The notes beneath the pieces are model-generated. The model did not search any database, was not told the origin of the DNA, and saw only the letters and a program-made list of their open reading frames with translations. The position numbers and the translations under genes are program-made. From Luteolibacter sp. Y139 (GTDB lineage: Bacteria; Verrucomicrobiota; Verrucomicrobiia; Verrucomicrobiales; Akkermansiaceae), in NCBI RefSeq assembly GCF_038066715.1, contig NZ_JBBUKT010000005.1:62001-126000 (forward strand): 64,000 nt of DNA, read 5' to 3'. Below, in pieces: positions 1-64,000 of this stretch. Position 1 is the stretch's first letter. Each line of letters opens with the position of its first letter.

Positions 1-641
1 GAGGGGCGCTAGCTTATGGCGGATGTGCCCGGGGGGCAGAAGATGCAAAGGGTGGGCGCGCGAAGGTGAGTCCGATTGGACGCATGAGGTGGTGGGTGTG
101 CACCCGGGTGCTGCCCCGCAGCAGGGCTGCTGGCTTTGAGCGGCAGCAGGCTGCCGCAGTCCGGGTCTCCGACAACTCGGGCGGAGTCTTGGGGGAAAAG
201 ACGCCGGAAACCCGCCTCAAGTTTGCGCCATTCGGGGCGACGAAACGAGGTGTGGATCGGGCGCTTCAGGCGAGGGCGGAGGAAGAATTTCAACCGCGAA
301 AGAACGCGGATGGGCGCGAAATTTTCAGAGGGGGATGGCGGAGGGAACTCGCTGGAAGTGTGGTGGCGGTGTTTGCGCGTGGACGGTGGGCGAGGTGAGG
401 GAGCGAGGATTAGCAGAACGCAATGAGTGGCGGCAGATTGCGCTTCGGATGTTAAGGGAAATGGAGGGGTGGTGGCGGTTTTCAATGAGTTGCGACGGGG
501 ATGCGGGTGGTCGCTGATTTGCTTTCAAGGAGATCCCCCCGTGCGGCGGCGGGCTCGATGTGTGGTGACGGTCACTCGAGCCCGCCGCCAAATTCGGATC
601 TCCATCATCAACGACATCATGACTCACTTCTTCCTCTTGCG
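1..641. other. Intergenic, no convincing gene
   Basis: Several overlapping open frames exist on both strands, but none has a recognisable domain, plausible composition or a clear ribosome-binding site. The stretch holds a palindromic repeat at 108-174 and a degenerate 'CGCGAAAGAACGCGGATGG'-like repeat near 295-320. Nothing else is supported. Confidence 0.5.
108..174. repeat. Palindromic interspersed repeat, copy 1 (CAGCAGGGCTGCTG type)
   Basis: About 65 bases that recur almost unchanged at 6780-6851. The unit contains two nested inverted repeats, CAGCAGGGCTGCTG and GCGGCAGCAGGCTGCCGC, followed by 'AGTCCGGGTCTCCGAC'. It can fold into two hairpins and resembles a REP-type element. Both copies lie outside recognisable genes. 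Confidence 0.75.
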
Positions 642-851
642 ATGAGCTTTACGACTGCCTTCATGACCGATGCGGAGCCGCTGCCGACGTGGTGTGCTCC
701 TATCTTGAGAACGCTGACGCGTGCTCATCCGGAGCAATCGGTGGAGGAGGTGGCGCAGGCGATCCGCGAGGCGCTGGTGGTGCAGCGCGCGTATCACGTG
801 GCGACGCCGATCGAGGATCTCGCGAGGCAGTTGCTGGAGGATCGGCCGTGA
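642..851 (+). CDS. Small hypothetical protein (69 aa)
   Basis: Predicted soluble, helical 69-residue protein starting MSFTTAFMTDAEP and ending LARQLLEDRP. I do not recognise the family. The open frame extends upstream, but its codons there are repeat-like, so I chose the ATG at 642; a second in-frame ATG at 663 is also possible. It precedes the secreted protein at 908 by 56 bases on the same strand and may share its transcript. Confidence 0.5.
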   Translation: MSFTTAFMTDAEPLPTWCAPILRTLTRAHPEQSVEEVAQAIREALVVQRAYHVATPIEDLARQLLEDRP

Positions 852-907
852 GTGTGGTCGCTCCCTTTCTTTTTCATCCTCCTCTCAACCTAACAAAAAA
901 AACGCAC

Positions 908-1390
908 ATGAAAACGACACCATTGGCAATCGCCGTGGCTGCGCTGGGAGTGATCCTTCCCGCGACGGCCCAGGTCACGCAGACCGAGAAGAAGACGGAA
1001 GTCCGCGAGAATGCGGACGGATCAACGACGGAGAAGCACACAACCACGACGAGGACCTTCAATCCTGAAGCGAAGACGAAGGTGGTGAAGTACTTCGATA
1101 CCTACAAGACGGATCGCTACGGGCTGCCGCCAGCGTATGTGTCCAGGCTGAAGGTGAAGGAGATCCCTGCGGGCTGGCGCACCACGGCGATCGCGCCCGG
1201 CGTGGTGATCACGGAGAAGGAGCGGCCGTATCTGGTGGAGGCTCCGCCGGAGCTGATCCAGGTGCTGCCACCTCCGACGCCTGATGTGCAGTACTACATG
1301 GCGGGCGGCAATGTGGTGGCGGTGGACAAGACCTACAAGGTGGTGGACTCGATCCAGATCCCCTCGGTGAAGATCACGGTGGACGATTGA
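908..1390 (+). CDS. Exported RcnB/DUF1236-like protein
   Basis: 160-residue protein with a signal peptide (MKTTPLAIAVAALGVILPATAQ), then a charged Thr/Lys/Glu-rich linker (residues 25-55) and a compact C-terminal half beginning around YGLPPAYV. The YGLPP motif followed by short beta-strand-like segments resembles periplasmic RcnB/DUF1236 proteins; this match is by motif only. The ORF is open upstream to 689, but the signal peptide and the A-rich leader before ATG 908 support this start. Confidence 0.75.
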   Translation: MKTTPLAIAVAALGVILPATAQVTQTEKKTEVRENADGSTTEKHTTTTRTFNPEAKTKVVKYFDTYKTDRYGLPPAYVSRLKVKEIPAGWRTTAIAPGVVITEKERPYLVEAPPELIQVLPPPTPDVQYYMAGGNVVAVDKTYKVVDSIQIPSVKITVDD

Positions 1391-1511
1391 AACCCACGTC
1401 CTGCCGGCGCGGCCGCTTTCTTCCCCGATCTCACGGCGGAGGCAGGCGTGCCGCGCGCTTCGTTTTTGATGGGGAGGATAGTGACCTGTTAGAGGGAGGG
1501 GCGATGAAGGT

Positions 1512-1592
1512 ATGAGCGCGGAGGATATGGCATTGGCGGTGGTACTGCTGGGGGTGCTGGTGCTATCGCTGTGGCTGGTGAGGGAGGGGTGA
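1512..1592 (+). CDS. Possible single-span membrane microprotein (26 aa)
   Basis: A 26-codon frame encoding MSAEDMALAVVLLGVLVLSL plus a short WLVREG tail. It has an acidic N-terminus, one hydrophobic span and a charged C-terminus, the layout of bacterial membrane microproteins. It lies in the gap before the membrane protein at 1660 on the same strand. No family is recognised, and composition alone could produce such an ORF by chance. Confidence 0.35.
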   Translation: MSAEDMALAVVLLGVLVLSLWLVREG

Positions 1593-1659
1593 GGAGGAGC
1601 CTGGTGGAAACGGTGGGGTGGCTTTCCACCCGGAGATGCGCTAGGACGGTGGCGAGCCG

Positions 1660-2055
1660 ATGAAACGCGGGGAGGAGAAGAGCATTTGGATGCGGGATCC
1701 GCGCGGGGAGGCCTCGGGCGACATGCTGGATCTGGCGTATGCGCCATCGGGCGGGCGCGGGAAGCAGTGGCTGGCGGGAGTGGTGCTGGCGGCGGTGCCG
1801 GTGATCTACGGGATCTGTAGTATTCAGCGGGGATGGACGACGATGTTCGGCTCGCGCGGAATGGATGAGAGGATTTCGGGCGATGCGGGGTTTTGGCTGG
1901 CGGTGGCGTATATTGCGATCGGGGCGTTCTGCCACTTTCACTGGTTCTGGGGGCTGAGCGAAAGGCTGTGGCGGTTCAGCGAGGGGATGAAGGTGGCGGC
2001 GCTGCTGGTGTTTCTGCCGGCGTTCGGGTGGGGGATGTGGGTGGCGTTTGTTTGA
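1660..2055 (+). CDS. Three-span integral membrane protein, unknown function
   Basis: 131 residues with hydrophobic spans near 36-54, 78-98 and 110-130. The cytoplasmic N-terminus carries the 'GKQWLAG' lead into TM1. No catalytic motif or known family is seen. It ends at the TGA beside a GATCGGTGATGGTGATC repeat, a pattern seen at several gene ends in this window. Confidence 0.65.
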   Translation: MKRGEEKSIWMRDPRGEASGDMLDLAYAPSGGRGKQWLAGVVLAAVPVIYGICSIQRGWTTMFGSRGMDERISGDAGFWLAVAYIAIGAFCHFHWFWGLSERLWRFSEGMKVAALLVFLPAFGWGMWVAFV

Positions 2056-2248
2056 GGATGGGAAGTGCCGGGTGATCGGTGATGGTGATCAGTGATCCGT
2101 GGAAAGGCATCGGACTGGTGGATGAACGAACCGGGGAGACGCAGGGGTCGCGGAGTTGCCGGAAGAAACGAAGCGCCAAGAGAAACGAGGCGTCGAAAGA
2201 AGCGAAACGCCCGCTTGCGTGTGCTGTCCATTTGGAAGGATGGACGTG

Positions 2249-2301
2249 GCAGCGGCGTCCGCAGCCCCTCTCCGAACCACGGACGCCAAGTTTATTGCTG
2301 C
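2249..2301. repeat. Structured stem-loop repeat, copy 1
   Basis: Outer stem GCAGC/GCTGC, inner 8-bp stem GGCGTCCG/CGGACGCC, and a loop of about 18 bases (CAGCCCCTCTCCGAACCA). The loop is nearly the same as in the second copy at 2886-2938, while both stems differ in sequence but still pair. That pattern suggests selection on structure. Confidence 0.5.
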
Positions 2302-2757
2302 GGGGCAAAGGTGCCTGTCATTGAGGGGGATGCAAGTGAAAGATGAGTGGGGGGAACTACGCAGGAGATGTGCGTGGGTGGCGGGAAGCTATCTTGGATG
2401 GCGGGGTGGATTTGGGACATGATTGGCGCTCATGCGGTGACGGTGGACGGGGCCGGGTGCTGGTGGGATGTGGCTGCGGGGTGGGGCGTGGGACGCAGGC
2501 AGGTGCTTCCGCGGCTGGTGAGCGGAAGGAGGGTGAAGGTGGCCGGGGAGATGAACCGGCGGGTGCGGGTGCTTATCTCGATCCGGTGAGGTGGGTATGA
2601 CCGGGGCTCATGAGCCGGGTCGGCGTGGAAGGCGGGTGGTGGTTCCTGTGAGGTCCGGACGCCGCGGGTGCTTCGATCTGCGCCGGTGGCCGGGTGGGCG
2701 GTTCCGGGGGATGGATGGCGGGGTTTGCTCGAGGTTTTGCGCTGATGAGAGGTGGGT

Positions 2758-2798
2758 GAAAATGAAACGCCCGCGGGCTGAAGATTTCAGCCGCGGGC
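2758..2798 (-). terminator. Candidate rho-independent terminator for a minus-strand transcript
   Basis: GCCCGCGG plus CTGAA (2769-2782, with one bulged G) pairs with TTCAG plus CCGCGGGC (2786-2798), giving a 13-bp stem with a tiny loop. Read on the minus strand, the hairpin is followed by GTTTCATTTT. It could end transcription of the minus-strand gene at 3171-3608, about 370 bases upstream. No plus-strand gene ends close to it. Confidence 0.4.
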
Positions 2799-2885
2799 AC
2801 TACTGCTTACACACACATTTGCAAACACACCGTCCATCGGTCGATCGATGGCACACCTTGTTTTCTTTGCTTGGGAAAATCGGAG

Positions 2886-2938
2886 GCGTTAGTGGCACCC
2901 GCGGCCCCTCCCCGAGCCACGGGCACCAAAGCTAACGC
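2886..2938. repeat. Structured stem-loop repeat, copy 2
   Basis: GCGTTAG pairs with CTAACGC as the outer stem. TGGCACCCG pairs with CGGGCACCA with a 2x2 internal mismatch. The loop CGGCCCCTCCCCGAGCCA matches the loop of copy 1 at 2249-2301. If transcribed with the gene at 3171-3608 it would sit in that gene's 3' region. Confidence 0.5.
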
Positions 2939-3019
2939 TGTGATGGAAGATGCGCTGGAATGATGAGGGCGCAAGGGACGGATGATGAATTTTTGGTGAG
3001 CGGGATGCGAAGAAGTGCA

Positions 3020-3115
3020 GAGTGATCGGTGATCAGTGATCAGTGGAACAGCCTCGGACTGTCGGGGGAACGAAACGGAGAGACGGGGAGGTCGCAGAGG
3101 AAGCGCGGAGGAGAG
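3020..3115. repeat. Composite GTGATC / 'GCAGAGGAAGCGCGG' repeat
   Basis: Tandem GTGATCA/G heptamers, then a conserved 'CGGACTG...GGAACGAAACG' middle and a degenerate GGAGGTCGCAGAGGAAGCGCGG end. The same composite order recurs at about 2070-2170, 4920-5020, 6030-6125, 46365-46470, 47375-47470, 54690-54785, 56660-56740 and 59785-59890. Confidence 0.7.
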
Positions 3116-3170
3116 AAGGTGTCTCGGGGCGATCGGGTGAGGGTGTAGAGGATGGAAGGTGGGTGGCTCG

Positions 3171-3608
3171 CTAGGAGGGTTGTATCTGTGAGAGGCTTTT
3201 ATCTAACAGAAGTGGTTTGTGGCGTTGCCAACGCCAGGCGAGGAAGGTGAGCCAGGGGATGAGGTAGAGGAGAGTGATGAACCAGCACGCGATGCCGACC
3301 CTGATGATGTAAGGGCGATTCGGATGTTCGTCGTATCGCAAGGGGGCGGGAAGCAAACCCGGGTTCCAGGGGCGAGAGGTGGAGTCGAAGGTGATGAGAG
3401 GAGGGTGTGGGCCGGAGAAGTGACCGTAGGCGCAATCCCACTGGAGGTATCCGCCGCGGCTCCGGAGGAAATGGATGATGCCGGGCTGGACGAAGAGGCA
3501 AATGCGATCGGAGTGGCTGCGGGATTTCGCCCATGCCCAGATGAGGAAGAGGAGGATGATGAGGCCGAGCCAGAGGGATTTCCAGCGGTGGATGGGACGC
3601 GGGGGCAT
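3171..3608 (-). CDS. Two-transmembrane paralog family, type A
   Basis: 145 residues. The basic N-terminus MPPRPIHRWKSLWLG leads into TM1 (about 12-28, LIILLFLIWAWA). A roughly 70-residue exported domain follows, then TM2 (about 108-128, ACWFITLLYLIPWLTFLAW) and a tail WRWQRHK. This is the archetype of the family that fills much of the window: N-in/C-in topology inferred from flanking Arg/Lys, with an ectodomain of unknown function. The tail ends LLLDK, where CTG TTA GAT forms the CTGTTAGA octamer. Confidence 0.8.
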   Translation of the reverse strand: MPPRPIHRWKSLWLGLIILLFLIWAWAKSRSHSDRICLFVQPGIIHFLRSRGGYLQWDCAYGHFSGPHPPLITFDSTSRPWNPGLLPAPLRYDEHPNRPYIIRVGIACWFITLLYLIPWLTFLAWRWQRHKPLLLDKSLSQIQPS

Positions 3609-3611
3609 GGA

Positions 3612-3700
3612 AGAAGTGCCGGGTGATCAGTGATCGGTGATTTGAGCCGGATGGATCAGGAATAGTCAGCGGCTCCGCTTCGCTTCGCGAAGTTGTGGAA
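3612..3700. repeat. Interspersed repeat 'GAGCCGGATGGATCAGGAAT', copy 1
   Basis: GTGATC heptamers run into TGAGCCGGATGGATCAGG and then a CGCTTCGCTTCGCGAAG hairpin. Related copies are at 9428-9530, inside a coding region, and at 18602-18680, overlapping the 3' end of a gene. Confidence 0.75.
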
Positions 3701-3813
3701 AGGCACGGGTCTGGTGCGGGGAACGAAACGCGGAGAAGAGGAGATGTCTCGGGACGACAGAGGTGTCGTCCCTCCTCAGGGCGCTGGGGTGGTGCGCGCT
3801 GAAGGGGCGCGGG

Positions 3814-4434
3814 TCAGTGGTCGGAGAGCTTCTTGCCGGCGGGTTTTTCGATGGCGAATTTCTTGCCGGTCCAGTGGAGGTCGAGGGTGCGCTGGCCGTA
3901 GGTCCATGTCTTGCCTCGGCCGTCGGCGCGGTCGATTTCCTTCCAGGGGGCGGCTTCGATGGTGGTGTCGTTGCGGTGGGTGCGGAAGTGCATGGTCATG
4001 TCGACGGTGTCGGGGATGACTGTCCAGGTGACATCGATCCAGTCCTTGCCGACGGGTTCGAGGACGAAGGTCTGGTCGGCTTTGGGTGCGCCCTTCAGGA
4101 GGCCGGAGAAGGGCTTCTCCATGTGGATGAAGATGAGGGGCGGCTGGCCACTTGGGCGTGGGAGTTCCTTGGCCCAGATGATGGAGGTGGCTTTGACGTC
4201 GCCGCCATCGCTGTAGAAGTTGAGCCAGCCGTGGGGGGCATCGAGGCGCTGGGGGGTGGTGTCGGTGGCGAGTTCCTTGAAGAGGGTGGCGCGATTGGTG
4301 AGGGGGATATCGGCGAGGTATTTCGGCGGGAGGGTGGTGAGTGCGGCGCGGAAGGAGGCTTCATCGGCCGGCGCGGTGGTGGTGAGCGCGGCGATGGTGA
4401 GGAGGAGGGCGAGTGGTGGGTTTGTGGTTTTCAT
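3814..4434 (-). CDS. Secreted hypothetical protein (206 aa)
   Basis: Signal peptide MKTTNPPLALLLTIAALTTT with cleavage probably after APA (about residue 23). The mature part is mixed alpha/beta with 'GWLNFYSDGG', 'PLIFIHMEKPFSGLL' and 'WTYGQRTLDLHWTGKKF' segments. No catalytic signature or family is recognised. It sits between two members of the two-TM family and is unrelated to them, with no evidence for a shared role. Confidence 0.75.
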   Translation of the reverse strand: MKTTNPPLALLLTIAALTTTAPADEASFRAALTTLPPKYLADIPLTNRATLFKELATDTTPQRLDAPHGWLNFYSDGGDVKATSIIWAKELPRPSGQPPLIFIHMEKPFSGLLKGAPKADQTFVLEPVGKDWIDVTWTVIPDTVDMTMHFRTHRNDTTIEAAPWKEIDRADGRGKTWTYGQRTLDLHWTGKKFAIEKPAGKKLSDH

Positions 4435-4477
4435 GATGTGATGGTAACGGGAGATGGGTGGAGGTTATTGCGCTACC

Positions 4478-4915
4478 TTACGTTGGCTGTGGGTGGGAGG
4501 CTTTCCGGATGCGCTGCCATCGCCAAGCGAGGAAGGAGAGCCAAGTGAGGAGGTAGAGGAGGGTGATGAGCCAGAGGGCGATGCCGTGGCTGGTGAAGGT
4601 GGGTTGGGGTGGCTGCAGATCGCGGTTCTCGATCTTGATGGGTGGCTTGAACCAGTCGCCGGCTTGTTTGCGGGAGACGGCGATGGTGTGGAAGCGGCCG
4701 GGCGGGCCGGTGTAGGGGCTGCCGGGCCGGTAGGTGATAGTGTTCCACATGGCGTATCCGTCTGCGCTCTCGACGCCGGTCCAGGTGAGGGAGTAGAGCT
4801 GAATGATGACGCCATCGGCGTGGGTGCGGCTGCGTGCCCAGGCCCAGGTGAGGAAGAGAAGGATGATGAGGCCGAGCCAGAGGGATTTCCAGCGGTGGAT
4901 AGGGCGCGGGGGCAT
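4478..4915 (-). CDS. Two-transmembrane paralog family, type A
   Basis: 145 residues. The first 28 (MPPRPIHRWKSLWLGLIILL and on) are almost identical to the protein at 3171-3608, then the exported part diverges completely (ADGVIIQLYSLTWTGVESAD...). TM2 is about 108-128 (LWLITLLYLLTWLSFLAW), with tail RWQRIRK. Identical ends and unrelated middles in such a close pair are a good example of the cassette pattern. Confidence 0.8.
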   Translation of the reverse strand: MPPRPIHRWKSLWLGLIILLFLTWAWARSRTHADGVIIQLYSLTWTGVESADGYAMWNTITYRPGSPYTGPPGRFHTIAVSRKQAGDWFKPPIKIENRDLQPPQPTFTSHGIALWLITLLYLLTWLSFLAWRWQRIRKASHPQPT

Positions 4916-5150
4916 CGGGAAGAGGTGCCGGGTGATCGATGGTCGATGGAAGAGCCCTAGACTTGTTGGAGGAACGAAACGCAGAGACGGGGAGGTCGCG
5001 GAGGGGGCGCGGAGAAGAAGGGATGGTGAACTCTGAATAGGGAATGGAAGCCGGGGAGAGAACTCCGGCGCGGAGTGTTCCTTGTCTCAGGATTCCTTCT
5101 TTGTTGGAGTTTCGGAGGGCGGGTGGATGCTTGTTCCGAGGTGTTTCATT
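4916..5150. repeat. Duplicated junction segment, copy 1
   Basis: About 235 bases running from just upstream of the gene at 4478-4915, through the composite repeat, into the C-terminal codons of the gene at 5087-5554. A near-identical copy occupies 6022-6257. The duplicated block covers the spacer and the tail end of the neighbouring gene but not the ectodomain codons. Confidence 0.8.
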
Positions 5151-5554
5151 CGTCGTGATCTCCAGATGAGGAGGAAGGACCATGAGATGAGGAAGATGAG
5201 GATGAGGAACCACCAGGCGAGGGTGAGGGTCCATTCGCGCCATGGTCCGTGTTTGTCCGCGCTCTGGAACTTGAACGGAGGCTGGAGCAATGGCGGGTGG
5301 TCTTCCTGTGGATCCTTCGAGGTGCGGAGTCCGGGCGGGAAGAAGCTGTTAGAGAGTCCGTGTCCGGTCGAGTCGCTGGTGATGTGGAGGCTGAGGGCGC
5401 CGGTGGTGGTGTTCGCGGCGATGTCGAATTTCGAGCCGGTCCAGGCGATCTGCCGGTTCCATCCTGCGCTGGAAAGCCACGTCCCGCAGAGAGAGATGAG
5501 GATGAAGATGCCGAACCAGAAGGTTTTCGAGCGGAGGATAGGGCGCGGGGGCAT
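5087..5554 (-). CDS. Two-transmembrane paralog family, type A
   Basis: 155 residues. N-terminal block MPPRPILRSKTFWFG, TM1 about 12-30 (IFILISLCGTWL). The exported part (about 31-112) contains an SFFPPGLRTS segment. TM2 about 117-136 (LAWWFLILIFLISWSFLLIW), with tail RSRRMKHLG. The C-terminal IHPPSETPTKKES is almost the same as that of the protein at 6194-6643 because both lie in the duplicated junction. A CTGTTAGA octamer falls in frame at 5346-5353. Confidence 0.75.
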   Translation of the reverse strand: MPPRPILRSKTFWFGIFILISLCGTWLSSAGWNRQIAWTGSKFDIAANTTTGALSLHITSDSTGHGLSNSFFPPGLRTSKDPQEDHPPLLQPPFKFQSADKHGPWREWTLTLAWWFLILIFLISWSFLLIWRSRRMKHLGTSIHPPSETPTKKES

Positions 5555-5608
5555 GAGCGGAGATTGGATGGATAGCCGGAAGAAAATGCGCGGGAACGGG
5601 TGATCAGG

Positions 5609-6022
5609 TCAGGGTTGGTGGGTGGGGTGGTGTTTCATGCGTCGCCGGCGCCAGAGGAGGAAGGCGAGCCAGGGGATGAGGAAGAGGAGAATGAGGAACC
5701 AGAATGATAGGGTGAACGACCAGTTGCCGTCCGCGTGATAGAAGGTCCAAGGCAGCGGCAGCCACATCGGCGAAGGGTCGGTAGGGTGACTAGAATAGCA
5801 GAGGAAGCCTGAGGGTGCCTTGGTTGGCGGGGGAAAGCGATGCCGGCTGATCTGGACGGTTCCTTCCTCGAAGTCGCCACTGAACTGTGAACGGTAAGAG
5901 GGAAGGCACCAGGCGATGTGCCATTCGGTTCGGAAGGAGTAGGCCCATCCCCAGGAGAGGAAGGTGAGGACGAGGAGGCCGAGCCAGAGGGATTTCCAGT
6001 GGTGGATGGGGCGCGGGGGCAT
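5609..6022 (-). CDS. Two-transmembrane paralog family, type A
   Basis: 137 residues. MPPRPIHHWKSLWLG start block, TM1 about 12-28 (LLVLTFLSWGWA), exported region about 29-100, TM2 about 104-124 (SFWFLILLFLIPWLAFLLWR), and a tail RRRRMKHHPTH rich in His/Arg. The gap to the upstream family member at 6194 is about 170 bases and filled by the duplicated junction repeat. Confidence 0.78.
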   Translation of the reverse strand: MPPRPIHHWKSLWLGLLVLTFLSWGWAYSFRTEWHIAWCLPSYRSQFSGDFEEGTVQISRHRFPPPTKAPSGFLCYSSHPTDPSPMWLPLPWTFYHADGNWSFTLSFWFLILLFLIPWLAFLLWRRRRMKHHPTHQP

Positions 6023-6257
6023 CGGGAAGAGGTGCCGGGTGATCGGTGATCGGTGGAAAAGCCCTAGACTTGTTGGAGGAACGAACGGCGGAGACGGGGA
6101 GGTCGCAGAGGAAGCGCGGAGAAGAGGGGATGGTGAACTCTGAATAGGGAATGGAAGCCGGGGTGAGAACTCCGGTGCGGGGTGTTCCTTGTCTCAGGAT
6201 TCCGTCTTTGTTGGAGTTTCGGAGGGCGGGTGGATGTTCGCTCCGAAGGGTTTCATG
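6022..6257. repeat. Duplicated junction segment, copy 2
   Basis: Near-identical to 4916-5150. It includes GATCGGTGATCGGTGG heptamers, the 'CCCTAGACTTGTTGGAGG' middle, and the last ~20 codons of the gene at 6194-6643. Differences from copy 1 are mostly scattered point changes, which suggests a fairly recent duplication or gene conversion. Confidence 0.8.
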
Positions 6258-6643
6258 CGTCGCCGGCGCCAGATGAGGAAGGCGAGCCAGGCGAGGAAGA
6301 AGAGGAGGATGAGATACCAGTGGGCGAAGGTCAGTTGGCCGCTGCGGAAGGGTCTCACGCTGCCATCGTGCCAGCTGATGGATGCGGCGGAGGGGAAGCG
6401 GGGCTGGCGGGAGCGGAGCGGTACGCTGTAGGCGCGGGGCCAGTTGGGGCTGGTCCCGGAACTCCACTGTAGCGAGACCTTGCCGGCCTCATGCTCGATG
6501 AAGATGTAGAGGCCGTGTGGGCCGAGATCGAAGCTGAGCTCGTCGCTGTAATGGCGGGAGCGCTGCCACGCTACAGCAAGGCAGAGGAGGGCGATGATGC
6601 CGAGCCAGAAGCTTTTCCAATGATGGATGGGGCGCGGGGGCAT
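6194..6643 (-). CDS. Two-transmembrane paralog family, type A
   Basis: 149 residues. MPPRPIHHWKSFWLG block, TM1 about 12-27 (IIALLCLAVAWQ), an exported region beginning RSRHYSDELSF, TM2 about 106-127 (LTFAHWYLILLFFLAWLAFLIW), and tail RRRRMKPFG. The 'HWYLILLFFL' TM2 block is shared with the protein at 18635-19138. The C-terminal 20 residues are shared with the gene at 5087-5554. Confidence 0.78.
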   Translation of the reverse strand: MPPRPIHHWKSFWLGIIALLCLAVAWQRSRHYSDELSFDLGPHGLYIFIEHEAGKVSLQWSSGTSPNWPRAYSVPLRSRQPRFPSAASISWHDGSVRPFRSGQLTFAHWYLILLFFLAWLAFLIWRRRRMKPFGANIHPPSETPTKTES

Positions 6644-6779
6644 TCAACCGGGGAGGAGATCATGGTTTGGCGATCTTCCAATGATGAATGTGGATGATGG
6701 AGGGAGTTTGGATGTTTTGGAACGAGAGGACGACAGGGGTGTGGTCCTTCCATCGGGGCGTGGGGGTGAGATGGAGTCG

Positions 6780-6851
6780 AACGGTGCTGCCCCGCAGCAG
6801 GGCTGCTGGCATTGAGCGGCAGCAGGCTGCCGCAGTCCGGGGTCTCCGACG
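6780..6851. repeat. Palindromic interspersed repeat, copy 2 (CAGCAGGGCTGCTG type)
   Basis: Second copy of the element at 108-174, with the same nested hairpins and the same 'AGTCCGGGGTCTCCGAC' right end. It lies in the roughly 260-base spacer between two family members. Confidence 0.75.
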
Positions 6852-6907
6852 GCTGGTGCGGAGATGAATGGCGGGGCGGAGTTGTCAGGTCCCCCCTTTC
6901 ATCATGG

Positions 6908-7327
6908 CTACGGAGGGGTGGCGCTGCCGGTGTCTAACAGGTGGCGCTTGCGGCGGTGCCAGAGGGCGGTGGTGGTGAGCCAGGCGGGGAGGTAGAGGGC
7001 GAGGACGAACCAGTGGGCGAGGCGGAGTTCGGTGCTGTGGCGGATGTGGGTTTGTTCGGATTGCCAGGCGATGGCTTGGGGGAAGAGTGGGGCGGGAGGT
7101 TCGTTCCAGGAGGTGTCGCGCCGGAGTCCGGTGATGGCGAAGTGGATGTTGGACGAGAGCGGACGGGTGAGGGCGAGGCGATAGGTGCCGGTGTCGGTGC
7201 CGGCGAGGATGAGGAAGGGTGGGGTGCCGTATTGGGCCCAGCCGAGGAAGGGACGGGTGCCGAGCCAGATCCAGGTGAGGAAGATGAGGGCGGGGAGGCC
7301 GAGGAGGAAGAGGCGGGAGCGGTGCAT
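6908..7327 (-). CDS. Two-transmembrane paralog family, type B-like
   Basis: 139 residues. It starts MHRSRLFLLGLPALIFLTWIW, the short 'RSRLF' form. The exported part is about 25-98, TM2 about 101-121 (LAHWFVLALYLPAWLTTTALW), and tail HRRKRHLLD. The ectodomain shows no resemblance to its neighbours. The final LLD is encoded by CTG TTA GAC, the octamer on the coding strand. Confidence 0.72.
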   Translation of the reverse strand: MHRSRLFLLGLPALIFLTWIWLGTRPFLGWAQYGTPPFLILAGTDTGTYRLALTRPLSSNIHFAITGLRRDTSWNEPPAPLFPQAIAWQSEQTHIRHSTELRLAHWFVLALYLPAWLTTTALWHRRKRHLLDTGSATPP

Positions 7328-7389
7328 GATGGAAATGACGAATTCCCGAATGAGGAATGAGGAACGGAGCGAGCGGAGGAGGGTGGGTT

Positions 7390-7860
7390 CTAGCTTTCCT
7401 TCAATTCTTCATTCGATGCCGGAAATTCGTCATTGGGTGGGATGGCGATGCGTTTCATTTGGCGGTGCTTGTGGTGCCGCCATGTGGCGTTCATGGCGAG
7501 CCAGAGGAGTGTGTAGATGAGGGTGATGAACCACCAGGCGATGCGGGTGTGGTGAGCGTTTGTATCGAAGGGGTCTTTGGGGTGAATTTCCGGAGCGATG
7601 GCGGGAGGAAGCCACGAGGGGTCCAAGCGCAAGGGATCGTCATAGGAGAGGAATTGAGGGGATGTGCCGGGTTCCGAAGCAAGGAAGAGGTATTCCAGGA
7701 ATCCGGCCTTGCTGGTGAACTCGGCGTAGCAGATGGGCGGGATCTCTGCCATGAAGGTGGTCTGCCGTGAATTGGAGCGGGTCCATGCCCAGAGGCAGAA
7801 GATGAGGCCGGGGACGCCGAGCCAGAAGAGGAGGGAGCGGTGGAGCGGGCGCGGGGTCAT
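7390..7860 (-). CDS. Two-transmembrane paralog family, type B-like
   Basis: 156 residues from MTPRPLHRSLLFWLGVPGLI. The N-terminus blends the type A 'PRPLHR' and the type B 'LLFWLGVPGL' blocks. TM1 about 10-26, exported part about 27-110, TM2 about 111-133 (AWWFITLIYTLLWLAMNATW). The open frame extends to 7983, but the upstream part reads through heptamer repeats, so I chose ATG 7860 by family alignment. It is divergent from the gene at 8014. Confidence 0.75.
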   Translation of the reverse strand: MTPRPLHRSLLFWLGVPGLIFCLWAWTRSNSRQTTFMAEIPPICYAEFTSKAGFLEYLFLASEPGTSPQFLSYDDPLRLDPSWLPPAIAPEIHPKDPFDTNAHHTRIAWWFITLIYTLLWLAMNATWRHHKHRQMKRIAIPPNDEFPASNEELKES

Positions 7861-7873
7861 GAAGAGACGAGGC

Positions 7874-7908
7874 GAACATTGAGCATCGAACGCCAAACGT
7901 CGAATCTT
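7874..7908. repeat. Heptameric tandem repeat (GAACATT type)
   Basis: Five consecutive 7-base units: GAACATT GAGCATC GAACGCC AAACGTC GAATCTT. The GAAC core recurs at exactly seven bases. It lies just upstream of the start of the minus-strand gene at 7390-7860. Confidence 0.65.
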
Positions 7909-8013
7909 CAGTGGAAGAGGCCCGGGGGAGTATGGTGGGGATGGTGTTGATCGGTGATTGATTTGGCGGGTGGGATGAGTCATATCATCGACGCCAATCG
8001 ATCACGATCCACC

Positions 8014-8478
8014 ATGAAGGCGCACCTTATTGCCATCGCGTTGTCGGCCCTTGCCGGGTTTGCGGTTTTCGCGGAGGAACCGAAAGCGGGGAGCGTGGCG
8101 GCGAGTGGGAATCTGATCATGCATGTATTCCACTCGGTGGACGATCCGCCAAAGGCGCTGGTGGTGGAGTTGACCGATGACTACGGATTCATGATCTTCA
8201 ACGGGGGCACGGAGGAGAAGCCGAAGCTGCTGATCATGACCGGCTCGCGGAAGGAGAAGAAGCTTGCCGAGGCGAGGACGTGGGAGGATGCGGAGAAGTT
8301 GTTAGAGAAGATCCCGGCGGGATCGAAGGTGCATTATTATGGGAAGTGCTTGATGCCGACGTATTACGGTTTGCCTGAGAGCACTTGGAAGCGATGGGAG
8401 GCGCTGCTGAAGAAGCACAAGCTGATCTATGCCGAGGAAGAGGATCGGATCACGTGCACGTGCAGGGAGGGTGGGTGA
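8014..8478 (+). CDS. Secreted hypothetical protein (154 aa)
   Basis: Signal peptide MKAHLIAIALSALAGFAVFA, cleavage probably before EEPK. The mature domain has beta-like segments (NLIMHVFHSV, KALVVELTDDYGFMIF) and a helical C-terminal third containing two Cys in TCTC near the end and a single earlier Cys (YGKC). No family is recognised. The ORF opens at 7954, but the ATG at 8014 gives a proper signal peptide. It is read away from the neighbouring family member. Confidence 0.75.
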   Translation: MKAHLIAIALSALAGFAVFAEEPKAGSVAASGNLIMHVFHSVDDPPKALVVELTDDYGFMIFNGGTEEKPKLLIMTGSRKEKKLAEARTWEDAEKLLEKIPAGSKVHYYGKCLMPTYYGLPESTWKRWEALLKKHKLIYAEEEDRITCTCREGG

Positions 8479-8784
8479 GGGGAGGCGCTGGAAGCGTGGG
8501 ATTCGGATCGGGGTGGTATGGCGGACGCTTGCACAACGCCGTTGGCGTAGGTGACTTGGTGGTGGGGCGACCCAGGGTAGCTCGTGCCTCGCAACCCTGG
8601 GCTTCAGGATTTAGTCCCGTTGGGACATTGGAACGTGGTCGCGGTGGGGCGTTGAGGCGCGAAGGAAAGGCATCGGGGATGTGAAGTCGACGGAACGTCG
8701 ACACCCCTTATGGTCGGACTGGTGAACCGCACTCGGAGAGTGCGGACCACTATGGAGGCGATGCGGGCGTGGGAACGGTTTGGA
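8479..8784. repeat. Repeat-filled spacer with stem-loop elements
   Basis: Contains CAACGCCGTTGGCG and the 'CCCAGGGTAGCTCGTGCCTCG' block (8531-8608), the hairpin GTCCCGTTGGGAC (about 8614-8626), and GTCGACGGAACGTCGAC followed by ACCCCTTATGG (8686-8713). The first two recur in the same order at 56806-56904, and the third recurs at 37018-37045. No gene is seen. Confidence 0.7.
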
Positions 8785-9930
8785 TCAGGGTGTGGTGGTG
8801 CGGGCGTTTGCGAGGGAATTGAGGGAGTCGAAGGCGGTTTGTTGGAGGGTGCCGGGAGGGAGTTGTTGGGCCCATTGGGTGGCGGCTTGGGGGTTGGTTT
8901 GGGCCCAGCGGGTGATGATGGCGATGACGGCGTCGGATTGGGGGCGGCCGGCGGGGAGATCGAGGGCGGCGAGGCGGGCGGCGGATTCGGGATCGGTGTC
9001 GCTCCAGGCGGTGGCGATGGCGGAGATGAGGGTTTGGCGGAGTGGGGAGTTGTCGTTGTTGCTGGGGATTTGGCGGGCCCACTCTAATGCGGATGATAGG
9101 TCCTGGGTGGCCCATTCCATGGCGGCGTGGGTTAGGAAGGTGTCGCGCTCGGGGCTTTGGGGGAGAGTGGTGGTGAGTTGGAGGGAGGTGAGGGGATCGG
9201 TGCGGAGGGCTTCGGCGGCGATGGTGAGGAGGGTGGTGTCGCGGTCGGTGGGGTTGGGGAGTTGCTGAGCCCACTTTGTGGATTCTGTTAGATTGAGGTT
9301 GGACCATTCGATGGCGACGTCGGCGAGGGATTGGTCGCGGAGTTGGCCGGGTGGGAGGTGTTGGGTCCAGAGGGAGGCGGCGGCAGGGTCGAGGGTGGTC
9401 CAGTGGTGGAGGAGGAGGGAAAAAGAAGTGCCGAGTGATCGGTGATTTGAGCCGGATGGATCAGGAATAGTCAGCGGCTCCACTTCGCTTTGCGAAGTTG
9501 TGATCAGTGGGAGAGTCGGACTGTTGGAGGGTGATTGGTCGGTGAGGGCGAGGAGGTGGCGGAGGGCTTCCAGGGTGGGGCGGATGTTGGTGGGGGAGAT
9601 GCTGTGGAGGTAGGTGGTTAGGTTTTGGAGGCGGAGGGTTTCGTCGGGTTCGTTGGTGAGGGAGGTGAGGGTGGTGGTGAGGGATTGTAAGAGGTGTGGG
9701 GAGATGGGGGTGTTTTCGCGGGGGTGGGTATGGGAGGGAGAACGAGTGGAGCTGTTAGAGGAGTGGTTGGTGTTGGTGTTGGTGTTGGTGTTGGTGGTGA
9801 GCCAGAGGAGGGCGGTGGAGATGAGGAGGATGGATGCTGCGAAGGTGAGGGCACGGTGGGGGAAGGCCCGGGCGCGGGAGGGGCGCGGGGTGGTGGTGGG
9901 AGGGTGACTCTTTTGAGGGAGCTTGGTCAT
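8785..9930 (-). CDS. Membrane-anchored helical-repeat protein
   Basis: 381 residues. A signal anchor (about 27-47, ALTFAASILLISTALLWL) is followed by an Asn-Thr run encoded by a GGTGTT hexamer repeat, then a C-terminal array of about six 25-35 residue helical repeats with a 'A..WA..LP' signature (for example STKWAQQLP, ALEWARQIP, ATQWAQQLP). This resembles helical repeat arrays common in verrucomicrobial proteins. Around the middle, roughly 35 residues (EVEPLTIPDPSGSNHRS region) are encoded by an interspersed repeat inserted in frame. The start is the ATG at 9930; the frame extends upstream to 10041 without support. Confidence 0.75.
   Translation of the reverse strand: MTKLPQKSHPPTTTPRPSRARAFPHRALTFAASILLISTALLWLTTNTNTNTNTNHSSNSSTRSPSHTHPRENTPISPHLLQSLTTTLTSLTNEPDETLRLQNLTTYLHSISPTNIRPTLEALRHLLALTDQSPSNSPTLPLITTSQSEVEPLTIPDPSGSNHRSLGTSFSLLLHHWTTLDPAAASLWTQHLPPGQLRDQSLADVAIEWSNLNLTESTKWAQQLPNPTDRDTTLLTIAAEALRTDPLTSLQLTTTLPQSPERDTFLTHAAMEWATQDLSSALEWARQIPSNNDNSPLRQTLISAIATAWSDTDPESAARLAALDLPAGRPQSDAVIAIITRWAQTNPQAATQWAQQLPPGTLQQTAFDSLNSLANARTTTP
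9428..9530. repeat. Interspersed repeat 'GAGCCGGATGGATCAGGAAT', copy 2, inside a coding region
   Basis: Same element as at 3612-3700: GTGATCGGTGAT heptamers, TGAGCCGGATGGATCAGG, the CTTCGCTTTGCGAAG hairpin, then GTGATCAGTGG and 'CGGACTGTTGGAGG'. Here it sits inside the gene at 8785-9930 without breaking the frame, and adds a linker between the anchor region and the helical repeats. Confidence 0.75.
9771..9800. repeat. GGTGTT hexamer microsatellite in coding sequence
   Basis: About five copies of GGTGTT encode an alternating Asn-Thr run on the minus strand. Because the unit is six bases, changes in copy number would alter linker length without shifting the frame. Confidence 0.6.
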
Positions 9931-10030
9931 GTTTGCTGATGGTGGTGGCGGCAGTGAGGGATCACTCGGGCGGAATGAATTCCGCGCTCCCAGTGGGGCT
10001 GGAGTTGAGGTGAGCTGTTGGGGTGGGTTC

Positions 10031-10125
10031 CGCGTTCTCACGAACGCGCCTACGGTGGGTGGTGGGAGGCTTGGAGTGGTTGTTCGATTGAAGCGGGGAC
10101 AGGAGTGTCCCCGCTCCTTAGGGGC
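10031..10125. repeat. Hairpin repeats CGTTCTCACGAACG and GGGGACAGGAGTGTCCCC
   Basis: CGCGTTCTCACGAACGCGCCTACGG (10031-10055) recurs at 16579-16603. GGGGACAGGAGTGTCCCC with 'GCTCCTTAGGGGC' (10093-10125) has a stem-changed relative at 35123-35150. Both lie between the two minus-strand genes. Confidence 0.65.
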
Positions 10126-10231
10126 TTGGTGGTGTGGTGGGCTGTTAGGGACCGTTCGGCCGGCCTGGAGACCGGCGCTCCCGGGGGAAGAGGCGCTCCC
10201 GGGGGAGCGGGAGCGCCGGGATGGTGTGGGG

Positions 10232-13200
10232 TCAGGGGACGGCGGTGACGTTGTCGATGGTGGTGGTGCCGATTTGGTTGGCGTCGCCGCTTTCGGAGCC
10301 TAGGCCGAGGTAGGCGGTGGTGGTCATGGCGACGGTGGTGTTGGAGCCGAGCTGGGTCCAGGTGGTGCCATTCGCGGAGTAGTAGGCGGCGAAGACATTG
10401 CCGGTGCGGGTGAGGCGGACCCAGTAGGGGGCGGCCTTGCCGGTGGAGATGGAGGTGGCGGTGGTGCCTCCGGTGGTGGTGCGGCGGGTGAAGATGATGC
10501 CATTGGCAGGCGTCACCCAGACGCCGAGTTCGCGGGCGTTGGCGGCGAGGGATTCACGGATCATGACGCCGGACTTGGCGTTGGGATTGGTATTCACCAG
10601 TGAGGCGACGCGGACGGTGATGGAGCAGTCGGCACTGGAGGACTGGCTCAGGAAGCTGAACGAGTCGGAGGTGCCGTCGACATTGGTGCCCGCGCCATTC
10701 AGGGTGAAGACGCCGCTGCTGTGGCTGGCGCTACCGGCGGCATTGGTGACGCCGATGTCCTGTCGTGCCCATGGGCTTGGCAGGGTGGCGGTATTCAATG
10801 CGATGCGGACGTTGTCGATGAAGACGGTGTTGTCTCCGGTGGCCAGGTCGGTGCCCACGAAGGTGAGCGTCTGGGTGGCGGCGGTGGCAACGAACGTGGC
10901 GGTGTAGTCGACGTAGCTGGTGGCAGCGGGGCCGGGATTGTAGCTGGCGATGAGGGTGGAATCCATCTTCAGATTCCATGATTCACCGCCGTGCTGATTC
11001 GCGCCGCTGCGTTGGGCGGCGGCGAAGGTGATGGTGTACTTGTTGCCGACTGTTAGACCCGTGATGGCCTGGGACATGGTGCCGTATTCCTGGACGAAGG
11101 CGGCCTGGGTGCCTTCGGGGGCATTGGGGTTCGAGAAGCCGCTGCCATTCGAGACGAGGCCGGAGCCGCTGGGTGAGGCGCCGCTGAAGGTCCATGAGCC
11201 GCCGGTAGGATTGTACTGGAAGGCACCGGCTGCGAGCGCGGGGCTGGCGAAGCCGGGGTCGGCGATGATGATGATGGGGGTGGCGGAGGCTTGGCCGGAA
11301 GCCGTGCTTTCGCCGCCTTCACCGAGGGCGGTGACGACGTAGTAGTAGGTGGTGTAGTTGGTGAGGCTGGTGTTGTTGAAGCCGGGTGAGGCGACATTGC
11401 CGACGGTGGTGTAGGGGCCGCCGGAGGTGGTGGCGCGCTTCACATTGTAGCTGGTGGCACCGGCGGAAGCGGACCACGAGAGGGCAACGGAGGTATTGCC
11501 TGCTGTGGCTGTTAGACCGGTGGGCGCGGCGGGTGGTGGGACCACTTCGAAGACGAGATTGTCGAGGAAGATGGTATTGTCACCGCCGGGCTGATTGGTG
11601 CCGGTGAAGGTGATGGTGTGGGTGGTGGAGGTGGTGATGAACGTCGACGTGGTGTAGTCGGCGAAGGTTGTTGCCCCCGAGCCGGGATTGTAGGTGCCGA
11701 TGGTGGTGCCATCGAACTTCACGGTCCATGTCTGGGCATTGCCGGAGCGCTGGGCGGCCTTGAAGTTCAGCCTGTAGCCGGTGTTCGGCGTGAAGCCGCC
11801 CATGGTCTGGGTGATGGTGCCGGTGCCCTGCAGGAAGGCGACCTGGGTGCCGCCGGGGGCATTCGGATTGCCGAAGGCGCTGCCATTGCCGGCGAGGCCG
11901 GAGCCGTTGTTGCCGCTGGCTGCGGTGAAGGTCCATGAGCCGCCGGCGGAGTTGTATTGATACGCGCCGCCGCCGGTGCCGAGGGACGGGGTCTCGAAGT
12001 CGAGGTTGCGATTGATGATATTGACCGCGACCGGCAGGGAGTCGGCGGAGCTGCCATTGTTGAACAAGACGCGCGCGGTGATGGAGCGCTGGCCGTAGAG
12101 ATTGGCGGGCCAGGTGACGTTGTAGGGCGCGGTATTGTTCTGGCCGATCAGCACGAAATTGTCCGCGTAGTACTGGACGCCATTGATGAGGGTGCCATTG
12201 GCCGTGACGGTGGACTGGAGGTTCAGCGAGGCGGGCGTGTAGAACGTGGAGTTGTTAGACGGGCTGGTGAGGGCGATGGCCGCGGCGGCGGAGACGGGCG
12301 GCGAGGTGATGGTGACATTGTCGATGAAGACGGTGTTATCGCCGCCATTCAGATTTGTGCCGACGAAGGACAGTGAATACGAAGTGGCTGCGGCGGTGAA
12401 ATTGATGGCGTGAGTGGTGAATCCACTGCCGCCGCCGCTGCCGGACTCGATGACGGTGCTGCCCATCTGGACGTTCCATGTCTGTGCATTCCCCGGGCGC
12501 TGGGCGGAGGAGTAGCTGATGACGTAGGTGCGGCCGACGGTGAAGCCGGTGAGGGTCTGCGCGATGCTGCCTGCGGACTGGACGAAGGCGACCTGGGTGC
12601 CCATGGGTGCGCCGGAGACATTGAAGGCGCTGCCATTGCCGGCGATGCCGGATTGGCCGGTGAAGGTCCAGGAGGCACCGCTGGGATTGTATTGATGACT
12701 GGCGCCGAGGCTCGGGGTCTCGAAGCTATTGTTAGAAGCGACGGGAGCGGTGACGGTGATCTGGACGTTATCGATGAAGACGGTGTTATCGTCGCCATTG
12801 AGATTCGTGCCTGCGAATGCCAGGGTGTGGGTGGTGGCGGAGGCTACGAAGGATGTCGTATATCCGGTGTAGCTGGTGGCTCCAGGTGTATTGTTCGTCT
12901 GGATGGTGGTGCCATCGATGGTGACGTTCCACGTTTCGCCGCCGTGCTGGGCTGCGCCACCGCGTTGGGCAGCGGCGTAGTTGATGACGTAGGTGGTGCC
13001 GGGGACGAAGCCGGAGATCGTTTGCGTGATGGTGCCGAGGGCCTGGACGAAGCCGGCCTGTGAGCCATGGGGTGCGTTCGGGTTTCCGAAGCCGCTGCCA
13101 TTGGCGACGATGCCGGAGCCATTGTTCCCGCTCTGGGCGGAGAAGGTCCAGAAGCCGCCGGAGGGATTGTAGGCGAAATTGCCGATGGCGGGTGCCTCGA

Positions 13201-15574
13201 AGCTGTAGCCGGCGATGGACTGGGCGCTGACGGAGGCGACGGCGGAGTTTGCACTCTCGCCATTCACATTCACGCCGGAGACGACGTAGTAGTAGGTGAC
13301 GCCATTAGACAGCGCGGTGTCCGTGTAGCTGAGATAGCTGGTGGTGGCGATGGTGGTGAAGGGGCCGCCGGGGCTGGTGGAGCGCTTCACATTGAAGCTG
13401 GTGGCGTCAGGGCCGCAGGTCCATGTGATGGTGGCGCGGGAGCCGGTGTCGACCTTGGCGGTGACGTAGGCGGGGACGGGCGGGAGGAACTTCGTGACAT
13501 CGACCAAGACGCGCCGGTTGGTCTCGGTGTAGGCGGAGTTGTTCGTATTCGTGATGGTGACGAAGAGCTCGAAGCGCGCATTGTAGAGGGCGGGATTCGA
13601 GGCGAGGGCGTAGTAGTCTAACAGGGTATTGCTGGCGACGCGGACGACGCCGCTGTTATCGATGGAGAAGGTGGTGCCGGTATTGCCGCTGGTGATGGTG
13701 TAGACGAGCGGGCTGCTGTTGGGATTGTTCGCGGGGACGGTGCCGACGGTGGTATTGTTCGCGGCGTGGTCCTGGACGCTGAGGCGGGTGGGCTGTCGTG
13801 CGCCGGCGACGCTGCCGCTGATGGCGTAGTAGCCGAGGCTGGCGTAGTCGGTGAAGCCATCGCTGAGGGGATTGTTCTTACCGACGCCGGTGACGCGGAA
13901 GGTGTAGGTGCCTGCGGCGAGGGTGGTGCTGATGGTGGAGCTAACCGAGTTTTGCGAATTCGTGGTGGCGATGACGGTATCGCTGGAATTCGCGATGGTG
14001 GCCATGGTGGCGAGGTCGCCCCAATCGCCGGGTGCGACGGGATTGACTGTTAGATTCACTGCGCCGCCGGTGGTGGTGAACTGGAAGGCATCCGTATCGC
14101 CGGTGCGCTCGATGATGCCTTCGGCGGTGACGGTGTTGTCGGCATTCACATCGAGATAACGCGAGGCGGCGAGGGTGCTGCCGGTGTCGTCATTGCGATA
14201 GGCGACGTTGTTATTCGTGGTGGTGACGGTGAGGAGCTCGTCCTGGGGTTGGTTGGCATTGAGGTATTCGCCCTTGGCCCAGGTGGTGACGGGTTGGTAG
14301 TAGCCGACGCCCATGATGGGGGCCCAACCGGTCTGGCCGCTGCCCTGGCCGCCGTAGTATTCGACGCCGCCGGTCTGGCCCTGGTGGGCGAGGCCGAGGG
14401 TGTGGCCGACTTCGTGCGAGGCGACTTCTGCGGCGGCTTTTCCGACGTAGTAGACGGACCAGCAGACGGTGTCATTTCCCCAGTTCCATGAGCCGCCGTA
14501 GGCGACGCCGGCGGCGGTGACGGGAGTGGTGGTGAAGCAGCAGCGCTGGCGGCTGGCGGCGGGTGCGGCCTCGAAGACCTTGAAGTCGGTGGTGACGTTG
14601 ATGTTGAAGGGGGCGTAGTCTTCGGCGATGCGCTTCCAGATGTCTTTGATGGTGGCATTTCCAACGGGCGGGCGATCGTAGGTGATGCCGCCCCAGGTCG
14701 GGGTGTAGCCGCCGGCGAAGTCTAACAGCATGACGCCTTGGGCGCCGGGGAGGCTTTGCAGGGAGACGATGCCGGAGTTGTAGCTGGGGTTGTAATCCGG
14801 TGCGAGGTCGGGGCGGAGAGGGGCGATTTCCTCGGGCTGCTGGGCTGCTTCGGCGGCTTCTTCGGCGAGGAGATGGGGATCGGCTTCGGCCATGGCGAGG
14901 CAGACGACTTCATCGAGATCGCGCTGCCAGAGCTCGGGTGCGCCATCGGGGCCGGTGGGTTCGACGCGGTAGGCGGTTTCGCTGCCGTGGAATTCGACGA
15001 CGGCGACAGCGAGGCCGGCCTTGCCGCCGACGGGTGGGGTGAGAATGAAGAACTTGCCGGTCTCGGGGGCGGTGAGTTCGCCGGAGACGTAGGAGACGAT
15101 GCCGTCCTTGAGCTGGACCATCTTCACGGTGCCGGTGGCGATGGTGCCTCCGGTGAGCTCGAAGGAGACCGGGTCATCGGTCATGGCGTCGCGGAAGGTC
15201 TCGATGAAGGCGGGGTCCCAGGCGCGCTTGGATTTGCCGGGGTGGTGGAGGCCGGGGGCGTAGGGGTTTACCGATGGGTCCATCTCGCGGGTGAGGGGCT
15301 GGCGCGAGGTGGGGTGAATTTGAGCTACGGGAGGTGTAGTAGTTTGGGTGGTGGCTTCGGGTTGAAGCGCGGGTGAAGTGGGTGCGTCCGTGTCACCGGG
15401 TGCGGCGGCGAGGGTGGTGTCCGGTGATGGTGCGTTTTGCTTGGTGGTGGCGGGTTGTTGTCGACTACTTCGGTCGGGATGGCTGTGGTTCCAGAGGAAG
15501 AGGGATACCATGCTGAGTATCGCCAGAGCCGCGACGTATAGGGTGCGGCACGATTTGGATAAGGACTTGGACAT
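10232..15574 (-). CDS. Giant secreted reprolysin-like metalloprotease with jelly-roll, Fn3 and Ig-like modules
   Basis: 1780 residues. An N-terminal signal/anchor (about 8-26) is followed by a long pro-region and a metzincin-type catalytic domain with HEVGHTLGLAH at residues 387-397 (HExxHxxGxxH) and a downstream PIMGVG Met-turn. Next come a PPC-like domain (about 470-580), a cadherin-like segment, Fn3 domains (around 680-760 and again near 1380), four copies of a roughly 150-residue module with 'YNPSGG.WTF..QSGNNGSG' and 'GDNTVFIDNV' signatures, one Ig-like domain between copies 2 and 3, and a C-terminal DUF1349/concanavalin-like domain. It probably acts outside the cell or on the outer surface. 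The ATG at 15574 begins the basic signal MSKSLSKSCR; upstream frame is unsupported. Confidence 0.85.
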   Translation of the reverse strand: MSKSLSKSCRTLYVAALAILSMVSLFLWNHSHPDRSSRQQPATTKQNAPSPDTTLAAAPGDTDAPTSPALQPEATTQTTTPPVAQIHPTSRQPLTREMDPSVNPYAPGLHHPGKSKRAWDPAFIETFRDAMTDDPVSFELTGGTIATGTVKMVQLKDGIVSYVSGELTAPETGKFFILTPPVGGKAGLAVAVVEFHGSETAYRVEPTGPDGAPELWQRDLDEVVCLAMAEADPHLLAEEAAEAAQQPEEIAPLRPDLAPDYNPSYNSGIVSLQSLPGAQGVMLLDFAGGYTPTWGGITYDRPPVGNATIKDIWKRIAEDYAPFNINVTTDFKVFEAAPAASRQRCCFTTTPVTAAGVAYGGSWNWGNDTVCWSVYYVGKAAAEVASHEVGHTLGLAHQGQTGGVEYYGGQGSGQTGWAPIMGVGYYQPVTTWAKGEYLNANQPQDELLTVTTTNNNVAYRNDDTGSTLAASRYLDVNADNTVTAEGIIERTGDTDAFQFTTTGGAVNLTVNPVAPGDWGDLATMATIANSSDTVIATTNSQNSVSSTISTTLAAGTYTFRVTGVGKNNPLSDGFTDYASLGYYAISGSVAGARQPTRLSVQDHAANNTTVGTVPANNPNSSPLVYTITSGNTGTTFSIDNSGVVRVASNTLLDYYALASNPALYNARFELFVTITNTNNSAYTETNRRVLVDVTKFLPPVPAYVTAKVDTGSRATITWTCGPDATSFNVKRSTSPGGPFTTIATTSYLSYTDTALSNGVTYYYVVSGVNVNGESANSAVASVSAQSIAGYSFEAPAIGNFAYNPSGGFWTFSAQSGNNGSGIVANGSGFGNPNAPHGSQAGFVQALGTITQTISGFVPGTTYVINYAAAQRGGAAQHGGETWNVTIDGTTIQTNNTPGATSYTGYTTSFVASATTHTLAFAGTNLNGDDNTVFIDNVQITVTAPVASNNSFETPSLGASHQYNPSGASWTFTGQSGIAGNGSAFNVSGAPMGTQVAFVQSAGSIAQTLTGFTVGRTYVISYSSAQRPGNAQTWNVQMGSTVIESGSGGGSGFTTHAINFTAAATSYSLSFVGTNLNGGDNTVFIDNVTITSPPVSAAAAIALTSPSNNSTFYTPASLNLQSTVTANGTLINGVQYYADNFVLIGQNNTAPYNVTWPANLYGQRSITARVLFNNGSSADSLPVAVNIINRNLDFETPSLGTGGGAYQYNSAGGSWTFTAASGNNGSGLAGNGSAFGNPNAPGGTQVAFLQGTGTITQTMGGFTPNTGYRLNFKAAQRSGNAQTWTVKFDGTTIGTYNPGSGATTFADYTTSTFITTSTTHTITFTGTNQPGGDNTIFLDNLVFEVVPPPAAPTGLTATAGNTSVALSWSASAGATSYNVKRATTSGGPYTTVGNVASPGFNNTSLTNYTTYYYVVTALGEGGESTASGQASATPIIIIADPGFASPALAAGAFQYNPTGGSWTFSGASPSGSGLVSNGSGFSNPNAPEGTQAAFVQEYGTMSQAITGLTVGNKYTITFAAAQRSGANQHGGESWNLKMDSTLIASYNPGPAATSYVDYTATFVATAATQTLTFVGTDLATGDNTVFIDNVRIALNTATLPSPWARQDIGVTNAAGSASHSSGVFTLNGAGTNVDGTSDSFSFLSQSSSADCSITVRVASLVNTNPNAKSGVMIRESLAANARELGVWVTPANGIIFTRRTTTGGTTATSISTGKAAPYWVRLTRTGNVFAAYYSANGTTWTQLGSNTTVAMTTTAYLGLGSESGDANQIGTTTIDNVTAVP

Positions 15575-15652
15575 GGGGTAGGGATGTTGGGTTATGGGTT
15601 GGGTTTGGCTTGGAACCGATTCTTGGCGGGAAAACGGGCACAGTGGTGCCAT

Positions 15653-16748
15653 GACGCGCAGCGGGTGGGCTTTGCGGACGGGCGTTGTGTTCCTGTCCCT
15701 TTCCTGTCCGGAGATCCGGTGGTTAGCGACTGACTGGGTTATTGCCGGTGGGGTTTCGACACCGGTGGCGGGTCTGTTCTGTTAGACCCAGAATCAACCA
15801 TGATCTTTTGACCGGGATTCGATGAAAGGCCAGAGGGAACCTACTCCAAATTTAGATAGGTAGGTGGGAGGGGTGATAGATAGGGGGGGGATTCGGCGGG
15901 TTGTCGGACAGGGTTGGGGGCGGGAGGAGTTCGCTAGGTTTCAGTTTTGACCTCCGGTCCACGCGACTTGCCGCTTTGCGGAGGGGTGATCGTCGCTATC
16001 GCGACTGCTGCGTTCAGTGTTCAGGAACAGCCCGGGACTGGTGGAGGAACGAGGCGGGGAGGTCGCGATCCATGGGGTCCGCGTCATGATGAATGTGGCC
16101 GTTGGGAGCCGCTCCGGATAGGTCGGGCCTTTGGCCCTCGTGATGATGGGGCGGTCATTCCTAGGCCTGCGGCCTAGGCGGTATGGGGCGCGCCTTTGGC
16201 GCTGAAGAACGATCCGCCGCCTTAGGTTAGGTGCCATTCGGGGCGATTTCGATTTGCGATGGCTGGGGTCGCGGGGGCGGGTGGAGGAGATGCGGGGCGA
16301 GTGGAAAGGAACTACTAGGGTGGTAGTAGATTTGGGGCGGGGATGGGAGGTGTGGCGGTGCCGGGGGATTTCTTCGGGTCTTACACGTCTCGCCCCCTTT
16401 CAGGGTGCCGTGGGTGGTGCGGGGTGGACCCAGGGCGATGCCCTGGGCTTAGGGCTGGCCGCCCCTTTGGGGCTGAAGAGGCGTGGGTGGCCGGAACGAT
16501 GCCTTAGGGCTGGCCGCCCTTTTTGGGCTATGGTGTGGAGGCGATGCGGGGATCAGTGAAAGGCAATCGAGGGTGTGCACGCGTTCTCACGAACGCGCCT
16601 ACGGAATGTGGGACGGGGCGTGGTGGTGATGCGGGGCGGGAGAAGCCGGAACGACGCAGTCGTTCCGCTACCGATGCCGGTCTGCTCGGGAGAGCGACAG
16701 CCTCCGTGATGTCGCGTGGGAGGCGGCGCTCCATTCAAGGTGATGCGT
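15653..16748. other. Repeat-filled spacer without a convincing gene
   Basis: About 1.1 kb between two minus-strand genes. It holds CTTGCCGCTTTGCGGAGGGG with 'CTATCGCGACTGCTGCGTTC' (15965-16025, related to 58550-58620), CCCAGGGCGATGCCCTGGG plus GCCCCTTTGGGGC (16430-16475, related to 61188-61225), CGTTCTCACGAACGCG (16579-16603) and GGAACGACGCAGTCGTTCC (16646-16672, related to 34607-34632). A lone CTGTTAGA lies at 15779-15786. Open frames here overlap the palindromes and look spurious. Confidence 0.6.
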
Positions 16749-18002
16749 CTACTTCGGGGTGGCGAATTCGGTGGGGTTCTTGGCTTTCCAGTCGGGGAAC
16801 TGGTCCCACATGAGGAGGCGCTCGCGGAGGAATTTTTCGAGGGTGGCGGCTTCGTCGGCGGAGGTGGATTGGGGGAAGATGACGATGGAGCCGCCGATGG
16901 GCATGAGGCCCTTGCCGGTGACCTGGCAGCCGGCCTGGGTGAGGGTGTCGATGAAGCGGCGGTGGGGCTTGGCGGGGTCGAGGAGACGGAGGAGGCCGGG
17001 GTGAACGGCGAGGACGTGGGAGTTCTTCATGCCGTGCGCGGGGTCGCGGACCGGGGGCTTGTCGCCGGTGAGGACGAGGGGGGTGAACTTGACGAGGGTG
17101 ACGGGTGTCTGGGTGTCGGATGGTGCGGTCTGGTGGAGGAGGCACCATTGGGCGACGGGGGCGAGGCCGTAGAGGGTGGTTTTTTCGACGTTGGCTTCGT
17201 AGTCGATCCATGAGGTGTCGACGGATTCGTTCGGCTGGCAGTCGAAGATCCAGCCTTCGGAAGTGCTATTCTCGAGTTCGCTGATGGAGCCGCCCATGAG
17301 GCTATTGGCGGCGTGATTGATGGAGACGCCGATGGAGTCGGGGGACTGGGTTGTTAGATCGGTGGCGAGGCGGTCGAGCTCGGCTTGTTTGACGCGCTGG
17401 GGATCGAGGCGGGTCCTGGTGGTTTTCTGGGTGATGAATTCGGTGAGGCCGGGTGTGCCCTGCTGGCGGAAGTCGTGATACTCGGGGAGATCGGGGGTGG
17501 TGGTGACGAGCTTCTGGAGGAGGATGGTGGATTGGCCCTTGGCGAGCCAGCTGGCGGCGATGACCCAGCGGTTCGGGATGAGGGTGGGGCACTGGGCGAC
17601 GGTGAGGAGGGAGCGGCCGGCGGTGAGGAAGCCCTTCGGCGTGGTGATGTCGAGGTGCTGGACGTAGTTGGAGTTCTTACTGGGCCAACTGGAGTCGGAG
17701 TGGGCTTCCCAGGCATCGGGGGTGCCGGCGGAGGTGATGAGGTGTTCGTCGGGGGTGCCGGTGGGTTTGTCTTTCTTGAAGGTGAGGTGTTTTTTGACTT
17801 TGCCGGCGGTGATGAGCTTGTTGATGCGGTCCTCGAATTCGGGGGTGGTGAGTTTGCCATTGAAGGTGGCATTGCCGATGGCGGCGGCGGTCTTGGGGTC
17901 GGTGCCGATGAGTTGCCACTCGATGGAATCTGCCTGCGCGCGAGGGAGGAGTGCGGCGGTGATGGTGGTGAGGAAGAGGGCGATGAGGCGGAGGGTGGGC
18001 AT
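16749..18002 (-). CDS. Secreted hypothetical protein (417 aa)
   Basis: Signal peptide MPTLRLIALFLTTITAALLP with likely cleavage after AQA (about residue 24). The mature protein has a central 'ITTPKGFLTAGRSLLTVAQC' region and a C-terminal part with 'GKGLMPIGGSIVIFPQSTSA', which looks like an alpha/beta pair of related halves. I found no catalytic signature. An octamer-related TTGTTAGA lies in its codons (about 17349). The nearest upstream gene on this strand is the frameshifted family member at 18138. Confidence 0.75.
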   Translation of the reverse strand: MPTLRLIALFLTTITAALLPRAQADSIEWQLIGTDPKTAAAIGNATFNGKLTTPEFEDRINKLITAGKVKKHLTFKKDKPTGTPDEHLITSAGTPDAWEAHSDSSWPSKNSNYVQHLDITTPKGFLTAGRSLLTVAQCPTLIPNRWVIAASWLAKGQSTILLQKLVTTTPDLPEYHDFRQQGTPGLTEFITQKTTRTRLDPQRVKQAELDRLATDLTTQSPDSIGVSINHAANSLMGGSISELENSTSEGWIFDCQPNESVDTSWIDYEANVEKTTLYGLAPVAQWCLLHQTAPSDTQTPVTLVKFTPLVLTGDKPPVRDPAHGMKNSHVLAVHPGLLRLLDPAKPHRRFIDTLTQAGCQVTGKGLMPIGGSIVIFPQSTSADEAATLEKFLRERLLMWDQFPDWKAKNPTEFATPK

Positions 18003-18137
18003 GGGCGTGGATGAAGATGCTAGAGGAAGAGGTTTGACCGCGGATTTCGCGGATGGAAGGCAGGATTTGGGAAGAGGGGGCGGGAAGAGTATGGAGCTAC
18101 TATGATGGTAGTAGGTGTGGGAGGTGGGTCCAGGGCT

Positions 18138-18579
18138 TTAGATGCGAGGGTGATGCTCGGCGTTCCCGGGGGGTTTCTGTTTCTTCATGCGCTGCCAGCG
18201 CCAGGTGAGGAGGACGGTCCACGCGAGGATGTAGAAAAGGATGACGAGCCAGTAGGCGATGCCGACGCTGGCGACCTGAAAGGTGGGGGGTCGAGCCACC
18301 TATTCGCCGGGTGGGAGGTGGGAACCATGGGGTGTCCGGTGCGAATGAGATGGAGTGCGATTGGACCCGGCCGAGGGGGCCGTGGCCGGGTGAATAGGTA
18401 TTTTTCGATGCCCAGAGTGAGCAACTGGCGCTGCCGAGGCCATACCAGGTTCCCGTACCGAGACGGACGCTCGCGGAATCGCTGTAGCCGTCGTGGCTTC
18501 TGTCCCATGCCCAGATGAGGAAGCTGAGGAGAAAGAGGCCGAGCCAGAGGGTCTTCCAGTGATGGATGGGGCGCGGCAT
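18138..18579 (-). pseudogene. Two-transmembrane family member, type A, frameshifted
   Basis: The first ~100 codons read normally: MPRPIHHWKTLWLG block, TM1 (LFLLSFLIWAWD), ectodomain. After a run of six C on the coding strand (plus-strand G run 18285-18290) the frame runs into nonsense ending at 18100. Reading with five C instead gives the expected family end: STPTFQVASVGIAYWLVILF, then an AWTVLLTWRWQRMKK tail, and a stop at 18138-18140. A one-base insertion in a homopolymer, either a real mutation, a phase-variable tract or a sequencing error, explains this. Confidence 0.75.
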
Positions 18580-18601
18580 TGGGGGAATGTGGGGGGAGAA
18601 G

Positions 18602-18680
18602 TGGCGGGTGATTGATTGACTTGAGCCGGATGGATCAGGAATCGTCAGTGGCTATTCTTCGCTTCAGGAAGTTGGGATCC
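18602..18680. repeat. Interspersed repeat 'GAGCCGGATGGATCAGGAAT', copy 3
   Basis: TGATTGATTGACTTGAGCCGGATGGATCAGGAATCGTCAG and onward matches the copies at 3612-3700 and 9428-9530. Here it overlaps the 3' end of the gene at 18635-19138 and supplies about the last dozen codons and its stop. Confidence 0.7.
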
Positions 18681-19138
18681 GTGGAGCGGTTCTGGACTGG
18701 TGGGGGCTGCGGTTGGGTTTGCGGTTTTGTGATGGCTGCGATGTCGGCGTTGGCTTCGGCCTGGGCTTTGGCGAGGGCTTTCATTTCCTGCCGGCGCCAG
18801 GCGAGGAAGGTGAGCCAGAGGAGGAAGAAGAGGAGGATGAGATACCAGTGGGCGAAGACGAGAAAGAGGTAGTCGTAGCCGTATGCCTTGAAGTCGGAGG
18901 GCGGGCCGAATGGGGACTGGTGGAGATAGAGCTTCTCCGTGACGGCATAGTGGCCGGGATAGCCATTGGCATCCCAGAGGAAGGCGATCTTTCCGCCGCC
19001 TTGTCCCACGGCCATCCAGGGGCCGAGGGGAGTGTAGTCGAGGGATAGCAAGGAGCGCAGCCAGGCGAAGCCGAGGGCGAGGAGGACGATGATGCCGAGC
19101 CAGAAGGTTTTCCAGTGATGGATGGGGCGCGGGGTCAT
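18635..19138 (-). CDS. Two-transmembrane paralog family, type A, with extended tail
   Basis: 167 residues. MTPRPIHHWKTFWLG block, TM1 about 12-30, exported region about 31-90, TM2 about 91-112 (FAHWYLILLFFLLWLTFLAW). The cytoplasmic tail is longer than usual: QEMKALAKAQAEANADIAA (coiled-coil-like), a Pro/Gln stretch, then a terminal FLKRRIATDDS encoded by the interspersed repeat at 18602-18680. The original stop was probably lost or displaced by the repeat. Confidence 0.75.
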   Translation of the reverse strand: MTPRPIHHWKTFWLGIIVLLALGFAWLRSLLSLDYTPLGPWMAVGQGGGKIAFLWDANGYPGHYAVTEKLYLHQSPFGPPSDFKAYGYDYLFLVFAHWYLILLFFLLWLTFLAWRRQEMKALAKAQAEANADIAAITKPQTQPQPPPVQNRSTDPNFLKRRIATDDS

Positions 19139-19145
19139 AGGGGGT

Positions 19146-19172
19146 GAACGTCGAACTCTGAACTCTGAACTG
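19146..19172. repeat. Heptameric tandem repeat (GAACTCT type)
   Basis: GAACGTC GAACTCT GAACTCT GAACT, the unit repeating every seven bases, lies directly upstream of the start of the gene at 18635-19138 and next to the 3' end of the gene at 19174. Confidence 0.65.
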
Positions 19173-19173
19173 G

Positions 19174-19371
19174 CTATGGTCTCTTGAGGTGGGCGTCGCA
19201 GAGGAGGCCGGCGAGGGCGGTGATGCTGCCGATGACGAGGTAGTGCATGCCGAGGTCGGCGAGGGGCAGGGAGAAGGCGGAATGATCGCCGCTGCCGATG
19301 GCGATGAAGGCGATCCCGGCGATGATGAGCAGGGTGGTGGCGATCTCGAGTGCTCGGACGAGGGCACGCAT
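19174..19371 (-). CDS. Small two-span membrane protein (65 aa)
   Basis: 65 residues with two hydrophobic spans (about 9-28, IATTLLIIAGIAFIAIGSG, and 42-60, MHYLVIGSITALAGLLCDA) and a short C-terminal HLKRP. It lacks the Trp-rich TM1 and Arg-rich tail of the large paralog family and is probably unrelated. It lies 35 bases upstream of, and on the same strand as, the gene at 18635-19138. Confidence 0.65.
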   Translation of the reverse strand: MRALVRALEIATTLLIIAGIAFIAIGSGDHSAFSLPLADLGMHYLVIGSITALAGLLCDAHLKRP

Positions 19372-19552
19372 GGTGTGATGCTAGGGGATGTGCGGGGTGA
19401 GGGCAATGATGGGATTTTGCCGGGAGGGTGGGAGGACTGTTCTTTTTTTTGCGGGGCTTGGAAGGTGGTAAGAGAGGAGTGTCGCGACTCGTCAGGGGTG
19501 TGGCATGGAAGGCGGAGGATTCGCGGGATGGGAGCGGTCTGTGGGAGAGGGA

Positions 19553-19590
19553 GTTTGCTAGTTTGCTAGTTTTCAGTTTTTAGTTTTCAG
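19553..19590. repeat. Heptameric tandem repeat (AGTTTTC type)
   Basis: TTTGCT AGTTTGCT AGTTTTC AGTTTTT AGTTTTC AG followed by 'AGGAAAGGCATG'. The same repeat and right-hand 'GGAAAGGCATG' recur at 37864-37895, 50870-50910, 52091-52135, 58078-58112 and 58608-58630. Confidence 0.65.
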
Positions 19591-19635
19591 AAGGAGGAAA
19601 GGCATGGGGAATCTGGCACAGACGGAGGGGAAGGG

Positions 19636-20121
19636 ATGATGCGGCCGATTTATCGCTCGGTTGCATTTTGGATGGGATTGTTCGTGCTGGTGTTCCTGGG
19701 GTGGGCGTGGCGGTATTCGTATGGGAGGGGGACGGAGGTTTATCGGGTGGTGACGCTGGAGGATGCGGGGCCGATGGGTCCGATGAGCCACCCGATGCCG
19801 CGGGCGCTGTATGATGACGGGGTGTCGCTGGATAGCGGGAGGATGGTGCTTTCCTACACGAGGGTGGTGAAGGTGGAGCCGGGGTTCCGGGTGGATCGCA
19901 CGGGGGTGAGTCACATGCACTATGCGCCGGAGCTGGGTGGGAAGGTGCCGGCGTTCCGGGCGGGAGGGTATCGCGATGCGGAGGTGGCGATGGCGACGGT
20001 GTGGCGGTATCGGGTGGAGGTGCCGGTGTGGGCGATGGCGGGGATCTGGGTGATGGTGTGGTGCGGGGTGCTGTGGTGGCGGTGGAGGAGGATGAAGAGG
20101 AGTGGCGTATGTGATGGGTGA
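19636..20121 (+). CDS. Two-transmembrane paralog family, type A variant
   Basis: 161 residues: MMRPIYRSVAFWMG, TM1 about 11-27 (LFVLVFLGWAWRYS), exported domain about 30-125 with a GPMGPMSHPMP stretch, TM2 about 130-150 (VWAMAGIWVMVWCGVLWW), tail WRRMKRSG. It is the only plus-strand member in the left arm and the N-terminal block is partly diverged. Confidence 0.75.
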   Translation: MMRPIYRSVAFWMGLFVLVFLGWAWRYSYGRGTEVYRVVTLEDAGPMGPMSHPMPRALYDDGVSLDSGRMVLSYTRVVKVEPGFRVDRTGVSHMHYAPELGGKVPAFRAGGYRDAEVAMATVWRYRVEVPVWAMAGIWVMVWCGVLWWRWRRMKRSGVCDG

Positions 20122-20265
20122 AACAGCCTCGGGCTGGCGGTGGGAACGAACCGCAGAGTGGCGGAGGATGGATGGGGCTTGCGGCAAGGTGGAAGGGGTA
20201 GCTACTGTGTTTCTAGTAGATGTGGTCCCATGCCGGTTCGGCGGGGTGGCTTGCTGCTGGTCTTG

Positions 20266-20601
20266 TCAGGGGGTGATGATCATGGTGGCGAGTCCGGTGA
20301 AGTAGGGGAGGATGGAGGATAGCATGCCGATCTTCGCGAGGCGGCTGGTGGCGGGATGGATCCATGCGATGACGGCGGGGATGCCGCCGGCGAAGAGGGC
20401 GAAGATGGAGATTTGGCTGAGGCCGAGGTGGAGGAATTCGAGCCGGTAGGGTTCGCCGGGCCGGACTTGGAGAAGGTAGGCGGCGGTGAAGGCGATGGCG
20501 GCGAGATTTGAGAGGACTCCGGCGATGATGGAGAGGCGGGCGGAGTGCCGGAAGAGGGGTGGCATGGGTGAGCGGGCGGGTGGTTTGTTAGATCGGTTCA
20601 C
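20266..20601 (-). CDS. Three-span membrane protein (up to 111 aa)
   Basis: Hydrophobic spans near 24-44, 57-82 (LSQISIFALFAGGIPAVIAWI) and 90-108. The frame opens at 20601, overlapping the end of the family gene at 20588 by 14 bases, which would allow translational coupling; an internal ATG at 20565 (MPPLFRHS) is a good alternative. It has no similarity to the two-TM family. Confidence 0.65.
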   Translation of the reverse strand: MNRSNKPPARSPMPPLFRHSARLSIIAGVLSNLAAIAFTAAYLLQVRPGEPYRLEFLHLGLSQISIFALFAGGIPAVIAWIHPATSRLAKIGMLSSILPYFTGLATMIITP

Positions 20602-21055
20602 CTTGTTCCGATGGGGGTGCGGGGGCGTGGGTGATGAGGCGGGTTTTGCGGCGTTGCCACCAGAGAAGGGTGGCTAACAGGAGGGCGAGGTAGAGGAGGA
20701 TGATGAGCCACCAGGCGATGCGGAGGGAGTGGAAGACGTGGCCGGAGGAAATCCGGTGGGCGTGGTGAAGTGCCTGGGGGAAGAGTGGCTGTGCCTCAGC
20801 GGGCAGGGCTCGGGCGGGGAGGGTGTAGTGATCGTAGTAGAAGCCGGGGGCGGTCCAATGGCCGGGGGCGTAGGTGATGGCCTGGAGGTGGAGGGAGCGG
20901 CCTTCGTCGCTGATGTCGAGGATGTGATCGCCGAGGGTGATGCCGATGCTGCTGAAGTTCGTCAGGGCATTGAGCCAGGCCCAGAGGAGGAAGAGCAGGC
21001 CGGGGAGGGCGAGCCAGAGGAGGCGGGAGCGGTGGAGGGCCGGGGCGGGCTTCAC
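20588..21055 (-). CDS. Two-transmembrane paralog family, type B-like
   Basis: 155 residues. HRSRLLWLALPGLLFLLWAWL forms the N-terminal block and TM1. The ectodomain contains 'ITLGDHILDISDEGRSLHLQ' and 'YAPGHWTAPGF', also present in the protein at 21069-21572, so these two form a close ectodomain pair. TM2 about 112-135 (AWWLIILLYLALLLATLLWW), tail QRRKTRLITH. The stop TAA lies within the sequence ATCTAACAA. Confidence 0.78.
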   Translation of the reverse strand: MKPAPALHRSRLLWLALPGLLFLLWAWLNALTNFSSIGITLGDHILDISDEGRSLHLQAITYAPGHWTAPGFYYDHYTLPARALPAEAQPLFPQALHHAHRISSGHVFHSLRIAWWLIILLYLALLLATLLWWQRRKTRLITHAPAPPSEQGEPI

Positions 21056-21068
21056 GGGTGGGTGGCTG

Positions 21069-21572
21069 TTAGAGAAGGCCGTTGGTGGAGGTGGGGTCGT
21101 GCGAGGGGATGGGCGGAGTGGTGGTGAGGCGGGTCTTGCGGCGTTGCCACCAGGAGAGGGTGACTAACAGGAGGGTGGCGTAGAGAAGGATGATGGGCCA
21201 GTAGGCGAGGTGGATCATCCAGCCGGTGTAGGTGGAATTGCTCCGGTCTTCGTGGTGGAAGGGTTGGGAGAAGAGGCGGTACCAGTTGGGACGAAGCCCG
21301 GGTTGATTGTAGCGGCGATAGGAGGAGAAGCCGGGGGCGGTCCATTTTCCCGGGCGGTAGGTGCCGGGGTCGATGCAGAGGGTGCGGCCTTCGTCGGCAA
21401 TGCGGAGGATGTGATCGCCGAGGGTGAGGCGGATGCCGTGGTTGTAGTCGGGGTCATTGAGCCATCCCGAGAGGAGGAAGAGGAGCCCGGGGAGGGCGAA
21501 CCAGAGGAGGCGGGAGCGGTAGAAGGGACGGGGATGGGTGTGGGAAGGCGGATGCACCGGGTGTGAGTCCAA
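21069..21572 (-). CDS. Two-transmembrane paralog family, type B-like
   Basis: 167 residues with an extended N-terminus (MDSHPVHPPSHTHP) before RPFYRSRLLWFALPGLLFLL. Ectodomain motifs 'LTLGDHILRIADEGRTL' and 'YRPGKWTAPGF' match the downstream neighbour at 20588. TM2 about 118-140, tail QRRKTRLTTT. Its stop codon is the TAA inside a TCTAACAG octamer (21066-21073). The start could be a later residue nearer RPFYRSR, since no clear ribosome-binding site was identified. Confidence 0.75.
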   Translation of the reverse strand: MDSHPVHPPSHTHPRPFYRSRLLWFALPGLLFLLSGWLNDPDYNHGIRLTLGDHILRIADEGRTLCIDPGTYRPGKWTAPGFSSYRRYNQPGLRPNWYRLFSQPFHHEDRSNSTYTGWMIHLAYWPIILLYATLLLVTLSWWQRRKTRLTTTPPIPSHDPTSTNGLL

Positions 21573-21604
21573 CAGAAATGACGGGCGGGTGCAATGGGGC
21601 GCGA

Positions 21605-21679
21605 GGGATGGGGTGAGGCGTGGGATGGGGTGAGGCGTGGGATGGGGTGAGGCGTGGGATGGGGTGAGGCGTGGGATGG
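21605..21679. repeat. 17-bp tandem repeat
   Basis: About four and a half copies of GATGGGGTGAGGCGTGG in perfect tandem, just upstream of the plus-strand GAF protein and beyond the 5' end of the minus-strand gene at 21069. Copy number may vary between strains. Confidence 0.85.
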
Positions 21680-21781
21680 AGGTTCGCGTTCTCTCTCATC
21701 TTTTTTTGATCGTGGCGGGCGCTTTGGCTTTGCGTGCCGTGGTTGAAAAGGGTTTCTGTCGGACAGCCGTATTGAATCGCG

Positions 21782-22321
21782 ATGTCCGAAATTTCACTGC
21801 CCACTTGCGCTAGTCCGGAACGGTTGAAGGCGCTGTATCGTTATGGTGTATTGGATACGCCGAAGGAGGAGGAGTATGATCGGCTGGTGCAGCTGGTGAC
21901 GGAGGTGTTCGATGTGCCGATCGCGGCGATCAGTTTCGTGGATGAGCACCGGCAGTGGTTCAAGGCGGAGGTGGGGTTGTATTGCCGGGAGACGCCGCTG
22001 ACGTGCTCGATCTGCGCGCATGCGGTGGAGTCGGGGAAGGATCTCTTCATCGTGCGGGATGCGCATTGCGATCTGCGGACGCTGGACTCGAAGCTGACGG
22101 TGGCATCTTACATCCGCTTTTACGCGGGGGCGGTGATGCGTTCGCACGATGGGCATGCGCTGGGGACGCTGCTGCTGGTGGACCGGAAGGCGCGGGATTT
22201 CTCGGAGACGGATGGGCGGCTGTTGCAGACGCTGGCGCGACAGGTGGTGCTGCTGGTGGAGAACCGGATGATGAGCGTGGCGCTGACGAGCGTGGGGAAT
22301 CTGGCGAACAAGGGGGAGTGA
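21782..22321 (+). CDS. GAF-domain protein
   Basis: 179 residues, almost entirely one GAF domain. The N-terminal 'ERLKALYRYGVLDTPKEEEY' helix and 'DVPIAAISFVDEHRQWFKAE' are hallmarks of the GAF domains found at the front of signalling kinases and diguanylate cyclases; the 'TPLTCSICAHAVESGKDLFIV' segment is also typical. No output domain follows, so it is a stand-alone sensor or regulator, cytoplasmic. The ligand is unknown. The start is the ATG at 21782. Confidence 0.9.
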   Translation: MSEISLPTCASPERLKALYRYGVLDTPKEEEYDRLVQLVTEVFDVPIAAISFVDEHRQWFKAEVGLYCRETPLTCSICAHAVESGKDLFIVRDAHCDLRTLDSKLTVASYIRFYAGAVMRSHDGHALGTLLLVDRKARDFSETDGRLLQTLARQVVLLVENRMMSVALTSVGNLANKGE

Positions 22322-22445
22322 GGGGTTTTTTGCTGGGGAATGCGGATGGGGATGGGGCTTGTTGCGGGGGATCGCACTCAGGGCCTTGTGTCCGGCGATT
22401 TTTCAGACAGGTTGGGGGCATCAACCTGATTTTTCGAAACGAGCC

Positions 22446-23081
22446 GTGAAAACGATCCGACCTATTTTTGCCACGCCGGCTTTTGCTTGCAGCCTGATTT
22501 TCGCGGGGTTGTCCGCGGTGCCGGGATTGCGCGCCGAGGGGGAGACGCCGACTCCTGCTCCTGTTCCCGCACCTGTCACTCCTGCTCCTACCACTCCCAC
22601 TGAAGCCACGCCTGAAGCGTCGAAGGAATACGAAGCCATGATCCCGATCATCAAGAAGCACGCGGAACTCTGCTCGGATGCGCAGCTGAAGATGGACTTC
22701 GACAAGGTGCTGCCGTATGTGCCGAAGAAGCTGCTGGAGACGATGGGCGGCGCGGAGTTGCTGAAGACGCGACTGGATCAGGCGAGCACGATGCTGAAGA
22801 GCCGCGGGGTGACGATCGATTCGGCGAAGATCGGCACGCCACAGGTGCCGAAGAATCACGGCGGGGTCCTGGTGAGCCTGGTGCCGATGGAGACGATGAT
22901 GACGACGCCGCAGGGGAAGATCATCGCGAGCTCGCACATGATCGCGATCTCGGAGGACAAGGGCGCGAGCTGGGTCTTCGTGGATACGGCGACGGTGAAC
23001 GAGGACAAGCTGGGGACGCTCTACCCGGCGCTGAAGGGGAAGGTGGATATCCCGATGGCGACGGCGCGGAAGGGGGAGTGA
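22446..23081 (+). CDS. Secreted hypothetical protein (211 aa, GTG start)
   Basis: With GTG at 22446 the protein begins KTIRPIFATPAFACSLIFAG, a good signal peptide with cleavage near LRAEG (about 32). A Pro/Thr/Ala-rich linker (about 33-57) is followed by an alpha/beta domain with 'YEAMIPIIKKHAEL', 'VLVSLVPMETMMTTPQGKII' and 'GASWVFVDTATVNED'. This resembles exported verrucomicrobial DUF-type proteins, but no family is named. The ORF is open upstream to 22359 without signal features. Confidence 0.75.
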   Translation: MKTIRPIFATPAFACSLIFAGLSAVPGLRAEGETPTPAPVPAPVTPAPTTPTEATPEASKEYEAMIPIIKKHAELCSDAQLKMDFDKVLPYVPKKLLETMGGAELLKTRLDQASTMLKSRGVTIDSAKIGTPQVPKNHGGVLVSLVPMETMMTTPQGKIIASSHMIAISEDKGASWVFVDTATVNEDKLGTLYPALKGKVDIPMATARKGE

Positions 23082-23124
23082 GGGTGGGGTGAATTCTTGA
23101 GATGAGGGGTAAGAGCACCACGAC

Positions 23125-23157
23125 CCTCCGGTGCAGCGGGCATAGCCGCACCGGAGG
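23125..23157. terminator. Hairpin, possible terminator
   Basis: CCTCCGGTGC (23125-23134) pairs perfectly with GCACCGGAGG (23148-23157) around a 13-base loop. It lies 44 bases after the end of the gene at 22446-23081 and 80 bases after the end of the minus-strand gene at 23237. No T tract follows on either strand, so it may be a bidirectional structure or a repeat. Confidence 0.35.
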
Positions 23158-23236
23158 ATGGGGAGCGGAAGAAAATGGATGATGCGAGGGCTGCTGCCGG
23201 GGCTTCATCCCGTTCGCCGGCGGTGCTTGCGGAAAT

Positions 23237-24061
23237 CTATCGATGAGCGGGTGAACCGTATTTCTGCACCATGAACTGTGTATCAATTGTGGAGATCCGG
23301 CGGTTCCAACCGACCGAGACATTATTCCGCGTGAGCTGTTTGGGGACCGGATAGTGCATGATGGAGTGCAGGTCCGCGTTGGGGGTTCCAGTCATTGGTC
23401 CCGTGTATTTATTGAGAACGTTGGTTCGGATCTTCGCTATGTCCCACCCGTTCGGTGGGCCGCTATAGTAGCGGATTACGGCGGCCTCGTTCCAGACAAT
23501 GGGGGATTTGGGGTGTTGATGCTCGTGTTTCAGGCCCAGGGCGTGCCCGAACTCATGCAAGACCACACGGCGGACATCATCTTCCGGGCTGTATTGGTTG
23601 ATGGCCAGATTCATCGTCGGAGCTTTTTTGCCGTATGCGTCGCAGCTGGTGCCGATGTAAGACCAGTGGCCTCCGTCGGGGTCGAAACCCACATGGAAGT
23701 CGGCATCGGTATCTGCACTGACCTGGGTGAAGGTGACGTTACACGTGCGAGTCCAGTCCCGGACCTGGGACATCACCATCTGGTGAACTGCGGGTGGTCC
23801 GTTCAAGAAGCTCACAGTGAAGCTGTGCTTGTTTTTCCAGAAGAATCTCGGATCCCCGAAAGCCTTGGAGTCGCTGGTGCCCTCAGGAGCGATACACGGA
23901 ATATCGAGGATACTCGCGGCGGGCTGTTTACCGGTGACGGGACCGGCTGCAGCCGCAGCCGTTGCCGTGGCAGAGTCGATGGAGTTTGGCTTGGTGCATG
24001 AGGCGGTGAAAAAGAGTGTTCCGAAGAGTAACAGTGATGCGGCTAAAGTGGAGGATTTCAT
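23237..24061 (-). CDS. Astacin-like metalloprotease lipoprotein
   Basis: 274 residues. Lipoprotein signal with Cys22 (lipobox TASC), then an Ala-rich linker and a catalytic domain. HEFGHALGLKHEH begins at His169 (HExxHxxGxxHE zinc site) and SIMHYP gives the metzincin Met-turn, both as in astacins (M12A). 'DWTRTCNVTFTQVSADTDAD' is the typical pre-zinc segment. Likely anchored to a membrane and acting on extracytoplasmic proteins. It starts 25 bases after the trypsin-like gene, on the same strand, so they are probably cotranscribed. Confidence 0.88.
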   Translation of the reverse strand: MKSSTLAASLLLFGTLFFTASCTKPNSIDSATATAAAAAGPVTGKQPAASILDIPCIAPEGTSDSKAFGDPRFFWKNKHSFTVSFLNGPPAVHQMVMSQVRDWTRTCNVTFTQVSADTDADFHVGFDPDGGHWSYIGTSCDAYGKKAPTMNLAINQYSPEDDVRRVVLHEFGHALGLKHEHQHPKSPIVWNEAAVIRYYSGPPNGWDIAKIRTNVLNKYTGPMTGTPNADLHSIMHYPVPKQLTRNNVSVGWNRRISTIDTQFMVQKYGSPAHR

Positions 24062-24086
24062 GGGATGAGTTAATTGCGGATTGGGG

Positions 24087-25640
24087 TTAGTTGGGGAAAA
24101 CGATCTTCACGCCGAAGGCAGTGGGCCACCCGGGGAGAATGGATCTGGGTGGTTCGGCTTCGGATGGCTTGGTGGGCCTGAGCTGATCGATCACGGCCTT
24201 GATGGGGAGGCAGCGCTCGTGAGACAAGATCGTGGCATTTGCGAAGAAGTCGTTGTCCGGCATGCCTTCAATGAGGATGCCGATGATGCCGCCGGTTTTC
24301 CTCAGGATAACGGGGCCTCCTGAGTCGCCGTGGAAGGTATCCGTATCCGCTCCAAACACTGGAATCTTTGAATCATTGTAAGGGTCGCGGTAGAAGAAGG
24401 AGTCGCCCTTCTTTATGTAGCGCCTTTTGAAAGCCTCTTCGGCGGCAACTGCCGTCTCCATGGTGGTGCCAGCGATCTTATTGGCACGGATGAGATCCGC
24501 CTGCAGGCGTATCATGAAGCTGCCCCTGTCGCTTTCCTTGAGCTCATGGGGACAGACGACCCGGGCGTAGTCGTGAACGAGCAGCTCCTTTCCGCCAGGG
24601 TGGCCTATGGCATAGACGGGGCTGTCCAAGGAGGCTCTGGCGTCGACGAGCGGCACGGGTTTCCGATCTCCCGGGATCGGATCATCCGCGTCCCAGTCCG
24701 TGATTTCAAGGATCGCATAATCGAGCCTGGATTCAACGTCATCCCGGGACTTCCCCCTCCAGATCCGCTTGGCCGGGCACCGTGCAACCACCTTTCCAAA
24801 GCGATCGCTGAAATCCAGCCGGAAATCGTCGCCGAATTCGACGTCATGGGCACAGGTGAGGACCGTCTTCGGACCGATCAGCACTCCGGAAGCCTTCATC
24901 GGGTCGGTCTGGCCGGGATCGATGATGACCTTGCAGGAGGCGAGCGCGGTATCCACCACATTCAGATAGGTGGCGGGGGAGTAGTTGTCTGGATCAAGCG
25001 CGCCATAGTAGGACTTCTGTTCGTTTCTGGTGGTGAGCCAGATCACGGCCATCCTGGTAGCCGTTTGGTAGTCGCGCGCATCGAGCGCCTGTGTATATGC
25101 TTTCTCGGAATCCCCGGTGATGGCGTTGAGTTTGTCCTTCAACTCATCGTAGTCGACCTTTGGTTTGTCCTCCGAAGCTGGACCTCTTCCTGGATCCACC
25201 AGTGGCTTGCGCAAGGGCTCGGTCAGTTTTTCAACATCGGTGACGTTTTTTTCGATCTGGTCGATGAGCTCGGAATTCACCTTCCCCTGGAGGTCCTCCT
25301 TGTATTTGGTGAACTTCGAATTGACCGCGGACTCGGCGGATGTGACTTCGAATCTTCCCTGTTCATTCCTGGCAAGTGTTCCGAGCGCGGTACTATTGGC
25401 GAGCTTGGCAACGGATTCATCGAGGGCATATTTCTTTCCCTCCGGGGTGATGCCATAGATTCTCTCGCCGACTTTCTTGAGCTCGAGGGATTTTGTTTCC
25501 TCGCCCCTGGTGATGCCCTCGATTTTCACGTCGATGGTGGGAGGCCTGCTGATTTCCGCCCCTTCGGGGGCTCCAAAGGCAGTTTGTGCGAATTGAAGAG
25601 TCACACAAACTGCGAGCCTTTTCGCGATCATGGTTTTCAT
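24087..25640 (-). CDS. Secreted trypsin-like serine protease with long helical N-domain
   Basis: 517 residues. Signal peptide to about 23, then a roughly 200-residue N-terminal part with many charged helices (for example 'NSELIDQIEKNVTDVEKL'). The C-terminal half is a chymotrypsin-fold domain: His265 in VLTCAHD, Asp307 in LDYAILEI and Ser440 in HGDSGGPV form the expected triad. The N-domain may be an inhibitor or scaffold; this is inference. Next to an astacin-like protease downstream and an amidohydrolase 79 bases upstream, all on the minus strand. Confidence 0.88.
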   Translation of the reverse strand: MKTMIAKRLAVCVTLQFAQTAFGAPEGAEISRPPTIDVKIEGITRGEETKSLELKKVGERIYGITPEGKKYALDESVAKLANSTALGTLARNEQGRFEVTSAESAVNSKFTKYKEDLQGKVNSELIDQIEKNVTDVEKLTEPLRKPLVDPGRGPASEDKPKVDYDELKDKLNAITGDSEKAYTQALDARDYQTATRMAVIWLTTRNEQKSYYGALDPDNYSPATYLNVVDTALASCKVIIDPGQTDPMKASGVLIGPKTVLTCAHDVEFGDDFRLDFSDRFGKVVARCPAKRIWRGKSRDDVESRLDYAILEITDWDADDPIPGDRKPVPLVDARASLDSPVYAIGHPGGKELLVHDYARVVCPHELKESDRGSFMIRLQADLIRANKIAGTTMETAVAAEEAFKRRYIKKGDSFFYRDPYNDSKIPVFGADTDTFHGDSGGPVILRKTGGIIGILIEGMPDNDFFANATILSHERCLPIKAVIDQLRPTKPSEAEPPRSILPGWPTAFGVKIVFPN

Positions 25641-25719
25641 GGTGTTGTATTGGCTGGTGGTTTTGGAATCGAGTGTCCGAGTCGGCTGTTTGTCCTATGG
25701 GGTTGCGATTGGATGCGGG

Positions 25720-27444
25720 CTACATGTCCAGGAGGCTATTGAGGTGCAGCTTCAGGGCTGGAGGGAGTCCGCCTTTCTGGATGCGCTTGGGGGCGTTTAG
25801 GTAGTCGAGGGCGTTCTTGAAGAAGAAGCGGCGATAGAGCTCGGCGGGTTGGGGGCCGCCGGCTTTGAGGATGGCGACGCGGAAGGAGTTCAGGTAGTTC
25901 ACTCGGTCGGCGGCGGCGGGCATGGGCATGAACCAGTCCGAGCCGTACATGATCTTCTTCGAGAACTGGAAGGGGGTTTGATCGTCGTGGCTCTTTTTGA
26001 TGAGGCTGGCGAGCTGGCGGGTGAAGTTGGCGCGAGCAACGGGATCCGCGATGGCGTCGAAGCAGCCGAACTCGCAGTAGACGTTCGGATACTGGCAGCA
26101 GAGTTCGTAGACGGTGCGGCCCCAATCGGCATCTTCGCTGCTATCAAACCAGAAGCCGCCTGCGCCGGCGTGGCCGAAGCAGAGCCTGAGATTCGAGAGT
26201 TCGGGGTGCCGGGTGAGCAAGCGCTTCCAGTGCTGGGGATGGGCGAGCTTGGCGTAGCCCTTGCGCGCCTGGAATTCGCCGGTGCCGCAGTGGGTGAAGA
26301 CGGGGACATCCTCCGCGACGCACCAGCGGAAGAGTTCTAACAGGCGGTCATCGAGCACCGTTGGGTCGAGCTTGACGCCGTTCGGCTTGTAGCGGGCTTT
26401 CCACTGTTCGCAGGGCTGGGATGCGAACGAGAAGGGGCAGTGGGGAATGACATTGCCGGAGGGAGCGTAGCCGGAGGGTGGGTAGACTTTTACTCCGAAT
26501 GCGCCCTGCTTGTGGTAGGCGTCCTTGACGATCTGGAGTGCGTGTCCCTTGGCAGCTCCTTCACCCCACTGGTCGCGAAAGGGACTGTAGGCGGCGAAGT
26601 AGAGCATGTTGCCATTCGCCTTTTGTTGCTGGCGATTGACGCGGGGGATCTGCTGGCGCTCGAATTTGAGGAGGTCCTTGCCGTCCTCGGGCTGATTGTA
26701 GGTCGGCGCCATGTCCATCATATGGCTGACGATGAGGTCGACCTGGCGCTTTCTCTGGATCGTGTGGTCGAGGCGGAAGAGTCCTTCCATGGCGGCCTCG
26801 TCACTGGTGAGGGTGTCGATGAAGTGCTTGATCTCGTCCTTTCCTTCGCGGTTCTGCGTGGCAGTCGCGGAACCATCCCCGAACATCTTCACGACTTGGG
26901 TGAGGCGTGCTTTCTCGGGGGCGGAGAGGTTGTCGAAGGTGGATTCTCCGGTCTTGAGCTTGATGTAGCCTTGGACGGCGGGTTCGCTGGCGACTTTTTC
27001 AGGGGTGATCGAGCGTGGCTTGCGATTGCCCTGGAGAGCCATTGCGTCGCGGTTCACCGATCGGGCGAGGTCCTCCATGAGCCTGGAGTTTGGCTGGCGA
27101 TCGGATGGGGAGAGGTGGCGCTTGTCGGAGGGATCGGGAGACTTGGGGGTGGTCCAGACGATGAGGTTGGCGATGGCGATGACCAGCTCGTCCGAAGCGA
27201 GGGAGAGGAGGGGATGGATGTCCCGCTTGCCAAGGGCGATGCCTTTGACGGGGAGGAAGCGGGCATTGAAGGTGTGGGTGTGGACGTCGATGACCGGGGT
27301 CTTTTCGATGAGGGTCACGGAGTCCTTGTCGGTGGGGAGTGCCACCGGTGGTGGTGGTTCCTTTTGAGTGCAGGCGGGCAGGAGGCTGAAGGCGGTGCCG
27401 ATGAGGAGGGCGCGGGTGATGATGGGCCGGTGGGGGGATCTCAT
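25720..27444 (-). CDS. Amidohydrolase-family lipoprotein
   Basis: 574 residues. Lipobox with Cys25 (LLPAC). Metal-site motifs of amidohydrolase-2 (ACMSD-like) enzymes are visible: HTH at residues 55-57 after 'TPVIDV', FTHCGTGEF and FGHAGAGGF in the second half, and GSDWFMP near the C-terminus, where Asp is the usual catalytic residue. A long insertion (about 80-280) follows the first motif. Substrate unknown. Export as a lipoprotein is unusual for this mostly cytoplasmic family. Confidence 0.82.
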   Translation of the reverse strand: MRSPHRPIITRALLIGTAFSLLPACTQKEPPPPVALPTDKDSVTLIEKTPVIDVHTHTFNARFLPVKGIALGKRDIHPLLSLASDELVIAIANLIVWTTPKSPDPSDKRHLSPSDRQPNSRLMEDLARSVNRDAMALQGNRKPRSITPEKVASEPAVQGYIKLKTGESTFDNLSAPEKARLTQVVKMFGDGSATATQNREGKDEIKHFIDTLTSDEAAMEGLFRLDHTIQRKRQVDLIVSHMMDMAPTYNQPEDGKDLLKFERQQIPRVNRQQQKANGNMLYFAAYSPFRDQWGEGAAKGHALQIVKDAYHKQGAFGVKVYPPSGYAPSGNVIPHCPFSFASQPCEQWKARYKPNGVKLDPTVLDDRLLELFRWCVAEDVPVFTHCGTGEFQARKGYAKLAHPQHWKRLLTRHPELSNLRLCFGHAGAGGFWFDSSEDADWGRTVYELCCQYPNVYCEFGCFDAIADPVARANFTRQLASLIKKSHDDQTPFQFSKKIMYGSDWFMPMPAAADRVNYLNSFRVAILKAGGPQPAELYRRFFFKNALDYLNAPKRIQKGGLPPALKLHLNSLLDM

Positions 27445-27451
27445 GTCCGTG

Positions 27452-27506
27452 GGGGAAAAAGAAAAGGCTCTCCCCGCCGCCGATGCGCTGGCAGGCGAGG
27501 AGAGCC
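27452..27506 (-). terminator. Rho-independent terminator
   Basis: GGCTCTCC and GGAGAGCC arms (27466-27506) with a G+C-rich interior, followed on the minus strand by CTTTTCTTTTTCCC (down to 27452). It lies immediately after the stop of the beta-barrel-like gene at 27519 and should separate that transcript from the amidohydrolase gene starting at 27444. Confidence 0.75.
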
Positions 27507-27518
27507 CTGGTGCACAAC

Positions 27519-29093
27519 TCAGAATCGCATCCGCAGACCGACTTGGAAGAGGTCTTCGTTTTTGAAGTCAGGAGCGCGCTCGCCGAACTTGTACTTGGCG
27601 AAGAGGGTGGCGGCGCCGATGTCGGCCTTGGGGAGCGGGGTTTCGTTTGGCACTTCCTGTCCGGCGATCTTGCCGGTGAAATTGCCGAGGCCCACTTCGG
27701 CGAAGATGGAGTGGCCGATGTGGGTGCCGCCGAGATCGGAGACGGCTGAGACGCCCTCCGCCAGGTAGCCGGCGCGGAAAGCCCAGTCGGAATTGCCGAC
27801 GATGAGGCCGAGCTTCCACTCCAGGGTCGTCTTGTCCAAGTCCTCACGACCGCCGCTGAGGGTATCCCAGATGTCTGAGCCGCCGGCGAGTTTGACGTCG
27901 GCGGGGATGTAGGTGTACCAGGGTGATTCGTCGGGGGCCAGATCGGCCTTGCCGTCCGGGGATTCGCTTCGGTCTCCCACCAGCGCCGCCTTGTTCGGGG
28001 TGGCTTTCTCTTTGACCGTTGGATTCTTGTTCAGCGAAAAGTACTTGTCCTTGTCGAAGCGCATCAGGGTATTGATGCCGATGGAACGAGCGATCCAGCT
28101 CCGGTCATTCAGGAGGTAGAAGCGTGGCTGCCAATCGACGATCCAGCGGAGGTCATCGGTGCCGGTGAGGTCATCGTGATCCCAGGCGGCGCCGACCTGG
28201 AGGAACTGCGGCGAGGTGATCTGGAACCAGTCTTTGATGGCGAACATATGGGCATCCAGGTCAGGGTTGGCCTGGAAGTTCGCGAGAAGGTAGACGCTGG
28301 TTTGATCGACCTCCTTCTTGGCGACTTCGTCGGTATTGAACTCGACACCGGTCTTGATGGAAAAGCGGTAGTGGTCGTTATTCCACGGAGCCTTGATGCC
28401 TTCGTTATTGTAGAGTGCTCCCCAATAAATGTCGCTGATGATTGCGCCCTTCAGCACCATGGAGTCGTTGCCATTGGAGTTGGAGTAGTCGAATGCCAGA
28501 CCTTCCTGGGAGTAGTTGTACCGGCTGAAGGAGTCGCGGATGCCGAACAAGATCGCGCTGCCTTCCTCGATGGGTTTGTCATTCGAGTCCTTCGCGATCG
28601 CCTTGACCTTCTTCCCGGTGGGTTTGCCATTCTTATCCAGCTCGTCTTTTTCCTCTGCGCGGTACATCCGGAGGCTGGAGGTGAGGCGATGTTTCTCGTA
28701 TTCCTCGGGTTTGAGGAATTTGAGACCTTTCTCCTTGTCCCAAACGGGAACGCCAACGGTCTTTTTCTTTGTCTCGATGGCGGCCGCGATCTTGGTCTCG
28801 TCGTTGTCGATGGGCTTTCCCTTCTCCCTTGCTTCGGCGATGACGAGCTCCCTGAGTGCCTGCTTGACCTGTTCGGTTTCGATCAGTGGCACCTCGACCC
28901 GTTCCATCAGCAGGGTGTTCGGTGATTTCAGCAGGGTGAAGCCGAGGGTGGCGGAGTAGGGATGGTCTTCGCCGAAGATTCCTTTGATGCTGAACGGGAT
29001 TTCAGTGGCGGCTTTCGGGGTTTCCTTCTTCTCCTGGGCGTGGAGCACCAAGGGAGAGGCGGCGAGGGCTGCGATGGCTAGTTTCTTATTCAT
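27519..29093 (-). CDS. Probable outer-membrane beta-barrel protein
   Basis: 524 residues. Signal peptide MNKKLAIAALAASPLVLHAQ. The remainder has repeated aromatic/glycine strands ('RFSIKTGVEFN', 'SVYLLANFQANP', 'WKLGLIVGNSDWAFRAGYL', 'HSIFAEVGLGNFTGKI') and ends LFQVGLRMRF with a C-terminal Phe, as in outer-membrane barrels. A Lys/Asp/Glu-rich stretch (about 95-165) may be a loop or plug. Function unknown. Followed by a clear terminator. Confidence 0.78.
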   Translation of the reverse strand: MNKKLAIAALAASPLVLHAQEKKETPKAATEIPFSIKGIFGEDHPYSATLGFTLLKSPNTLLMERVEVPLIETEQVKQALRELVIAEAREKGKPIDNDETKIAAAIETKKKTVGVPVWDKEKGLKFLKPEEYEKHRLTSSLRMYRAEEKDELDKNGKPTGKKVKAIAKDSNDKPIEEGSAILFGIRDSFSRYNYSQEGLAFDYSNSNGNDSMVLKGAIISDIYWGALYNNEGIKAPWNNDHYRFSIKTGVEFNTDEVAKKEVDQTSVYLLANFQANPDLDAHMFAIKDWFQITSPQFLQVGAAWDHDDLTGTDDLRWIVDWQPRFYLLNDRSWIARSIGINTLMRFDKDKYFSLNKNPTVKEKATPNKAALVGDRSESPDGKADLAPDESPWYTYIPADVKLAGGSDIWDTLSGGREDLDKTTLEWKLGLIVGNSDWAFRAGYLAEGVSAVSDLGGTHIGHSIFAEVGLGNFTGKIAGQEVPNETPLPKADIGAATLFAKYKFGERAPDFKNEDLFQVGLRMRF

Positions 29094-29282
29094 GGGAGGT
29101 GCATGCTCTATTCGTCTTTGTCTATCGAGCGGGAGGATAGGATGGGAAAAGGTGATGGATTCTTGGCGCAGTTCATCCCTGGATGCTGAATGAGCACCAT
29201 TACTCGGAAGCCGTCTGGCTCGGCGGTGAGGCTTATGTAGGCCGTGCGATCGCTGTACCTAGAATCGCAGTTTAAGAGAGTA

Positions 29283-30188
29283 TCATCTTAGCTTCTTTTC
29301 GAGATCTCTCAGGAAGCTATCCACGTCCTTGATCTCATGTTTCCAGCTGTCGAAATCCTTGGCCGTGAGTTCCGTGAAAGGAACTTCATCGAACGGATGA
29401 AATGCTTGGATCGTCTCCTTCACGGACTCCTCGCGGCCTGACTGGTCTGGGATATTTGCCGCCTTCCCCCCTGCATCCAAAAAACGATTCAGCTCTTTCG
29501 CATTTCCACCATGGATGGCGAGCGCGGCATGAAGATTCGTGACGTATTTCCGATAGGTGTCGAAATGCGCGCTGATGTGGTCCGGCTTCACCGAGTTGTC
29601 GAAGCCATGGCCCACCAATTGTCCGTAGGCTACCTCCCGGCCGTCCGGACCCGGCTTCACGTGGGCGTAGCTGTCCCCCATGGCGTGGATCAGGAAGCCG
29701 GTTTTCCAGTCGTTCCCTGGCGTCGTTTTCGAACTGGCTGCTACCAGCTGCCGGAGGTCCTCCCTACGACGGAGGACGGCGTCTGCATCCCCTCCGTGCA
29801 GGGAATGGAGCACTGCTACGATCCGGTGGCGATATCCCCAGAGACCCGGTGCGCTGCCCCATACCGCGACGGCCGGGGCAGAGTAGCAAAACGCCAGATC
29901 ATCCGGTGCCTGGCTGAAATAGGATAGCCGTCTGGCGGGATCGGACTCCCATCCGGCGATCCTGGCCACGATGTAGGTCGTGGTTTCATGGCCATATTGT
30001 TCATAATACAACCCGGCAGAGCTCGGGCTTCCGGAGGCATGGCTGGAAGATGCCTTGTTAGGGGTGCCACTGGTTTGCCAGTGACCATGCCATGCATTCG
30101 GCTGGGCACATGAGGTAAACAAAAGTGAAAATAGGATTCCAGGAGCGACTACGCTCAGAAGTCTACGGCAAGGGGAGGGCGCCGACAT
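29283..30188 (-). CDS. Lipoprotein, possible zinc phospholipase C/P1-nuclease-like fold
   Basis: 301 residues. Lipobox Cys27 (LFTSC). 'GFLIHAMGDSYAHV' followed by 'YGQLVGHG' and 'PDHISAHFDTYRKYV' gives a set of His/Asp residues spaced as in helical zinc phospholipase C-like domains. The N-terminal metal ligand and the rest of the family are not confirmed, so the assignment is tentative. It is the first gene of the minus-strand run of exported proteins 23.2-30.2 kb, with a roughly 190-base gap to the beta-barrel gene. Confidence 0.6.
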   Translation of the reverse strand: MSAPSPCRRLLSVVAPGILFSLLFTSCAQPNAWHGHWQTSGTPNKASSSHASGSPSSAGLYYEQYGHETTTYIVARIAGWESDPARRLSYFSQAPDDLAFCYSAPAVAVWGSAPGLWGYRHRIVAVLHSLHGGDADAVLRRREDLRQLVAASSKTTPGNDWKTGFLIHAMGDSYAHVKPGPDGREVAYGQLVGHGFDNSVKPDHISAHFDTYRKYVTNLHAALAIHGGNAKELNRFLDAGGKAANIPDQSGREESVKETIQAFHPFDEVPFTELTAKDFDSWKHEIKDVDSFLRDLEKKLR

Positions 30189-30726
30189 GCTTTTGGGGGA
30201 GACTAAGGGGTTATTGGGATGATGTTCGATTCTGAAATGGTGTTCGCACTGTGGGGCTCTGCCAAAGGAGATGAAAATTAGATTCGGAATCTGGCCAGTA
30301 GGGAGGGGAGTCCGTTGAATGGCACGAAGTGAAAGTTAGAATAAGGCCGTATCTGCCGCAAGGAGAAAACTGGTGTGCAGTGAAAGCGGTAGGGGCTTTT
30401 TTGATAATGTTTGGATTAGTGAAGGATAGAATGGGAGTTCTGGTCTTGATGCCGAAGGAATCGTGAGTGCGGGCTTCGCCGAAGGCCTGAGAGGATATCG
30501 AGAGCGGCCAAGCCGAGAAGACTTGGGCGCGGGCTATTGGTTTCGTTCAGCGTGAGTGGGGGACTCGGGAGAATGCTTTTGTGACTCGGGCACCGATGGT
30601 TTGGCGGGTGCTTCCGTTGCTTCAGCAAACTGAGGATGGCTTAACCTAGCTGGCCGTCATCTTTCCTGCTCTATCTGCCACGCTAGGGTGGTGCGGATGT
30701 AGGACGACATGGGATGGCCGGGCGGG
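30189..30726. other. Intergenic, relatively AT-rich, no gene seen
   Basis: The first 230 bases are clearly more AT-rich than the surroundings and probably carry the promoter of the minus-strand lipoprotein gene at 29283-30188. A small palindrome GCTTCGCCGAAGGC lies near 30474. Short frames here lack support. Confidence 0.5.
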
Positions 30727-31143
30727 TCAATTGAGGTCGATGGCGCCGACGGCGAGAGCGGGGGTGGAGTCAAGGCGCGCGTGTTCGTAGCCGGGGATGT
30801 GGAGGCGCTTGATCATTTCGATGACTTCCGCCTGAGGGAGTTCTCCCTGTGCGAGCATGCGCAGGAGTTCCATCAAGCCATCCGGCCCGAGGAGTGACTT
30901 CAAGGGGAGATCGAGAAGGACCGAATCGTCGGGGCGGTGCTTGGCCTGTTGGGGATACTGGCATTTGCTCGCGGGCGAGTGTGAGTGGTGGTGGACCAGT
31001 CGCAGGCCATGGCCCATCCACGTGTCGCCCACTCGTCTCACGAGCCACTCGACCCAACCTTCTTCGATGGTGGCGATCTCTTCCCTGCAGGAGTCACAAA
31101 TCCATGTGCTGGCTTTCCGGGGCGGGGGAATCGCGGCGTGCAT
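30727..31143 (-). CDS. Small Cys/His-containing hypothetical protein
   Basis: 138 residues. 'WICDSCREEI' (CxxC at about 16-19), a run HHHSHSP and a later Cys in SKCQYP suggest a zinc-binding N-terminal domain; the C-terminal half is helical ('GLMELLRMLAQGELPQAEVI'). It begins 30 bases after the S24 repressor gene on the same strand and is probably cotranscribed with it. Family unknown. Confidence 0.6.
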   Translation of the reverse strand: MHAAIPPPRKASTWICDSCREEIATIEEGWVEWLVRRVGDTWMGHGLRLVHHHSHSPASKCQYPQQAKHRPDDSVLLDLPLKSLLGPDGLMELLRMLAQGELPQAEVIEMIKRLHIPGYEHARLDSTPALAVGAIDLN

Positions 31144-31173
31144 CGATGGAAGGAAGGCGGCCCAGTGCTGAAC

Positions 31174-32211
31174 TTATCCGACCTCGACGAGGATGGCGTG
31201 GATTTTGCCGTCTTCGAGGGTTTGGACTTCGGGGTAGGATTTGTTGAGGGAGCGGAGGACGGGGATGTTGCCCATGGCGTCGGCTTCGGTGAGTTCGGTG
31301 GGTTTGGCTTTGCGGTAGCCGAATTCTTTCAGGGTGGAGCCGGTGCCGTCGGAGTAGACGACGATGGTGCCTTTCTTGGGGGTGCCTTTGGCGGTGGGCC
31401 AGTGCTTGACGATGATGAGGGAGCCATCGGGGATGCGGGGTTCCATGGATTGGCCGAAGACGCGGAGGGCGTAGTGGTCATCCGGCCATGACTTCCGGGT
31501 GGCGACGGGTTCCTGGACGATGTGGCTGGTGATGGGGGCGCCGGCGGCGACTCCGCCGTGGAGATCGATCCAGTGGCCGGTGTGTTTGTTAGAGGAGGAG
31601 CGCGAGCGGGTGGTGGAGGGGAGTGTGGGGGATTCTTCGGCGATGGAGGAGGTGGCGGCCGTGCGTTTGTTAGAGCGGGGGTGCTTGTGCGGTTGGGGGA
31701 AGGCGACGAGGTCGTTGTCGGCGGTGAGGTCGTGATGGGGGAGTTGAGGTTGTTCGCCGGGGAGGCGGCCGGTGCGCTTGAACTCGCGGGCGGCGCGGTC
31801 GAGGGTATCGGTGATCCATTCGCGGACGGTGAGGCCGGAGGCGTTTGCGGCGCGGTTCCAGTCATCGAACTCGTCTTCGGCGGGGCGCATGATGAAGGCA
31901 TCGATGCGGAGCTCGGCGGGGACTTGCGTGGGCGTGTGAAAGTGGCCGGTGGTGGCGTCGCGATCGCGGCCTGGTTCGCGATCGGTCTCGCGATCGCGGG
32001 GATCGATCCAAGCGGTCATGAAGGCCTGGACGTGGGGGAGGCGGCGGGCGGGGATGCCGGAGGAGCGCCAGTTGTGGATGGTTTGTTCGCTGACTTGCAG
32101 CGGGCCGGCGACGTCTTCGGCGCGGAGGCGATTTTGGTCCATCCACTCGCGGAAGGAGTGGTGGTCGGCGGGTGGTGGTCCCTGTGGTTCGTCGTTGTCC
32201 CTCACGGCCAA
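31174..32211 (-). CDS. Phage-type S24/LexA-like repressor
   Basis: 345 residues. N-terminal helix-turn-helix of the XRE/Cro type ('LRAEDVAGPLQVSEQTIHNW', about 29-48), a middle CopG/Arc-like segment ('FDDWNRAANASGLTVREWIT'), a variable linker and a C-terminal S24 peptidase domain. The autocleavage Ala-Gly is at 223-224 (GGVAAGAP), catalytic Ser255 in GQSMEP and Lys295 in STLKEF. It is expected to repress the divergent plus-strand genes and be inactivated by RecA-stimulated self-cleavage. The start is TTG at 32211; a GTG at 32205 is an alternative. Confidence 0.88.
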   Translation of the reverse strand: MAVRDNDEPQGPPPADHHSFREWMDQNRLRAEDVAGPLQVSEQTIHNWRSSGIPARRLPHVQAFMTAWIDPRDRETDREPGRDRDATTGHFHTPTQVPAELRIDAFIMRPAEDEFDDWNRAANASGLTVREWITDTLDRAAREFKRTGRLPGEQPQLPHHDLTADNDLVAFPQPHKHPRSNKRTAATSSIAEESPTLPSTTRSRSSSNKHTGHWIDLHGGVAAGAPITSHIVQEPVATRKSWPDDHYALRVFGQSMEPRIPDGSLIIVKHWPTAKGTPKKGTIVVYSDGTGSTLKEFGYRKAKPTELTEADAMGNIPVLRSLNKSYPEVQTLEDGKIHAILVEVG

Positions 32212-32215
32212 AGAA

Positions 32216-32230
32216 TTACCGAATCGGTAA
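32216..32230. promoter_or_regulatory. Candidate repressor operator O1
   Basis: TTACCGAATCGGTAA, a perfect 6-bp inverted repeat with a 3-base spacer, directly before the repressor start. A closely related site lies 42 bases away (32258-32272), four helical turns between centres. Two equal half-site palindromes between divergent genes are typical of phage switch operators. Confidence 0.6.
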
Positions 32231-32257
32231 AATTTCTCAAACTATATTATTGCCAAT

Positions 32258-32272
32258 TTACCGAAACGGGAA
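32258..32272. promoter_or_regulatory. Candidate repressor operator O2
   Basis: TTACCGAAACGGGAA: the left half is identical to O1, the right half has one mismatch. Together with O1 it flanks the AT-rich core of the intergenic region (ATTTCTCAAACTATATTATTG) where both divergent promoters should lie. Confidence 0.55.
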
Positions 32273-32304
32273 CATTGTTCCGCCGTCAGTAAGAAGTCCC
32301 CCAG

Positions 32305-32523
32305 ATGCAAACGACGCTTCATTTCGATCCCACGCGCTATCCGGAGCCGGTCCTGCGGTTGCTTTTGGCGGCGGCGGAGCAGTGGCAATGCACGCCGGGC
32401 GAGGCCGAGGCGCGTATCCTGGAACAGCGGGCGCGCAAGGAGAGCTTCGTGAATCCGCGGCTGGCTACCACTCAACTCGCGGCCGAGCTGGAAGCAGCAC
32501 AGGCGCAGCGGGCGGGTGGGTGA
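32305..32523 (+). CDS. Small protein divergent from the repressor (72 aa)
   Basis: 72 residues, largely helical: 'VLRLLLAAAEQWQCTPGEAEARI' then an Arg/Ala-rich tail. It sits where a Cro/excisionase-like early gene would, but no helix-turn-helix is evident. Expected to be under control of the operators at 32216-32272. Confidence 0.65.
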   Translation: MQTTLHFDPTRYPEPVLRLLLAAAEQWQCTPGEAEARILEQRARKESFVNPRLATTQLAAELEAAQAQRAGG

Positions 32524-32892
32524 TGCGTCATCTAACAGATTCGTGAAAGTAAGGCCGGGATCGGGAGGATGGGACGTATGGGCCGATCTAACAGATCCAT
32601 CGCGGTGCCTGAAAAAGACGAAGTGAGATTTCAAAACCAGCCAGCTGCTCGCGATCTGCGGGACGACATCTGAAATCTGAATCTAAGATCTGAATCAATT
32701 TTCCCTCCATAGCCCCGAAAGGCTGCGAAGCCGAGTAGGGGTGGATTTTCAAAGAAGCAATACGTGGGCCGGTCTAACAGGCCATCGGCTTGAAAAGACC
32801 TGCCGCCCACCGCCGGACCTTTCGGAGAAAGGTCCCTGCCTGAAATACCTCCACCTGATCGCCAGCCTCACGACCTAATCCTAACACCTGCC
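32524..32892. other. Intergenic region with three TCTAACAG octamers
   Basis: TCTAACAG at 32531, 32587 and 32773, a heptamer repeat (TCTGAAATCTGAATC, 32671-32696) and a hairpin GGACCTTT/AAAGGTCC at about 32814-32834. A weak 34-codon frame at 32569-32673 is listed separately. Confidence 0.5.
32569..32673 (+). CDS. Possible 34-aa small protein
   Basis: ATG after GGGAGG, encoding MGRMGRSNRSIAVPEKDEVR and a short RDLRDDI end. Its amino-acid composition is plausible and the ribosome-binding site is good, but codons 7-9 are the octamer TCTAACAG and no homolog is known to me. Could be fortuitous. Confidence 0.3.
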   Translation: MGRMGRSNRSIAVPEKDEVRFQNQPAARDLRDDI

Positions 32893-33423
32893 ATGAACTC
32901 CACTCCATCGCTTGCCACTTCATCGTCATCTCTCGACCAGGCGCTTGCTGAGATCGAGGGGATGGCGCGTGGGGCGATGGCAGCGGAGGGGGCGCGGGGG
33001 TGGTGGCATGCGGCGCGGATCGTGCGGCTCTTCGGTGATGCGGGGCGGGCGATGAGGCAGCAGGCGCAGCATGCGAAGTATCACGCGGAGAGGTCGCCGG
33101 AGAAGGCTGCGGCGTATCGCGGTGCGATGGTGATCGTGGCGCGGCACAGCGGTGAAGCGCTGGCGGACTTTGATCGTGCTGATGGTGATCGCGCGGATGC
33201 TGCGTGTGAGCGGAGGCCGGGGTCCGCTGCAAGGCAGATCAAGATGAAGAAGAGAGGACCTGGATGGATGGGATGGATGGGAGTGGAACGCGAGGACGCG
33301 ACTGCGGGGGTGGTGGGCGTGGCCGGTGCGTTTCCTGCATTCTCTCCATCCCATCCATCCCGGTCCTGTCTTCCGCGGCCTGATCCTTTTCCCTCCGTGT
33401 TCATCCCGTTCATCGGTGGTTGA
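32893..33423 (+). CDS. Hypothetical helical protein with repeat-derived C-terminus
   Basis: 176 residues. The N-terminal ~105 are helical and gene-like ('LDQALAEIEGMARGAMAAEG', 'AAYRGAMVIVARHSGEAL'). The last ~60 are encoded across a perfect 16-bp inverted repeat, GGATGGATGGGATGGA at 33262-33277 and its complement at 33345-33360, suggesting that a stem-loop repeat extended or replaced the original end. Member of the phage-derived early region. Confidence 0.6.
   Translation: MNSTPSLATSSSSLDQALAEIEGMARGAMAAEGARGWWHAARIVRLFGDAGRAMRQQAQHAKYHAERSPEKAAAYRGAMVIVARHSGEALADFDRADGDRADAACERRPGSAARQIKMKKRGPGWMGWMGVEREDATAGVVGVAGAFPAFSPSHPSRSCLPRPDPFPSVFIPFIGG
33262..33360. repeat. Long inverted repeat (16-bp arms)
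   Basis: GGATGGATGGGATGGA and TCCATCCCATCCATCC as perfect arms about 67 bases apart. A second inverted pair, GTTCATCGGTGGTTG (33408-33422) and CAACCACCGATGAAC (33496-33510), follows. Both pairs could fold as large hairpins. Confidence 0.75.
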
Positions 33424-33738
33424 GAGACTCTGTCCGAGAAACCTGCGAGCTCCCGTGTTCCTCCGTTCCGCTCGCGGGTTTCAAAGACAGAAGTCCAACC
33501 ACCGATGAACCGGGTGAATGCGGGGTGCGTCTCCGGTGAACGGGTTCGCGCTTCAATTCATCATCATCACGGTTTCACAGATTTCGCGCCCGGCCGGCGC
33601 ACGATGCCCATGGTGAGGCGGGCAGTGCGGGCCGGCCGGGCCGCGCCTCTTTTTCTCCCTGCCTCTGCCTGATGCGGCCATTCGCATCCCGATTTTCGAC
33701 CGATCCCATTTTCCATGCATTCACCTTTTCATGCCGTG

Positions 33739-34077
33739 ATGACGACTGCCGTGCTCGATGTGCGGGAGCTTGCGCAGCTGATGGTCCGCTACTCGGGGCG
33801 GGCATCGCGCGGTGCGGCGGCAGGGTGCCGCGATGAGGAGGAGGATGCGGTGCTGCTGGGGAAGCTGCTGCTGCTGGATGATCTGGCGTGGCGGGTGTGG
33901 AGCGAGGAGATGAGCGCGACGGAGATGGCGGAGCTGCGTGCCGCGGCGAATGAGCTGGGGAGGGCGGTGGAGGTTCTAACAGGGCGGATCGCGGCGGCTT
34001 CGAAAGGTGGGGCGGGGGTGGTGGATGATGGGGAGGCGATCGATCTAACAGAAGTGGAAGGAGGCATCGCGCGATGA
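33739..34077 (+). CDS. Hypothetical acidic helical protein
   Basis: 112 residues from the ATG at 33739 (MTTAVLDVRELAQLMVRYSG). The frame opens at 33715. Helical with a Leu-rich segment ('LLGKLLLLDDLAWRVW') and 'EMAELRAAANELGRAVEVL'. TCTAACAG occurs twice in frame as Leu-Thr codons (33975 and 34044). Family unknown; early-region position. Confidence 0.6.
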   Translation: MTTAVLDVRELAQLMVRYSGRASRGAAAGCRDEEEDAVLLGKLLLLDDLAWRVWSEEMSATEMAELRAAANELGRAVEVLTGRIAAASKGGAGVVDDGEAIDLTEVEGGIAR

Positions 34078-34253
34078 GGGCGATGCTGAAGGTGGCCACT
34101 CCTGGGGATCCCGCGGTGAGCGGGATGGAGAGGGTGGATGGAGTGATGAATCCGGAGAGTGCCCTCAGCGGCCTAGAGCTCGTCCGGCGGATTTCGTCCA
34201 TCCTCTCCGTTTCGTTTGCCGCAGGTCCTCAAGGCAGGCTTTCCGCGGCTCAC

Positions 34254-34273
34254 GAACTCTGAACTCTGAACTA
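34254..34273. repeat. Heptameric tandem repeat (GAACTCT type)
   Basis: GAACTCT GAACTCT GAACT immediately upstream of the RMF-like gene start at 34285. Same unit as at 19146-19172 and 53148-53161. Confidence 0.65.
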
Positions 34274-34284
34274 CGGACGCTCTG

Positions 34285-34494
34285 ATGACGATGCGCGAAC
34301 ATTGGCAAGATGGCTACCGGGCCGGGCTGTCGGCCTGGCGGGTGGATGGCAAGCATGCGATCCCGTCGCAGCATCCGTGCGGCGAATCGCGCGCGGGGGA
34401 GGCGTGGTTCCGCGGGTGTGTGGAGGGTTTGAGGGTGGCGGAGCAGTCATCGGGCAGCGGTCATCGGTCATTGGAGGGCGGGGAACTACCATGA
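34285..34494 (+). CDS. RMF/CrpP-like small protein
   Basis: 69 residues. The core 'HWQDGYRAGLSAWRVDGK' followed by 'IPSQHPCGESRAGEAWFRG' and 'CVEGLRVA' matches the ribosome modulation factor/CrpP pattern (GYxAG, then a Cys-Pro or Pro-Cys pair, then EAWxxGW/C-xxG). Members bind ribosomes or small molecules; phage and plasmid relatives are known. Which role applies here is unknown. The last ~12 residues are encoded by GGTCATC heptamer repeats. The start at 34285 (MTMREHW) could shift to the ATG two codons later. Confidence 0.6.
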   Translation: MTMREHWQDGYRAGLSAWRVDGKHAIPSQHPCGESRAGEAWFRGCVEGLRVAEQSSGSGHRSLEGGELP

Positions 34495-34733
34495 GTGCCG
34501 TAGTTGGAGATGGATGTGAATTTTCAGCGGGGCGGCTGCGCCGTTCCGGCGGGGTGGGGGCTGCTGCGGTGGGGCGGTGGCGAGTTGGTGGTGCGCGCCT
34601 CACCCCGCCGGAAGGACGCAGTCCTTCCGCTACGAATGCTGGAGGGCGTGAGCGCCCTGCTGGTCGATGACCGGTGGCCGATGATCGCTGACTGATCAGC
34701 GATGACTTTTTGTTTCTCTTTTCTTTTTCGATT

Positions 34734-34985
34734 ATGATTACGAACCAGCCTGAAAGTGATGTGGATACGAGTGAAGAGCCGGTGTTGCTGCGGATTCCGG
34801 AGCCGGCGATCGGGGTGCCGCCGGGGGCGCTGCGGCGCCTTCTGGCGAGCTGCCGGCATGGACTGAATCCGCGCGTGGGGTGGTCGGAGAACCGGCCGCG
34901 GATGGATCAGGAGGCGATGCAGATCCGCGGGGAGGTGCTGGGGGAGATCGAGGTGCAGCTGGAGAGGCTGCTTTCGAGCAGTTGA
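34734..34985 (+). CDS. Hypothetical protein (83 aa)
   Basis: Starts MITNQPESDVDTSEEPVLLR. A central 'GALRRLLASCRHGLNPRVGW' and a helical C-terminus 'IRGEVLGEIEVQLERLLSSS'. An upstream in-frame start at 34710 would add a hydrophobic stretch read from a T-rich leader and is less likely. No family recognised. Confidence 0.6.
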   Translation: MITNQPESDVDTSEEPVLLRIPEPAIGVPPGALRRLLASCRHGLNPRVGWSENRPRMDQEAMQIRGEVLGEIEVQLERLLSSS

Positions 34986-35039
34986 GGGTGGTTGTCGGAG
35001 CTCGCTGAATGGGGGTGGAGGTGGATTCGTTTAGATACT

Positions 35040-35189
35040 ATGGATTTAGTAGTGGGGTTGCTGCTTGCCTGGGGCGGGTGGCGGCTCTTGGCGGCTGTCG
35101 CGTGGGGCGGGCCTCACACTGGGTGGACAGGAGTGTCCACCCTCCTTAGCGCGGATGGTGCTGTGCGCGTTTCGGCGGCTGGCTGGTGA
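35040..35189 (+). CDS. Possible single-span membrane peptide (49 aa)
   Basis: MDLVVGLLLAWGGWRLLAAV followed by a polar tail that runs through a GGTGGACAGGAGTGTCCACC hairpin repeat (35123-35142). The frame opens at 34992 with TTG. Overlaps in position with the upstream extension of the next gene's frame. Weak support. Confidence 0.3.
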   Translation: MDLVVGLLLAWGGWRLLAAVAWGGPHTGWTGVSTLLSADGAVRVSAAGW

Positions 35190-35211
35190 AAACTTTGAAA
35201 CTTCTTTGCTC

Positions 35212-35859
35212 GTGATCTCTACATTCTCTGCTTCCCGTTCGACTTCTTCTCCTTCTGCTTCCTCGTCGTCGCGGCGGCCCTTGCGGTATCCGCTTTCGGC
35301 GGAGGGGCTGGGGAATTTTTGCCATCCGGGGTGTGAGGTTTTTTCGCGGGTGGTGCGGCATCCTTCGGGGGTGGTGATGGCGGCGAATGGTTGTGTGGCG
35401 CTGCGGGTGTCTCGGGGGCCGGTGGTGTTTGATGATGGGGTGGCGGAGGCTGGGGCGGAGTTTGTGGAGCGGGTGGATGCGTTGCCGTGGGGTCGCCTGG
35501 CGGATGATGGGATGCGGATCCGGCCGCCGGTGTGGCGGGGACTGGATGGGGTGCGCGGGGAGCTCTATGCGTGCGGGGTGGAGGAGCTGTGGAAGGAGGG
35601 GCGGATGACGTTGGCGAAGCCGGTGTGGGTCGGTGGGGCGATGATGGTGCCGCTGGCGGTGCTGCAGTTGATTGCGCGGTTGCCGCGGGTGGAGTTGCGG
35701 TTGGATGGGGCGGGGGATTTCCTGCTGATCCGGTTCGCGGGTGGAGAGGGGATGGTGGCGAATCGCTGGCGGAGGGCGCGGGGTGCGGAGGTGCCGGCGC
35801 ACGTGGGTTCGCTGTTTACGCCGGAGGTGGCGTGTTTGCCGGGGGGATTGGTGGCGTGA
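35212..35859 (+). CDS. Hypothetical protein of the phage-derived region
   Basis: 215 residues from GTG 35212; the frame opens at 35065 but the upstream part reads through a palindromic repeat. 'CEVFSRVVRHPSGVVMAANG' with 'CVALRV' faintly recalls the 'ATDGHRLAV' edge of sliding clamps, but the match is too weak to assign. 'RVELRLDGAGDFLLIRFAGG' in the C-terminal half looks like paired beta strands. Confidence 0.55.
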   Translation: MISTFSASRSTSSPSASSSSRRPLRYPLSAEGLGNFCHPGCEVFSRVVRHPSGVVMAANGCVALRVSRGPVVFDDGVAEAGAEFVERVDALPWGRLADDGMRIRPPVWRGLDGVRGELYACGVEELWKEGRMTLAKPVWVGGAMMVPLAVLQLIARLPRVELRLDGAGDFLLIRFAGGEGMVANRWRRARGAEVPAHVGSLFTPEVACLPGGLVA

Positions 35860-35919
35860 GGAGATGACTTATCTAACAGAATCTGGAATTTGACCGCTGA
35901 CGACTGACCTCCCCTTTTC

Positions 35920-36915
35920 ATGGAATTTCTGAATCTTCATTCAAGCGCGCTGGACTCGCCGGAGATGGCGGGTGCGGATCCGGCGGAGCTGGGCACGTGG
36001 CTGATGCTGGCGCGGTATTGTGCGGGGCAGGAGAATGGCGGGGTGATTGCGGGGTGCCGTGAGTGGCGGGATCGCAAGTGGCAGGCGGTGGCGCGGGTGG
36101 CGCAGGGGATGGTGATGCGGGAGGCGGAGCTGTGGACGTGGGATGGTGATGACTTGCATGTGAAGCATTATCCGGCGGAGCAGGAGGCGGCGGTGAAGGC
36201 GAAGCGCGAGCGGAATCGCTGTGCGGGCCAGGTGAAGACGGAGACGAAGGCGGAGGCAGCGCGGGTGAATGGTGCGCGCGGGGGAAGGCCGCGGAGTCGT
36301 GGGGTGGGTGGTGGTGAAGTGGGTGCGGGGGCGTTGCTTGATCTAACAGATGCGGGTGGTGGTCCTGGCGATGGGAGCGATATCCCAACCGGAAACCCAA
36401 CGGGATTTTTTGTGGGCGTGGATGATATCCGGACGGAAGGAAAGGGAAGGGAAGAAAATGAAAGGGAAGTACTAGAGGAATGTGAGAGTGCGCGCGAGGG
36501 TGCGCGGGGTCGTTCGTTTGTGGTGGGTTCTGGTTCGCGGGATGGTGAGCGTTTCGGTGATCGGGATCGTGAGTTGGAGATTTCGCGGCAGGCGGAGACG
36601 ATTGTTCGCAGTTATCCGCGGCAGGAGAGATTCGCGGAGGCGCTGATGATGGTGCGTGGGCACCTGGCGGCGGGGGAGAGTTTTCCGGTGATGCTGGCGG
36701 GGACGAAAGCTGCGGCGGAGGCGCTGGCGAAGGCGCCATCGGGGGCGGCGAACAAGTATGCGCCGAGTGCGCTGAAGTTCTTCGAGGGGAAGCGGTGGAT
36801 GGATGATCCGGGGACGCTGATCCGGCCGGCGGTGGTGAGTGGTGGTAGTCGACAGGATCGCGGGGAGATGTCGGCGGAGGAGGTGGCGATGCAGTTGGGG
36901 GGGAGGGTTGGTTGA
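35920..36915 (+). CDS. Phage-type replication protein (helicase-loading partner candidate)
   Basis: 331 residues. The N-terminal ~90 form a winged-helix-like domain ('ADPAELGTWLMLARYC', 'VARVAQGMVMREAELWTWDG') as in phage replisome organisers. A long low-complexity linker (about 95-220) contains a TCTAACAG. The C-terminal domain (about 225-310) has 'RFAEALMMVRGHLAAGESF' and 'KYAPSALKFFEGKRWMDDP', a signature seen in phage replication proteins. It precedes a DnaC-like gene by about 200 bases, the usual order of initiator then loader. Confidence 0.65.
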   Translation: MEFLNLHSSALDSPEMAGADPAELGTWLMLARYCAGQENGGVIAGCREWRDRKWQAVARVAQGMVMREAELWTWDGDDLHVKHYPAEQEAAVKAKRERNRCAGQVKTETKAEAARVNGARGGRPRSRGVGGGEVGAGALLDLTDAGGGPGDGSDIPTGNPTGFFVGVDDIRTEGKGREENEREVLEECESAREGARGRSFVVGSGSRDGERFGDRDRELEISRQAETIVRSYPRQERFAEALMMVRGHLAAGESFPVMLAGTKAAAEALAKAPSGAANKYAPSALKFFEGKRWMDDPGTLIRPAVVSGGSRQDRGEMSAEEVAMQLGGRVG

Positions 36916-37112
36916 ATTTTGGATTGGGGATTTTGGATTGCGGATTGGAGAAGATGAGACCGGGGGTGGTGAATACGATGGGTGTAGTAGTATGGGGATT
37001 CTGTTTGTCGGAGACGCGTCGACGGAACGTCGACACCCCTTATGGGCGTTTCGGGTGGGCGGTGCTTGGGGTGCGAGGATGGATTTAACTGATGGCTTTT
37101 GACCACTGACTG
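36916..37112. repeat. Spacer with TTNNGGA heptamers and GTCGACGGAACGTCGAC element
   Basis: ATTTTGGATTGGGGATTTTGG and onward repeats TTNNGGA every seven bases (36915-36950). GTCGACGGAACGTCGAC with ACCCCTTATGG at 37018-37045 is the second copy of the element at 8686-8713. Confidence 0.6.
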
Positions 37113-37871
37113 ATGAGTGCTGACCTTGCTTCTTCTTCCCTTCGCTGTGCTTGTGGTGAGCCGGTGGATGCGACGTTGTTGGAGATCCGGAAGTTCTTTC
37201 CGTCGTTGTCGCCGGATCTTTGCTCGGGGTGCTATGAGGTGGCGGAGCGGGAGTCGGCGGAGCGGGCGCTGTTAGAGGCGGAGCGGGCGGAGATGCGGGA
37301 GCGGCGGGCGAGGCTGGAGGCGGCGGTGCCGCCGGAGATGCTGGGGACGCGGGTGGATCATGCGGCATTCAATGGGGCGCTGTGGGAGCGGGTGCGGGAG
37401 TGGCGGCCGGCTTGTGGGCGGTGGCTCCTGATCACGGGGTTGCCAGGGCGGTGCAAGACGCGGGTGGTGGCGCTGCTGGCGAAGGAGCTGATTTTGAACG
37501 ATGGCGTGCGGGTGGTGTGGACGAGCGCGATCGAGCTGCAGGCGGCGGTGGAGGACATGCGGAGCCAGAATTATGCGGTGGTGGATGCGGCGCGGACGAA
37601 CCTGCGGGAGTGGAAGCATGCGGCAGTGCTGGTGCTGGATGACCTGGGGAAGAACACGTGGACGCCATCGCTGGAGGCGCGGCTTTTCGAACTGATCGAT
37701 TTCCGGAAGACGCGGCTGCTGCCGACGATCGTGACGGCGAATACGGCGCTGCCGGAGCTGCTGCGGACGAAGCAGGTGGGGACGGAGCGGGGCGGGCCGA
37801 TCATCGGGCGGATCCTGGAGGCGAGCCGGGGGTGGAATGTGGAGGCGGGGGAGGTGGGGAGGAGTTGCTAG
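37113..37871 (+). CDS. DnaC/IstB-like helicase-loader ATPase
   Basis: 252 residues. The N-terminus contains four Cys (CACGEP and CSGC, about 12-43), a likely zinc knuckle. A helical linker leads to an AAA+ core with Walker A GLPGRCKT at 109-116, Walker B VLVLDDLG (about 170-177), and sensor-like 'LPTIVTANTALPEL'. Walker A has Cys in place of the Gly just before the catalytic Lys, which is uncommon. It is expected to load the host replicative helicase onto the element's origin together with the protein at 35920. Start codon: the frame opens at 37113 (ATG). Confidence 0.82.
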   Translation: MSADLASSSLRCACGEPVDATLLEIRKFFPSLSPDLCSGCYEVAERESAERALLEAERAEMRERRARLEAAVPPEMLGTRVDHAAFNGALWERVREWRPACGRWLLITGLPGRCKTRVVALLAKELILNDGVRVVWTSAIELQAAVEDMRSQNYAVVDAARTNLREWKHAAVLVLDDLGKNTWTPSLEARLFELIDFRKTRLLPTIVTANTALPELLRTKQVGTERGGPIIGRILEASRGWNVEAGEVGRSC

Positions 37872-37895
37872 TGTTCAGTTTGAAGTTTTCAGGAA
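37864..37895. repeat. Heptamer-type repeat AGTGTTCAGTTTGAAGTTTTCAGG
   Basis: Overlaps the stop of the DnaC-like gene: TTGCTAGTGTTCAGTTTG then AAGTTTTCAGGAAAGGCATCG. Same class as the elements near 50875, 52095 and 58082. Confidence 0.55.
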
Positions 37896-37951
37896 AGGCA
37901 TCGGGATGGTGGAGGAGCCGCAGCGCGTAGAGATCTAGAAGAGTTGAGACG

Positions 37952-38494
37952 ATGGGGGGAGGTGGGGATATGGAATCTGACGAATTCTTTGATTTGAGCG
38001 AGAGGCCGAGATTGGAGCTGAGTCCGGAGCCGGAGCCGACGTGGAAGGAGAGGCGGAGGGGGCGGAAGAGGGCGGCGAAGTCGAAGGGGAAGGTGCAGGT
38101 GGTGGTGCCGGAGGTGGACGCGGGGATGATGGCGGAGGCGGCGGGGGTGAGCCTGCATGCGATGATGATGGCGGAGCTGGAGGCGCTGGGGGATGAGGAT
38201 GGTGGCAGGGAGGATGCGGGGCCGGAGGGTGAGGGGAGGCTGCATCATCTGGACTATGACCGGACGAAGGGGTGGATGCTGCGGGTGACGGTGGAGGTGG
38301 GGAAGAAGGTGATCGGAAAGCGCTTGAAATTCAGGCTGCGGACGCGGGATGCGGCGGAGGCGGAGAGGGCGCGGGACCTGGTGCTGGCGACGCTGAAGCG
38401 GCTGGGGCTGCGGGTGAGATTGAGGATGCAGGGGCGGCAGGGCGCTGGGCTGAAGAGGGGCGGTTCGGAGGGGCGAGTGATCGGTGATCGGTGA
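37952..38494 (+). CDS. Hypothetical protein with integrase-arm-like C-terminal domain
   Basis: 180 residues. A basic stretch 'WKERRRGRKRAAKSKGK' (about 31-47) is followed by a helical Met/Glu segment and a C-terminal domain 'GWMLRVTVEVGKKVIGKRLK' plus 'AAEAERARDLVLATLKRLGL'. The beta-beta-beta-alpha pattern recalls arm-type DNA-binding domains of tyrosine integrases, but no catalytic domain follows. The last residues (RVIGDR) are encoded by the GTGATCGGTGATC repeat, which also supplies the stop. Confidence 0.5.
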   Translation: MGGGGDMESDEFFDLSERPRLELSPEPEPTWKERRRGRKRAAKSKGKVQVVVPEVDAGMMAEAAGVSLHAMMMAELEALGDEDGGREDAGPEGEGRLHHLDYDRTKGWMLRVTVEVGKKVIGKRLKFRLRTRDAAEAERARDLVLATLKRLGLRVRLRMQGRQGAGLKRGGSEGRVIGDR

Positions 38495-38859
38495 AAAGGC
38501 AGCGGGGTTGGTGACGGGAGGAACCACGGATTGCGCGGATGGCGTGGATGAAAGGCAGGGGAGAACCACGGAAGGCACGGAATACACGGAAGGTGGATGG
38601 ATGTGGCGGGGGAAATCGGACTGGTGGAGTTAAGGGGGGCCAGTCGACGGGGGTGACGAGGGGTGTTTTTCAGACAAAACTCTGTTTGGTCTGTGGACGT
38701 ATGATTGTGAATAACTTTTGAAGGGTGACCATATTGACAGGAATAGATGCTTAAAATAGACGGGAAATGCGTCAGGAGTAATGCCTCGCGGAAGAGATTT
38801 GCCGTAACTTTGGCAAAACTTCCGGCGCTAACCCAACCCAATACTAGAAAGAGAAAACC
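38495..38859. other. Repeat-containing spacer with candidate promoter
   Basis: Contains 'AACCACGGATTGCGCGGATGG' and 'ACCACGGAAGGCACGG' degenerate repeats (38520-38600). Nearer the next gene it becomes AT-rich; TTGACA at 38734-38739 is a good -35 element, though no strong -10 lies 16-18 bases on. The AAGAGAAAACC leader just before ATG 38860 is purine-rich. Confidence 0.45.
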
Positions 38860-40323
38860 ATGAAATTGAACAAGATCGCGCCGAGTGCGCACCCGATGAC
38901 CGTGCCGGCTTTCGCGCTGGCGAGCTGCCTGAGCCTTTCGATTGCCACCGCGGCGCCGTGGTATGGCGACTTATCGGTGCTGCCTGGCAGCGGGGAGGCG
39001 GGCAATGCGGTCGTGACGGGGAATGTGGAATCGGGAGGCGATCTCTCGGCGCATGGCGTGGTGGATTTCGGCGTGGCGACGTCGAATGCGACGCTGCCGG
39101 GACTGACGCTGAAGTATCTGGGATCGTCGGAGCATGATGCGGCCTTCGACCTGACGGATTCGCTGGGGAGCTTCCTGTGGCGGGACAATTCGGGCGGCAC
39201 GGTGCGGCCGAAGATGAAGCTGAGCACGGACAATATCCTGTCCGTCTACAATGCGGCGGGCACCTCGGCGACGATCACGCTGCAGGGCGCCACGGGGCAG
39301 ATCAATCTGAGCGGCACGGGAAGCGGCATCACGCAGAATGGCACTTCCGTTTTCACGGTGGGGAGCACGGGCAGCATCACGTGGGACCGGCCGCTGGGGA
39401 TCACGAGCACCACGGCGGCGCAGAGCTCGATCACGGGCGCGCTGACAGTGGCGGGTGGCATCGGGGTGGGGCTGGATTCCTATTTCAACAACGTCCGGAT
39501 CGGCAAGGGGAAGAACAACCGGGACTATAACATGGCGGTGGGGGAAGAGACGATGATGCTCAATACCACGGGGACCAATAACACAGCGCTGGGCTATGGC
39601 TCGATGCAGGCAAATACCACGGGCTCGTCCAACACCGGTGTGGGTGTGGCAACGGTCTACTACAACAGCACGGGCAGCGAGAATACGGCGGTGGGACGCC
39701 AGGCGCTGTGCACCAATACGACGGGCAGCTCCAACACGGCGGTGGGCAAGTCCGCGATTCACCAGGGCAGCGGCAGCTACAATGCGGCGGTGGGAGCGGA
39801 GTCCCAGCGGTATAGCCTCACCGGCTACGGCAACAGCACGCTGGGCTACCAGACGCTCTACAACATCACGAGCGGCTACCAGAATGTGGCGCTCGGCCGG
39901 GCGGCGCTGCTCAACAACAACACGGGTGCCAATAACATCGCGATCGGCGCTTACTCCGGCCGCTATCAGGCGAACGGGAGCAGCACGCTGGCGAACCCGG
40001 AGAACAGCATCTACATCGGCGCGAATGCGCGCGGGTATTCCGATGCCGACGACAACTCGATCGTGATCGGCTATGGCTCGATCGGTGAAGGGGCGAACAC
40101 GACGGTGATCGGCAACTCGGCGACGACGAGCACGCACCTGTATGGACAGACGAATGCGAATTCGCTGAAGGTGACCGGCCAGTCGGAGCTGGGCGCACAG
40201 GTGACGGTGGAGCAGGCGAGCACCGCGGCGAAGGCGATGAAGGTGCTGGCGGACGGGACGATCCTGATCAAGCCGGGCGGGAATCTTTCCATGGGCAGCT
40301 TCACGGCGGGTGCCCAGCCCTGA
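38860..40323 (+). CDS. Secreted head-repeat (Hep_Hag/trimeric adhesin-like) surface protein
   Basis: 487 residues. Signal peptide (to about 31, ATAA), an N-terminal beta-rich part, then about eight 'NTTG..NTA.G..A' repeats (235-390), for example NTTGTNNTALGYGSM, NTTGSSNTGVGVATV and NNNTGANNIAIGAYS. These match the left-handed beta-roll heads of trimeric autotransporters and phage tail fibres. No YadA-like anchor is present; the C-terminus reads 'AMKVLADGTILIKPGGNLSM'. It probably forms a trimeric fibre outside the cell. The next gene is a large surface protein 50 bases downstream. Confidence 0.82.
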   Translation: MKLNKIAPSAHPMTVPAFALASCLSLSIATAAPWYGDLSVLPGSGEAGNAVVTGNVESGGDLSAHGVVDFGVATSNATLPGLTLKYLGSSEHDAAFDLTDSLGSFLWRDNSGGTVRPKMKLSTDNILSVYNAAGTSATITLQGATGQINLSGTGSGITQNGTSVFTVGSTGSITWDRPLGITSTTAAQSSITGALTVAGGIGVGLDSYFNNVRIGKGKNNRDYNMAVGEETMMLNTTGTNNTALGYGSMQANTTGSSNTGVGVATVYYNSTGSENTAVGRQALCTNTTGSSNTAVGKSAIHQGSGSYNAAVGAESQRYSLTGYGNSTLGYQTLYNITSGYQNVALGRAALLNNNTGANNIAIGAYSGRYQANGSSTLANPENSIYIGANARGYSDADDNSIVIGYGSIGEGANTTVIGNSATTSTHLYGQTNANSLKVTGQSELGAQVTVEQASTAAKAMKVLADGTILIKPGGNLSMGSFTAGAQP

Positions 40324-40373
40324 GCCAAATCGGTGGAGGAGGTTAGAAGAACCACGAGATCCAATTTATCATC

Positions 40374-43300
40374 ATGAGAAATTCATTCGCACTTTTATGT
40401 GCGGTCATCATGGCGTGCCTGACAGGGCTCGCCCATGCTTCCCACCTGAAGGGTGGGTCGGTCACCTGGAAGCGGGATACAACAGTAACCACCAGCTTCG
40501 TCGCGAAGGCGGAGGTGATCATCAACTTCGACTTGTCGGCAGCTTCAGGTCTGCTTGACCCGATCGAGCCGGATTCCACCCACATCCCGACGGTCAACAA
40601 TCACCCCTTCTACAAGGTGGGCGACATCGTGGGCTCGAGCGTGACCTTGGATTGGGGAGAAGGCCCGACGGTATCACTCACCGAATTCAAGGTGGTGGCG
40701 GTGGATCCGGCTGCCCAGATCGTATCGGCGAAAGCGGTGGAGTATGACCCGGACGGTGACGCCGATAACGATGGTATCCCGGATACCGAGGATATCGTCC
40801 CGAAACACGTCTATGGCTGGCCGACGGGTGTGACTTCCCGCGACATCACGGTTTCGGCTAGCGCCCGGGACGATTCGGAAGAGCTGGTCAATCGCACCAA
40901 CACACTGATGCGGATCCGCAGCCGGGTGACGAAGGCCGAGGGCAATACGCCGCCGGCATTCAATCCTGCGGATGCGACCCTGTTTGTGGTGCCCCAGGGG
41001 CTGCCCGCCGAACCGAAGGTGACCTTCGAGGTGCCAAAGGCATTCGATCCGGAGGCCGCCATGACGGTGCCGGAGGAGGAGCGTGACACGGTGAAGTACA
41101 GCTTCATCGAGCACGAGTCGGATGCCTCCGACATGGATACCGAGAACGACAAGTCGTGGGAGGAACTCCAGGGGATGACGATCACCGAGGATGGCCATAT
41201 CACGTGGGATACTTCGAATATCAGCCAGACGATCAAGACCTTCTCCGTCCAGGTGGTGGCGAAGGACTATGCGCCCGGCAGCACGACCCCGAAGTCGAGC
41301 ACGACGGTGGAGCTCCAGCTGTGGGTGAATGACACCACGCAGGAGGGCAAGCCGGAGATCGAGGTATTTCCGGCGAGCGAGAAGATTTACTTTCGTGAGG
41401 GCGAGAAGGGTAGTTTCAAGGTGATCGGATTCGATCATGGCGAGAATTCGCGCCTGGTGCTGCACCACACTCCGGCGGAACTCCCGCTGGGAGCCAGGCT
41501 GCTGCCGACCGCGGGATTCGCGGGGGCAGGGGAGGACAACGAGGGTGACCACCTGACGTGCACCTTCGATTGGACGCCGACGGAAGCGCAGGCGGGCCAG
41601 GAATATAAGATGAGCTTCCAGTTCGAGGACGACGATGAGCTCCTGTCGAAAGTGGTGGAGGTGACGGTGAAAGTGCTGGGTGAGACGGAGGACCCACCGC
41701 CGGCGGAGCCGTTGGTGCTGACGGTGAGCCAGACGAGCTTCACGGATGTGCCGCAGGGGACGACGATCACCTTCACGGCCACGGGCACCTGTGCTGCGAC
41801 GCCGGGTGTGCCGCTGGCGATCAACTCGCACAGTGAGATTCCGGAAGGGGCGACCTTCACGCCGCAGCTGCCAGCGAGGGCGGACAGCGATGTGGGTGTG
41901 GGGGTGGAAACGACCTTCTCGTGGCATACGGACTCGCATGATGCCACGCTGCCGGACGAGCCGATCGAGATCGAGCTGGTGCTGTCCGATGCGTATGGCC
42001 GGACGCAGACCCAGACGGTGAGCATCACGCTGCAGGATCCGCCGCCGGCGCCATTGATCACGCTGGCTGCGGGGACGACGACGCCGGTGACCGGGACGAT
42101 GTGGAATAGCCTGCTGGTGAACTTCGATGCGACCGGCGGCAGTCGCCAGCATCCGGGGCTGAACTTCCAGGCGCTGGATGGCGGTGAGCTGGTGAGGACG
42201 GAGATGGACTCGCCTGCTTCGAATCTCTTGTTCTGGCGCCTGACGCCGGGCCAGGTGCAGGCGGGGAGCGGAACGCTGCACGTGAAGGTGACGGATGAGT
42301 GGGGCGCGAATGCCGTGCTCAGCGTCCCCTACGTGGTGAGCAATCCGTCCGCGCCGGCATGGTGGGGTCCGGGAGCCGTTCTAACAGGTGGGGCTGCGGT
42401 GGATTTCAGCATGGCGAACCAAGGCCAGCTGAAGGCGATCGTGACGAGTGCCTTCACGAAGCTGAAGGTGGAATACCCCGATGCCGAAACGTCGACTGAG
42501 GAGGGGATCGCGCTGGCTGCGTATGTGAATGGCCTGGAAGCAGGGACCAACAACTACGAGCCGCTGCGGCAGGGTCAGCTGAAGCATGCGGCGAGCTTGT
42601 TTTACCAGGCGATCGGCAAGCTGCGGGGCAAGGAGGACATGGGCCTGCCGTGGCCAGAGGGCACGGATGACGTGAACAACTACGCGGCGGTGACGGTGGG
42701 ACAGGTGAAGATGATCTTCAGCTTCCCGCAGCCACTGGGCGGTGTGGTCTTCAATGAGCCGCCGACCTCGGTGGTGATCACGAGTCCAAAGAACGGGGCG
42801 ACGATCATCGGGGAGCAGGACATCGAGGTGAAGGCCTCGGCGACCGATCCTGACGAGGTGATCGACCGGGTGGACTTCTACGAGGGCGGTGTGCTGTTTG
42901 GCACCGATAGCTCGGCACCTTACTCGGCGGTCTTCCCGGCGGCAGCGCTGGGCGAGCATGTCTTCAAGGCGAAGGTGGTGGATAATCAGGGGCTGTCACT
43001 GACGTCCCGCCCGGTGACGGTGACGGTGGTGCCGGATGCACCGGACCTGGTGGAGATCAAGAGTCCGGCGGCGGATAGCCATTTCCCTGCCGGGCAGACG
43101 GTGCCGATCGAGGTGAAAGTGAACGATCCCGACAATAACCTGGTGCAGATGGAGCTGTACGAAGGGACGACCTTGATCGGGACGTATGGTGCCTCGGCTT
43201 CGGGGACCTACACGCTCTCTTGGCTGCAAGCCACGCCGGGGACGTATGATCTGAGCGTGCGGGTCATCGATGCGGAAGCGCAGGAGCTGACTTCCGCGCC

Positions 43301-44288
43301 GGTGGAGCTGGTGCGGGATTTCAATCCCGGTCCGGACGTGGTGGTGTACAGGCCGGCGCAGAACGACCGGACTCCAGCCTACAAGAAGACGGGGGCGAAC
43401 ACGAGCATCCCGACGGGGACGATCGAGATCGATGCGATGGTGACGGATGTCCACGGGGTGCAGTCCGTGCGCTTCTACGGCGGCCCGGCCGGTGGATCGC
43501 TGACGCTGCTGGAAGAGGACTACGGTGCGCCCTTCGCTTGCTCGTGGAGCGGCCTGTCGGCAGGAAGCTACGAGGTGCGGTTGGTGGCGACGGACATCTA
43601 TGGTGCCACGACCACGATCGACCGTGACGTGACGGTGGTGGCGCCGACGACGGTGGTGCTGCAGCAAGGCCTGAACCGGGTGACGCTGCTTCCGGATGCG
43701 ACGAATGGGTATACGGGAATGGCAGATACCTACATCCGCTCGAGCGTGCCGAACATGACGGCGGGCAGTGATCCGACCTTGCTCTTCGACGAGGGGCATC
43801 CGGCGAGCTACGGCCTGATGTATTGGCCGCTGGTACCGGGGCTGACCGGGATCCCGTCCACGGCGACGGTGCTGGATGCGAAGATCACTTTCGACGTGAT
43901 CAGCGCGGGCACCTGCCATTGCCAGGTTCTGCCGGTTAAAAAGGATTGGGATGAAACGGCTGCCACGTGGAATACCACCGGCCTGGCCTACGCTTGGGAT
44001 ACGCCGGGGGCAAAGGGCTCCGGTGATGCCGGCGGATACGGGCTGGCTTACATGGCGCACGGCAGCGCCGGCACGCGTGAGATGGGCTTCGAAGACGTGC
44101 GGCCGCTGCAAGCCTGGATTGGCGGGACGCCGGTCATCGACGGCATCAACTATGGTACGAACCAAGGCTTCAAGATCGATGTCTGGGGCGAAACCGTGAA
44201 GGATGAGGATCCCTTCGTGGTGAGCTCGTCGGAAGCCACGGACGTGACCAAGCGGCCGAAGCTGACGATCACGTATTATCAGGACTGA
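40374..44288 (+). CDS. Large secreted multidomain protein (GQLK, Ig-like, CBM96-like)
   Basis: 1304 residues. Signal peptide to about 22 (AHA), then 'SHLKGGSVTWK', typical of a beta-sandwich found in surface proteins. Cadherin/Ig-like regions with putative Ca-binding 'DPDGDADNDGIPD' occupy about 120-620. A verrucomicrobial GQLK domain (NQGQLK, RQGQLK, TVGQVK, about 680-790) follows, then three Ig-like domains with 'VDFYEGGVLFGTDSSAPYSA' signatures (about 795-1090), and a C-terminal DNRLRE/CBM96-like domain ('DTYIRSSVPNMTAGSDP', about 1115-1304). Likely displayed or released, possibly with the fibre protein upstream. A terminator follows. Confidence 0.82.
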   Translation: MRNSFALLCAVIMACLTGLAHASHLKGGSVTWKRDTTVTTSFVAKAEVIINFDLSAASGLLDPIEPDSTHIPTVNNHPFYKVGDIVGSSVTLDWGEGPTVSLTEFKVVAVDPAAQIVSAKAVEYDPDGDADNDGIPDTEDIVPKHVYGWPTGVTSRDITVSASARDDSEELVNRTNTLMRIRSRVTKAEGNTPPAFNPADATLFVVPQGLPAEPKVTFEVPKAFDPEAAMTVPEEERDTVKYSFIEHESDASDMDTENDKSWEELQGMTITEDGHITWDTSNISQTIKTFSVQVVAKDYAPGSTTPKSSTTVELQLWVNDTTQEGKPEIEVFPASEKIYFREGEKGSFKVIGFDHGENSRLVLHHTPAELPLGARLLPTAGFAGAGEDNEGDHLTCTFDWTPTEAQAGQEYKMSFQFEDDDELLSKVVEVTVKVLGETEDPPPAEPLVLTVSQTSFTDVPQGTTITFTATGTCAATPGVPLAINSHSEIPEGATFTPQLPARADSDVGVGVETTFSWHTDSHDATLPDEPIEIELVLSDAYGRTQTQTVSITLQDPPPAPLITLAAGTTTPVTGTMWNSLLVNFDATGGSRQHPGLNFQALDGGELVRTEMDSPASNLLFWRLTPGQVQAGSGTLHVKVTDEWGANAVLSVPYVVSNPSAPAWWGPGAVLTGGAAVDFSMANQGQLKAIVTSAFTKLKVEYPDAETSTEEGIALAAYVNGLEAGTNNYEPLRQGQLKHAASLFYQAIGKLRGKEDMGLPWPEGTDDVNNYAAVTVGQVKMIFSFPQPLGGVVFNEPPTSVVITSPKNGATIIGEQDIEVKASATDPDEVIDRVDFYEGGVLFGTDSSAPYSAVFPAAALGEHVFKAKVVDNQGLSLTSRPVTVTVVPDAPDLVEIKSPAADSHFPAGQTVPIEVKVNDPDNNLVQMELYEGTTLIGTYGASASGTYTLSWLQATPGTYDLSVRVIDAEAQELTSAPVELVRDFNPGPDVVVYRPAQNDRTPAYKKTGANTSIPTGTIEIDAMVTDVHGVQSVRFYGGPAGGSLTLLEEDYGAPFACSWSGLSAGSYEVRLVATDIYGATTTIDRDVTVVAPTTVVLQQGLNRVTLLPDATNGYTGMADTYIRSSVPNMTAGSDPTLLFDEGHPASYGLMYWPLVPGLTGIPSTATVLDAKITFDVISAGTCHCQVLPVKKDWDETAATWNTTGLAYAWDTPGAKGSGDAGGYGLAYMAHGSAGTREMGFEDVRPLQAWIGGTPVIDGINYGTNQGFKIDVWGETVKDEDPFVVSSSEATDVTKRPKLTITYYQD

Positions 44289-44399
44289 GACTGAAGCTGA
44301 GACTGAAAGGAGGGGTGCAGTGCAGGCGGTTGGCCGAGGGATTGGCTGAGGGTTTGTGCTGCATCTGCTCCGATCTGATTTGATCTGATGATCTGCGGG

Positions 44400-44432
44400 A
44401 AAGCCCGGCTGGAGACGGCCGGGCTTTTTTTG
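44400..44432 (+). terminator. Rho-independent terminator
   Basis: AAGCCCGGC / GCCGGGCTT stem around TGGAGACG, followed by TTTTTTT. It lies about 110 bases after the stop of the 1304-residue protein gene and ends that transcript. Confidence 0.88.
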
Positions 44433-44526
44433 TGCTTTGGGGAAGGGTGCCGGCTCGGAAAGGGATGGCTGTGGCGGAGTGGGGGTGATAGGAGGTGGAG
44501 AGCGGTGATCCCGCGTGATCCGATCC

Positions 44527-44970
44527 ATGACTGTGATGTCCTTTCCCCTGGCAATGATGATGGTGGTCCTGGCTTGGATGGCGGGCGCGGGGCGGGTGAT
44601 GGGATTGCCGGCGGCGGTGAGTCCGCGGATGGAGGTGCTGAGGGGGACGGTGGTGGAGGAGGTGGCGATCGGGAAGGATGCGGGGTTTTCGTTTGTGAGG
44701 CTGGTGCTGGCGGAGGGGATGGATGAGGCGAAGGTGGTGGAGATTCAGAAGGCGATCCGGCAGCGGACGGGCTTCGATATTCGTAGCCAGAAGCGGACGA
44801 AAAAGGGGGAAGCGGTGATCGTGCTGGACCGGATGAATCTTGGAGGAAAGACGCCGAAGAAATTGGTGCCGGGGGATGTGATTGTGATCACGGGCTATGG
44901 AGTGACGCTGCCGGAGCAGGCGAGGGGTGGCTCGATCTCGTATGAGAAGGTGGAGGTGAACGGGAAGTGA
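44527..44970 (+). CDS. Secreted small beta-domain protein
   Basis: 147 residues from MTVMSFPLAMM (the frame opens at 44515). Signal peptide with hydrophobic core to about 27, then 'EVLRGTVVEEVAIGKDAGFS', 'EAKVVEIQKAIRQRTGFDIR' and 'LVPGDVIVITGYGVTLPEQ'. Looks like a small beta-barrel/OB-like periplasmic protein; no family named. Confidence 0.68.
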   Translation: MTVMSFPLAMMMVVLAWMAGAGRVMGLPAAVSPRMEVLRGTVVEEVAIGKDAGFSFVRLVLAEGMDEAKVVEIQKAIRQRTGFDIRSQKRTKKGEAVIVLDRMNLGGKTPKKLVPGDVIVITGYGVTLPEQARGGSISYEKVEVNGK

Positions 44971-45022
44971 GGTTGCTGGTTTTGATTTCGAGTGTTGAGT
45001 TCAGGGCAAGAGAGGAGCGGCG

Positions 45023-45469
45023 ATGAAGGAAGCGGTGCGCAAGGGGCTGGAGAACGTCGCGATCGTGATCGGCGGAGGGGTGATGCTGGGGATCGTGATG
45101 GGTGGGGTTTTCTCGGTGCCGGTGATGATGATCACGCGGGAGAGGGATCCTTGGCTGACGTTGCTTTTGATGGGGGTGATGGGTTGCGCGATCTTCGGGC
45201 TGGGGATGGCGATCGGGGTGCCGTGGTGGTGGCTGGGGATCTTGTGGGTGGTGGCGATCGGGCTCTTGTTGTGGGTGCGTGCAGACTATGGCTCGCTGGG
45301 CCATAGCGTGGAGAGATTCGGGATGGTGTATGCGCCGATGCTTTTCATCACGCTGATGCTGGGGCCGCTGGCGAAGCCGAAGAAGGAGGGTGGTGCGGCG
45401 AAGAAGGGGGTGGGGGTGGAGATGCAAGTGCCATCGAGGAGTGATGGCATGGTGCCGGGTGATCGGTGA
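45023..45469 (+). CDS. Four-span integral membrane protein
   Basis: 148 residues with hydrophobic spans near 12-36, 43-62, 65-86 and 98-115, and a Lys-rich C-terminus (KPKKEGGAAKKG). The tail ends GMVPGDR encoded by the GTGATCGGTGA repeat, which supplies the stop. Preceded by a GAGGAGCGGCG ribosome-binding site. Confidence 0.7.
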   Translation: MKEAVRKGLENVAIVIGGGVMLGIVMGGVFSVPVMMITRERDPWLTLLLMGVMGCAIFGLGMAIGVPWWWLGILWVVAIGLLLWVRADYGSLGHSVERFGMVYAPMLFITLMLGPLAKPKKEGGAAKKGVGVEMQVPSRSDGMVPGDR

Positions 45470-45529
45470 GGAGTCCCGGTGTGGGATCGGCACGTGAAGG
45501 TGGGGATTTTCCTTCGCCGGGGTTCGGGG

Positions 45530-45871
45530 TTAGTGGTTGTCGAGGTAGCCTCTTTCGATGAGGAGGTAGCCTGCTTCCTTCGAGGCGCTGGTGATTTGGC
45601 CGAGGAAGTCGACGGTGATGGTGGGATTGACGTAGGCGATGTCGACGGGTTCCTCGAAGTAGGTGATGGTCCAGTGGGGGAGGAGGGAGACGAAGGGATT
45701 GAACAGGCTGAATTGGACGGCGCGGTGGTAGGTCATGCCGGGGGAGAGGCATGGCTGGAGGATCTCTTCATCGAGCTCGAGTGCTTTCTGGTGGGAGAGG
45801 ATGGCGGCGAGGGTGATGCAGCCGGTGGTGACGATGGCGAGGCGGAGGAGGAGGGAGAGATGCGGTTTCAT
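45530..45871 (-). CDS. Hypothetical protein with N-terminal membrane anchor
   Basis: 113 residues. Anchor about 7-26 (LLRLAIVTTGCITLAAIL), then a soluble part with 'HRAVQFSLFNPFVSLLPHWT'. Its ATG overlaps the stop of the upstream two-TM gene by ATGA (45868-45871), so translation is likely coupled. Not a family member by sequence. Confidence 0.65.
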   Translation of the reverse strand: MKPHLSLLLRLAIVTTGCITLAAILSHQKALELDEEILQPCLSPGMTYHRAVQFSLFNPFVSLLPHWTITYFEEPVDIAYVNPTITVDFLGQITSASKEAGYLLIERGYLDNH

Positions 45872-46257
45872 TCGCTGGTTTCGGTGAGGGTGCTATCGTC
45901 CGTGGCTGCGTGTCGCTTCATCCGGCAGGAGCGGGTGATGAGGAAGATGGTCCAGAGGGGAATGAAGGCGGTGAGGTCGTGGAGTTGGTAGCAGGGGAGG
46001 TGGCGCTCGATGCAGATGGCGGGGACGTCGTTGGGGCCGCCGGGGGTGCGGCGGCTGTAGTGGAGTCCGTCTTCGCGGACGGGCCAGCCGGGGACGAAGC
46101 GGGTGACGCGGGTGTGGTGCTCGAGGAGGCAGGTGCGGTCGCCGGCGCGGATGTCGATGACGATGCGTTTCGAGTCGGGCCAGTCGAAGTAGAGGAGCTC
46201 GATGATGAGGATGCCGAGCCAGAAGCTTTTCCAACGGTGGATGGGGCGGCGGGGCAT
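45868..46257 (-). CDS. Two-transmembrane paralog family, type A, diverged
   Basis: 129 residues from MPRRPIHRWKSFWLG (the frame opens upstream to 46395 through repeats). TM1 is less hydrophobic (ILIIELLYFDWP), and the ectodomain contains 'DGLHYSRRTPGGPNDVPAIC'. TM2 about 96-113 (LTAFIPLWTIFLITR), tail SCRMKRHA. It is the only minus-strand member in the right arm. Confidence 0.7.
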   Translation of the reverse strand: MPRRPIHRWKSFWLGILIIELLYFDWPDSKRIVIDIRAGDRTCLLEHHTRVTRFVPGWPVREDGLHYSRRTPGGPNDVPAICIERHLPCYQLHDLTAFIPLWTIFLITRSCRMKRHAATDDSTLTETSE

Positions 46258-46773
46258 GGGGTGACAGGCTGGGTTTGATTCGCGCGGTGGAAGCAGCGTG
46301 TCACTGTGGGGATGGAGGGCGGGAGAGGGGATGAAGCGGGGGTGAAGAAGGGGTGAATGGGGAGGAGTGCCGAGTGATCGGTGATCAGTGATCAATGATC
46401 AGTGAAAGGCACCGGATTGGCGGGGGAACGAACCGCAGAGGCGCGGAGGTCGCGGAGGAAGCGCGGAGAAGGCGGGGGAAATGATGAACCGCCAAGACGC
46501 CAAGTGCGCCAAGTTTAGAAAGCGAAGGTGACCGGTGAAGGAGCTTCGGACCGGTGGAGGATTTGACCGCGGATGGCACGGATGTCGCGGATGGATGGAA
46601 GGCACTGGACTGGCGGGGGAACGAACCGCGGAGACGCAGAGGTCGTGGAGGAAGTGCGGAGAGGAAGTGAAGGGTTTGGGGGATGAGGGGAGATGCGGGT
46701 GAGATGATTTGGGGTGTGCGCTGTCGGCTTTTGGGGTTTGCCGTGCGGTGGGGGAGATGTTGTTTCTAGCAGG
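46258..46773. repeat. Spacer filled with degenerate repeats
   Basis: GTGATCGGTGATCAGTGATCAATGATCAG (46374-46402), 'ACCGCAGAGGCGCGGAGGTCG' (about 46430-46455), 'ACCGCCAAGACGCCAAGTGCG' and 'ACCGCGGATGGCACGGATGTCG' follow one another. No gene is seen before the family member at 46774. Confidence 0.6.
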
Positions 46774-47385
46774 ATGAACGGGAGTGATAGTGTGGGGGCT
46801 GATGGCGGTGGTGATGGTGACAGCGCTGGTGATGGGGTGGTGAGGGCGGAGCGGTGGGCGAAGCCGTGGTGGCGGTCGGTGGGGTTTTGGATCGGGGCCT
46901 GGGTGTTGGCGTTTTTGGTGTGGGCGTGGGTGGATTCGTTTTGGCATCAGTCGCAGGTGACGCATGGGGTGTGGGTGGAGTTTCCGGGGGCGGATGGGTC
47001 GGGGTTTGTGGGAGGGAAGTGGACGCTGCAGCAGGGGAGTCTGGTGATCAGCGATGGGAAGCCGATGGATGCGACGCCGGACTTGAGGTTGACGGGGGAG
47101 TGGCCGGTGTTTTCGCGCTGGAGTGAGGGGGAGTTCGGGCGCGGGGTGGAGGGGCTGTGGGGGATGAGGTGGGAGGATTGGAAGGTGTCGGAGAATGTGG
47201 GCGGCGGGCCGGTGCATCGCTGGGTGACGGTGCGGATGACGGACCGGTGGTGTCACTTCGGCTTCGTGGTGGCGGGGTATGTGGTGGTGTGGGTGAGTGT
47301 GATGTTCCTGTGGAGATGGTGGAGGTGGAGGAGGTTTGTGAGTGTTGAGTTTGCGGGGAAGGTGGCGGAGGAGAGTGCCGAGTGA
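46774..47385 (+). CDS. Two-transmembrane family, long type A variant
   Basis: 203 residues from MNGSDSVGADGG, chosen because the matching gene at 57002 starts at the equivalent ATG after the same leader (GGGGAGATGTTNTTTCTAG..GGATG). The longer cytoplasmic N-terminus ends RWAKPWWRSVGFWIG; TM1 about 38-56 (AWVLAFLVWAWVDSF). The ectodomain has 'GKWTLQQGSLVISDGKPM', similar to 57002-57616 and 51620-52096. TM2 about 160-180 (FGFVVAGYVVVWVSVMFLW). Confidence 0.75.
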   Translation: MNGSDSVGADGGGDGDSAGDGVVRAERWAKPWWRSVGFWIGAWVLAFLVWAWVDSFWHQSQVTHGVWVEFPGADGSGFVGGKWTLQQGSLVISDGKPMDATPDLRLTGEWPVFSRWSEGEFGRGVEGLWGMRWEDWKVSENVGGGPVHRWVTVRMTDRWCHFGFVVAGYVVVWVSVMFLWRWWRWRRFVSVEFAGKVAEESAE

Positions 47386-47606
47386 TCGGTGATCAGTGGA
47401 AAGGCATCGGTCTGGTGGAGGGAACGAACCGCGGAGGCGCTGAGGTCGCGGAGGAGATCGCGGAGAAAGGCAAGGGGGAGTAACCACGGAATACTCGGAA
47501 GGTTCGAGAGGGTGGATGAGGAGGGTGGATGAGGAGGGTGGATTGGGGGGCTGGGTGCGTGGATTGGGATTGTGGGGTGGGGAAGTTGATCTATCAGAGT
47601 GTATCG

Positions 47607-48053
47607 ATGATGAATGATGTGATGAGGCCGCGGGGGATTTTTTGGTGGAAGTCGTTTTGGCTGGGGCTGGCGATGCTGTGCTTCCTGGGGTGGGTGGGGG
47701 TGAGGTCGGTGGATCGACATGAGAGCGTGATCCGGCGCGGGCCGGGGACGAAGTTCGTGGAGGCGGGTTATTTCCAGGGGGTGTTCCGGGTGATCGATGG
47801 GAAGTCGGATCTGGAGCTGGATACCGCGAGGGTGAGGTGGGAGTCGCAGAAGTTCGGCAGAAGGATCGAGGAGGAGAAGCGGCGGTGGGCGCTGGGGGCG
47901 ACGACGTGGGAGGCCTATTTCACGCAGAAGTGGTGGATCGCGTTTCCGATGTGGGTGCTGCCGGCGGGGTGGGCGGTGTTGTGGGTGGGCCTGTTGGGGT
48001 GGCGGTGGCGGCGGGTGCGGAGGCATCTAACAGAAATGGAGGCGGTGGGGTGA
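47607..48053 (+). CDS. Two-transmembrane family, type A; first gene of coupled array
   Basis: 148 residues. MMNDVMRPRGIFWWKSFWLG; the ATG at 47622 (MRPRG) is the alternative family-like start. The ectodomain 'RGPGTKFVEAGYFQGVFRV' and 'RWESQKF' is paired with the protein at 54272-54718. TM2 about 115-135, with tail GWRWRRVRRHLTEMEAVG. Its TGA overlaps the next ATG (TGATG), and GGAGG inside the ME(A/V) codons is the next gene's ribosome-binding site. Confidence 0.8.
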   Translation: MMNDVMRPRGIFWWKSFWLGLAMLCFLGWVGVRSVDRHESVIRRGPGTKFVEAGYFQGVFRVIDGKSDLELDTARVRWESQKFGRRIEEEKRRWALGATTWEAYFTQKWWIAFPMWVLPAGWAVLWVGLLGWRWRRVRRHLTEMEAVG

Positions 48054-48484
48054 TGCGGCGGCCGGTTTATCGCTGGAAGGGTTTTTGGCTGGGAGTGCTG
48101 GTGGTGGCGTTCCTGGGGTGGGTGTGGGCGCGGTCGATGGGGCGGGATGAGGGGGTGTGGATTCATGGGGTGAGCCGGTGGAGCCACAATGCGAGCGTGC
48201 GCGATGGGTGGGTCGTGATCCTGGACAAGGATTCGCTGGTGTCTCCGAGGCCTCCCTTCGATGTGGCCTGGTATTCGCAGAGGCGCGGGGATTCTGCCTT
48301 CGACGCTGCGTCGGGCTGGTGGCTGGGATGGACTTTCTTCCAGCGTGACCGTTGGTTTTTCCGGTGGGCGGTGTTTCCGGTGTGGCTTCCGATTGCGGGG
48401 TTCTCCGCGCTGTGGGGCGGGTGGCTGGGGTGGAGGTGGAGAAGGGTGAGAAGTCGTCTAACAGAAATGGAGGTGGCGGGGTGA
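48053..48484 (+). CDS. Two-transmembrane family, type A; array gene 2
   Basis: 143 residues. MRRPVYRWKGFWLGVLVVAF, ectodomain starting RSMGRDEGVWIHGVSRWSHN (the 'MxRDEG' element is shared with 54272 and 58111), TM2 about 107-128, tail WRWRRVRSRLTEMEVAG. TGATG overlap at both ends. Confidence 0.82.
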   Translation: MRRPVYRWKGFWLGVLVVAFLGWVWARSMGRDEGVWIHGVSRWSHNASVRDGWVVILDKDSLVSPRPPFDVAWYSQRRGDSAFDAASGWWLGWTFFQRDRWFFRWAVFPVWLPIAGFSALWGGWLGWRWRRVRSRLTEMEVAG

Positions 48485-48963
48485 TGCGGGCGTTTTACAA
48501 GTCGCGGCTGCTTTGGTGCGGGGTGCCGGGGTTGGTGTTCCTGGTGTGGGCGTGGTGGGACTCGGGGAGGAATGCAGACGAGGTGAGTTGGAGGCAGGGG
48601 AGGCACAGTCACATCGTGATGGTGACGAGTGGTGCCGTGTGGTGGCAGGACACTCGGGACGAGGAGAGTAATTCGGTGGCGGAATTGGTCTATGTTGGTC
48701 GGGTGGCGATGGTGGATCGGGCGCGAGGGACGGTGAGGGAGCGCGGGTTCGAGTTTCCAGAGGCGTATTCGTGGACTTGTGAGGTCACTCCCTTTGGTGA
48801 GGGTGAGGAGGTGAGGACTTGTGAGTTGTGGGTGGCGCTGTGGTTGATGGTGCTGGGGTATGTGGGGGTGTGGTTGGGGGTGGTGTTTGCCTGGCGGTGG
48901 AGGAAGCGGCGGGTGATGAGGCGTCTAACAGATTTTGCGAAGGGAACGGAGGTGGTGGGGTGA
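48484..48963 (+). CDS. Two-transmembrane family, type B; array gene 3
   Basis: 159 residues. MRAFYKSRLLWCGVPGLVFL, AWWDSG at the end of TM1. Ectodomain begins RNADEVSWRQGRHSHIVMVT and contains 'RERGFEFPEAY', the type B F-D/E-F-P motif about 30 residues before TM2 (about 119-140). Tail WRKRRVMRRLTDFAKGTEVVG. TCTAACAG at 48924. Confidence 0.85.
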   Translation: MRAFYKSRLLWCGVPGLVFLVWAWWDSGRNADEVSWRQGRHSHIVMVTSGAVWWQDTRDEESNSVAELVYVGRVAMVDRARGTVRERGFEFPEAYSWTCEVTPFGEGEEVRTCELWVALWLMVLGYVGVWLGVVFAWRWRKRRVMRRLTDFAKGTEVVG

Positions 48964-49457
48964 TGCGGCCGTTCTACAAGGCGCGGTTGTTTTGGTGCGG
49001 GGTGCCGGGGTTGGTGTTTTTGTTGTGGGTGTGGTGGGACTCGGGTGGGTATGAGTCCCGCTTGAAGTGGAATCGTGGGTGGGGGTTCCGGGAGGTGCGG
49101 GTAGAGCGAGGCATGATGGGGTATATGCGCCTCATCGATCCCACGGCTGGGCCAGGTGTGAAGGGGGAGCTTTCGGCAGATCGATTGCCATTCCCGGAGG
49201 ATGACGGGACCGGTGGCTGGAAGGGGAGGGCGCGGAAGTTCGATTTTTTTCCGACGGCTTTTGAGAAGACGGTGATGGAGGTGGAGCCCAGCGCGGGGGT
49301 GATCGTGGATTGGGTGGATTCACGGCTGGCGCTGTGGGCGGCGGTGGCGGGGTATGGGGTGGTGTGGCTGGGGATGGTGTTTGCGTGGCAGTGGAGGAGG
49401 AGGCGGGTGATGAGGCGTCTAACAGATTTGGCGAAGGGAACGGAGGTGGCGGGGTGA
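48963..49457 (+). CDS. Two-transmembrane family, type B; array gene 4
   Basis: 164 residues. MRPFYKARLFWCGVPGLVFL, WWDSGG. Ectodomain 'YESRLKWNRGWGFREVRVER' and motif ARKFDFFPTAF. TM2 about 122-143 (LWAAVAGYGVVWLGMVFAW), tail QWRRRRVMRRLTDLAKGTEVAG. TGATG overlaps with both neighbours. Confidence 0.85.
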   Translation: MRPFYKARLFWCGVPGLVFLLWVWWDSGGYESRLKWNRGWGFREVRVERGMMGYMRLIDPTAGPGVKGELSADRLPFPEDDGTGGWKGRARKFDFFPTAFEKTVMEVEPSAGVIVDWVDSRLALWAAVAGYGVVWLGMVFAWQWRRRRVMRRLTDLAKGTEVAG

Positions 49458-49936
49458 TGCGGTCGTTTTACAGGTCGCGGTTGTTTTGGTGCGGGGTGCC
49501 GGGGTTGGTGTTCCTAATGTGGGTGTGGTGGGACTCGGGGCAGTATGAGTCCAATATGATATGGGATGGTGGAAACCGGGTGTATGATCTGCGGCTGAGT
49601 CGGGGATGCGTGGTCGGGGGAAGCGGGAGGGACAATTCGTTCGGGGTGGGTGGGGACGGATTCGGGACAGGACGATACCCACTGACGATGGAGCATGAGA
49701 TTCTCAGGATCCGGGACCGTCGGTTCGATTTTCCCCGGCCGTTCGAGTGGGACACCACCGTGAATGAGAATGGGAGATGGAGAACAGAGACTCGGCAGGT
49801 GAGCGTGGCGATGTGGGTGATGGTGGGATGCTATACCGTGGGCTGGCTGGGCGCGGTGTGGTGGTGGCAGCGGAGGAAGAGGCGGGTGATGGTGCTTCTA
49901 ACAGATTTGGCGAAGGGAACGGAGGTGGCGAGGTGA
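49457..49936 (+). CDS. Two-transmembrane family, type B; array gene 5
   Basis: 159 residues. MRSFYRSRLFWCGVPGLVFL, WWDSGQ. The ectodomain is Gly-rich ('GRDNSFGVGGDGFGTGRYPL') with motif DRRFDFPRPFEW. TM2 about 117-137, tail QRRKRRVMVLLTDLAKGTEVAR. Same coupling to the next gene. Confidence 0.85.
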   Translation: MRSFYRSRLFWCGVPGLVFLMWVWWDSGQYESNMIWDGGNRVYDLRLSRGCVVGGSGRDNSFGVGGDGFGTGRYPLTMEHEILRIRDRRFDFPRPFEWDTTVNENGRWRTETRQVSVAMWVMVGCYTVGWLGAVWWWQRRKRRVMVLLTDLAKGTEVAR

Positions 49937-50409
49937 TGCGGGCGTTTTACAAGTCGCGGTTGTTTTGGTGCGGGGTGCCGGGGTTGGTGTTTTTGCTGTG
50001 GGTGTGGTGGGATTCGGGGAGGCATTATTCCGAGGTGACGTGGTACCGGGGGAGCGAGGAGCGCGATGTGAGGGTGTATCGGGGAGTGGTGGAGTGGAGG
50101 AGTGTGGTGCAGCGTCTGTTCATTCCGGGGACGAAGCAGCTTTTCGTGGATCGCCATGAGATGGTGGAGGTGGACAAGAATGGCCTGGGGTTCACGAGGG
50201 AATGCGGGTTTGATCTTCCGGCGGGATTCCGGAGAGAAGAGAAGCCGGACGATGATCTGAAGATGACCTATGAGGCGGTGGAGGTGAGCGTGGCGCTGTG
50301 GTTGATCGCGGGGTGCTATGCGGCGATGTGGCTGGGGGCGGTGTTTGCCTGGCGGTGGAGGAAGCGGCGGGTGATGAGGCGTCTAACAGAAACGGAGGTG
50401 GTGGGGTGA
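49936..50409 (+). CDS. Two-transmembrane family, type B; array gene 6
   Basis: 157 residues. MRAFYKSRLFWCGVPGLVFL, WWDSGR. Ectodomain 'SEVTWYRGSEERDVRVYRGV' and motif ECGFDLPAGF. TM2 about 119-140 (LWLIAGCYAAMWLGAVFAW), tail WRKRRVMRRLTETEVVG. TGATG into the next gene. Confidence 0.85.
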   Translation: MRAFYKSRLFWCGVPGLVFLLWVWWDSGRHYSEVTWYRGSEERDVRVYRGVVEWRSVVQRLFIPGTKQLFVDRHEMVEVDKNGLGFTRECGFDLPAGFRREEKPDDDLKMTYEAVEVSVALWLIAGCYAAMWLGAVFAWRWRKRRVMRRLTETEVVG

Positions 50410-50870
50410 TGCGGGCGTTCTATAAGTCGCGGTTGTTTTGGTGCGGGGTGCCGGGGTTGGTGTTCCTGGTGTGGGCTTGGTGGGACTCGGGTGGGTATGA
50501 GTCGCAGGTGGGATGGATGGGAAAGGGCCGGGTGCGGGGTGTGCTGGTGAGCCGGGGTGCGGTGGGATGGGTCGATGGGGAGGACACGCTGATGAGAGCC
50601 CTGGGCGTGAAGGGCGGGCCGTGCTGGTCGCGGGAGGTCTTGTCCAAGTTCGACGAGAATGGCGGGCTGGCGCAGAGGGAGTGCGGGTTTGATGTGCGGC
50701 CGTTTTTCGAGAGAGGCGCGCTGGTGATCGACGAGGAGATGATCGTGGATGATGTGGACGGGCGGGTGGCGATGTGGGGAGTGATGGCTTGCTATGCGGT
50801 GATTTGGCTGGGGGCGGTGGGGGCGTGGCAGTGGAGGAAGAGGCGGGTGATGAAGGGGGAAGTTTGCTAG
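50409..50870 (+). CDS. Two-transmembrane family, type B; last gene of coupled array
   Basis: 153 residues. MRAFYKSRLFWCGVPGLVFL, WWDSGG. Ectodomain 'YESQVGWMGKGRVRGVLVSR', motif ECGFDVRPFF. TM2 about 121-142. The tail differs: QWRKRRVMKGEVC, then a stop followed by an AGTTTTC heptamer repeat. The usual RLTE..EVAG end is missing here but reappears just downstream in a 12-codon mini-ORF. Confidence 0.85.
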   Translation: MRAFYKSRLFWCGVPGLVFLVWAWWDSGGYESQVGWMGKGRVRGVLVSRGAVGWVDGEDTLMRALGVKGGPCWSREVLSKFDENGGLAQRECGFDVRPFFERGALVIDEEMIVDDVDGRVAMWGVMACYAVIWLGAVGAWQWRKRRVMKGEVC

Positions 50871-50906
50871 TTCCTAGTTTTTAGTTTTCAGTGAAGAGGA
50901 AAGGCA

Positions 50907-50942
50907 TGAGGCATTCTATGGAGATGGAGGTGGCGGGGTGAT
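50907..50942 (+). other. Mini-ORF MRHSMEMEVAG preserving the coupling signal
   Basis: ATG AGG CAT TCT ATG GAG ATG GAG GTG GCG GGG TGA, ending in TGATG with the next gene. It recreates the conserved C-terminal EMEVAG codons and their embedded GGAGGTGG ribosome-binding site without the rest of the gene. A near-identical mini-ORF (MRHSVEMEVAG) is at 52132-52168. Confidence 0.6.
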
Positions 50943-51459
50943 GCGGCTGTTCTATAAGTCGCGGTTGTTTTGGCTAGGGATGCCGGGGTTGGTGTTCTTG
51001 CTGTGGGTGTGGTGGGACTCGGGTGGGTGGGATTCGTCTGTGGTGCGGACGGTGCGGGGGAATGTCTTCCATGTGGTGAAGGTGAGAGGCGGGCTGGTGG
51101 AGTGGCAGCGTGACGAGTATCTGGGGACGGCGCCGATCTTGACGGGGAAGAGCTACTTCGACTTGCATGTCTATCGAACCGAGGTGGAGGAGCCTCCGCT
51201 TTCTGAGCGGGCGGGCCAGGTGGCGGGCAGGCGGTTCGATTTTCCGGCGGCCTACGAGAAGGAGAGGCAAACGTTGCGCGGTGAGCGAGCGGTGATGACG
51301 GAGCGGATCGATCTCGCGCGGGTGGCGCTGTGGGTGGTGGTGGCGGGGTATGGGATGGTGTGGCTGGGGGCGGTGAGTGCGTGGCAGTGGAGGAAGGCGC
51401 GGGTGATGAGGGAGCAATCATCAATCACCAATCCTCCAATCACCAATCAGAGTGCGTGA
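50941..51459 (+). CDS. Two-transmembrane family, type B
   Basis: 172 residues. MRLFYKSRLFWLGMPGLVFL, WWDSGG. The ectodomain 'VEWQRDEYLGTAPILTGKSY' is closely matched by the protein at 52655-53170; motif GRRFDFPAAYEK. TM2 about 122-143, tail QWRKARVMREQSSITN and PPITNQSA, the last ~14 residues being encoded by CAATCAC heptamer repeats. Confidence 0.83.
   Translation: MRLFYKSRLFWLGMPGLVFLLWVWWDSGGWDSSVVRTVRGNVFHVVKVRGGLVEWQRDEYLGTAPILTGKSYFDLHVYRTEVEEPPLSERAGQVAGRRFDFPAAYEKERQTLRGERAVMTERIDLARVALWVVVAGYGMVWLGAVSAWQWRKARVMREQSSITNPPITNQSA
51416..51450. repeat. Heptameric tandem repeat (CAATCAC type)
   Basis: CAATCAT CAATCAC CAATCCT CCAATCA CCAATCAG, with period seven, overlaps the 3' end of the gene at 50941. 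A related copy with 'GGAGTGCATGA' right flank is at 57576-57612 at the end of the gene at 57002. Confidence 0.65.
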
Positions 51460-51619
51460 GGAACGGGACGCTGGCGCGATGGGCGGAGTTCTTCCGGGAA
51501 GCGCTGCTCTCCCATGGTGGCGGTGCGGCGATGCGGGAGCCTTTTATTCTCCTCAAGCACTTCGATTGGTGATTGAGAGATTGATGATTGGTGATTTTCT
51601 CAAGAGGATCGCTTGAAGG

Positions 51620-52096
51620 ATGAGACGGCCGTTTTACAAGTCGCGGTTGTTTTGGTGCGGGGTGCCGGGACTGGTGTTTCTGGTGTGGGCGTGGGTGATC
51701 TCGTTTCATCATGTGCCGCGGGTGATGTCGTGGGTGAGTTCGGTGGGGCCGGGGATCAGCGCGGGATACAACGAGTGGGAGGCGCGGCTGCAGCAGGGGA
51801 AGGTGATTTTTCACCGGGGCCTTCTATTGTCGGCGCCGCCGGGGGTGAAGGCGCATGGGAGTGGGCCGGGCTTCGACTACAATGGATACCTGTATTTGCA
51901 GGATAAGCCGACGCAGTGGGGAAGGGATGTGACGGTGACAGGACTTCAGAGGCTGGGGAAGAAATGCTCGATCAGGGAGGTGGAGTGGTGGCTTTCGATG
52001 AGATTCGTGGTGGCGGGGTATGTGGGGGTGTGGCTGGGGATGGTGTGGTGGTGGCAGTGGAGGAAGAGGAGGGTGGTGGAGAAGGGAGTTTGCTAG
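51620..52096 (+). CDS. Two-transmembrane family, chimeric member
   Basis: 158 residues. The N-terminus is type B (MRRPFYKSRLFWCGVPGLVF) but WWDSG is replaced by VISFHH. The ectodomain and TM2 ('NEWEARLQQGKVIFHRG', then 'WWLSMRFVVAGYVGVWLGMV') resemble the long type A variants at 46774 and 57002. It therefore looks like a junction of a type B front and a long-type back. Tail QWRKRRVVEKGVC, as in the array's last gene. Confidence 0.8.
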   Translation: MRRPFYKSRLFWCGVPGLVFLVWAWVISFHHVPRVMSWVSSVGPGISAGYNEWEARLQQGKVIFHRGLLLSAPPGVKAHGSGPGFDYNGYLYLQDKPTQWGRDVTVTGLQRLGKKCSIREVEWWLSMRFVVAGYVGVWLGMVWWWQWRKRRVVEKGVC

Positions 52097-52131
52097 TCTG
52101 AAGTTTTCAGTTTTGAGTGAAGAGGAAAGGC

Positions 52132-52168
52132 ATGAGGCATTCTGTCGAGATGGAGGTGGCGGGGTGAT
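52132..52168 (+). other. Mini-ORF MRHSVEMEVAG preserving the coupling signal
   Basis: Second copy of the 12-codon mini-ORF, again after an AGTTTTC repeat and 'GGAAAGGC', and again ending TGATG into a type B gene. One coding difference (Val for Met) from the copy at 50907. Confidence 0.6.
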
Positions 52169-52655
52169 GCGGCCGTTCTATAAGTCGCGGTTGTTTTGGT
52201 GCGGGGTGCCGGGGTTGGTGTTCTTGCTGTGGGTGTGGTGGGACTCGGGTGGGTGTATTTCCTTTGTGCGATGGGGCCCGAGCGGCGATGAAAAGGGTGT
52301 GGAGGTGATGGTGGGGGATGTGGTCTGGCGGCGCACGAAGCAGTCCTGGAGCGGGTCGGCAGGAAGGAGGCCGATTTCCGTGGCTCGTATTGACTTGCGG
52401 GAGGATCCACTCAGCCGCACGGGGCCCGCGCGGGCGCGGCAGTTCGATCTTCAACCGCTTTTCCGGGTGTCGACGGAAGTGTATGGGAAGGAGCCGAGGG
52501 TGGTGCATGAGCGGCTTGTGAGAGCGGCGTTCTGGGGAGTCGTGGCGGGATATGTGGTGGTCTGGCTGGGGCTGGTGTTTGCGTGGCGGTGGAGGAAGCG
52601 GCGGGTGATGGGGCGTCTAACAGAGTCAGTGATGGAAACGGAGGTGGCGGGATGA
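52167..52655 (+). CDS. Two-transmembrane family, type B
   Basis: 162 residues. MRPFYKSRLFWCGVPGLVFL, WWDSGG. Ectodomain 'RWGPSGDEKGVEVMVGDVVW', motif ARQFDLQPLF. TM2 about 117-138 (FWGVVAGYVVVWLGLVFAW), tail WRKRRVMGRLTESVMETEVAG. Overlaps the next gene by TGATG. Confidence 0.85.
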   Translation: MRPFYKSRLFWCGVPGLVFLLWVWWDSGGCISFVRWGPSGDEKGVEVMVGDVVWRRTKQSWSGSAGRRPISVARIDLREDPLSRTGPARARQFDLQPLFRVSTEVYGKEPRVVHERLVRAAFWGVVAGYVVVWLGLVFAWRWRKRRVMGRLTESVMETEVAG

Positions 52656-53170
52656 TGCGGGCGTTTTACAAATCGCGGTTGTTCTGGTGCGGGGTGCCGG
52701 GGTTGGTGTTTTTGATTTGGGTGTGGTGGGATTCGGGTGGGTGGCATTCGTATGTGGTGCGGCCGGCGAGTGGGGGTGTGTTTGATTCGGTGATGGTGAG
52801 TCGCGGGCGGGTGGAGTGGCAGCGTAACGCGTATGTGGGGACGCCTCCGATTTTGACGGGGAAGAGCTACTTGGGCTTGCAGGCGTATCGGGCCGAGGTG
52901 GAGGAGAGTCCGTTCGCTATTTGGGTGGGCCGGTTGCCGGGCAGGGGGTTTGATTTTCCGGCGGCCTTCGGGTGGGAGAGTCAGACGTTGCTCGGTATGC
53001 GAGCGGAGATTACGGAGCGGATCTATTTCGCGTGGGTGGCGATGTGGGTGGTGGTGCTGTTGTATGTGGCGGTGTGGCTGGGGATGGTGTTTGGGTGGCG
53101 GTGGTGGAAGAGGCGGGTGATGGAGCGGGAGGCGAACGTTGAACATCGAACTCTGAACTCTGAAGGATGA
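52655..53170 (+). CDS. Two-transmembrane family, type B
   Basis: 171 residues. MRAFYKSRLFWCGVPGLVFL (an in-frame ATG also precedes at 52652). Ectodomain 'VEWQRNAYVGTPPILTGKSY' pairs with 50941-51459; motif GRGFDFPAAF. TM2 about 122-145. The tail EREANVEHRTLNSEG is encoded by GAACGTT/GAACTCT heptamers, which replaced the usual RLTE end. ATGA overlap with the next ORF. Confidence 0.83.
   Translation: MRAFYKSRLFWCGVPGLVFLIWVWWDSGGWHSYVVRPASGGVFDSVMVSRGRVEWQRNAYVGTPPILTGKSYLGLQAYRAEVEESPFAIWVGRLPGRGFDFPAAFGWESQTLLGMRAEITERIYFAWVAMWVVVLLYVAVWLGMVFGWRWWKRRVMEREANVEHRTLNSEG
53134..53161. repeat. Heptameric tandem repeat (GAACTCT type)
   Basis: GAACGTT GAACATC GAACTCT GAACTCT, followed by GAAGGATGA that forms the ribosome-binding site and start of the next gene. 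Coding for the last residues of the gene at 52655. Confidence 0.7.
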
Positions 53171-53685
53171 ATGGAGAGGCAGATGGGATGGATGGGGTGA
53201 AGGGAGGTCGCGCGGGGATGAGGCGGGCGTTTTGGCGTTCGCGGTTGTTTTGGTGCGGGGTGCCGGGGCTGGTGTTCTTGCTGTGGGTGTGGTGGGATTC
53301 GGGTGGGCATGTCTCTGGTGTCGCGTGGATTGGAAAGGAGAGGTCTTACCAGTTGTTCGTGGCGTCCGGCCGAGTGGGATTGGCTCAATATAGACATCCG
53401 GCAGGGATGGGCTTTAAGCCGCTTCCTACGATTCGATATGAATCAAAAGAGAGCGGTCGACCGAGGCGATGCCGCTTTGATGTAAAGCCCGCCTTCGAGG
53501 TGACAAAGAATTTGAATGTCGACCACGTGCTCTTCGGATATGAAGACGTTCTCGTGGCGATGTGGGTGATCGGGGGAGCTTACGCGATGGGATGGATGGG
53601 GTCCATCTGCTGGTGGCAGCAGAGAAAGAAGAAGGCGATGAAGCGTCTAACAGAAGCGGTGATGGAAGTGGAGGTGGCGCGGTGA
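53167..53685 (+). CDS. Two-transmembrane family, type B
   Basis: 172 residues from 53167; the family-like start MRRAFWRSRLFWCGVPG is at 53218 and may be the true one. WWDSGG. Ectodomain 'SYQLFVASGRVGLAQYRHPA', motif RCRFDVKPAF. TM2 about 130-150 is less typical (MWVIGGAYAMGWMGSICWW). Tail QQRKKKAMKRLTEAVMEVEVAR. GTGA overlap with the next gene. Confidence 0.8.
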   Translation: MNGEADGMDGVKGGRAGMRRAFWRSRLFWCGVPGLVFLLWVWWDSGGHVSGVAWIGKERSYQLFVASGRVGLAQYRHPAGMGFKPLPTIRYESKESGRPRRCRFDVKPAFEVTKNLNVDHVLFGYEDVLVAMWVIGGAYAMGWMGSICWWQQRKKKAMKRLTEAVMEVEVAR

Positions 53686-54152
53686 AGAGGCGGTTTTACA
53701 GGTCGCGGTTGTTTTGGTGCGGGGTGCCGGGGTTGGTGTTCTTGCTGTGGGTGTGGTGGGATTCGGGTGGGCATGATTCGTATGTGCTCAGGGGCAGTGG
53801 GATGGGGTACTATGATGTGCGGGTGAATCGGGGAGCGGTGCGGTGGAGTCGCATCAGGGAGAGTTCGGGAAGGAGCAGTTTCCCGAATGAGTTCTCGATG
53901 GGGCGAAGCTTGATCGCGGCGGATGACGGGAGCGGTCCATCGCCGAGGCGGAGGTGTCAGTTTGATGTGCCGCCGCTTTTCAAGTGGGAGAGGGATGCGA
54001 GCTTCCGGGCGCTGGGGTGGGAGAGCTTGAGCGCGGGGGTGGCGCTGTGGGGGATCACTGTCGCGTATGGAGTGATGTGGCTGGGCGCGGTGGGGTGGTG
54101 GGAGTGGAGGAAGGCGAATGCTGAAGATGGGGCGCTGAGCGTTGAGCGTTGA
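53682..54152 (+). CDS. Two-transmembrane family, type B (GTG start)
   Basis: 156 residues. Start GTG inside GTGA at 53682-53685: KRRFYRSRLFWCGVPGLVFL, WWDSGG. Ectodomain 'DSYVLRGSGMGYYDVRVNRG', motif RCQFDVPPLFKW. TM2 about 124-145, tail EWRKANAEDGALSVER encoded partly by GAGCGTT heptamers (54135-54165). Confidence 0.8.
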   Translation: MKRRFYRSRLFWCGVPGLVFLLWVWWDSGGHDSYVLRGSGMGYYDVRVNRGAVRWSRIRESSGRSSFPNEFSMGRSLIAADDGSGPSPRRRCQFDVPPLFKWERDASFRALGWESLSAGVALWGITVAYGVMWLGAVGWWEWRKANAEDGALSVER

Positions 54153-54271
54153 ACTTTGAATGAAGGATGACGTGGGGGGCGTATGCGCGGGAGTGAGCCT
54201 TTCTTTTGGGAGGTGAGGGGGAGTCGGGGTTTCCGGGTTATCTGTGTGTTTATCCGATTGGGCTTTGTTTT

Positions 54272-54718
54272 ATGATGACTTCACGACCGTGGTATCGTTG
54301 GAAATCGTTTTGGCTGGGGGTGGTGGTGCTGGGGTTTTTCGGGTGGGCGTGGATGCGGTCGATGACGCGGGACGAGGGGCTCTTGGTCCGTGGGCCGGGG
54401 ACGAGGCGGGTGGAGGCGGGAGTTTATGACGGGTGCTTCCGGGTGAGGAGATGGCAGCGGGATGTGGATACGGATCATCAGACGATCCGGTGGGAATCGA
54501 GGGTGCGAGAGAAGGGGCGGCTGGGACCGGGGGACGGACGGAAGTGGGCGCTGATGGGGGAGGAGGTGGTGAAGCCATGGGTGGACCAGTGGTGGATTTC
54601 GTTTCCGATGTGGGTGCCCTTCGCGGGGTGGCTGGGGGTGTGGGGTGCGTGGCTGGGGTGGCATGGGAGGCGGATGAGGCGTGGGGCAGGGGAGTGCCGA
54701 GTGATCGGTGATCAGTGA
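54272..54718 (+). CDS. Two-transmembrane family, type A
   Basis: 148 residues. MMTSRPWYRWKSFWLG, TM1 about 16-32. The ectodomain 'MTRDEGLLVRGPGTRRVEAG' pairs with 47607-48053. TM2 about 106-128 (FPMWVPFAGWLGVWGAWLGW), tail HGRRMRRGAGECRVIGDQ, where CRVIGDQ and the stop come from the GTGATCGGTGATCAG repeat. Confidence 0.8.
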   Translation: MMTSRPWYRWKSFWLGVVVLGFFGWAWMRSMTRDEGLLVRGPGTRRVEAGVYDGCFRVRRWQRDVDTDHQTIRWESRVREKGRLGPGDGRKWALMGEEVVKPWVDQWWISFPMWVPFAGWLGVWGAWLGWHGRRMRRGAGECRVIGDQ

Positions 54719-54785
54719 AAGGCGTCGGGGCTGGTGGAGGAACGAGATGCGGAGGCGTGGAGGAGGCGCGGAGGAGAGATGGAGG
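54690..54785. repeat. Composite GTGATC repeat overlapping a gene end
   Basis: GAGTGCCGAGTGATCGGTGATCAGTG begins inside the gene at 54272-54718 and is followed by 'GGCGTCGGGGCTGGTGGAGG' and a degenerate GGAGGCGTGG... segment, the same layout as at 47375-47470. Confidence 0.7.
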
Positions 54786-54928
54786 GAGCTAAGGAGGAAA
54801 GGGATGGCGGAGATTGGACCTTGTGGGGACGGGTGGTTTGTGGCAGGGTGATGGCGGCTGTTGATTCGATGTTCGGAGGCGGATGTTGGATGCCTTGGTT
54901 GCATGTCCGTTCCCCCGATGTTGTTTTC

Positions 54929-55423
54929 ATGATGCCGTGCCCTTTTTATCGTTCGCGGCTCTTTTGGTACGGGGTGCCGGGGCTGGTGTTTTTACTGTGG
55001 GTGTGGTGGGACTCGGGGGGATGGAATTCGCACGTTCGGTGGGAACGACCGGGAAAGGTGCGCTATGTGGGGGTGAGGATGGGTGGTGTGCAGTGGGGGA
55101 GTTCGACCTTGAGGGAGAATTACCCGCCCGGCCCGAGCGATTTCCCGGTGGTGCGTGGTGAATTGCCGGCGGAGGACGGGAGTGCTCCGGCGGGGAAGCG
55201 TGGGCGGCGGTTTGATTTTCCGCCGCTGATCAAGACGGTGGTGGAGGAGCGAAGCCGGGGTGGGATGGTCATGGATCTGGTGACGGGGGAGATCGCGCTG
55301 TGGGGAATCGTGGGGTGCCATGTGATGGTGTGGGTGGGGATGGTCTTCTGGTGGCAGCGGAGGAAGGGAAGGGTGACGGCGCGTCTAACAGATTCGACGG
55401 CGGGAATGGAGGTGGCGGGATGA
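54929..55423 (+). CDS. Two-transmembrane family, type B
   Basis: 164 residues from MMPCPFYRSRLFWYGVPGLV, WWDSGG. Ectodomain 'NSHVRWERPGKVRYVGVRMG', motif GRRFDFPPLI. TM2 about 127-147. Tail QRRKGRVTARLTDSTAGMEVAG with TCTAACAG at 55384 and TGATG overlap into the next gene. The frame is open upstream to 54734 through repeats. Confidence 0.82.
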   Translation: MMPCPFYRSRLFWYGVPGLVFLLWVWWDSGGWNSHVRWERPGKVRYVGVRMGGVQWGSSTLRENYPPGPSDFPVVRGELPAEDGSAPAGKRGRRFDFPPLIKTVVEERSRGGMVMDLVTGEIALWGIVGCHVMVWVGMVFWWQRRKGRVTARLTDSTAGMEVAG

Positions 55424-55965
55424 TGGCGATGCTGATGCGGCTTTTCCGGCGGGTGTGGATCTATTGGCCGGGGGTGCCGGGGATGGTGCTGCTGCTGGGG
55501 ATGTGGTGGGACTCGGGTGGGTATCATTCGTTGGTGGACGTCGGCCGCGGCGGGATGAACTACAAGCTGCAGCTGGAGCTGGGCTCGATCTGGTGGCAGC
55601 AGACGACGGAGTGGCGAAAGGAGGGTGTGGCGAAGGATCACTTCGACACGGGGCGGACCGCGCTGCAATCGGTGGGGGTGGCGGGACCGAGGGGAAGGCA
55701 GTTTGATTTGCCGCCTGCGTTGTCGCGGTATGCGACTTCATTCGGGGGTCAGCAGTTCAAGCGCGACATCGTGATCGTGCAGCTGGGGCTGTGGGCGATC
55801 GTGGCGGGGTATGTGGCGCTGTGGGCGGTGCTGGTTTTCGCGTGGCATGCGCGGAAGAGGCGGATGAAGGCGAACGTGGAGCGCGGAGCCTTGAATCGAA
55901 ATGCGGTGGCGGGTGATCAGTCGTCATTGATCCGTGGAGTGGCCGCGGGATGGTGGAGGTTTTGA
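55423..55965 (+). CDS. Two-transmembrane family, type B, diverged N-terminus
   Basis: 180 residues. MAMLMRLFRRVWIYWPGVPGMVLL: the usual SRLFWCGVPG is altered to RVWIYWPGVPG, while MWWDSGGY is kept. Ectodomain 'LQLELGSIWWQQTTEWRKEG', motif GRQFDLPPAL. TM2 about 126-146 (LGLWAIVAGYVALWAVLVFAW). A long tail (HARKRRMKANVERGALNRNA...) extends through repeat sequence to TGA 55965. Confidence 0.78.
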   Translation: MAMLMRLFRRVWIYWPGVPGMVLLLGMWWDSGGYHSLVDVGRGGMNYKLQLELGSIWWQQTTEWRKEGVAKDHFDTGRTALQSVGVAGPRGRQFDLPPALSRYATSFGGQQFKRDIVIVQLGLWAIVAGYVALWAVLVFAWHARKRRMKANVERGALNRNAVAGDQSSLIRGVAAGWWRF

Positions 55966-56094
55966 TGGCGGGATACGTGGAGGGGGAAGTGGTGGGGATG
56001 AGATGGATGAGGAGCGGGTGAAGTGAGTGTGAGGAAGTGATGAAGGGGTGGATCCTCATTGGCGGGCGCGGGTGTGGACGAGTAGGGTGGTGAG

Positions 56095-56643
56095 ATGGGT
56101 TCCGAGTGGGCCTGGCTTTTGATGAGCGTGCTTTCCACCGTGATCACCTTGTGGGACTTCGCCGTGGCTTTGTTTCCGGCGGTGGGATGGATGGTGGTGG
56201 TGTGGCTGATGTGGCGGTGCTCGAGGGCGGAGGAGCCGATGGCGAGTTTCAGGAGGTGGCTGTCGACGATGGTGATCGTGGCGGGTGTCTCGACGGCGGA
56301 GGGGATGTGGGTGCGGCGAGATTGGGCGCAGGCGGAGGAGCACGAGATGAGGCGCAGCGCGAGGGATGCGATGAAGCAGATCGAGCTGGCGGTGGATTCT
56401 TACTATTGGGCTCGCGGCGAGTGGCCGGCGGGTGGGAATCGGGAGGTGATGGCGACGCTGCTGAAGGGGCGGGAGGATGGCGGTGGTGGGTATTTGAATC
56501 GGGGGAATGTGAGGCTGGGGGCGGATGGGTCGGCGCTGGATCCGTGGCGGCGGCCGTATTTGATGGAGGTGCGAGGGGAGAAGATGAGGGTGTGGTCGGC
56601 GGGGAAGGATGGGGTGTCGGGGACGGGGGACGATGTTTTCTAA
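56095..56643 (+). CDS. Membrane protein with GspG-like pseudopilin C-terminal domain
   Basis: 182 residues. Two hydrophobic spans at the N-terminus (about 8-40 and 59-75), then a helical segment 'RRSARDAMKQIELAVDSYYW' and the C-terminal 'DPWRRPYLMEVRGEKMRVWS' with 'GKDGVSGTGDDVF', the Ca-loop pattern of major type II secretion pseudopilins. A standard prepilin peptidase site is not evident, and the extra membrane span is unusual. Its stop TAA lies inside TCTAACAG (56639-56646). Confidence 0.72.
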   Translation: MGSEWAWLLMSVLSTVITLWDFAVALFPAVGWMVVVWLMWRCSRAEEPMASFRRWLSTMVIVAGVSTAEGMWVRRDWAQAEEHEMRRSARDAMKQIELAVDSYYWARGEWPAGGNREVMATLLKGREDGGGGYLNRGNVRLGADGSALDPWRRPYLMEVRGEKMRVWSAGKDGVSGTGDDVF

Positions 56644-57001
56644 CAGGTGAGAAGGAGTGCGGGGTGATCGGTGGGATGGCGTAAGGCTGGTGAGTGAACC
56701 GCGGAGGCGCAGAGGTCGCAGAGGAAGCGCGGAGACGAGGAAGGAATGACCGCGGATGGCACGGATGACCGCGGAGAGGAATCGCGGGATGGCAGGTGAT
56801 GCGGTCCACAACGCCGTTGGCGTAGGATGATGGATGCTGCCTGCACCCAGGGTAGCGAGTGCCTCGCAACCCTGGGCTTCATTGTGATGTCCCGTTGGGA
56901 CGAAGATGGATGAGGGGATGGTGCGGGGTGAGATGACTTGGGGTGAGGGGTGTCGTGTTTTGGGATTTGCTGGGGGGTGGGGAGATGTTCTTTCTAGGAG
57001 G
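56644..57001. repeat. Repeat-filled spacer (second copy of the 8531 element)
   Basis: 'CCGCGGAGGCGCAGAGGTCGC' degenerate repeats, then CAACGCCGTTGGCG, 'CACCCAGGGTAGCGAGTGCC' and GTCCCGTTGGGAC (56806-56904), the same order as at 8531-8626. The last ~100 bases are the leader shared with the gene at 46774. Confidence 0.65.
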
Positions 57002-57616
57002 ATGAGCGGGCGTGAGGATGAGAGTGGTGTGGAAGATGATGGAGATCGCGATGAAGGTGGTGGGAGCGCGGGCTTGGAGGGTGTGAGGTGGCGGGTGCGG
57101 TGGTGGCGGGTGCGGTGGTGGCGGTCGCTGGGGTTTTGGATGGGGGCGTGGGGGTTGGCGTTTTTGGTGTGGGTGTGGATGGATTCGTATTGGAAAGGGG
57201 CGCAGGTGGAGTCGGTCGAAGTGGTGATGCAGGCGGATGGTGGTAGCTTTCCCTATGAAAAGTGGGCGGTGCAGGTGCAGCGAGGCATGTTGATCTTCCG
57301 GCGCGGACGATTGGTGGATCCGCCGGCGGATTTGGTAGTCAGCCCGGAGCGGGTGGTTTTCTATCGGGGGCGGCCGTTGTTGTGGCGAGTGCCGCGTTCG
57401 GTGCTGTGGGGCTCGATGACGGAGATCCGCGATCATTCTTCGATCTTGCCCGATGAGGAGAGGACGAGTTGGTGGCTTTCGATGGGCTTCGTGGTGCTGG
57501 GGTATGCGGGGGCGTGGTGGGGATTGACGGTGCTGTGGCGGAGGTGGATGCGGCGGAGGTGGGGGAGGGAGAAGGCATCAATCATCAATCTTCCAATCAC
57601 CCATCGGAGTGCATGA
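57002..57616 (+). CDS. Two-transmembrane family, long type A variant
   Basis: 204 residues from MSGREDESGVEDDG after GGAGG. The cytoplasmic N-terminus contains a tandem RWRVRWWRVRWWRS before LGFWMG; TM1 about 50-66. Ectodomain 'EKWAVQVQRGMLIFRRGRLV', then 'WWLSMGFVVLGYAGAWWG' into TM2 (about 158-178). The tail ends ASIINLPITHRSA, encoded by CAATCAT-type heptamers. Confidence 0.76.
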   Translation: MSGREDESGVEDDGDRDEGGGSAGLEGVRWRVRWWRVRWWRSLGFWMGAWGLAFLVWVWMDSYWKGAQVESVEVVMQADGGSFPYEKWAVQVQRGMLIFRRGRLVDPPADLVVSPERVVFYRGRPLLWRVPRSVLWGSMTEIRDHSSILPDEERTSWWLSMGFVVLGYAGAWWGLTVLWRRWMRRRWGREKASIINLPITHRSA

Positions 57617-57695
57617 AGAGGAGGACGCTGGGGCGTGGGCGGGGCGTGATGGGATGGACATGGAGCTCTGAACATTGAAGGCTGAGCTCTGAGCG

Positions 57696-58082
57696 ATGAA
57701 TGAAGCGAAGAAGAGGATGGTGCGGCCGGTGTGGCGGTGGAAGAGCTTTGGGCTGGGGGTGTTCGTGGGGTGTTTTTTCGCGTGGGCGTGGTGGGATTCG
57801 ATGCGGTCGGAGACGTGGGTGCAGCGGATGGATGCGAAGGGGGCTTATGGGATTGCGCGGGTGGATGGGGTGACGTTTGTGTTTGGCGGTGCGACGAAGT
57901 TCCTGGCGTGGAATGGGGTGATGCGCCTGCCGGGGAAGAGGCCGGCGAAGGAGGTGGAGGAGATGGAGTTCGAGAGCTGGGGGAGTTCTTATGTGAAGAT
58001 CGCGGATTGGATGGTGTGGGGATGCTTCGCGGTGGTGTGGGGTGGGTGGATGGGATGGCGGTGGAGGAGAAGAGTTTGCTAG
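57696..58082 (+). CDS. Two-transmembrane family, type A, short
   Basis: 128 residues. MNEAKKRMVRPVWRWKSFGLG, TM1 about 20-36 (VFVGCFFAWAWWDS), short ectodomain with 'GAYGIARVDGVTFVFGG', TM2 about 104-124 (DWMVWGCFAVVWGGWMGW), tail RWRRRVC ending at an AGTTTTC heptamer repeat. Confidence 0.78.
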   Translation: MNEAKKRMVRPVWRWKSFGLGVFVGCFFAWAWWDSMRSETWVQRMDAKGAYGIARVDGVTFVFGGATKFLAWNGVMRLPGKRPAKEVEEMEFESWGSSYVKIADWMVWGCFAVVWGGWMGWRWRRRVC

Positions 58083-58102
58083 TTTTCAGTTTTGAGTTTT
58101 CA
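58082..58102. repeat. Heptameric tandem repeat (GTTTTCA type)
   Basis: GTTTTCA GTTTTGA GTTTTCA, then GGAAAGGCATG in which the final ATG starts the next gene. It overlaps the stop of the upstream gene. Confidence 0.7.
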
Positions 58103-58110
58103 GGAAAGGC

Positions 58111-58533
58111 ATGAGGCCGCGACCGATATATCGATGGAGGAGCTTCTGGCTGGGAGTGCTGGTGTTGTGCTTCCTGGGGTGGGCGTGGGCGAGGTCGATG
58201 ACGCGTGACGAGGGGGTGGAGTTGTGGGCGGTGGATGCGCGGGGCAAGTGGGGATTGGGGGAGAAGCTGGTGACTGTGAAGTGGTGCGGCGGGAACTTCA
58301 GTGTTTCGGAGGAGGACGCGTGGCCGGGGCCGTTTGATATGGTGTGGTTTTCGCGCCCATTTCGTGAGGATGAGGCGTGGCGGAGGAGCTGGGCGATTGT
58401 TTCGAAGGAGTATCGGGATGATTGGGTGAAACGGACATGGTGGGTCGCGTTTCCGACGTGGGTGCCGCTGGGAGCGCAGGTGATGGTGTGGGGAGGGTGG
58501 CTGGCGTGGCGGTGGAGGAGAAGAGTTTGCTAG
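58111..58533 (+). CDS. Two-transmembrane family, type A
   Basis: 140 residues. MRPRPIYRWRSFWLGVLVLC, TM1 about 14-30. Ectodomain 'RSMTRDEGVELWAVDARGKW' and 'GNFSVSEEDAWPGPFDMVWF', TM2 about 112-132, tail WRRRVC. The tail and following repeat are the same as in the preceding gene. Confidence 0.8.
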   Translation: MRPRPIYRWRSFWLGVLVLCFLGWAWARSMTRDEGVELWAVDARGKWGLGEKLVTVKWCGGNFSVSEEDAWPGPFDMVWFSRPFREDEAWRRSWAIVSKEYRDDWVKRTWWVAFPTWVPLGAQVMVWGGWLAWRWRRRVC

Positions 58534-59003
58534 TTTCCAGTATTGCCCTCCGGGCTACGCGGTTTGCCGCTTCGCGGAGGGATGAAGGTTGCTATCGCAA
58601 CTGCTGCGTTCAGTTTTCAGGAAAGGCATGAAGGCGCGGCCTGTTTATCGGTGAAAGAGTGTTTGGCTGGGGGGGGCTGATGATGGGCTTTCGCACCTGG
58701 GGCTGGGCGAAGTCGATCGAGTTCAGCGCCGGCGTTTCCTGGCAGGGGACGTTGATGGAAAAGGGCGGTAGGCTCCATGCACTCGGCACGCACGCCACGC
58801 AGAACGCATGTAGTGGGGCGCATTGACTGAGGGTCAATGGGTTCAAGATTCCCTTCTGGTGGAAGGGTTTGGCAGATGGGGGCGGGAATGGAGCGTGATC
58901 TGCGAGTGTCCTCTTTCCTCGATCGATATCGAGGAGGCCGGTGAAGCGCGTCTTCGTCCGGCTATGGATAGTGAACGAATAAAAATACCACAGACTCAAT
59001 ATT
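58534..59003. other. Repeat plus decayed gene region
   Basis: Starts with GGTTTGCCGCTTCGCGGAGGG and 'TTGCTATCGCAACTGCTGCG' (related to 15965-16025), then GTTCAGTTTTCAGGAAAGGCATG, then the decayed family copy at 58628. The last ~130 bases are AT-rich and should hold the promoter of the gene at 59004. Confidence 0.55.
58628..58830 (+). pseudogene. Decayed two-transmembrane family member, type A
   Basis: After the usual GGAAAGGC leader, ATG opens MKARPVYR, immediately interrupted by TGA and then KSVWLG in the same frame: the family block R-W-K-S-F-W-L-G with the Trp codon TGG changed to TGA. Downstream the reading frame is lost in a G-run (TGGGGGGGGCTGATG). The right boundary is approximate. 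Confidence 0.7.
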
Positions 59004-59681
59004 ATGAAATCAATGATCAATACGCTCGCCTCAGGTCTCATCGCCCTTTCAGCCATCGGCATGGCGGCCGCGGCGAATCACGATGGCGTGATGATGAAGG
59101 ACGGCAAGATGATGGCGATGAAGGACGGCGAGAAGATGGCCATGGCAGAGGACATGACGATGAAGGACGGCACGAAGGTGATGAAGGATGGCAGCGTGAT
59201 GTCCACGGATGGCAAGAAGTGGATGCTGAAGGATGGCGACATGATCGACATGGACGGCCACTACATGACGCACGTGCTGAAGGACGGCGTCTTCATGATG
59301 GACGGGAAGATGATGGCGGTGAAGGGCGGCGAGAAGATGGCCCTTTCCGAAGAGATGACCCTGAGCGACGGGAGCAAGGTGATGACGGATGGCTCCGTGA
59401 TGTCGAAGGAGGGAAAGAAGTGGCAGCTGAAGGATGGTGACATGATCATGGCCGACGGTCGTGCCGTGCTGGATGGCTCGGTGATCATGAAGGAGGGCAA
59501 GCTGATGGTGGTGAAGGATTGTATGGCGATGCCGGTGAAGAAGGAGATGTCCTTCGACAATGGCACGAAGCTGATGCCGGATGGATCGGTGATGATGAAG
59601 GGCGGCGAGAAGGGGATGATGAAGGACGACGACATGATCCAGAAGGACGGCACGATGTTGAAGGGTGGCCGGGCCAACTAA
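59004..59681 (+). CDS. Exported methionine-rich protein with tandem DUF6799-like repeats
   Basis: 225 residues. Signal peptide to about 23 (GMAAAA). The mature protein is three imperfect repeats of a roughly 60-residue Met/Lys/Asp-rich module with 'DGKMMAMKDGEKMAM', 'DGTKVMKDGSVMS' and 'GKKWMLKDGDMI' units, matching the DUF6799 pattern. About one residue in six is Met. Metal (for example copper) binding is an attractive but untested role. It has a good AT-rich upstream region. Confidence 0.78.
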   Translation: MKSMINTLASGLIALSAIGMAAAANHDGVMMKDGKMMAMKDGEKMAMAEDMTMKDGTKVMKDGSVMSTDGKKWMLKDGDMIDMDGHYMTHVLKDGVFMMDGKMMAVKGGEKMALSEEMTLSDGSKVMTDGSVMSKEGKKWQLKDGDMIMADGRAVLDGSVIMKEGKLMVVKDCMAMPVKKEMSFDNGTKLMPDGSVMMKGGEKGMMKDDDMIQKDGTMLKGGRAN

Positions 59682-59730
59682 GTGAGGAGATCGTAATCTG
59701 CCTGCCTGCTTGCCGAAGTGCTGCCCCCAT

Positions 59731-59762
59731 GTGTTTTTTTCCCGCGCAGGTTGCGCGGGATT
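59731..59762 (+). terminator. Hairpin, weak terminator candidate
   Basis: CCCGCGCA/TGCGCGGG stem (59739-59757) with a 3-base loop, 58 bases after the stop of the Met-rich protein. The T run precedes the hairpin, and only ATTTGG follows, so termination efficiency is doubtful. Confidence 0.4.
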
Positions 59763-60045
59763 TGGCGGGTGGTGCTGAGGAGGTGGGGGAGTGCCGGGTG
59801 ATCGGTGATCGGTGATCAGTGGGAAGGCAGCGGGATTGTGAAGGATTTACCGCGGAGGCGCGGGGGGCGCGGAGGAAAGGCGGGGTGCGATCGCGGATGG
59901 CGTGGATGAGATTCTGATGGGGAGTGGATGGGATAACCACGGAACACGCGGAATACACGGAAGGGGAAGGAGAACTGGAGGTGGAAAGATGGGGCGTGAT
60001 GGTGGCGGGGTTTCGGGGTAGAGGGGAGGTGTGTGTGCGGAGCGG
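59763..60045. repeat. Degenerate repeat spacer
   Basis: GTGCCGGGTGATCGGTGATCG heptamers (59790-59818), 'ACCGCGGAGGCGCGGGGGGC' and 'AACCACGGAACACGCGG' followed by AATACACGGAAGG with nine-base periodicity in CGGA. No gene supported. Confidence 0.6.
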
Positions 60046-60558
60046 ATGAGGGGAGATGGAGATGATGGGCCGGAGCTGCCGTCGCCGAGGGTGCGGGCGG
60101 GGTGCTTGCTCGCGGGAATCGTGCTGACGCCGGTGGTGGCTTACTTTGCTCTGGTGCTGATGCTGGGGCCGTCGCTGTGGAAGACGGAGATTGGCAAGGT
60201 GAAGCTGGGGAACGGGACGACGATCACGGTGGGGCGGATGCACGACGGGGAGTTCACCTACGAGTACTACGTGAAGGTGGGTGGGAAGAACTGCAAGGCG
60301 GTGGAGTGGACTTACTTCGGAAGCAGTCCTACGGAGGTGGACGATTGCGAGGTGGCGTGGACGGCGGATTCGCGGTTCACGGGGATCGCGCTGAAGAAGC
60401 GGGACGGGGCGGGCCCGGACTCGATGGTGATCTATGATGCGGTGGAGGATGAATTGTCGCGGAGCGCTGGTGACGATTGGCGGAAGGAGGTGAAGTTCGT
60501 GAAGGCGTGGCGGGAGTTGAGGGAGGTGAATGGGAGATTGCCGGAGGGGCGGTGGTGA
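60046..60558 (+). CDS. Membrane-anchored hypothetical protein (170 aa)
   Basis: From MRGDGDDGPELPSPRV; the frame opens at 60031 with GTG. TM about 24-42 (LAGIVLTPVVAYFALVLML), then a soluble beta-rich domain with 'TTITVGRMHDGEFTYEYYVK' and 'CKAVEWTYFGSSP', ending in 'WRELREVNGRLPEGRW'. No family recognised; the single Cys pair (GKNCK, DDCEV) might form a disulfide. Confidence 0.68.
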   Translation: MRGDGDDGPELPSPRVRAGCLLAGIVLTPVVAYFALVLMLGPSLWKTEIGKVKLGNGTTITVGRMHDGEFTYEYYVKVGGKNCKAVEWTYFGSSPTEVDDCEVAWTADSRFTGIALKKRDGAGPDSMVIYDAVEDELSRSAGDDWRKEVKFVKAWRELREVNGRLPEGRW

Positions 60559-60596
60559 GGGAGTTTGTTTGTGTTGGTTTCTATTCTTTCGATCCA

Positions 60597-61097
60597 ATGA
60601 TGCCGGAGTCCGGGAATGAGTTTGATGGGGGAGGTGATGTGGAGCGTGATCCTTATGCGCCGCCGAAGGAGCGCGGGGAGGAGTCGGCGGTGGTGCCGGT
60701 GCCGGCGAGTGGGGATCCGCGGGTGGTGGATAAGGTGCTGCGGGGTGTGGGGGCGATGTGCGTGGGGTTTCTCTTGATAAGGGCTCTGCGGATGCAGGTG
60801 GCGGATGGGCGTGATGTTTTTGAGATGGTGGCGACGCTGGGGATTGTGGGGATGATGGTGCATGGGTTTCTGAGGGGTGGGAGGAGGTGGCACCTGGGGA
60901 TCGGGGTGCTGATGATGTTGGGGCTTTCGTCGCAGGTGTATTTCTTCAGTGAGCTTTGGGGGAGATTCGGGAGGATGGATATGCGGGTGCTTCCGGTGGC
61001 GTGGTGGAGGTGGGTGCTGGGGTGCATGCCGCAGGTGGCGGCGCTGGGGTGTGCGGTGGGGTTGTATGTGAGGGGGAGGGGAAGAAGTGCCGGGTGA
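60597..61097 (+). CDS. Integral membrane protein, four spans (166 aa)
   Basis: MMPESGNEFDGGGD, cytoplasmic 'ERDPYAPPKE', then spans about 47-62, 74-90, 97-113 and 133-155. Three to four helices with Arg-rich ends (RGRGRSAG). The stop TGA is the first TGA of the GTGATCG repeat at 61094. Family unknown. Confidence 0.66.
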   Translation: MMPESGNEFDGGGDVERDPYAPPKERGEESAVVPVPASGDPRVVDKVLRGVGAMCVGFLLIRALRMQVADGRDVFEMVATLGIVGMMVHGFLRGGRRWHLGIGVLMMLGLSSQVYFFSELWGRFGRMDMRVLPVAWWRWVLGCMPQVAALGCAVGLYVRGRGRSAG

Positions 61098-61128
61098 TCG
61101 GTGATCGGTGATCGGTGATCGGTGATCG
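61094..61128. repeat. Perfect heptamer array (GTGATCG x5)
   Basis: Five identical consecutive copies of GTGATCG, the cleanest example of the heptamer class in the window. The first copy overlaps the stop codon of the gene at 60597. Confidence 0.9.
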
Positions 61129-61136
61129 GTGAGGCG

Positions 61137-61262
61137 GGCGGTTCCCTTATCGCGTCCCTACAGGACGCCATGGGTGTACGTGAGAAACCCAGGGCGATGC
61201 CCTGGGCTTAGGGATGGTCGCCCCTTTGGGGCTTTAGAGCCTGGGGCTTCGGGGTCTCACGT
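61137..61262. repeat. Stem-loop repeat cluster (CCCAGGGCGATGCCCTGGG)
   Basis: CCCAGGGCGATGCCCTGGG then GCCCCTTTGGGGC, the same order as at 16430-16475. The stems are perfect in both copies. No gene. Confidence 0.7.
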
Positions 61263-61306
61263 GATTGCTTCGGGGACTTACGTGATCAAGGTCCTGCGTG
61301 TGCGCT

Positions 61307-64000
61307 TCAGGTGCCTTGTTTGGGCTTGGTGTCGATGATGACGAAGAGGGTGTTGGTGCCGGTGAAGGAGGTGGGGGGGAGTTGGAGTTCTACGGTTTCG
61401 TAGCCGGGGTTGTTGGGGATGGGTGTGGGGGAGGAGATGGTGAGTGGGGTGATGGGGGTCCAGTGTTCGAGGTCTTCGGAGATGAGGATGGTGTAGTCCA
61501 GGTCGGACTGGGTGGCTTGGGTGAGGCGGCGGGATTGGAAGCGGAGGGTGCTGTTGGAAGGGGTGGCTTCTAACAGGGTGATGGGGGCTAGGTTGGTGTC
61601 GGGGACGTTGGGGTCGGTGCCGGTGGCCCATTCTAGGAAGTTGGGGCGGCCGTCGTGGTCGGGGTCGGCGTTCGGGGCGGTGTCGGTGCCGGCGAGGCCT
61701 TTTTGGATGGCGTGCTCGGTGGAGAGGGTGTCGGCGAGGGGGAGCTTGCGGATGGCGAGGTTATCGAGCTCGGTGTATTCGTTGGCGCGGCCGCTGATGC
61801 CGATGTAGTTCATGTCGTTGGCATCCCAGGTGAAGCTTTGCGTGATGCTGTTGGGATCGGCGGGGTTGAGGTCGATGGCCTTGCCTTCGAAGAAGACGGT
61901 GACCTCCACGTTGCTGGTGGTGGTGAAGCCGGTGAGGGCGAACTTGGCGGTGAGAGTGCCGGTGGTTTTGCCGACGTTGACGGTGGCGATGAGCTGGCCC
62001 TTGCGCCAGGCCTTGAGGTTGCCATTGAGGTCGAGGTCGATGAAGAAGTCGGCTTTGCCCGTTGGGTTGGTGGTGCTGCCGCGGAAGCTGTTAGGGCCGG
62101 AGATGTCGCTGCCGAGGGAGGCTTCGGTCTTGTTCAGGCCGACGCCGAAGCCGAGGTAGCGGTCGGCGGGCTGGGTGCCAGTGGTGTCGCTGATGGCGCG
62201 GATATTCATCTGCACGGAGAAGCCGCCGGCATCGATGATGTCCTGGCCGATGAAGTTATGGCTGATGCCGTTTTCGGCCATGCCAACGCCTACTGCGACT
62301 TGCAGCGCGCCTTCCGAGATCTGGATCGAGTCGGCGGTGCCGCTGCCTTCGAAGCCTTCGTAGTAGGCATTGTTCGCGCCGATGGGTGGGACGCGGGAGC
62401 CGGACATGCCTTGTGAATCCTCGTCGGCGTCGACGGAGTCGTCGCGGTTGAAATTGTCGACGAAGAGGTCGGTGGAGAGTGGTGCGGGTGTGGCGATGGG
62501 GGTGTGGAGGAGGCGGCCGGTGGGGACGCCGACGCGGGTGGCCCAGGCATTCCAGGCGGTGACCATGGCCTTCAGGCGCTCGGGCTCGGTGGCGGCGAGA
62601 TTGTGGAGCTCGGTGGGGTCGGTGGTGATGTGGTAGAGCTCGAGGGCATTCGCGGGTGAGGTGCCATCGGTGGAGGCGAAGGTCTTGGTGACGAGCTTCC
62701 ACTCGCCATCAACCCAGGCGCGGGTGGACTCGTGCTCGTAGCCGAGTTGGCGCGGGAAGGTGGCTTGGTTCTGGAGGATGGGGAGGAGGCTGGTGCCTTC
62801 GGGCGGGAGGACGGTGTGGCCGGCGAAGGTGGTGGGGACGGGCGAGCCCGTGGCGGCGGCGATGGTGGCCATGATGTCGATGAGGTGGCCATTCTGATCC
62901 GTCCAGCGGTTCGGCTGCACGATGCCGGCGGGCCAATGTACGATGAGTGGCGTACGTATGCCGCCCTCGTGGGAGAAGCGCTTGTAGTAGCGGAAGGGGA
63001 CATTGCAGACATTGGCCCAGCCGCCGCCTAGCCAGAGGTTGTCATTCATGCCGCGCTGGCCGGCATTGGTGAGTTCATTGCCAGTGAGGGGTGCGCGGTT
63101 ATTGGTGCCGTAGGATTTTCCGAAGACGCCGCCTTCGGCATTGCCGCCATTGTCGGTCATGAGGAGGACGATGGTATTGTCCAAGAGGTTGGCGGTTTGC
63201 AGGCGATCGATGACGCGGCCGATGGAGTAGTCGACGCGATCGATCATGGCGGTGTAGAGGGCCATGCGGCGGACGAGGTCGGCCTTGCGATCGGCATCGA
63301 GCGTGTTCCAGGCGGGGACGGGCTGGATGACGGGGTTGGTATTATACGGGGTGTCGCTGAAGGGGGCTTCGGGGTAGGTGGCATCGATGATGCCGAGGGC
63401 GCGCATGCGATCGTAGCGGGCCTGTCTCACAACGTCCCATCCCTGGGCGTAGGTGGCCATGTAGGTGTCGGCGAGGGCGGCCGGGGCTTGCAGCGAGAAG
63501 TGCGGTGGATTGAAGGGGAGGTAGAGGAAGAACTTGCTGCTGTCCGACTTCGCGAGGTGGTGATCGATGAAGTCGATGGCGTGGTCGGCGATGGCGTCGC
63601 TCTGGTAGAAGGTATTCGCGGGGTAGGTGCGCTGGGGGATCTCGTTGTCGAGGGACTTGAGGGTGTATTGGGATTCATCCCAATAGTCCGCGCCGGAGCC
63701 GCTGGCCTGGGCGCCGAAGCCGAAGACGTGCTGGAAGCCGCGGTCGGTGGTGCGCTCGCCGGGATCGGTGCCGAGGTGCCACTTGCCGGCCATGTAGGTG
63801 CGGTAGCCTTTGTCGCGGAGGAGCTCGGGGATGGTGATGTTGTTATCGGTGCGGAGGTCGGGGAGGGAGGCTCCGGGATTTTGGGCGACCTGGTGGGTGT
63901 AGTTCCCTGTGAGAAGGGCGGCGCGGGTGGTGGAGCAGCGGGCGGTATTGTGAAAGTTGCGGAAGCGGACGCCATTGGCCGCGAGGGCATCGATGCGCGG
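61307..64000 (-). CDS. Secreted sulfatase, 5' end outside the window
   Basis: At least 898 codons; the reading frame continues to the right edge, so the start is not in view. From the edge it reads PRIDALAANGVRF, then the formylglycine-site motif CSTTRAALLTG (Cys codon 63935-63937), MAGKWHLG, a second metal-site block with DNGGNAEGG, and SHEGGIRTPLIVHWP, all hallmarks of type I arylsulfatases. The motif is C-S-T-T-R, where Pro is more usual at the third place. A laminin-G-like domain, a 'DHDGRPNFLEWATGTDP' Ca-loop and a C-terminal beta domain follow. It is likely exported and acts on sulfated polysaccharides. Confidence 0.9.
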   Translation of the reverse strand, partial: PRIDALAANGVRFRNFHNTARCSTTRAALLTGNYTHQVAQNPGASLPDLRTDNNITIPELLRDKGYRTYMAGKWHLGTDPGERTTDRGFQHVFGFGAQASGSGADYWDESQYTLKSLDNEIPQRTYPANTFYQSDAIADHAIDFIDHHLAKSDSSKFFLYLPFNPPHFSLQAPAALADTYMATYAQGWDVVRQARYDRMRALGIIDATYPEAPFSDTPYNTNPVIQPVPAWNTLDADRKADLVRRMALYTAMIDRVDYSIGRVIDRLQTANLLDNTIVLLMTDNGGNAEGGVFGKSYGTNNRAPLTGNELTNAGQRGMNDNLWLGGGWANVCNVPFRYYKRFSHEGGIRTPLIVHWPAGIVQPNRWTDQNGHLIDIMATIAAATGSPVPTTFAGHTVLPPEGTSLLPILQNQATFPRQLGYEHESTRAWVDGEWKLVTKTFASTDGTSPANALELYHITTDPTELHNLAATEPERLKAMVTAWNAWATRVGVPTGRLLHTPIATPAPLSTDLFVDNFNRDDSVDADEDSQGMSGSRVPPIGANNAYYEGFEGSGTADSIQISEGALQVAVGVGMAENGISHNFIGQDIIDAGGFSVQMNIRAISDTTGTQPADRYLGFGVGLNKTEASLGSDISGPNSFRGSTTNPTGKADFFIDLDLNGNLKAWRKGQLIATVNVGKTTGTLTAKFALTGFTTTSNVEVTVFFEGKAIDLNPADPNSITQSFTWDANDMNYIGISGRANEYTELDNLAIRKLPLADTLSTEHAIQKGLAGTDTAPNADPDHDGRPNFLEWATGTDPNVPDTNLAPITLLEATPSNSTLRFQSRRLTQATQSDLDYTILISEDLEHWTPITPLTISSPTPIPNNPGYETVELQLPPTSFTGTNTLFVIIDTKPKQGT

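Follow-up and report, generated by a model that had tools for sequence, protein, structure and literature searches.

Do the last codons of a gene serve the protein that they encode, or can they be kept because their nucleotides start the next gene? This question is raised by an array of paralogues in Luteolibacter sp. Y139, located in the stretch of 64,000 nucleotides that we analysed (the window). A TGATG-coupled run of seven genes at 47607-50870 had been proposed for this array, and we indeed found seven open frames with one-base TGATG overlaps at all six junctions between them. With the tails written up to the stop codon, the frames are copy 1 (47607-48053, ...TEMEAVG, with an alternative start at 47622 and several in-frame ATGs), copy 2 (48053-48484, ...TEMEVAG), copy 3 (48484-48963, ...GTEVVG), copy 4 (48963-49457, ...GTEVAG), copy 5 (49457-49936, ...GTEVAR) and copy 6 (49936-50409, ...ETEVVG), each coupled to the following copy, and copy 7 (50409-50870, ...KGEVC), which ends the run with an uncoupled tail and whose stop lies inside a dispersed TTTGCTAG repeat. 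All array features are located on the forward strand.

The full array extends past this run to position 55965 and contains 16 paralogue copies, split into several coupled runs and broken at six places with gaps of 47-213 bases. Copy 8 (50941-51459, tail uncoupled) is preceded by a mini-ORF of 11 codons, MRHSMEMEVAG (50906-50941), which overlaps it by TGATG and places a GGAGG block (50926-50941) outside any family gene. Copy 9 (51620-52096, ...KGVC) has no GGAGG block upstream; it is followed by a second mini-ORF of 11 codons, MRHSVEMEVAG (52132-52167), with the same block at 52152-52167, and then by copy 10 (52167-52655, ...ETEVAG), which is TGATG-coupled to copy 11 (52655-53170, tail uncoupled). 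The leader of copy 12 (53218-53685, ...VEVAR; a further in-frame ATG at 53167) has diverged and carries GGAGG with the 10-base spacer (53203-53218), and the gene overlaps copy 13 (53682-54152, GTG start) by four bases (GTGA). Copy 14 (54275-54718) is without the block, and copy 15 (54932-55423, ...GMEVAG) overlaps by TGATG with an ATG at 55423, the first base of copy 16 (55423-55965). Family starts were assigned by a script as the start codon near the profile start, which placed the start of copy 16 at 55435. In total, nine of the 16 copies have a coupled downstream copy (gap -12 to +12), with seven overlaps of -1 and one of -4, plus the TGATG at 55423 provided that copy 16 begins there.

The sequence-only reading had further placed a ribosome-binding-site-like motif about ten bases before the next ATG. 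We recovered this motif at every junction of the run, where all six tails contain GGAGG, a 10-base spacer and ATG. The first tail (48038-48053) has the variant GGAGGCGG, and GGAGGTGG occurs literally in the other five (48469-48484, 48948-48963, 49442-49457, 49921-49936 and 50394-50409). Across the array, GGAGG lies inside the upstream 3' end in all nine coupled tails and the motif is missing at four of the 16 starts. The block is also kept before 50941, 52167 and 53218, although 47-70 bases separate these starts from the end of the family gene upstream. The wrongly spaced pattern GGAGG-N5-RTGATG matched nothing but an unrelated site. Mini-ORF leaders were rejected as a general rule, since 14 of 135 uncoupled family starts overlap a stop by -1, compared to 117 of 490 internal ATGs.

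Considering the encoded residues, the conserved M-E-V-A-G tail that had been described holds in a relaxed form: E-[VA]-[AV]-[GR] is present in all six run tails, whereas the literal M-E-V-A-G is found in one (copy 48053). The relaxed tail occurs in all nine array copies that have a coupled downstream copy and in none of the other seven, and elsewhere in the family set it is absent from all 158 members (0/29 coupled, 0/129 uncoupled). Copies without a start codon were left out of the coupling and tail counts, and loci L001, L002, L003, L018 and L019, which are covered by longer stretches, were removed ahead of all counts. Conservation of EVAG in copies that are not followed by a coupled gene had been named as evidence that would speak against a role in translation; we looked for it and found EVAG in none of the 136 uncoupled copies. 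The suggested comparison of nonsynonymous and synonymous change in the tail codons of the array copies revealed that nonsynonymous change is commoner (pN 0.172, pS 0.104); for the N-terminal helix, pN/pS is 0.35. An argument from silent changes is weak here, since GAG, GTG and GCG already account for 82-90% of their codons. If the C-terminal E-V-A-G residues served the function of the protein, e.g. as a localisation or interaction tag, their recurrence in nine copies would be explained; however, they are missing from seven of the 16 array copies and from all 158 members examined elsewhere in the family, and the tail tolerates nonsynonymous changes (A/V, G/R), such that we give this explanation hardly any credence. 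Together with the tail counts, the comparison supports the view that the tail nucleotides would behave as the leader of the next gene and not as a protein motif.

Could GGAGG be incidental to the base composition? The array strand has a GC skew of +0.44 to +0.52, which favours G-rich words, and GGAGG occurs 71 times in 8.4 kb. Under this explanation, coupling would depend on the overlap only, and coupled copies on a C-rich strand indeed have no SD and end in tails such as LTAPPP. Nonetheless, GGAGG in the array is position-specific, as it is found at -22 to -5 of 11 of 15 array starts compared to 28 of 197 other ATGs in the same stretch, and the 10-base spacing repeats. Furthermore, the anti-SD duplex energy at 11 block-bearing starts is -11.7 to -14.0 kcal/mol, which ranks at 0.00-0.05 among 60 random local windows each. 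For the twelfth block start, the only score is that of the alternative start 55435, with a weak duplex (-4.5, rank 0.80). We thus find it unlikely that composition alone accounts for the motif.

The same comparison extended to the genome reveals how local the motif is. Called non-family starts are SD-poor: an energy of -8 or lower is reached by a fraction of 0.14 in G-rich, 0.00 in C-rich and 0.03 in flat surroundings, compared to 0.20, 0.02 and 0.05 for the controls. These gene calls come from a simple hexamer script that recovered 57 of 80 family genes and gives approximate start positions, and the sample amounts to 494 kb out of 7.1 Mb and was in part selected from the surroundings of family matches. 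Among coupled family junctions outside the array, only five of 29 reach -8 or lower, and 16 of the 17 in flat or C-rich surroundings have no strong SD. Since called starts are SD-poor as well, the overlap and not the SD is the general feature of coupled family junctions, and the array with its strong motifs is a local exception to the SD-poor pattern. The genome has a single occurrence of GGATCACCTCCTTT, which we take to be the 16S 3'-end word, and the CCTCC word is present. Akkermansia, another member of the Verrucomicrobiae, is likewise listed as SD-scarce with CCUCC intact in the accessible text of PMC10783764, which fits an explanation by composition.

As the array copies are homologous, the motif counts are not independent events. 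The junction could be a repeat unit whose tail is kept young or homogenised by unequal exchange and gene conversion rather than being selected. When 12 starts are aligned on the start codon, GGAGG has the highest identity of 33 five-base bins (97%), followed by the spacer and start with 88-90%; the first 90 coding bases range from 62 to 90% and the 20 bases upstream of GGAGG from 43 to 68%. The conserved stretch is a plateau of 20 bases (-15 to +4, 0.88-0.97) and not GGAGG alone, which shared descent would also produce. In addition, pS in the array is lower at both helix ends (0.29 and 0.32) than in the middle (0.52-0.55), and the mini-ORF junctions resemble each other as duplicates would. In other arrays, the ends of some pairs are much younger than the middle. 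Among 14 close pairs, N-terminal dS is below middle dS in 11 and C-terminal dS in seven, strongly so in three cases (L046, 0.02 at the end vs 2.64 in the middle; L047, 0.15 vs 1.07; L044, 0.10 vs 0.69). Yet in the remaining seven pairs C-terminal dS is no lower than in the middle, the ends of the array's closest pair, 50941/52655, are not younger than its middle (dS 0.55, 0.16 and 0.33), and GGAGG with the same spacing persists in the strongly diverged leader of 53218. Homogenisation in place of selection is possible but, in our view, rather doubtful. Shared descent or exchange may still explain part of the junction conservation. The idea that the tail is conserved as the translation signal of the next copy holds to this extent: its nucleotides are leader-like, judged by the link between motif and coupling, the lack of EVAG in uncoupled copies, the conservation of GGAGG, the excess of nonsynonymous change and the block ahead of 50941, 52167 and 53218, whereas part of their conservation may be due to descent or exchange. 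Diversifying selection on the middle domain was also considered but is not put forward; dN/dS is 1.67 for 50941/52655, but 0.31-1.25 in other close pairs where defined.

A second word is present at the same junctions. Each of the nine coupled array tails contains the octamer TCTAACAG, first at 48026-48033 and then starting at 48457, 48924, 49418, 49897, 50382, 52616, 53646 and 55384, and its positions within the family are almost confined to gene tails. The octamer is over-represented genome-wide (714 copies compared to 184 for the backward control) and dispersed in and between genes in both orientations, with 36 sense and 33 antisense copies across a set of 265 non-family genes. In ten of 18 genus members it exceeds the backward control (1.1- to 5.2-fold), with far fewer copies in the others. 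We did not find the octamer as a published word in the literature searched, and a search for uptake sequences in this phylum yielded one review. An insertion scar is not favoured: target sites are not clearly duplicated, with duplications of 2, 3 and 4 bases in 6, 2 and 3 of 121 cases, compared to about 8.8, 2.4 and 0.6 expected, and thymidine phosphorylase orthologues carry substitutions at the same codons. An integron-type inverted pair was rejected as well, with no inverted pair found within 60 bases. Each coupled junction might then carry two nucleotide-level signals, the SD block and TCTAACAG, the latter being an uptake- or recombination-like word that guides exchange, so that gene ends stay similar even as the intervening domain diverges or is exchanged; we regard this as highly unlikely. 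To our knowledge, the genus lies outside the groups with known uptake sequences, and the octamer would add a new dispersed genomic signal beyond these groups. Its count may be more interesting than the array itself. Compared to DNA uptake sequences (PMC3630211, PMC1939737) and HIP1 (PMC4390886), as far as the accessible parts of these sources describe them, TCTAACAG is similarly short and present in hundreds of copies in both orientations, but differs in that it is non-palindromic and reaches a higher density in the strongly skewed contig than outside it.

The array encodes a putative membrane-protein family that has so far been found in only one genus. With 98 of the 219 first-look candidates of this genome scored, the family has a minimum of 81 matches here, and it is present in 17 of 18 genus members and in none of 20 other genomes. 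A scan with the family alignment confirmed no relative among 30 stretches, although its single pattern is array-specific and this absence means little. The predicted structure of copy 6 (pLDDT 92, pTM 0.79) shows a variable beta domain flanked by two membrane-type helices. Foldseek with this model gave a best E-value of 0.1, and in a second fold comparison no chain stood out (best Z 3.7 over 54 residues); we do not propose a new fold. For 31 window members, neither Pfam, NCBIfam nor PADLOC gave a match at E<=1e-3, the best E-values being 0.0013 (Pfam, DUF6338 in one member), 0.0093 (NCBIfam) and 0.048 (PADLOC); a PDB sequence search of the family also had no match at E<=1e-3. DUF6232 (PF19744) appeared at E<=0.1 for two of the 31 members, with its gathering score of 27.4 bits missed by the best of six window proteins (14.8 bits). 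A T2SSG Pfam match belongs to a neighbour of the array and not to the family. Among the papers listed by a literature search on the Luteolibacter genome and paralogs, none was relevant.

How might the array be expressed? A consensus scan of 46500-56200 found no sigma-70-like promoter compared to 1.7 expected. Terminator-like sites numbered 18 where 6.5 were expected, and 14 lie in the opening 60 bases of an array copy; if they are genuine, they would speak against a single long transcript. That all members of the array are expressed near-equally, as suggested by the sequence-only reading, is not supported, with the array broken at six places and four starts without the motif. Co-translation might also have been selected for stoichiometry, with the coupled copies forming a membrane hetero-oligomer of fixed subunit ratio. 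A variable middle domain on a conserved N-terminal helix would suit such an oligomer, but the runs differ in length and are interrupted, and most family members examined stand alone (129 uncoupled vs 29 coupled outside the array). We therefore judge this explanation to be improbable.

What we observed directly is how the junctions are arranged, that they carry the motif, that this motif is conserved and goes with a following coupled copy, and that it also persists outside family genes. For the array as a whole, we consider it fairly probable that the paralogues have tails with a built-in SD, kept as the initiation region of the next gene for termination-reinitiation coupling. In the operon-like runs, whose stop and start codons overlap as TGATG or, in one case, GTGA, the copies would be co-transcribed, and a ribosome that ends one copy would probably reinitiate at once on the next, with the SD contributing. 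A coupled gene would retain its last codons because the next gene is initiated from the same DNA (GGAGG, 10-base spacer and overlapping start), and the E-V-A-G-like residues would mostly be a by-product of this. The 20-base plateau, in place of a five-base peak, and the terminator-like sites lower our confidence in coupling and raise that in descent.

If coupling holds, the array is a natural example of a protein's last codons apparently being set by the start signal of the next gene. The interrupted junctions and the three leaders outside family genes serve as built-in controls, which makes the claim testable with a simple reporter. Moreover, an SD-rich array in a genome with SD-poor called starts could show whether such bacteria use the SD mainly for reinitiation. 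Overlapping pairs usually have an SD within the upstream gene, according to the accessible text of Huber et al. 2019 (PMC6728339), and 13 of the 14 pairs tested there were coupled. SD removal in five E. coli pairs, as described there, reduced reinitiation by 60-90% in three, abolished it in one and left one unaffected. The accessible parts of this source and of a study from 2023 (PMC10666635) report an SD motif in the upstream 3' end in about half or more of overlapping pairs in 20 of 24 prokaryote groups. Compared to the termination-reinitiation pairs in these parts, the array is similar in having -1 and -4 overlaps and the SD in the upstream 3' end, and it would be an elegant but mostly unremarkable example of translational coupling in bacteria. 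In contrast to those pairs, coupling here is predicted, and the array repeats one motif through tandem paralogues in a genome whose called starts are otherwise SD-poor.

We confirmed all six TGATG overlaps that the sequence-only reading had described between the seven genes at 47607-50870, and the GGAGG, which it had placed about ten bases before the next ATG, lies at a spacing of exactly 10 bases at 6/6 junctions. A profile search extended the array to 16 copies on the plus strand (47607-55965) and detected further family members elsewhere in the window (contig C5, 62001-126000; genome size 7.1 Mb). Comparison of thymidine phosphorylase places a Verrucomicrobiaceae MAG (90%), Haloferula sp. 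BvORR071 (89%) and Luteolibacter marinus (87%) closest among named records, which suggests a bacterium of Luteolibacter/Haloferula type. Nine of the 16 copies are followed by a coupled downstream copy, where coupling means a gap of -12 to +12 between stop and next start, and seven are not. Seven of the nine couplings are -1 overlaps and one is a -4 overlap; the ninth, scored as +11, would also be -1 with the ATG at 55423 as the start. Gaps of 47-213 bases break the array at six places. In two of them (after 50870 and after 52096) the dispersed repeat word TTTGCTAG supplies the stop codon; it occurs at 15 other places in the C5 stretches read. A dispersed repeat starting with TTTGCTAGTTTTCAG was observed at 19554, 50863, 52089, 58075 and 58526 and in other C5 stretches, and gives four family genes in the window their stop and final residues (VC*). 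By eye, the tails of the copies at 50941 and 52655 resemble repeat words too. A large 1304-aa protein with bacterial Ig (Big_7) domains is encoded ahead of the array region (40374-44285), and a protein resembling type II secretion pseudopilins (T2SSG, E 5e-7) immediately 3' of it (56095-56640).

The family has at least 81 matches in its own genome and was matched in 17 of 18 genus members (own genome counted) and in 0/20 genomes outside the genus; family libraries, PDB sequences and PDB folds gave no usable match. In the structure predicted for copy 6 from 31 window sequences (pLDDT 92, pTM 0.79), residues 30-120 form a beta domain between a helix at 8-26 and a long second helix at 121-156. 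That the helices are hydrophobic and flanked by basic residues suggests a position of the beta domain outside the cytoplasm. Among 12 array copies, a pN/pS of 0.35 marks the N-terminal helix as constrained, and the middle region has diverged (pN and pS both 0.52-0.59). In L023, another C5 stretch, the family copy at 3524-3933 has a possible frameshift close to its end; a different open frame there continues to the next start, and a similar GGAGG block is present.

The idea that the tail is conserved as the translation signal of the next gene is supported in part, by five lines of evidence, but shared descent or exchange could also conserve the block. The literal M-E-V-A-G tail was found at only one of the six junctions, although related residues occur at every one (in order EAVG, EVAG, EVVG, EVAG, EVAR and EVVG). 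An E[VA][AV][GR] tail ends 9/9 coupled versus 0/7 other array copies, counts that are not independent as the copies are related. Outside the array it was found in 0/29 coupled and 0/129 uncoupled family copies. In an alignment of 12 block-bearing starts, anchored on the start codon, GGAGG had the highest identity of 33 five-base bins (97%), topping a plateau from -15 to +4 (0.88-0.97); identity was 0.43-0.68 in the 20 bases before the plateau and 0.62-0.90 across the first 90 bases of coding sequence. Shared descent of the whole block would also yield this 20-base plateau. For the five final codons of nine tails, the nonsynonymous/synonymous comparison proposed earlier gave pN 0.172 > pS 0.104; silent conservation is little informative here because GAG, GTG and GCG already make up 82-90% of their codons in this region. 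Gene conversion or unequal exchange at the junctions is compatible with a pS that is lower at both helix ends, and among 14 close pairs dS was below that of the middle in 11 for the N-terminal part and in seven for the C-terminal part (strongly in three); however, the array's own closest pair lacks this pattern.

Returning to the tail as a translation signal, the block is also found where no upstream tail carries it. Before 50941 and 52167, beyond the end of the preceding family gene, it is part of an 11-codon mini-ORF, MRHS[MV]EMEVAG* (50906-50941 and 52132-52167), and a similar block and 11-codon mini-ORF (19604-19639) precede the family gene at 19639; each overlaps the family gene start by TGATG. 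Two of the three look like duplicates of each other, and those two may be what is left of a collapsed array member. At 53218, GGAGG and the same spacing are retained in an otherwise diverged leader (an in-frame ATG exists at 53167), and in L023 a related block lies before a copy that is separated by 37 bases from the end of its upstream neighbour. At 11 block starts, the anti-SD duplex energy falls at rank 0.00-0.05 relative to random windows drawn from the same neighbourhood; for the twelfth, the only start scored was an alternative one, with a weak duplex.

Called non-family starts in this genome are SD-poor. Among coupled family junctions outside the array, 16/29 are -4 overlaps and only 5/29 reach an energy of -8 or lower (1/17 in flat or C-rich surroundings). 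Thus, overlap is general, whereas a strong SD is a feature of the array and a few other junctions. The window, six neighbouring C5 stretches and the terminal part of contig C4 have a GC skew of +0.26 to +0.40 per 14-64 kb stretch, locally up to about +0.5, with G-rich plus-strand and C-rich minus-strand genes; the other stretches sampled range from -0.16 to +0.16. A terminator scan returned 18 sites versus 6.5 expected, and 14 of the 18 fall within the opening 60 bases of an array copy. The repeated coding sequence may have produced such sites as a by-product, and co-transcription of the array is putative. The near-equal expression proposed for the array members is likewise hypothetical.

All nine coupled tails also contain the octamer TCTAACAG (48026, 48457, 48924, 49418, 49897, 50382, 52616, 53646 and 55384). 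By z-score, no 8-mer in the C5 sample is more over-represented (89 versus 1.5 expected under a third-order model), and a sample of other contigs has it 16 times versus 0.7 expected. Genome-wide there are 714 copies versus 184 of the backward control, which it exceeds in 10/18 genus members (e.g. 629, 581, 375, 354 and 331 copies) and in 1/20 genomes outside the genus (G018); G001, G002, G013, G014, G016 and G017 have only 4-34 copies. In 265 non-family genes its distribution is even, with 36 copies in one orientation and 33 in the other, and 29/121 copies lie between called genes, near the intergenic share of 23%. In the own-genome family, 78 genes have it 18 times within their last 60 bases versus once in 31.8 kb of gene bodies; across 96 family members of other genomes there are two copies in tails and none in 39.9 kb of bodies. 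Of 532 CTAA tetramers in the sample, 231 sit in YCTAACAR, and orthologues of one core gene show the octamer arising through base substitutions in leucine codons. It might act in uptake, in recombination or in some other way at the DNA level, and no role within the array is implied. If it can be explained, the octamer is of more interest than the array, whose own interest is moderate to low.

The array would most likely be translated by ordinary termination-reinitiation, with the SD inside the upstream gene. Excerpts of a 2023 paper tie short overlaps to subunits of heteromeric complexes (PMC10666635), so that the array proteins could possibly form a hetero-oligomer. The SD-poor starts are in line, as far as excerpts of PMC10783764 go, with SD-scarce organisms with an intact CCUCC, which include Akkermansia. 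According to excerpts of Huber et al. (PMC6728339), about half or more of overlapping pairs in 20/24 prokaryote groups carry an SD motif within the upstream gene's 3' end, and 13/14 tested pairs were coupled, with an SD contribution ranging from essential to none. To that extent the array fits the same pattern, yet it differs from those pairs by its repetition in paralogues and as a local exception to SD poverty.
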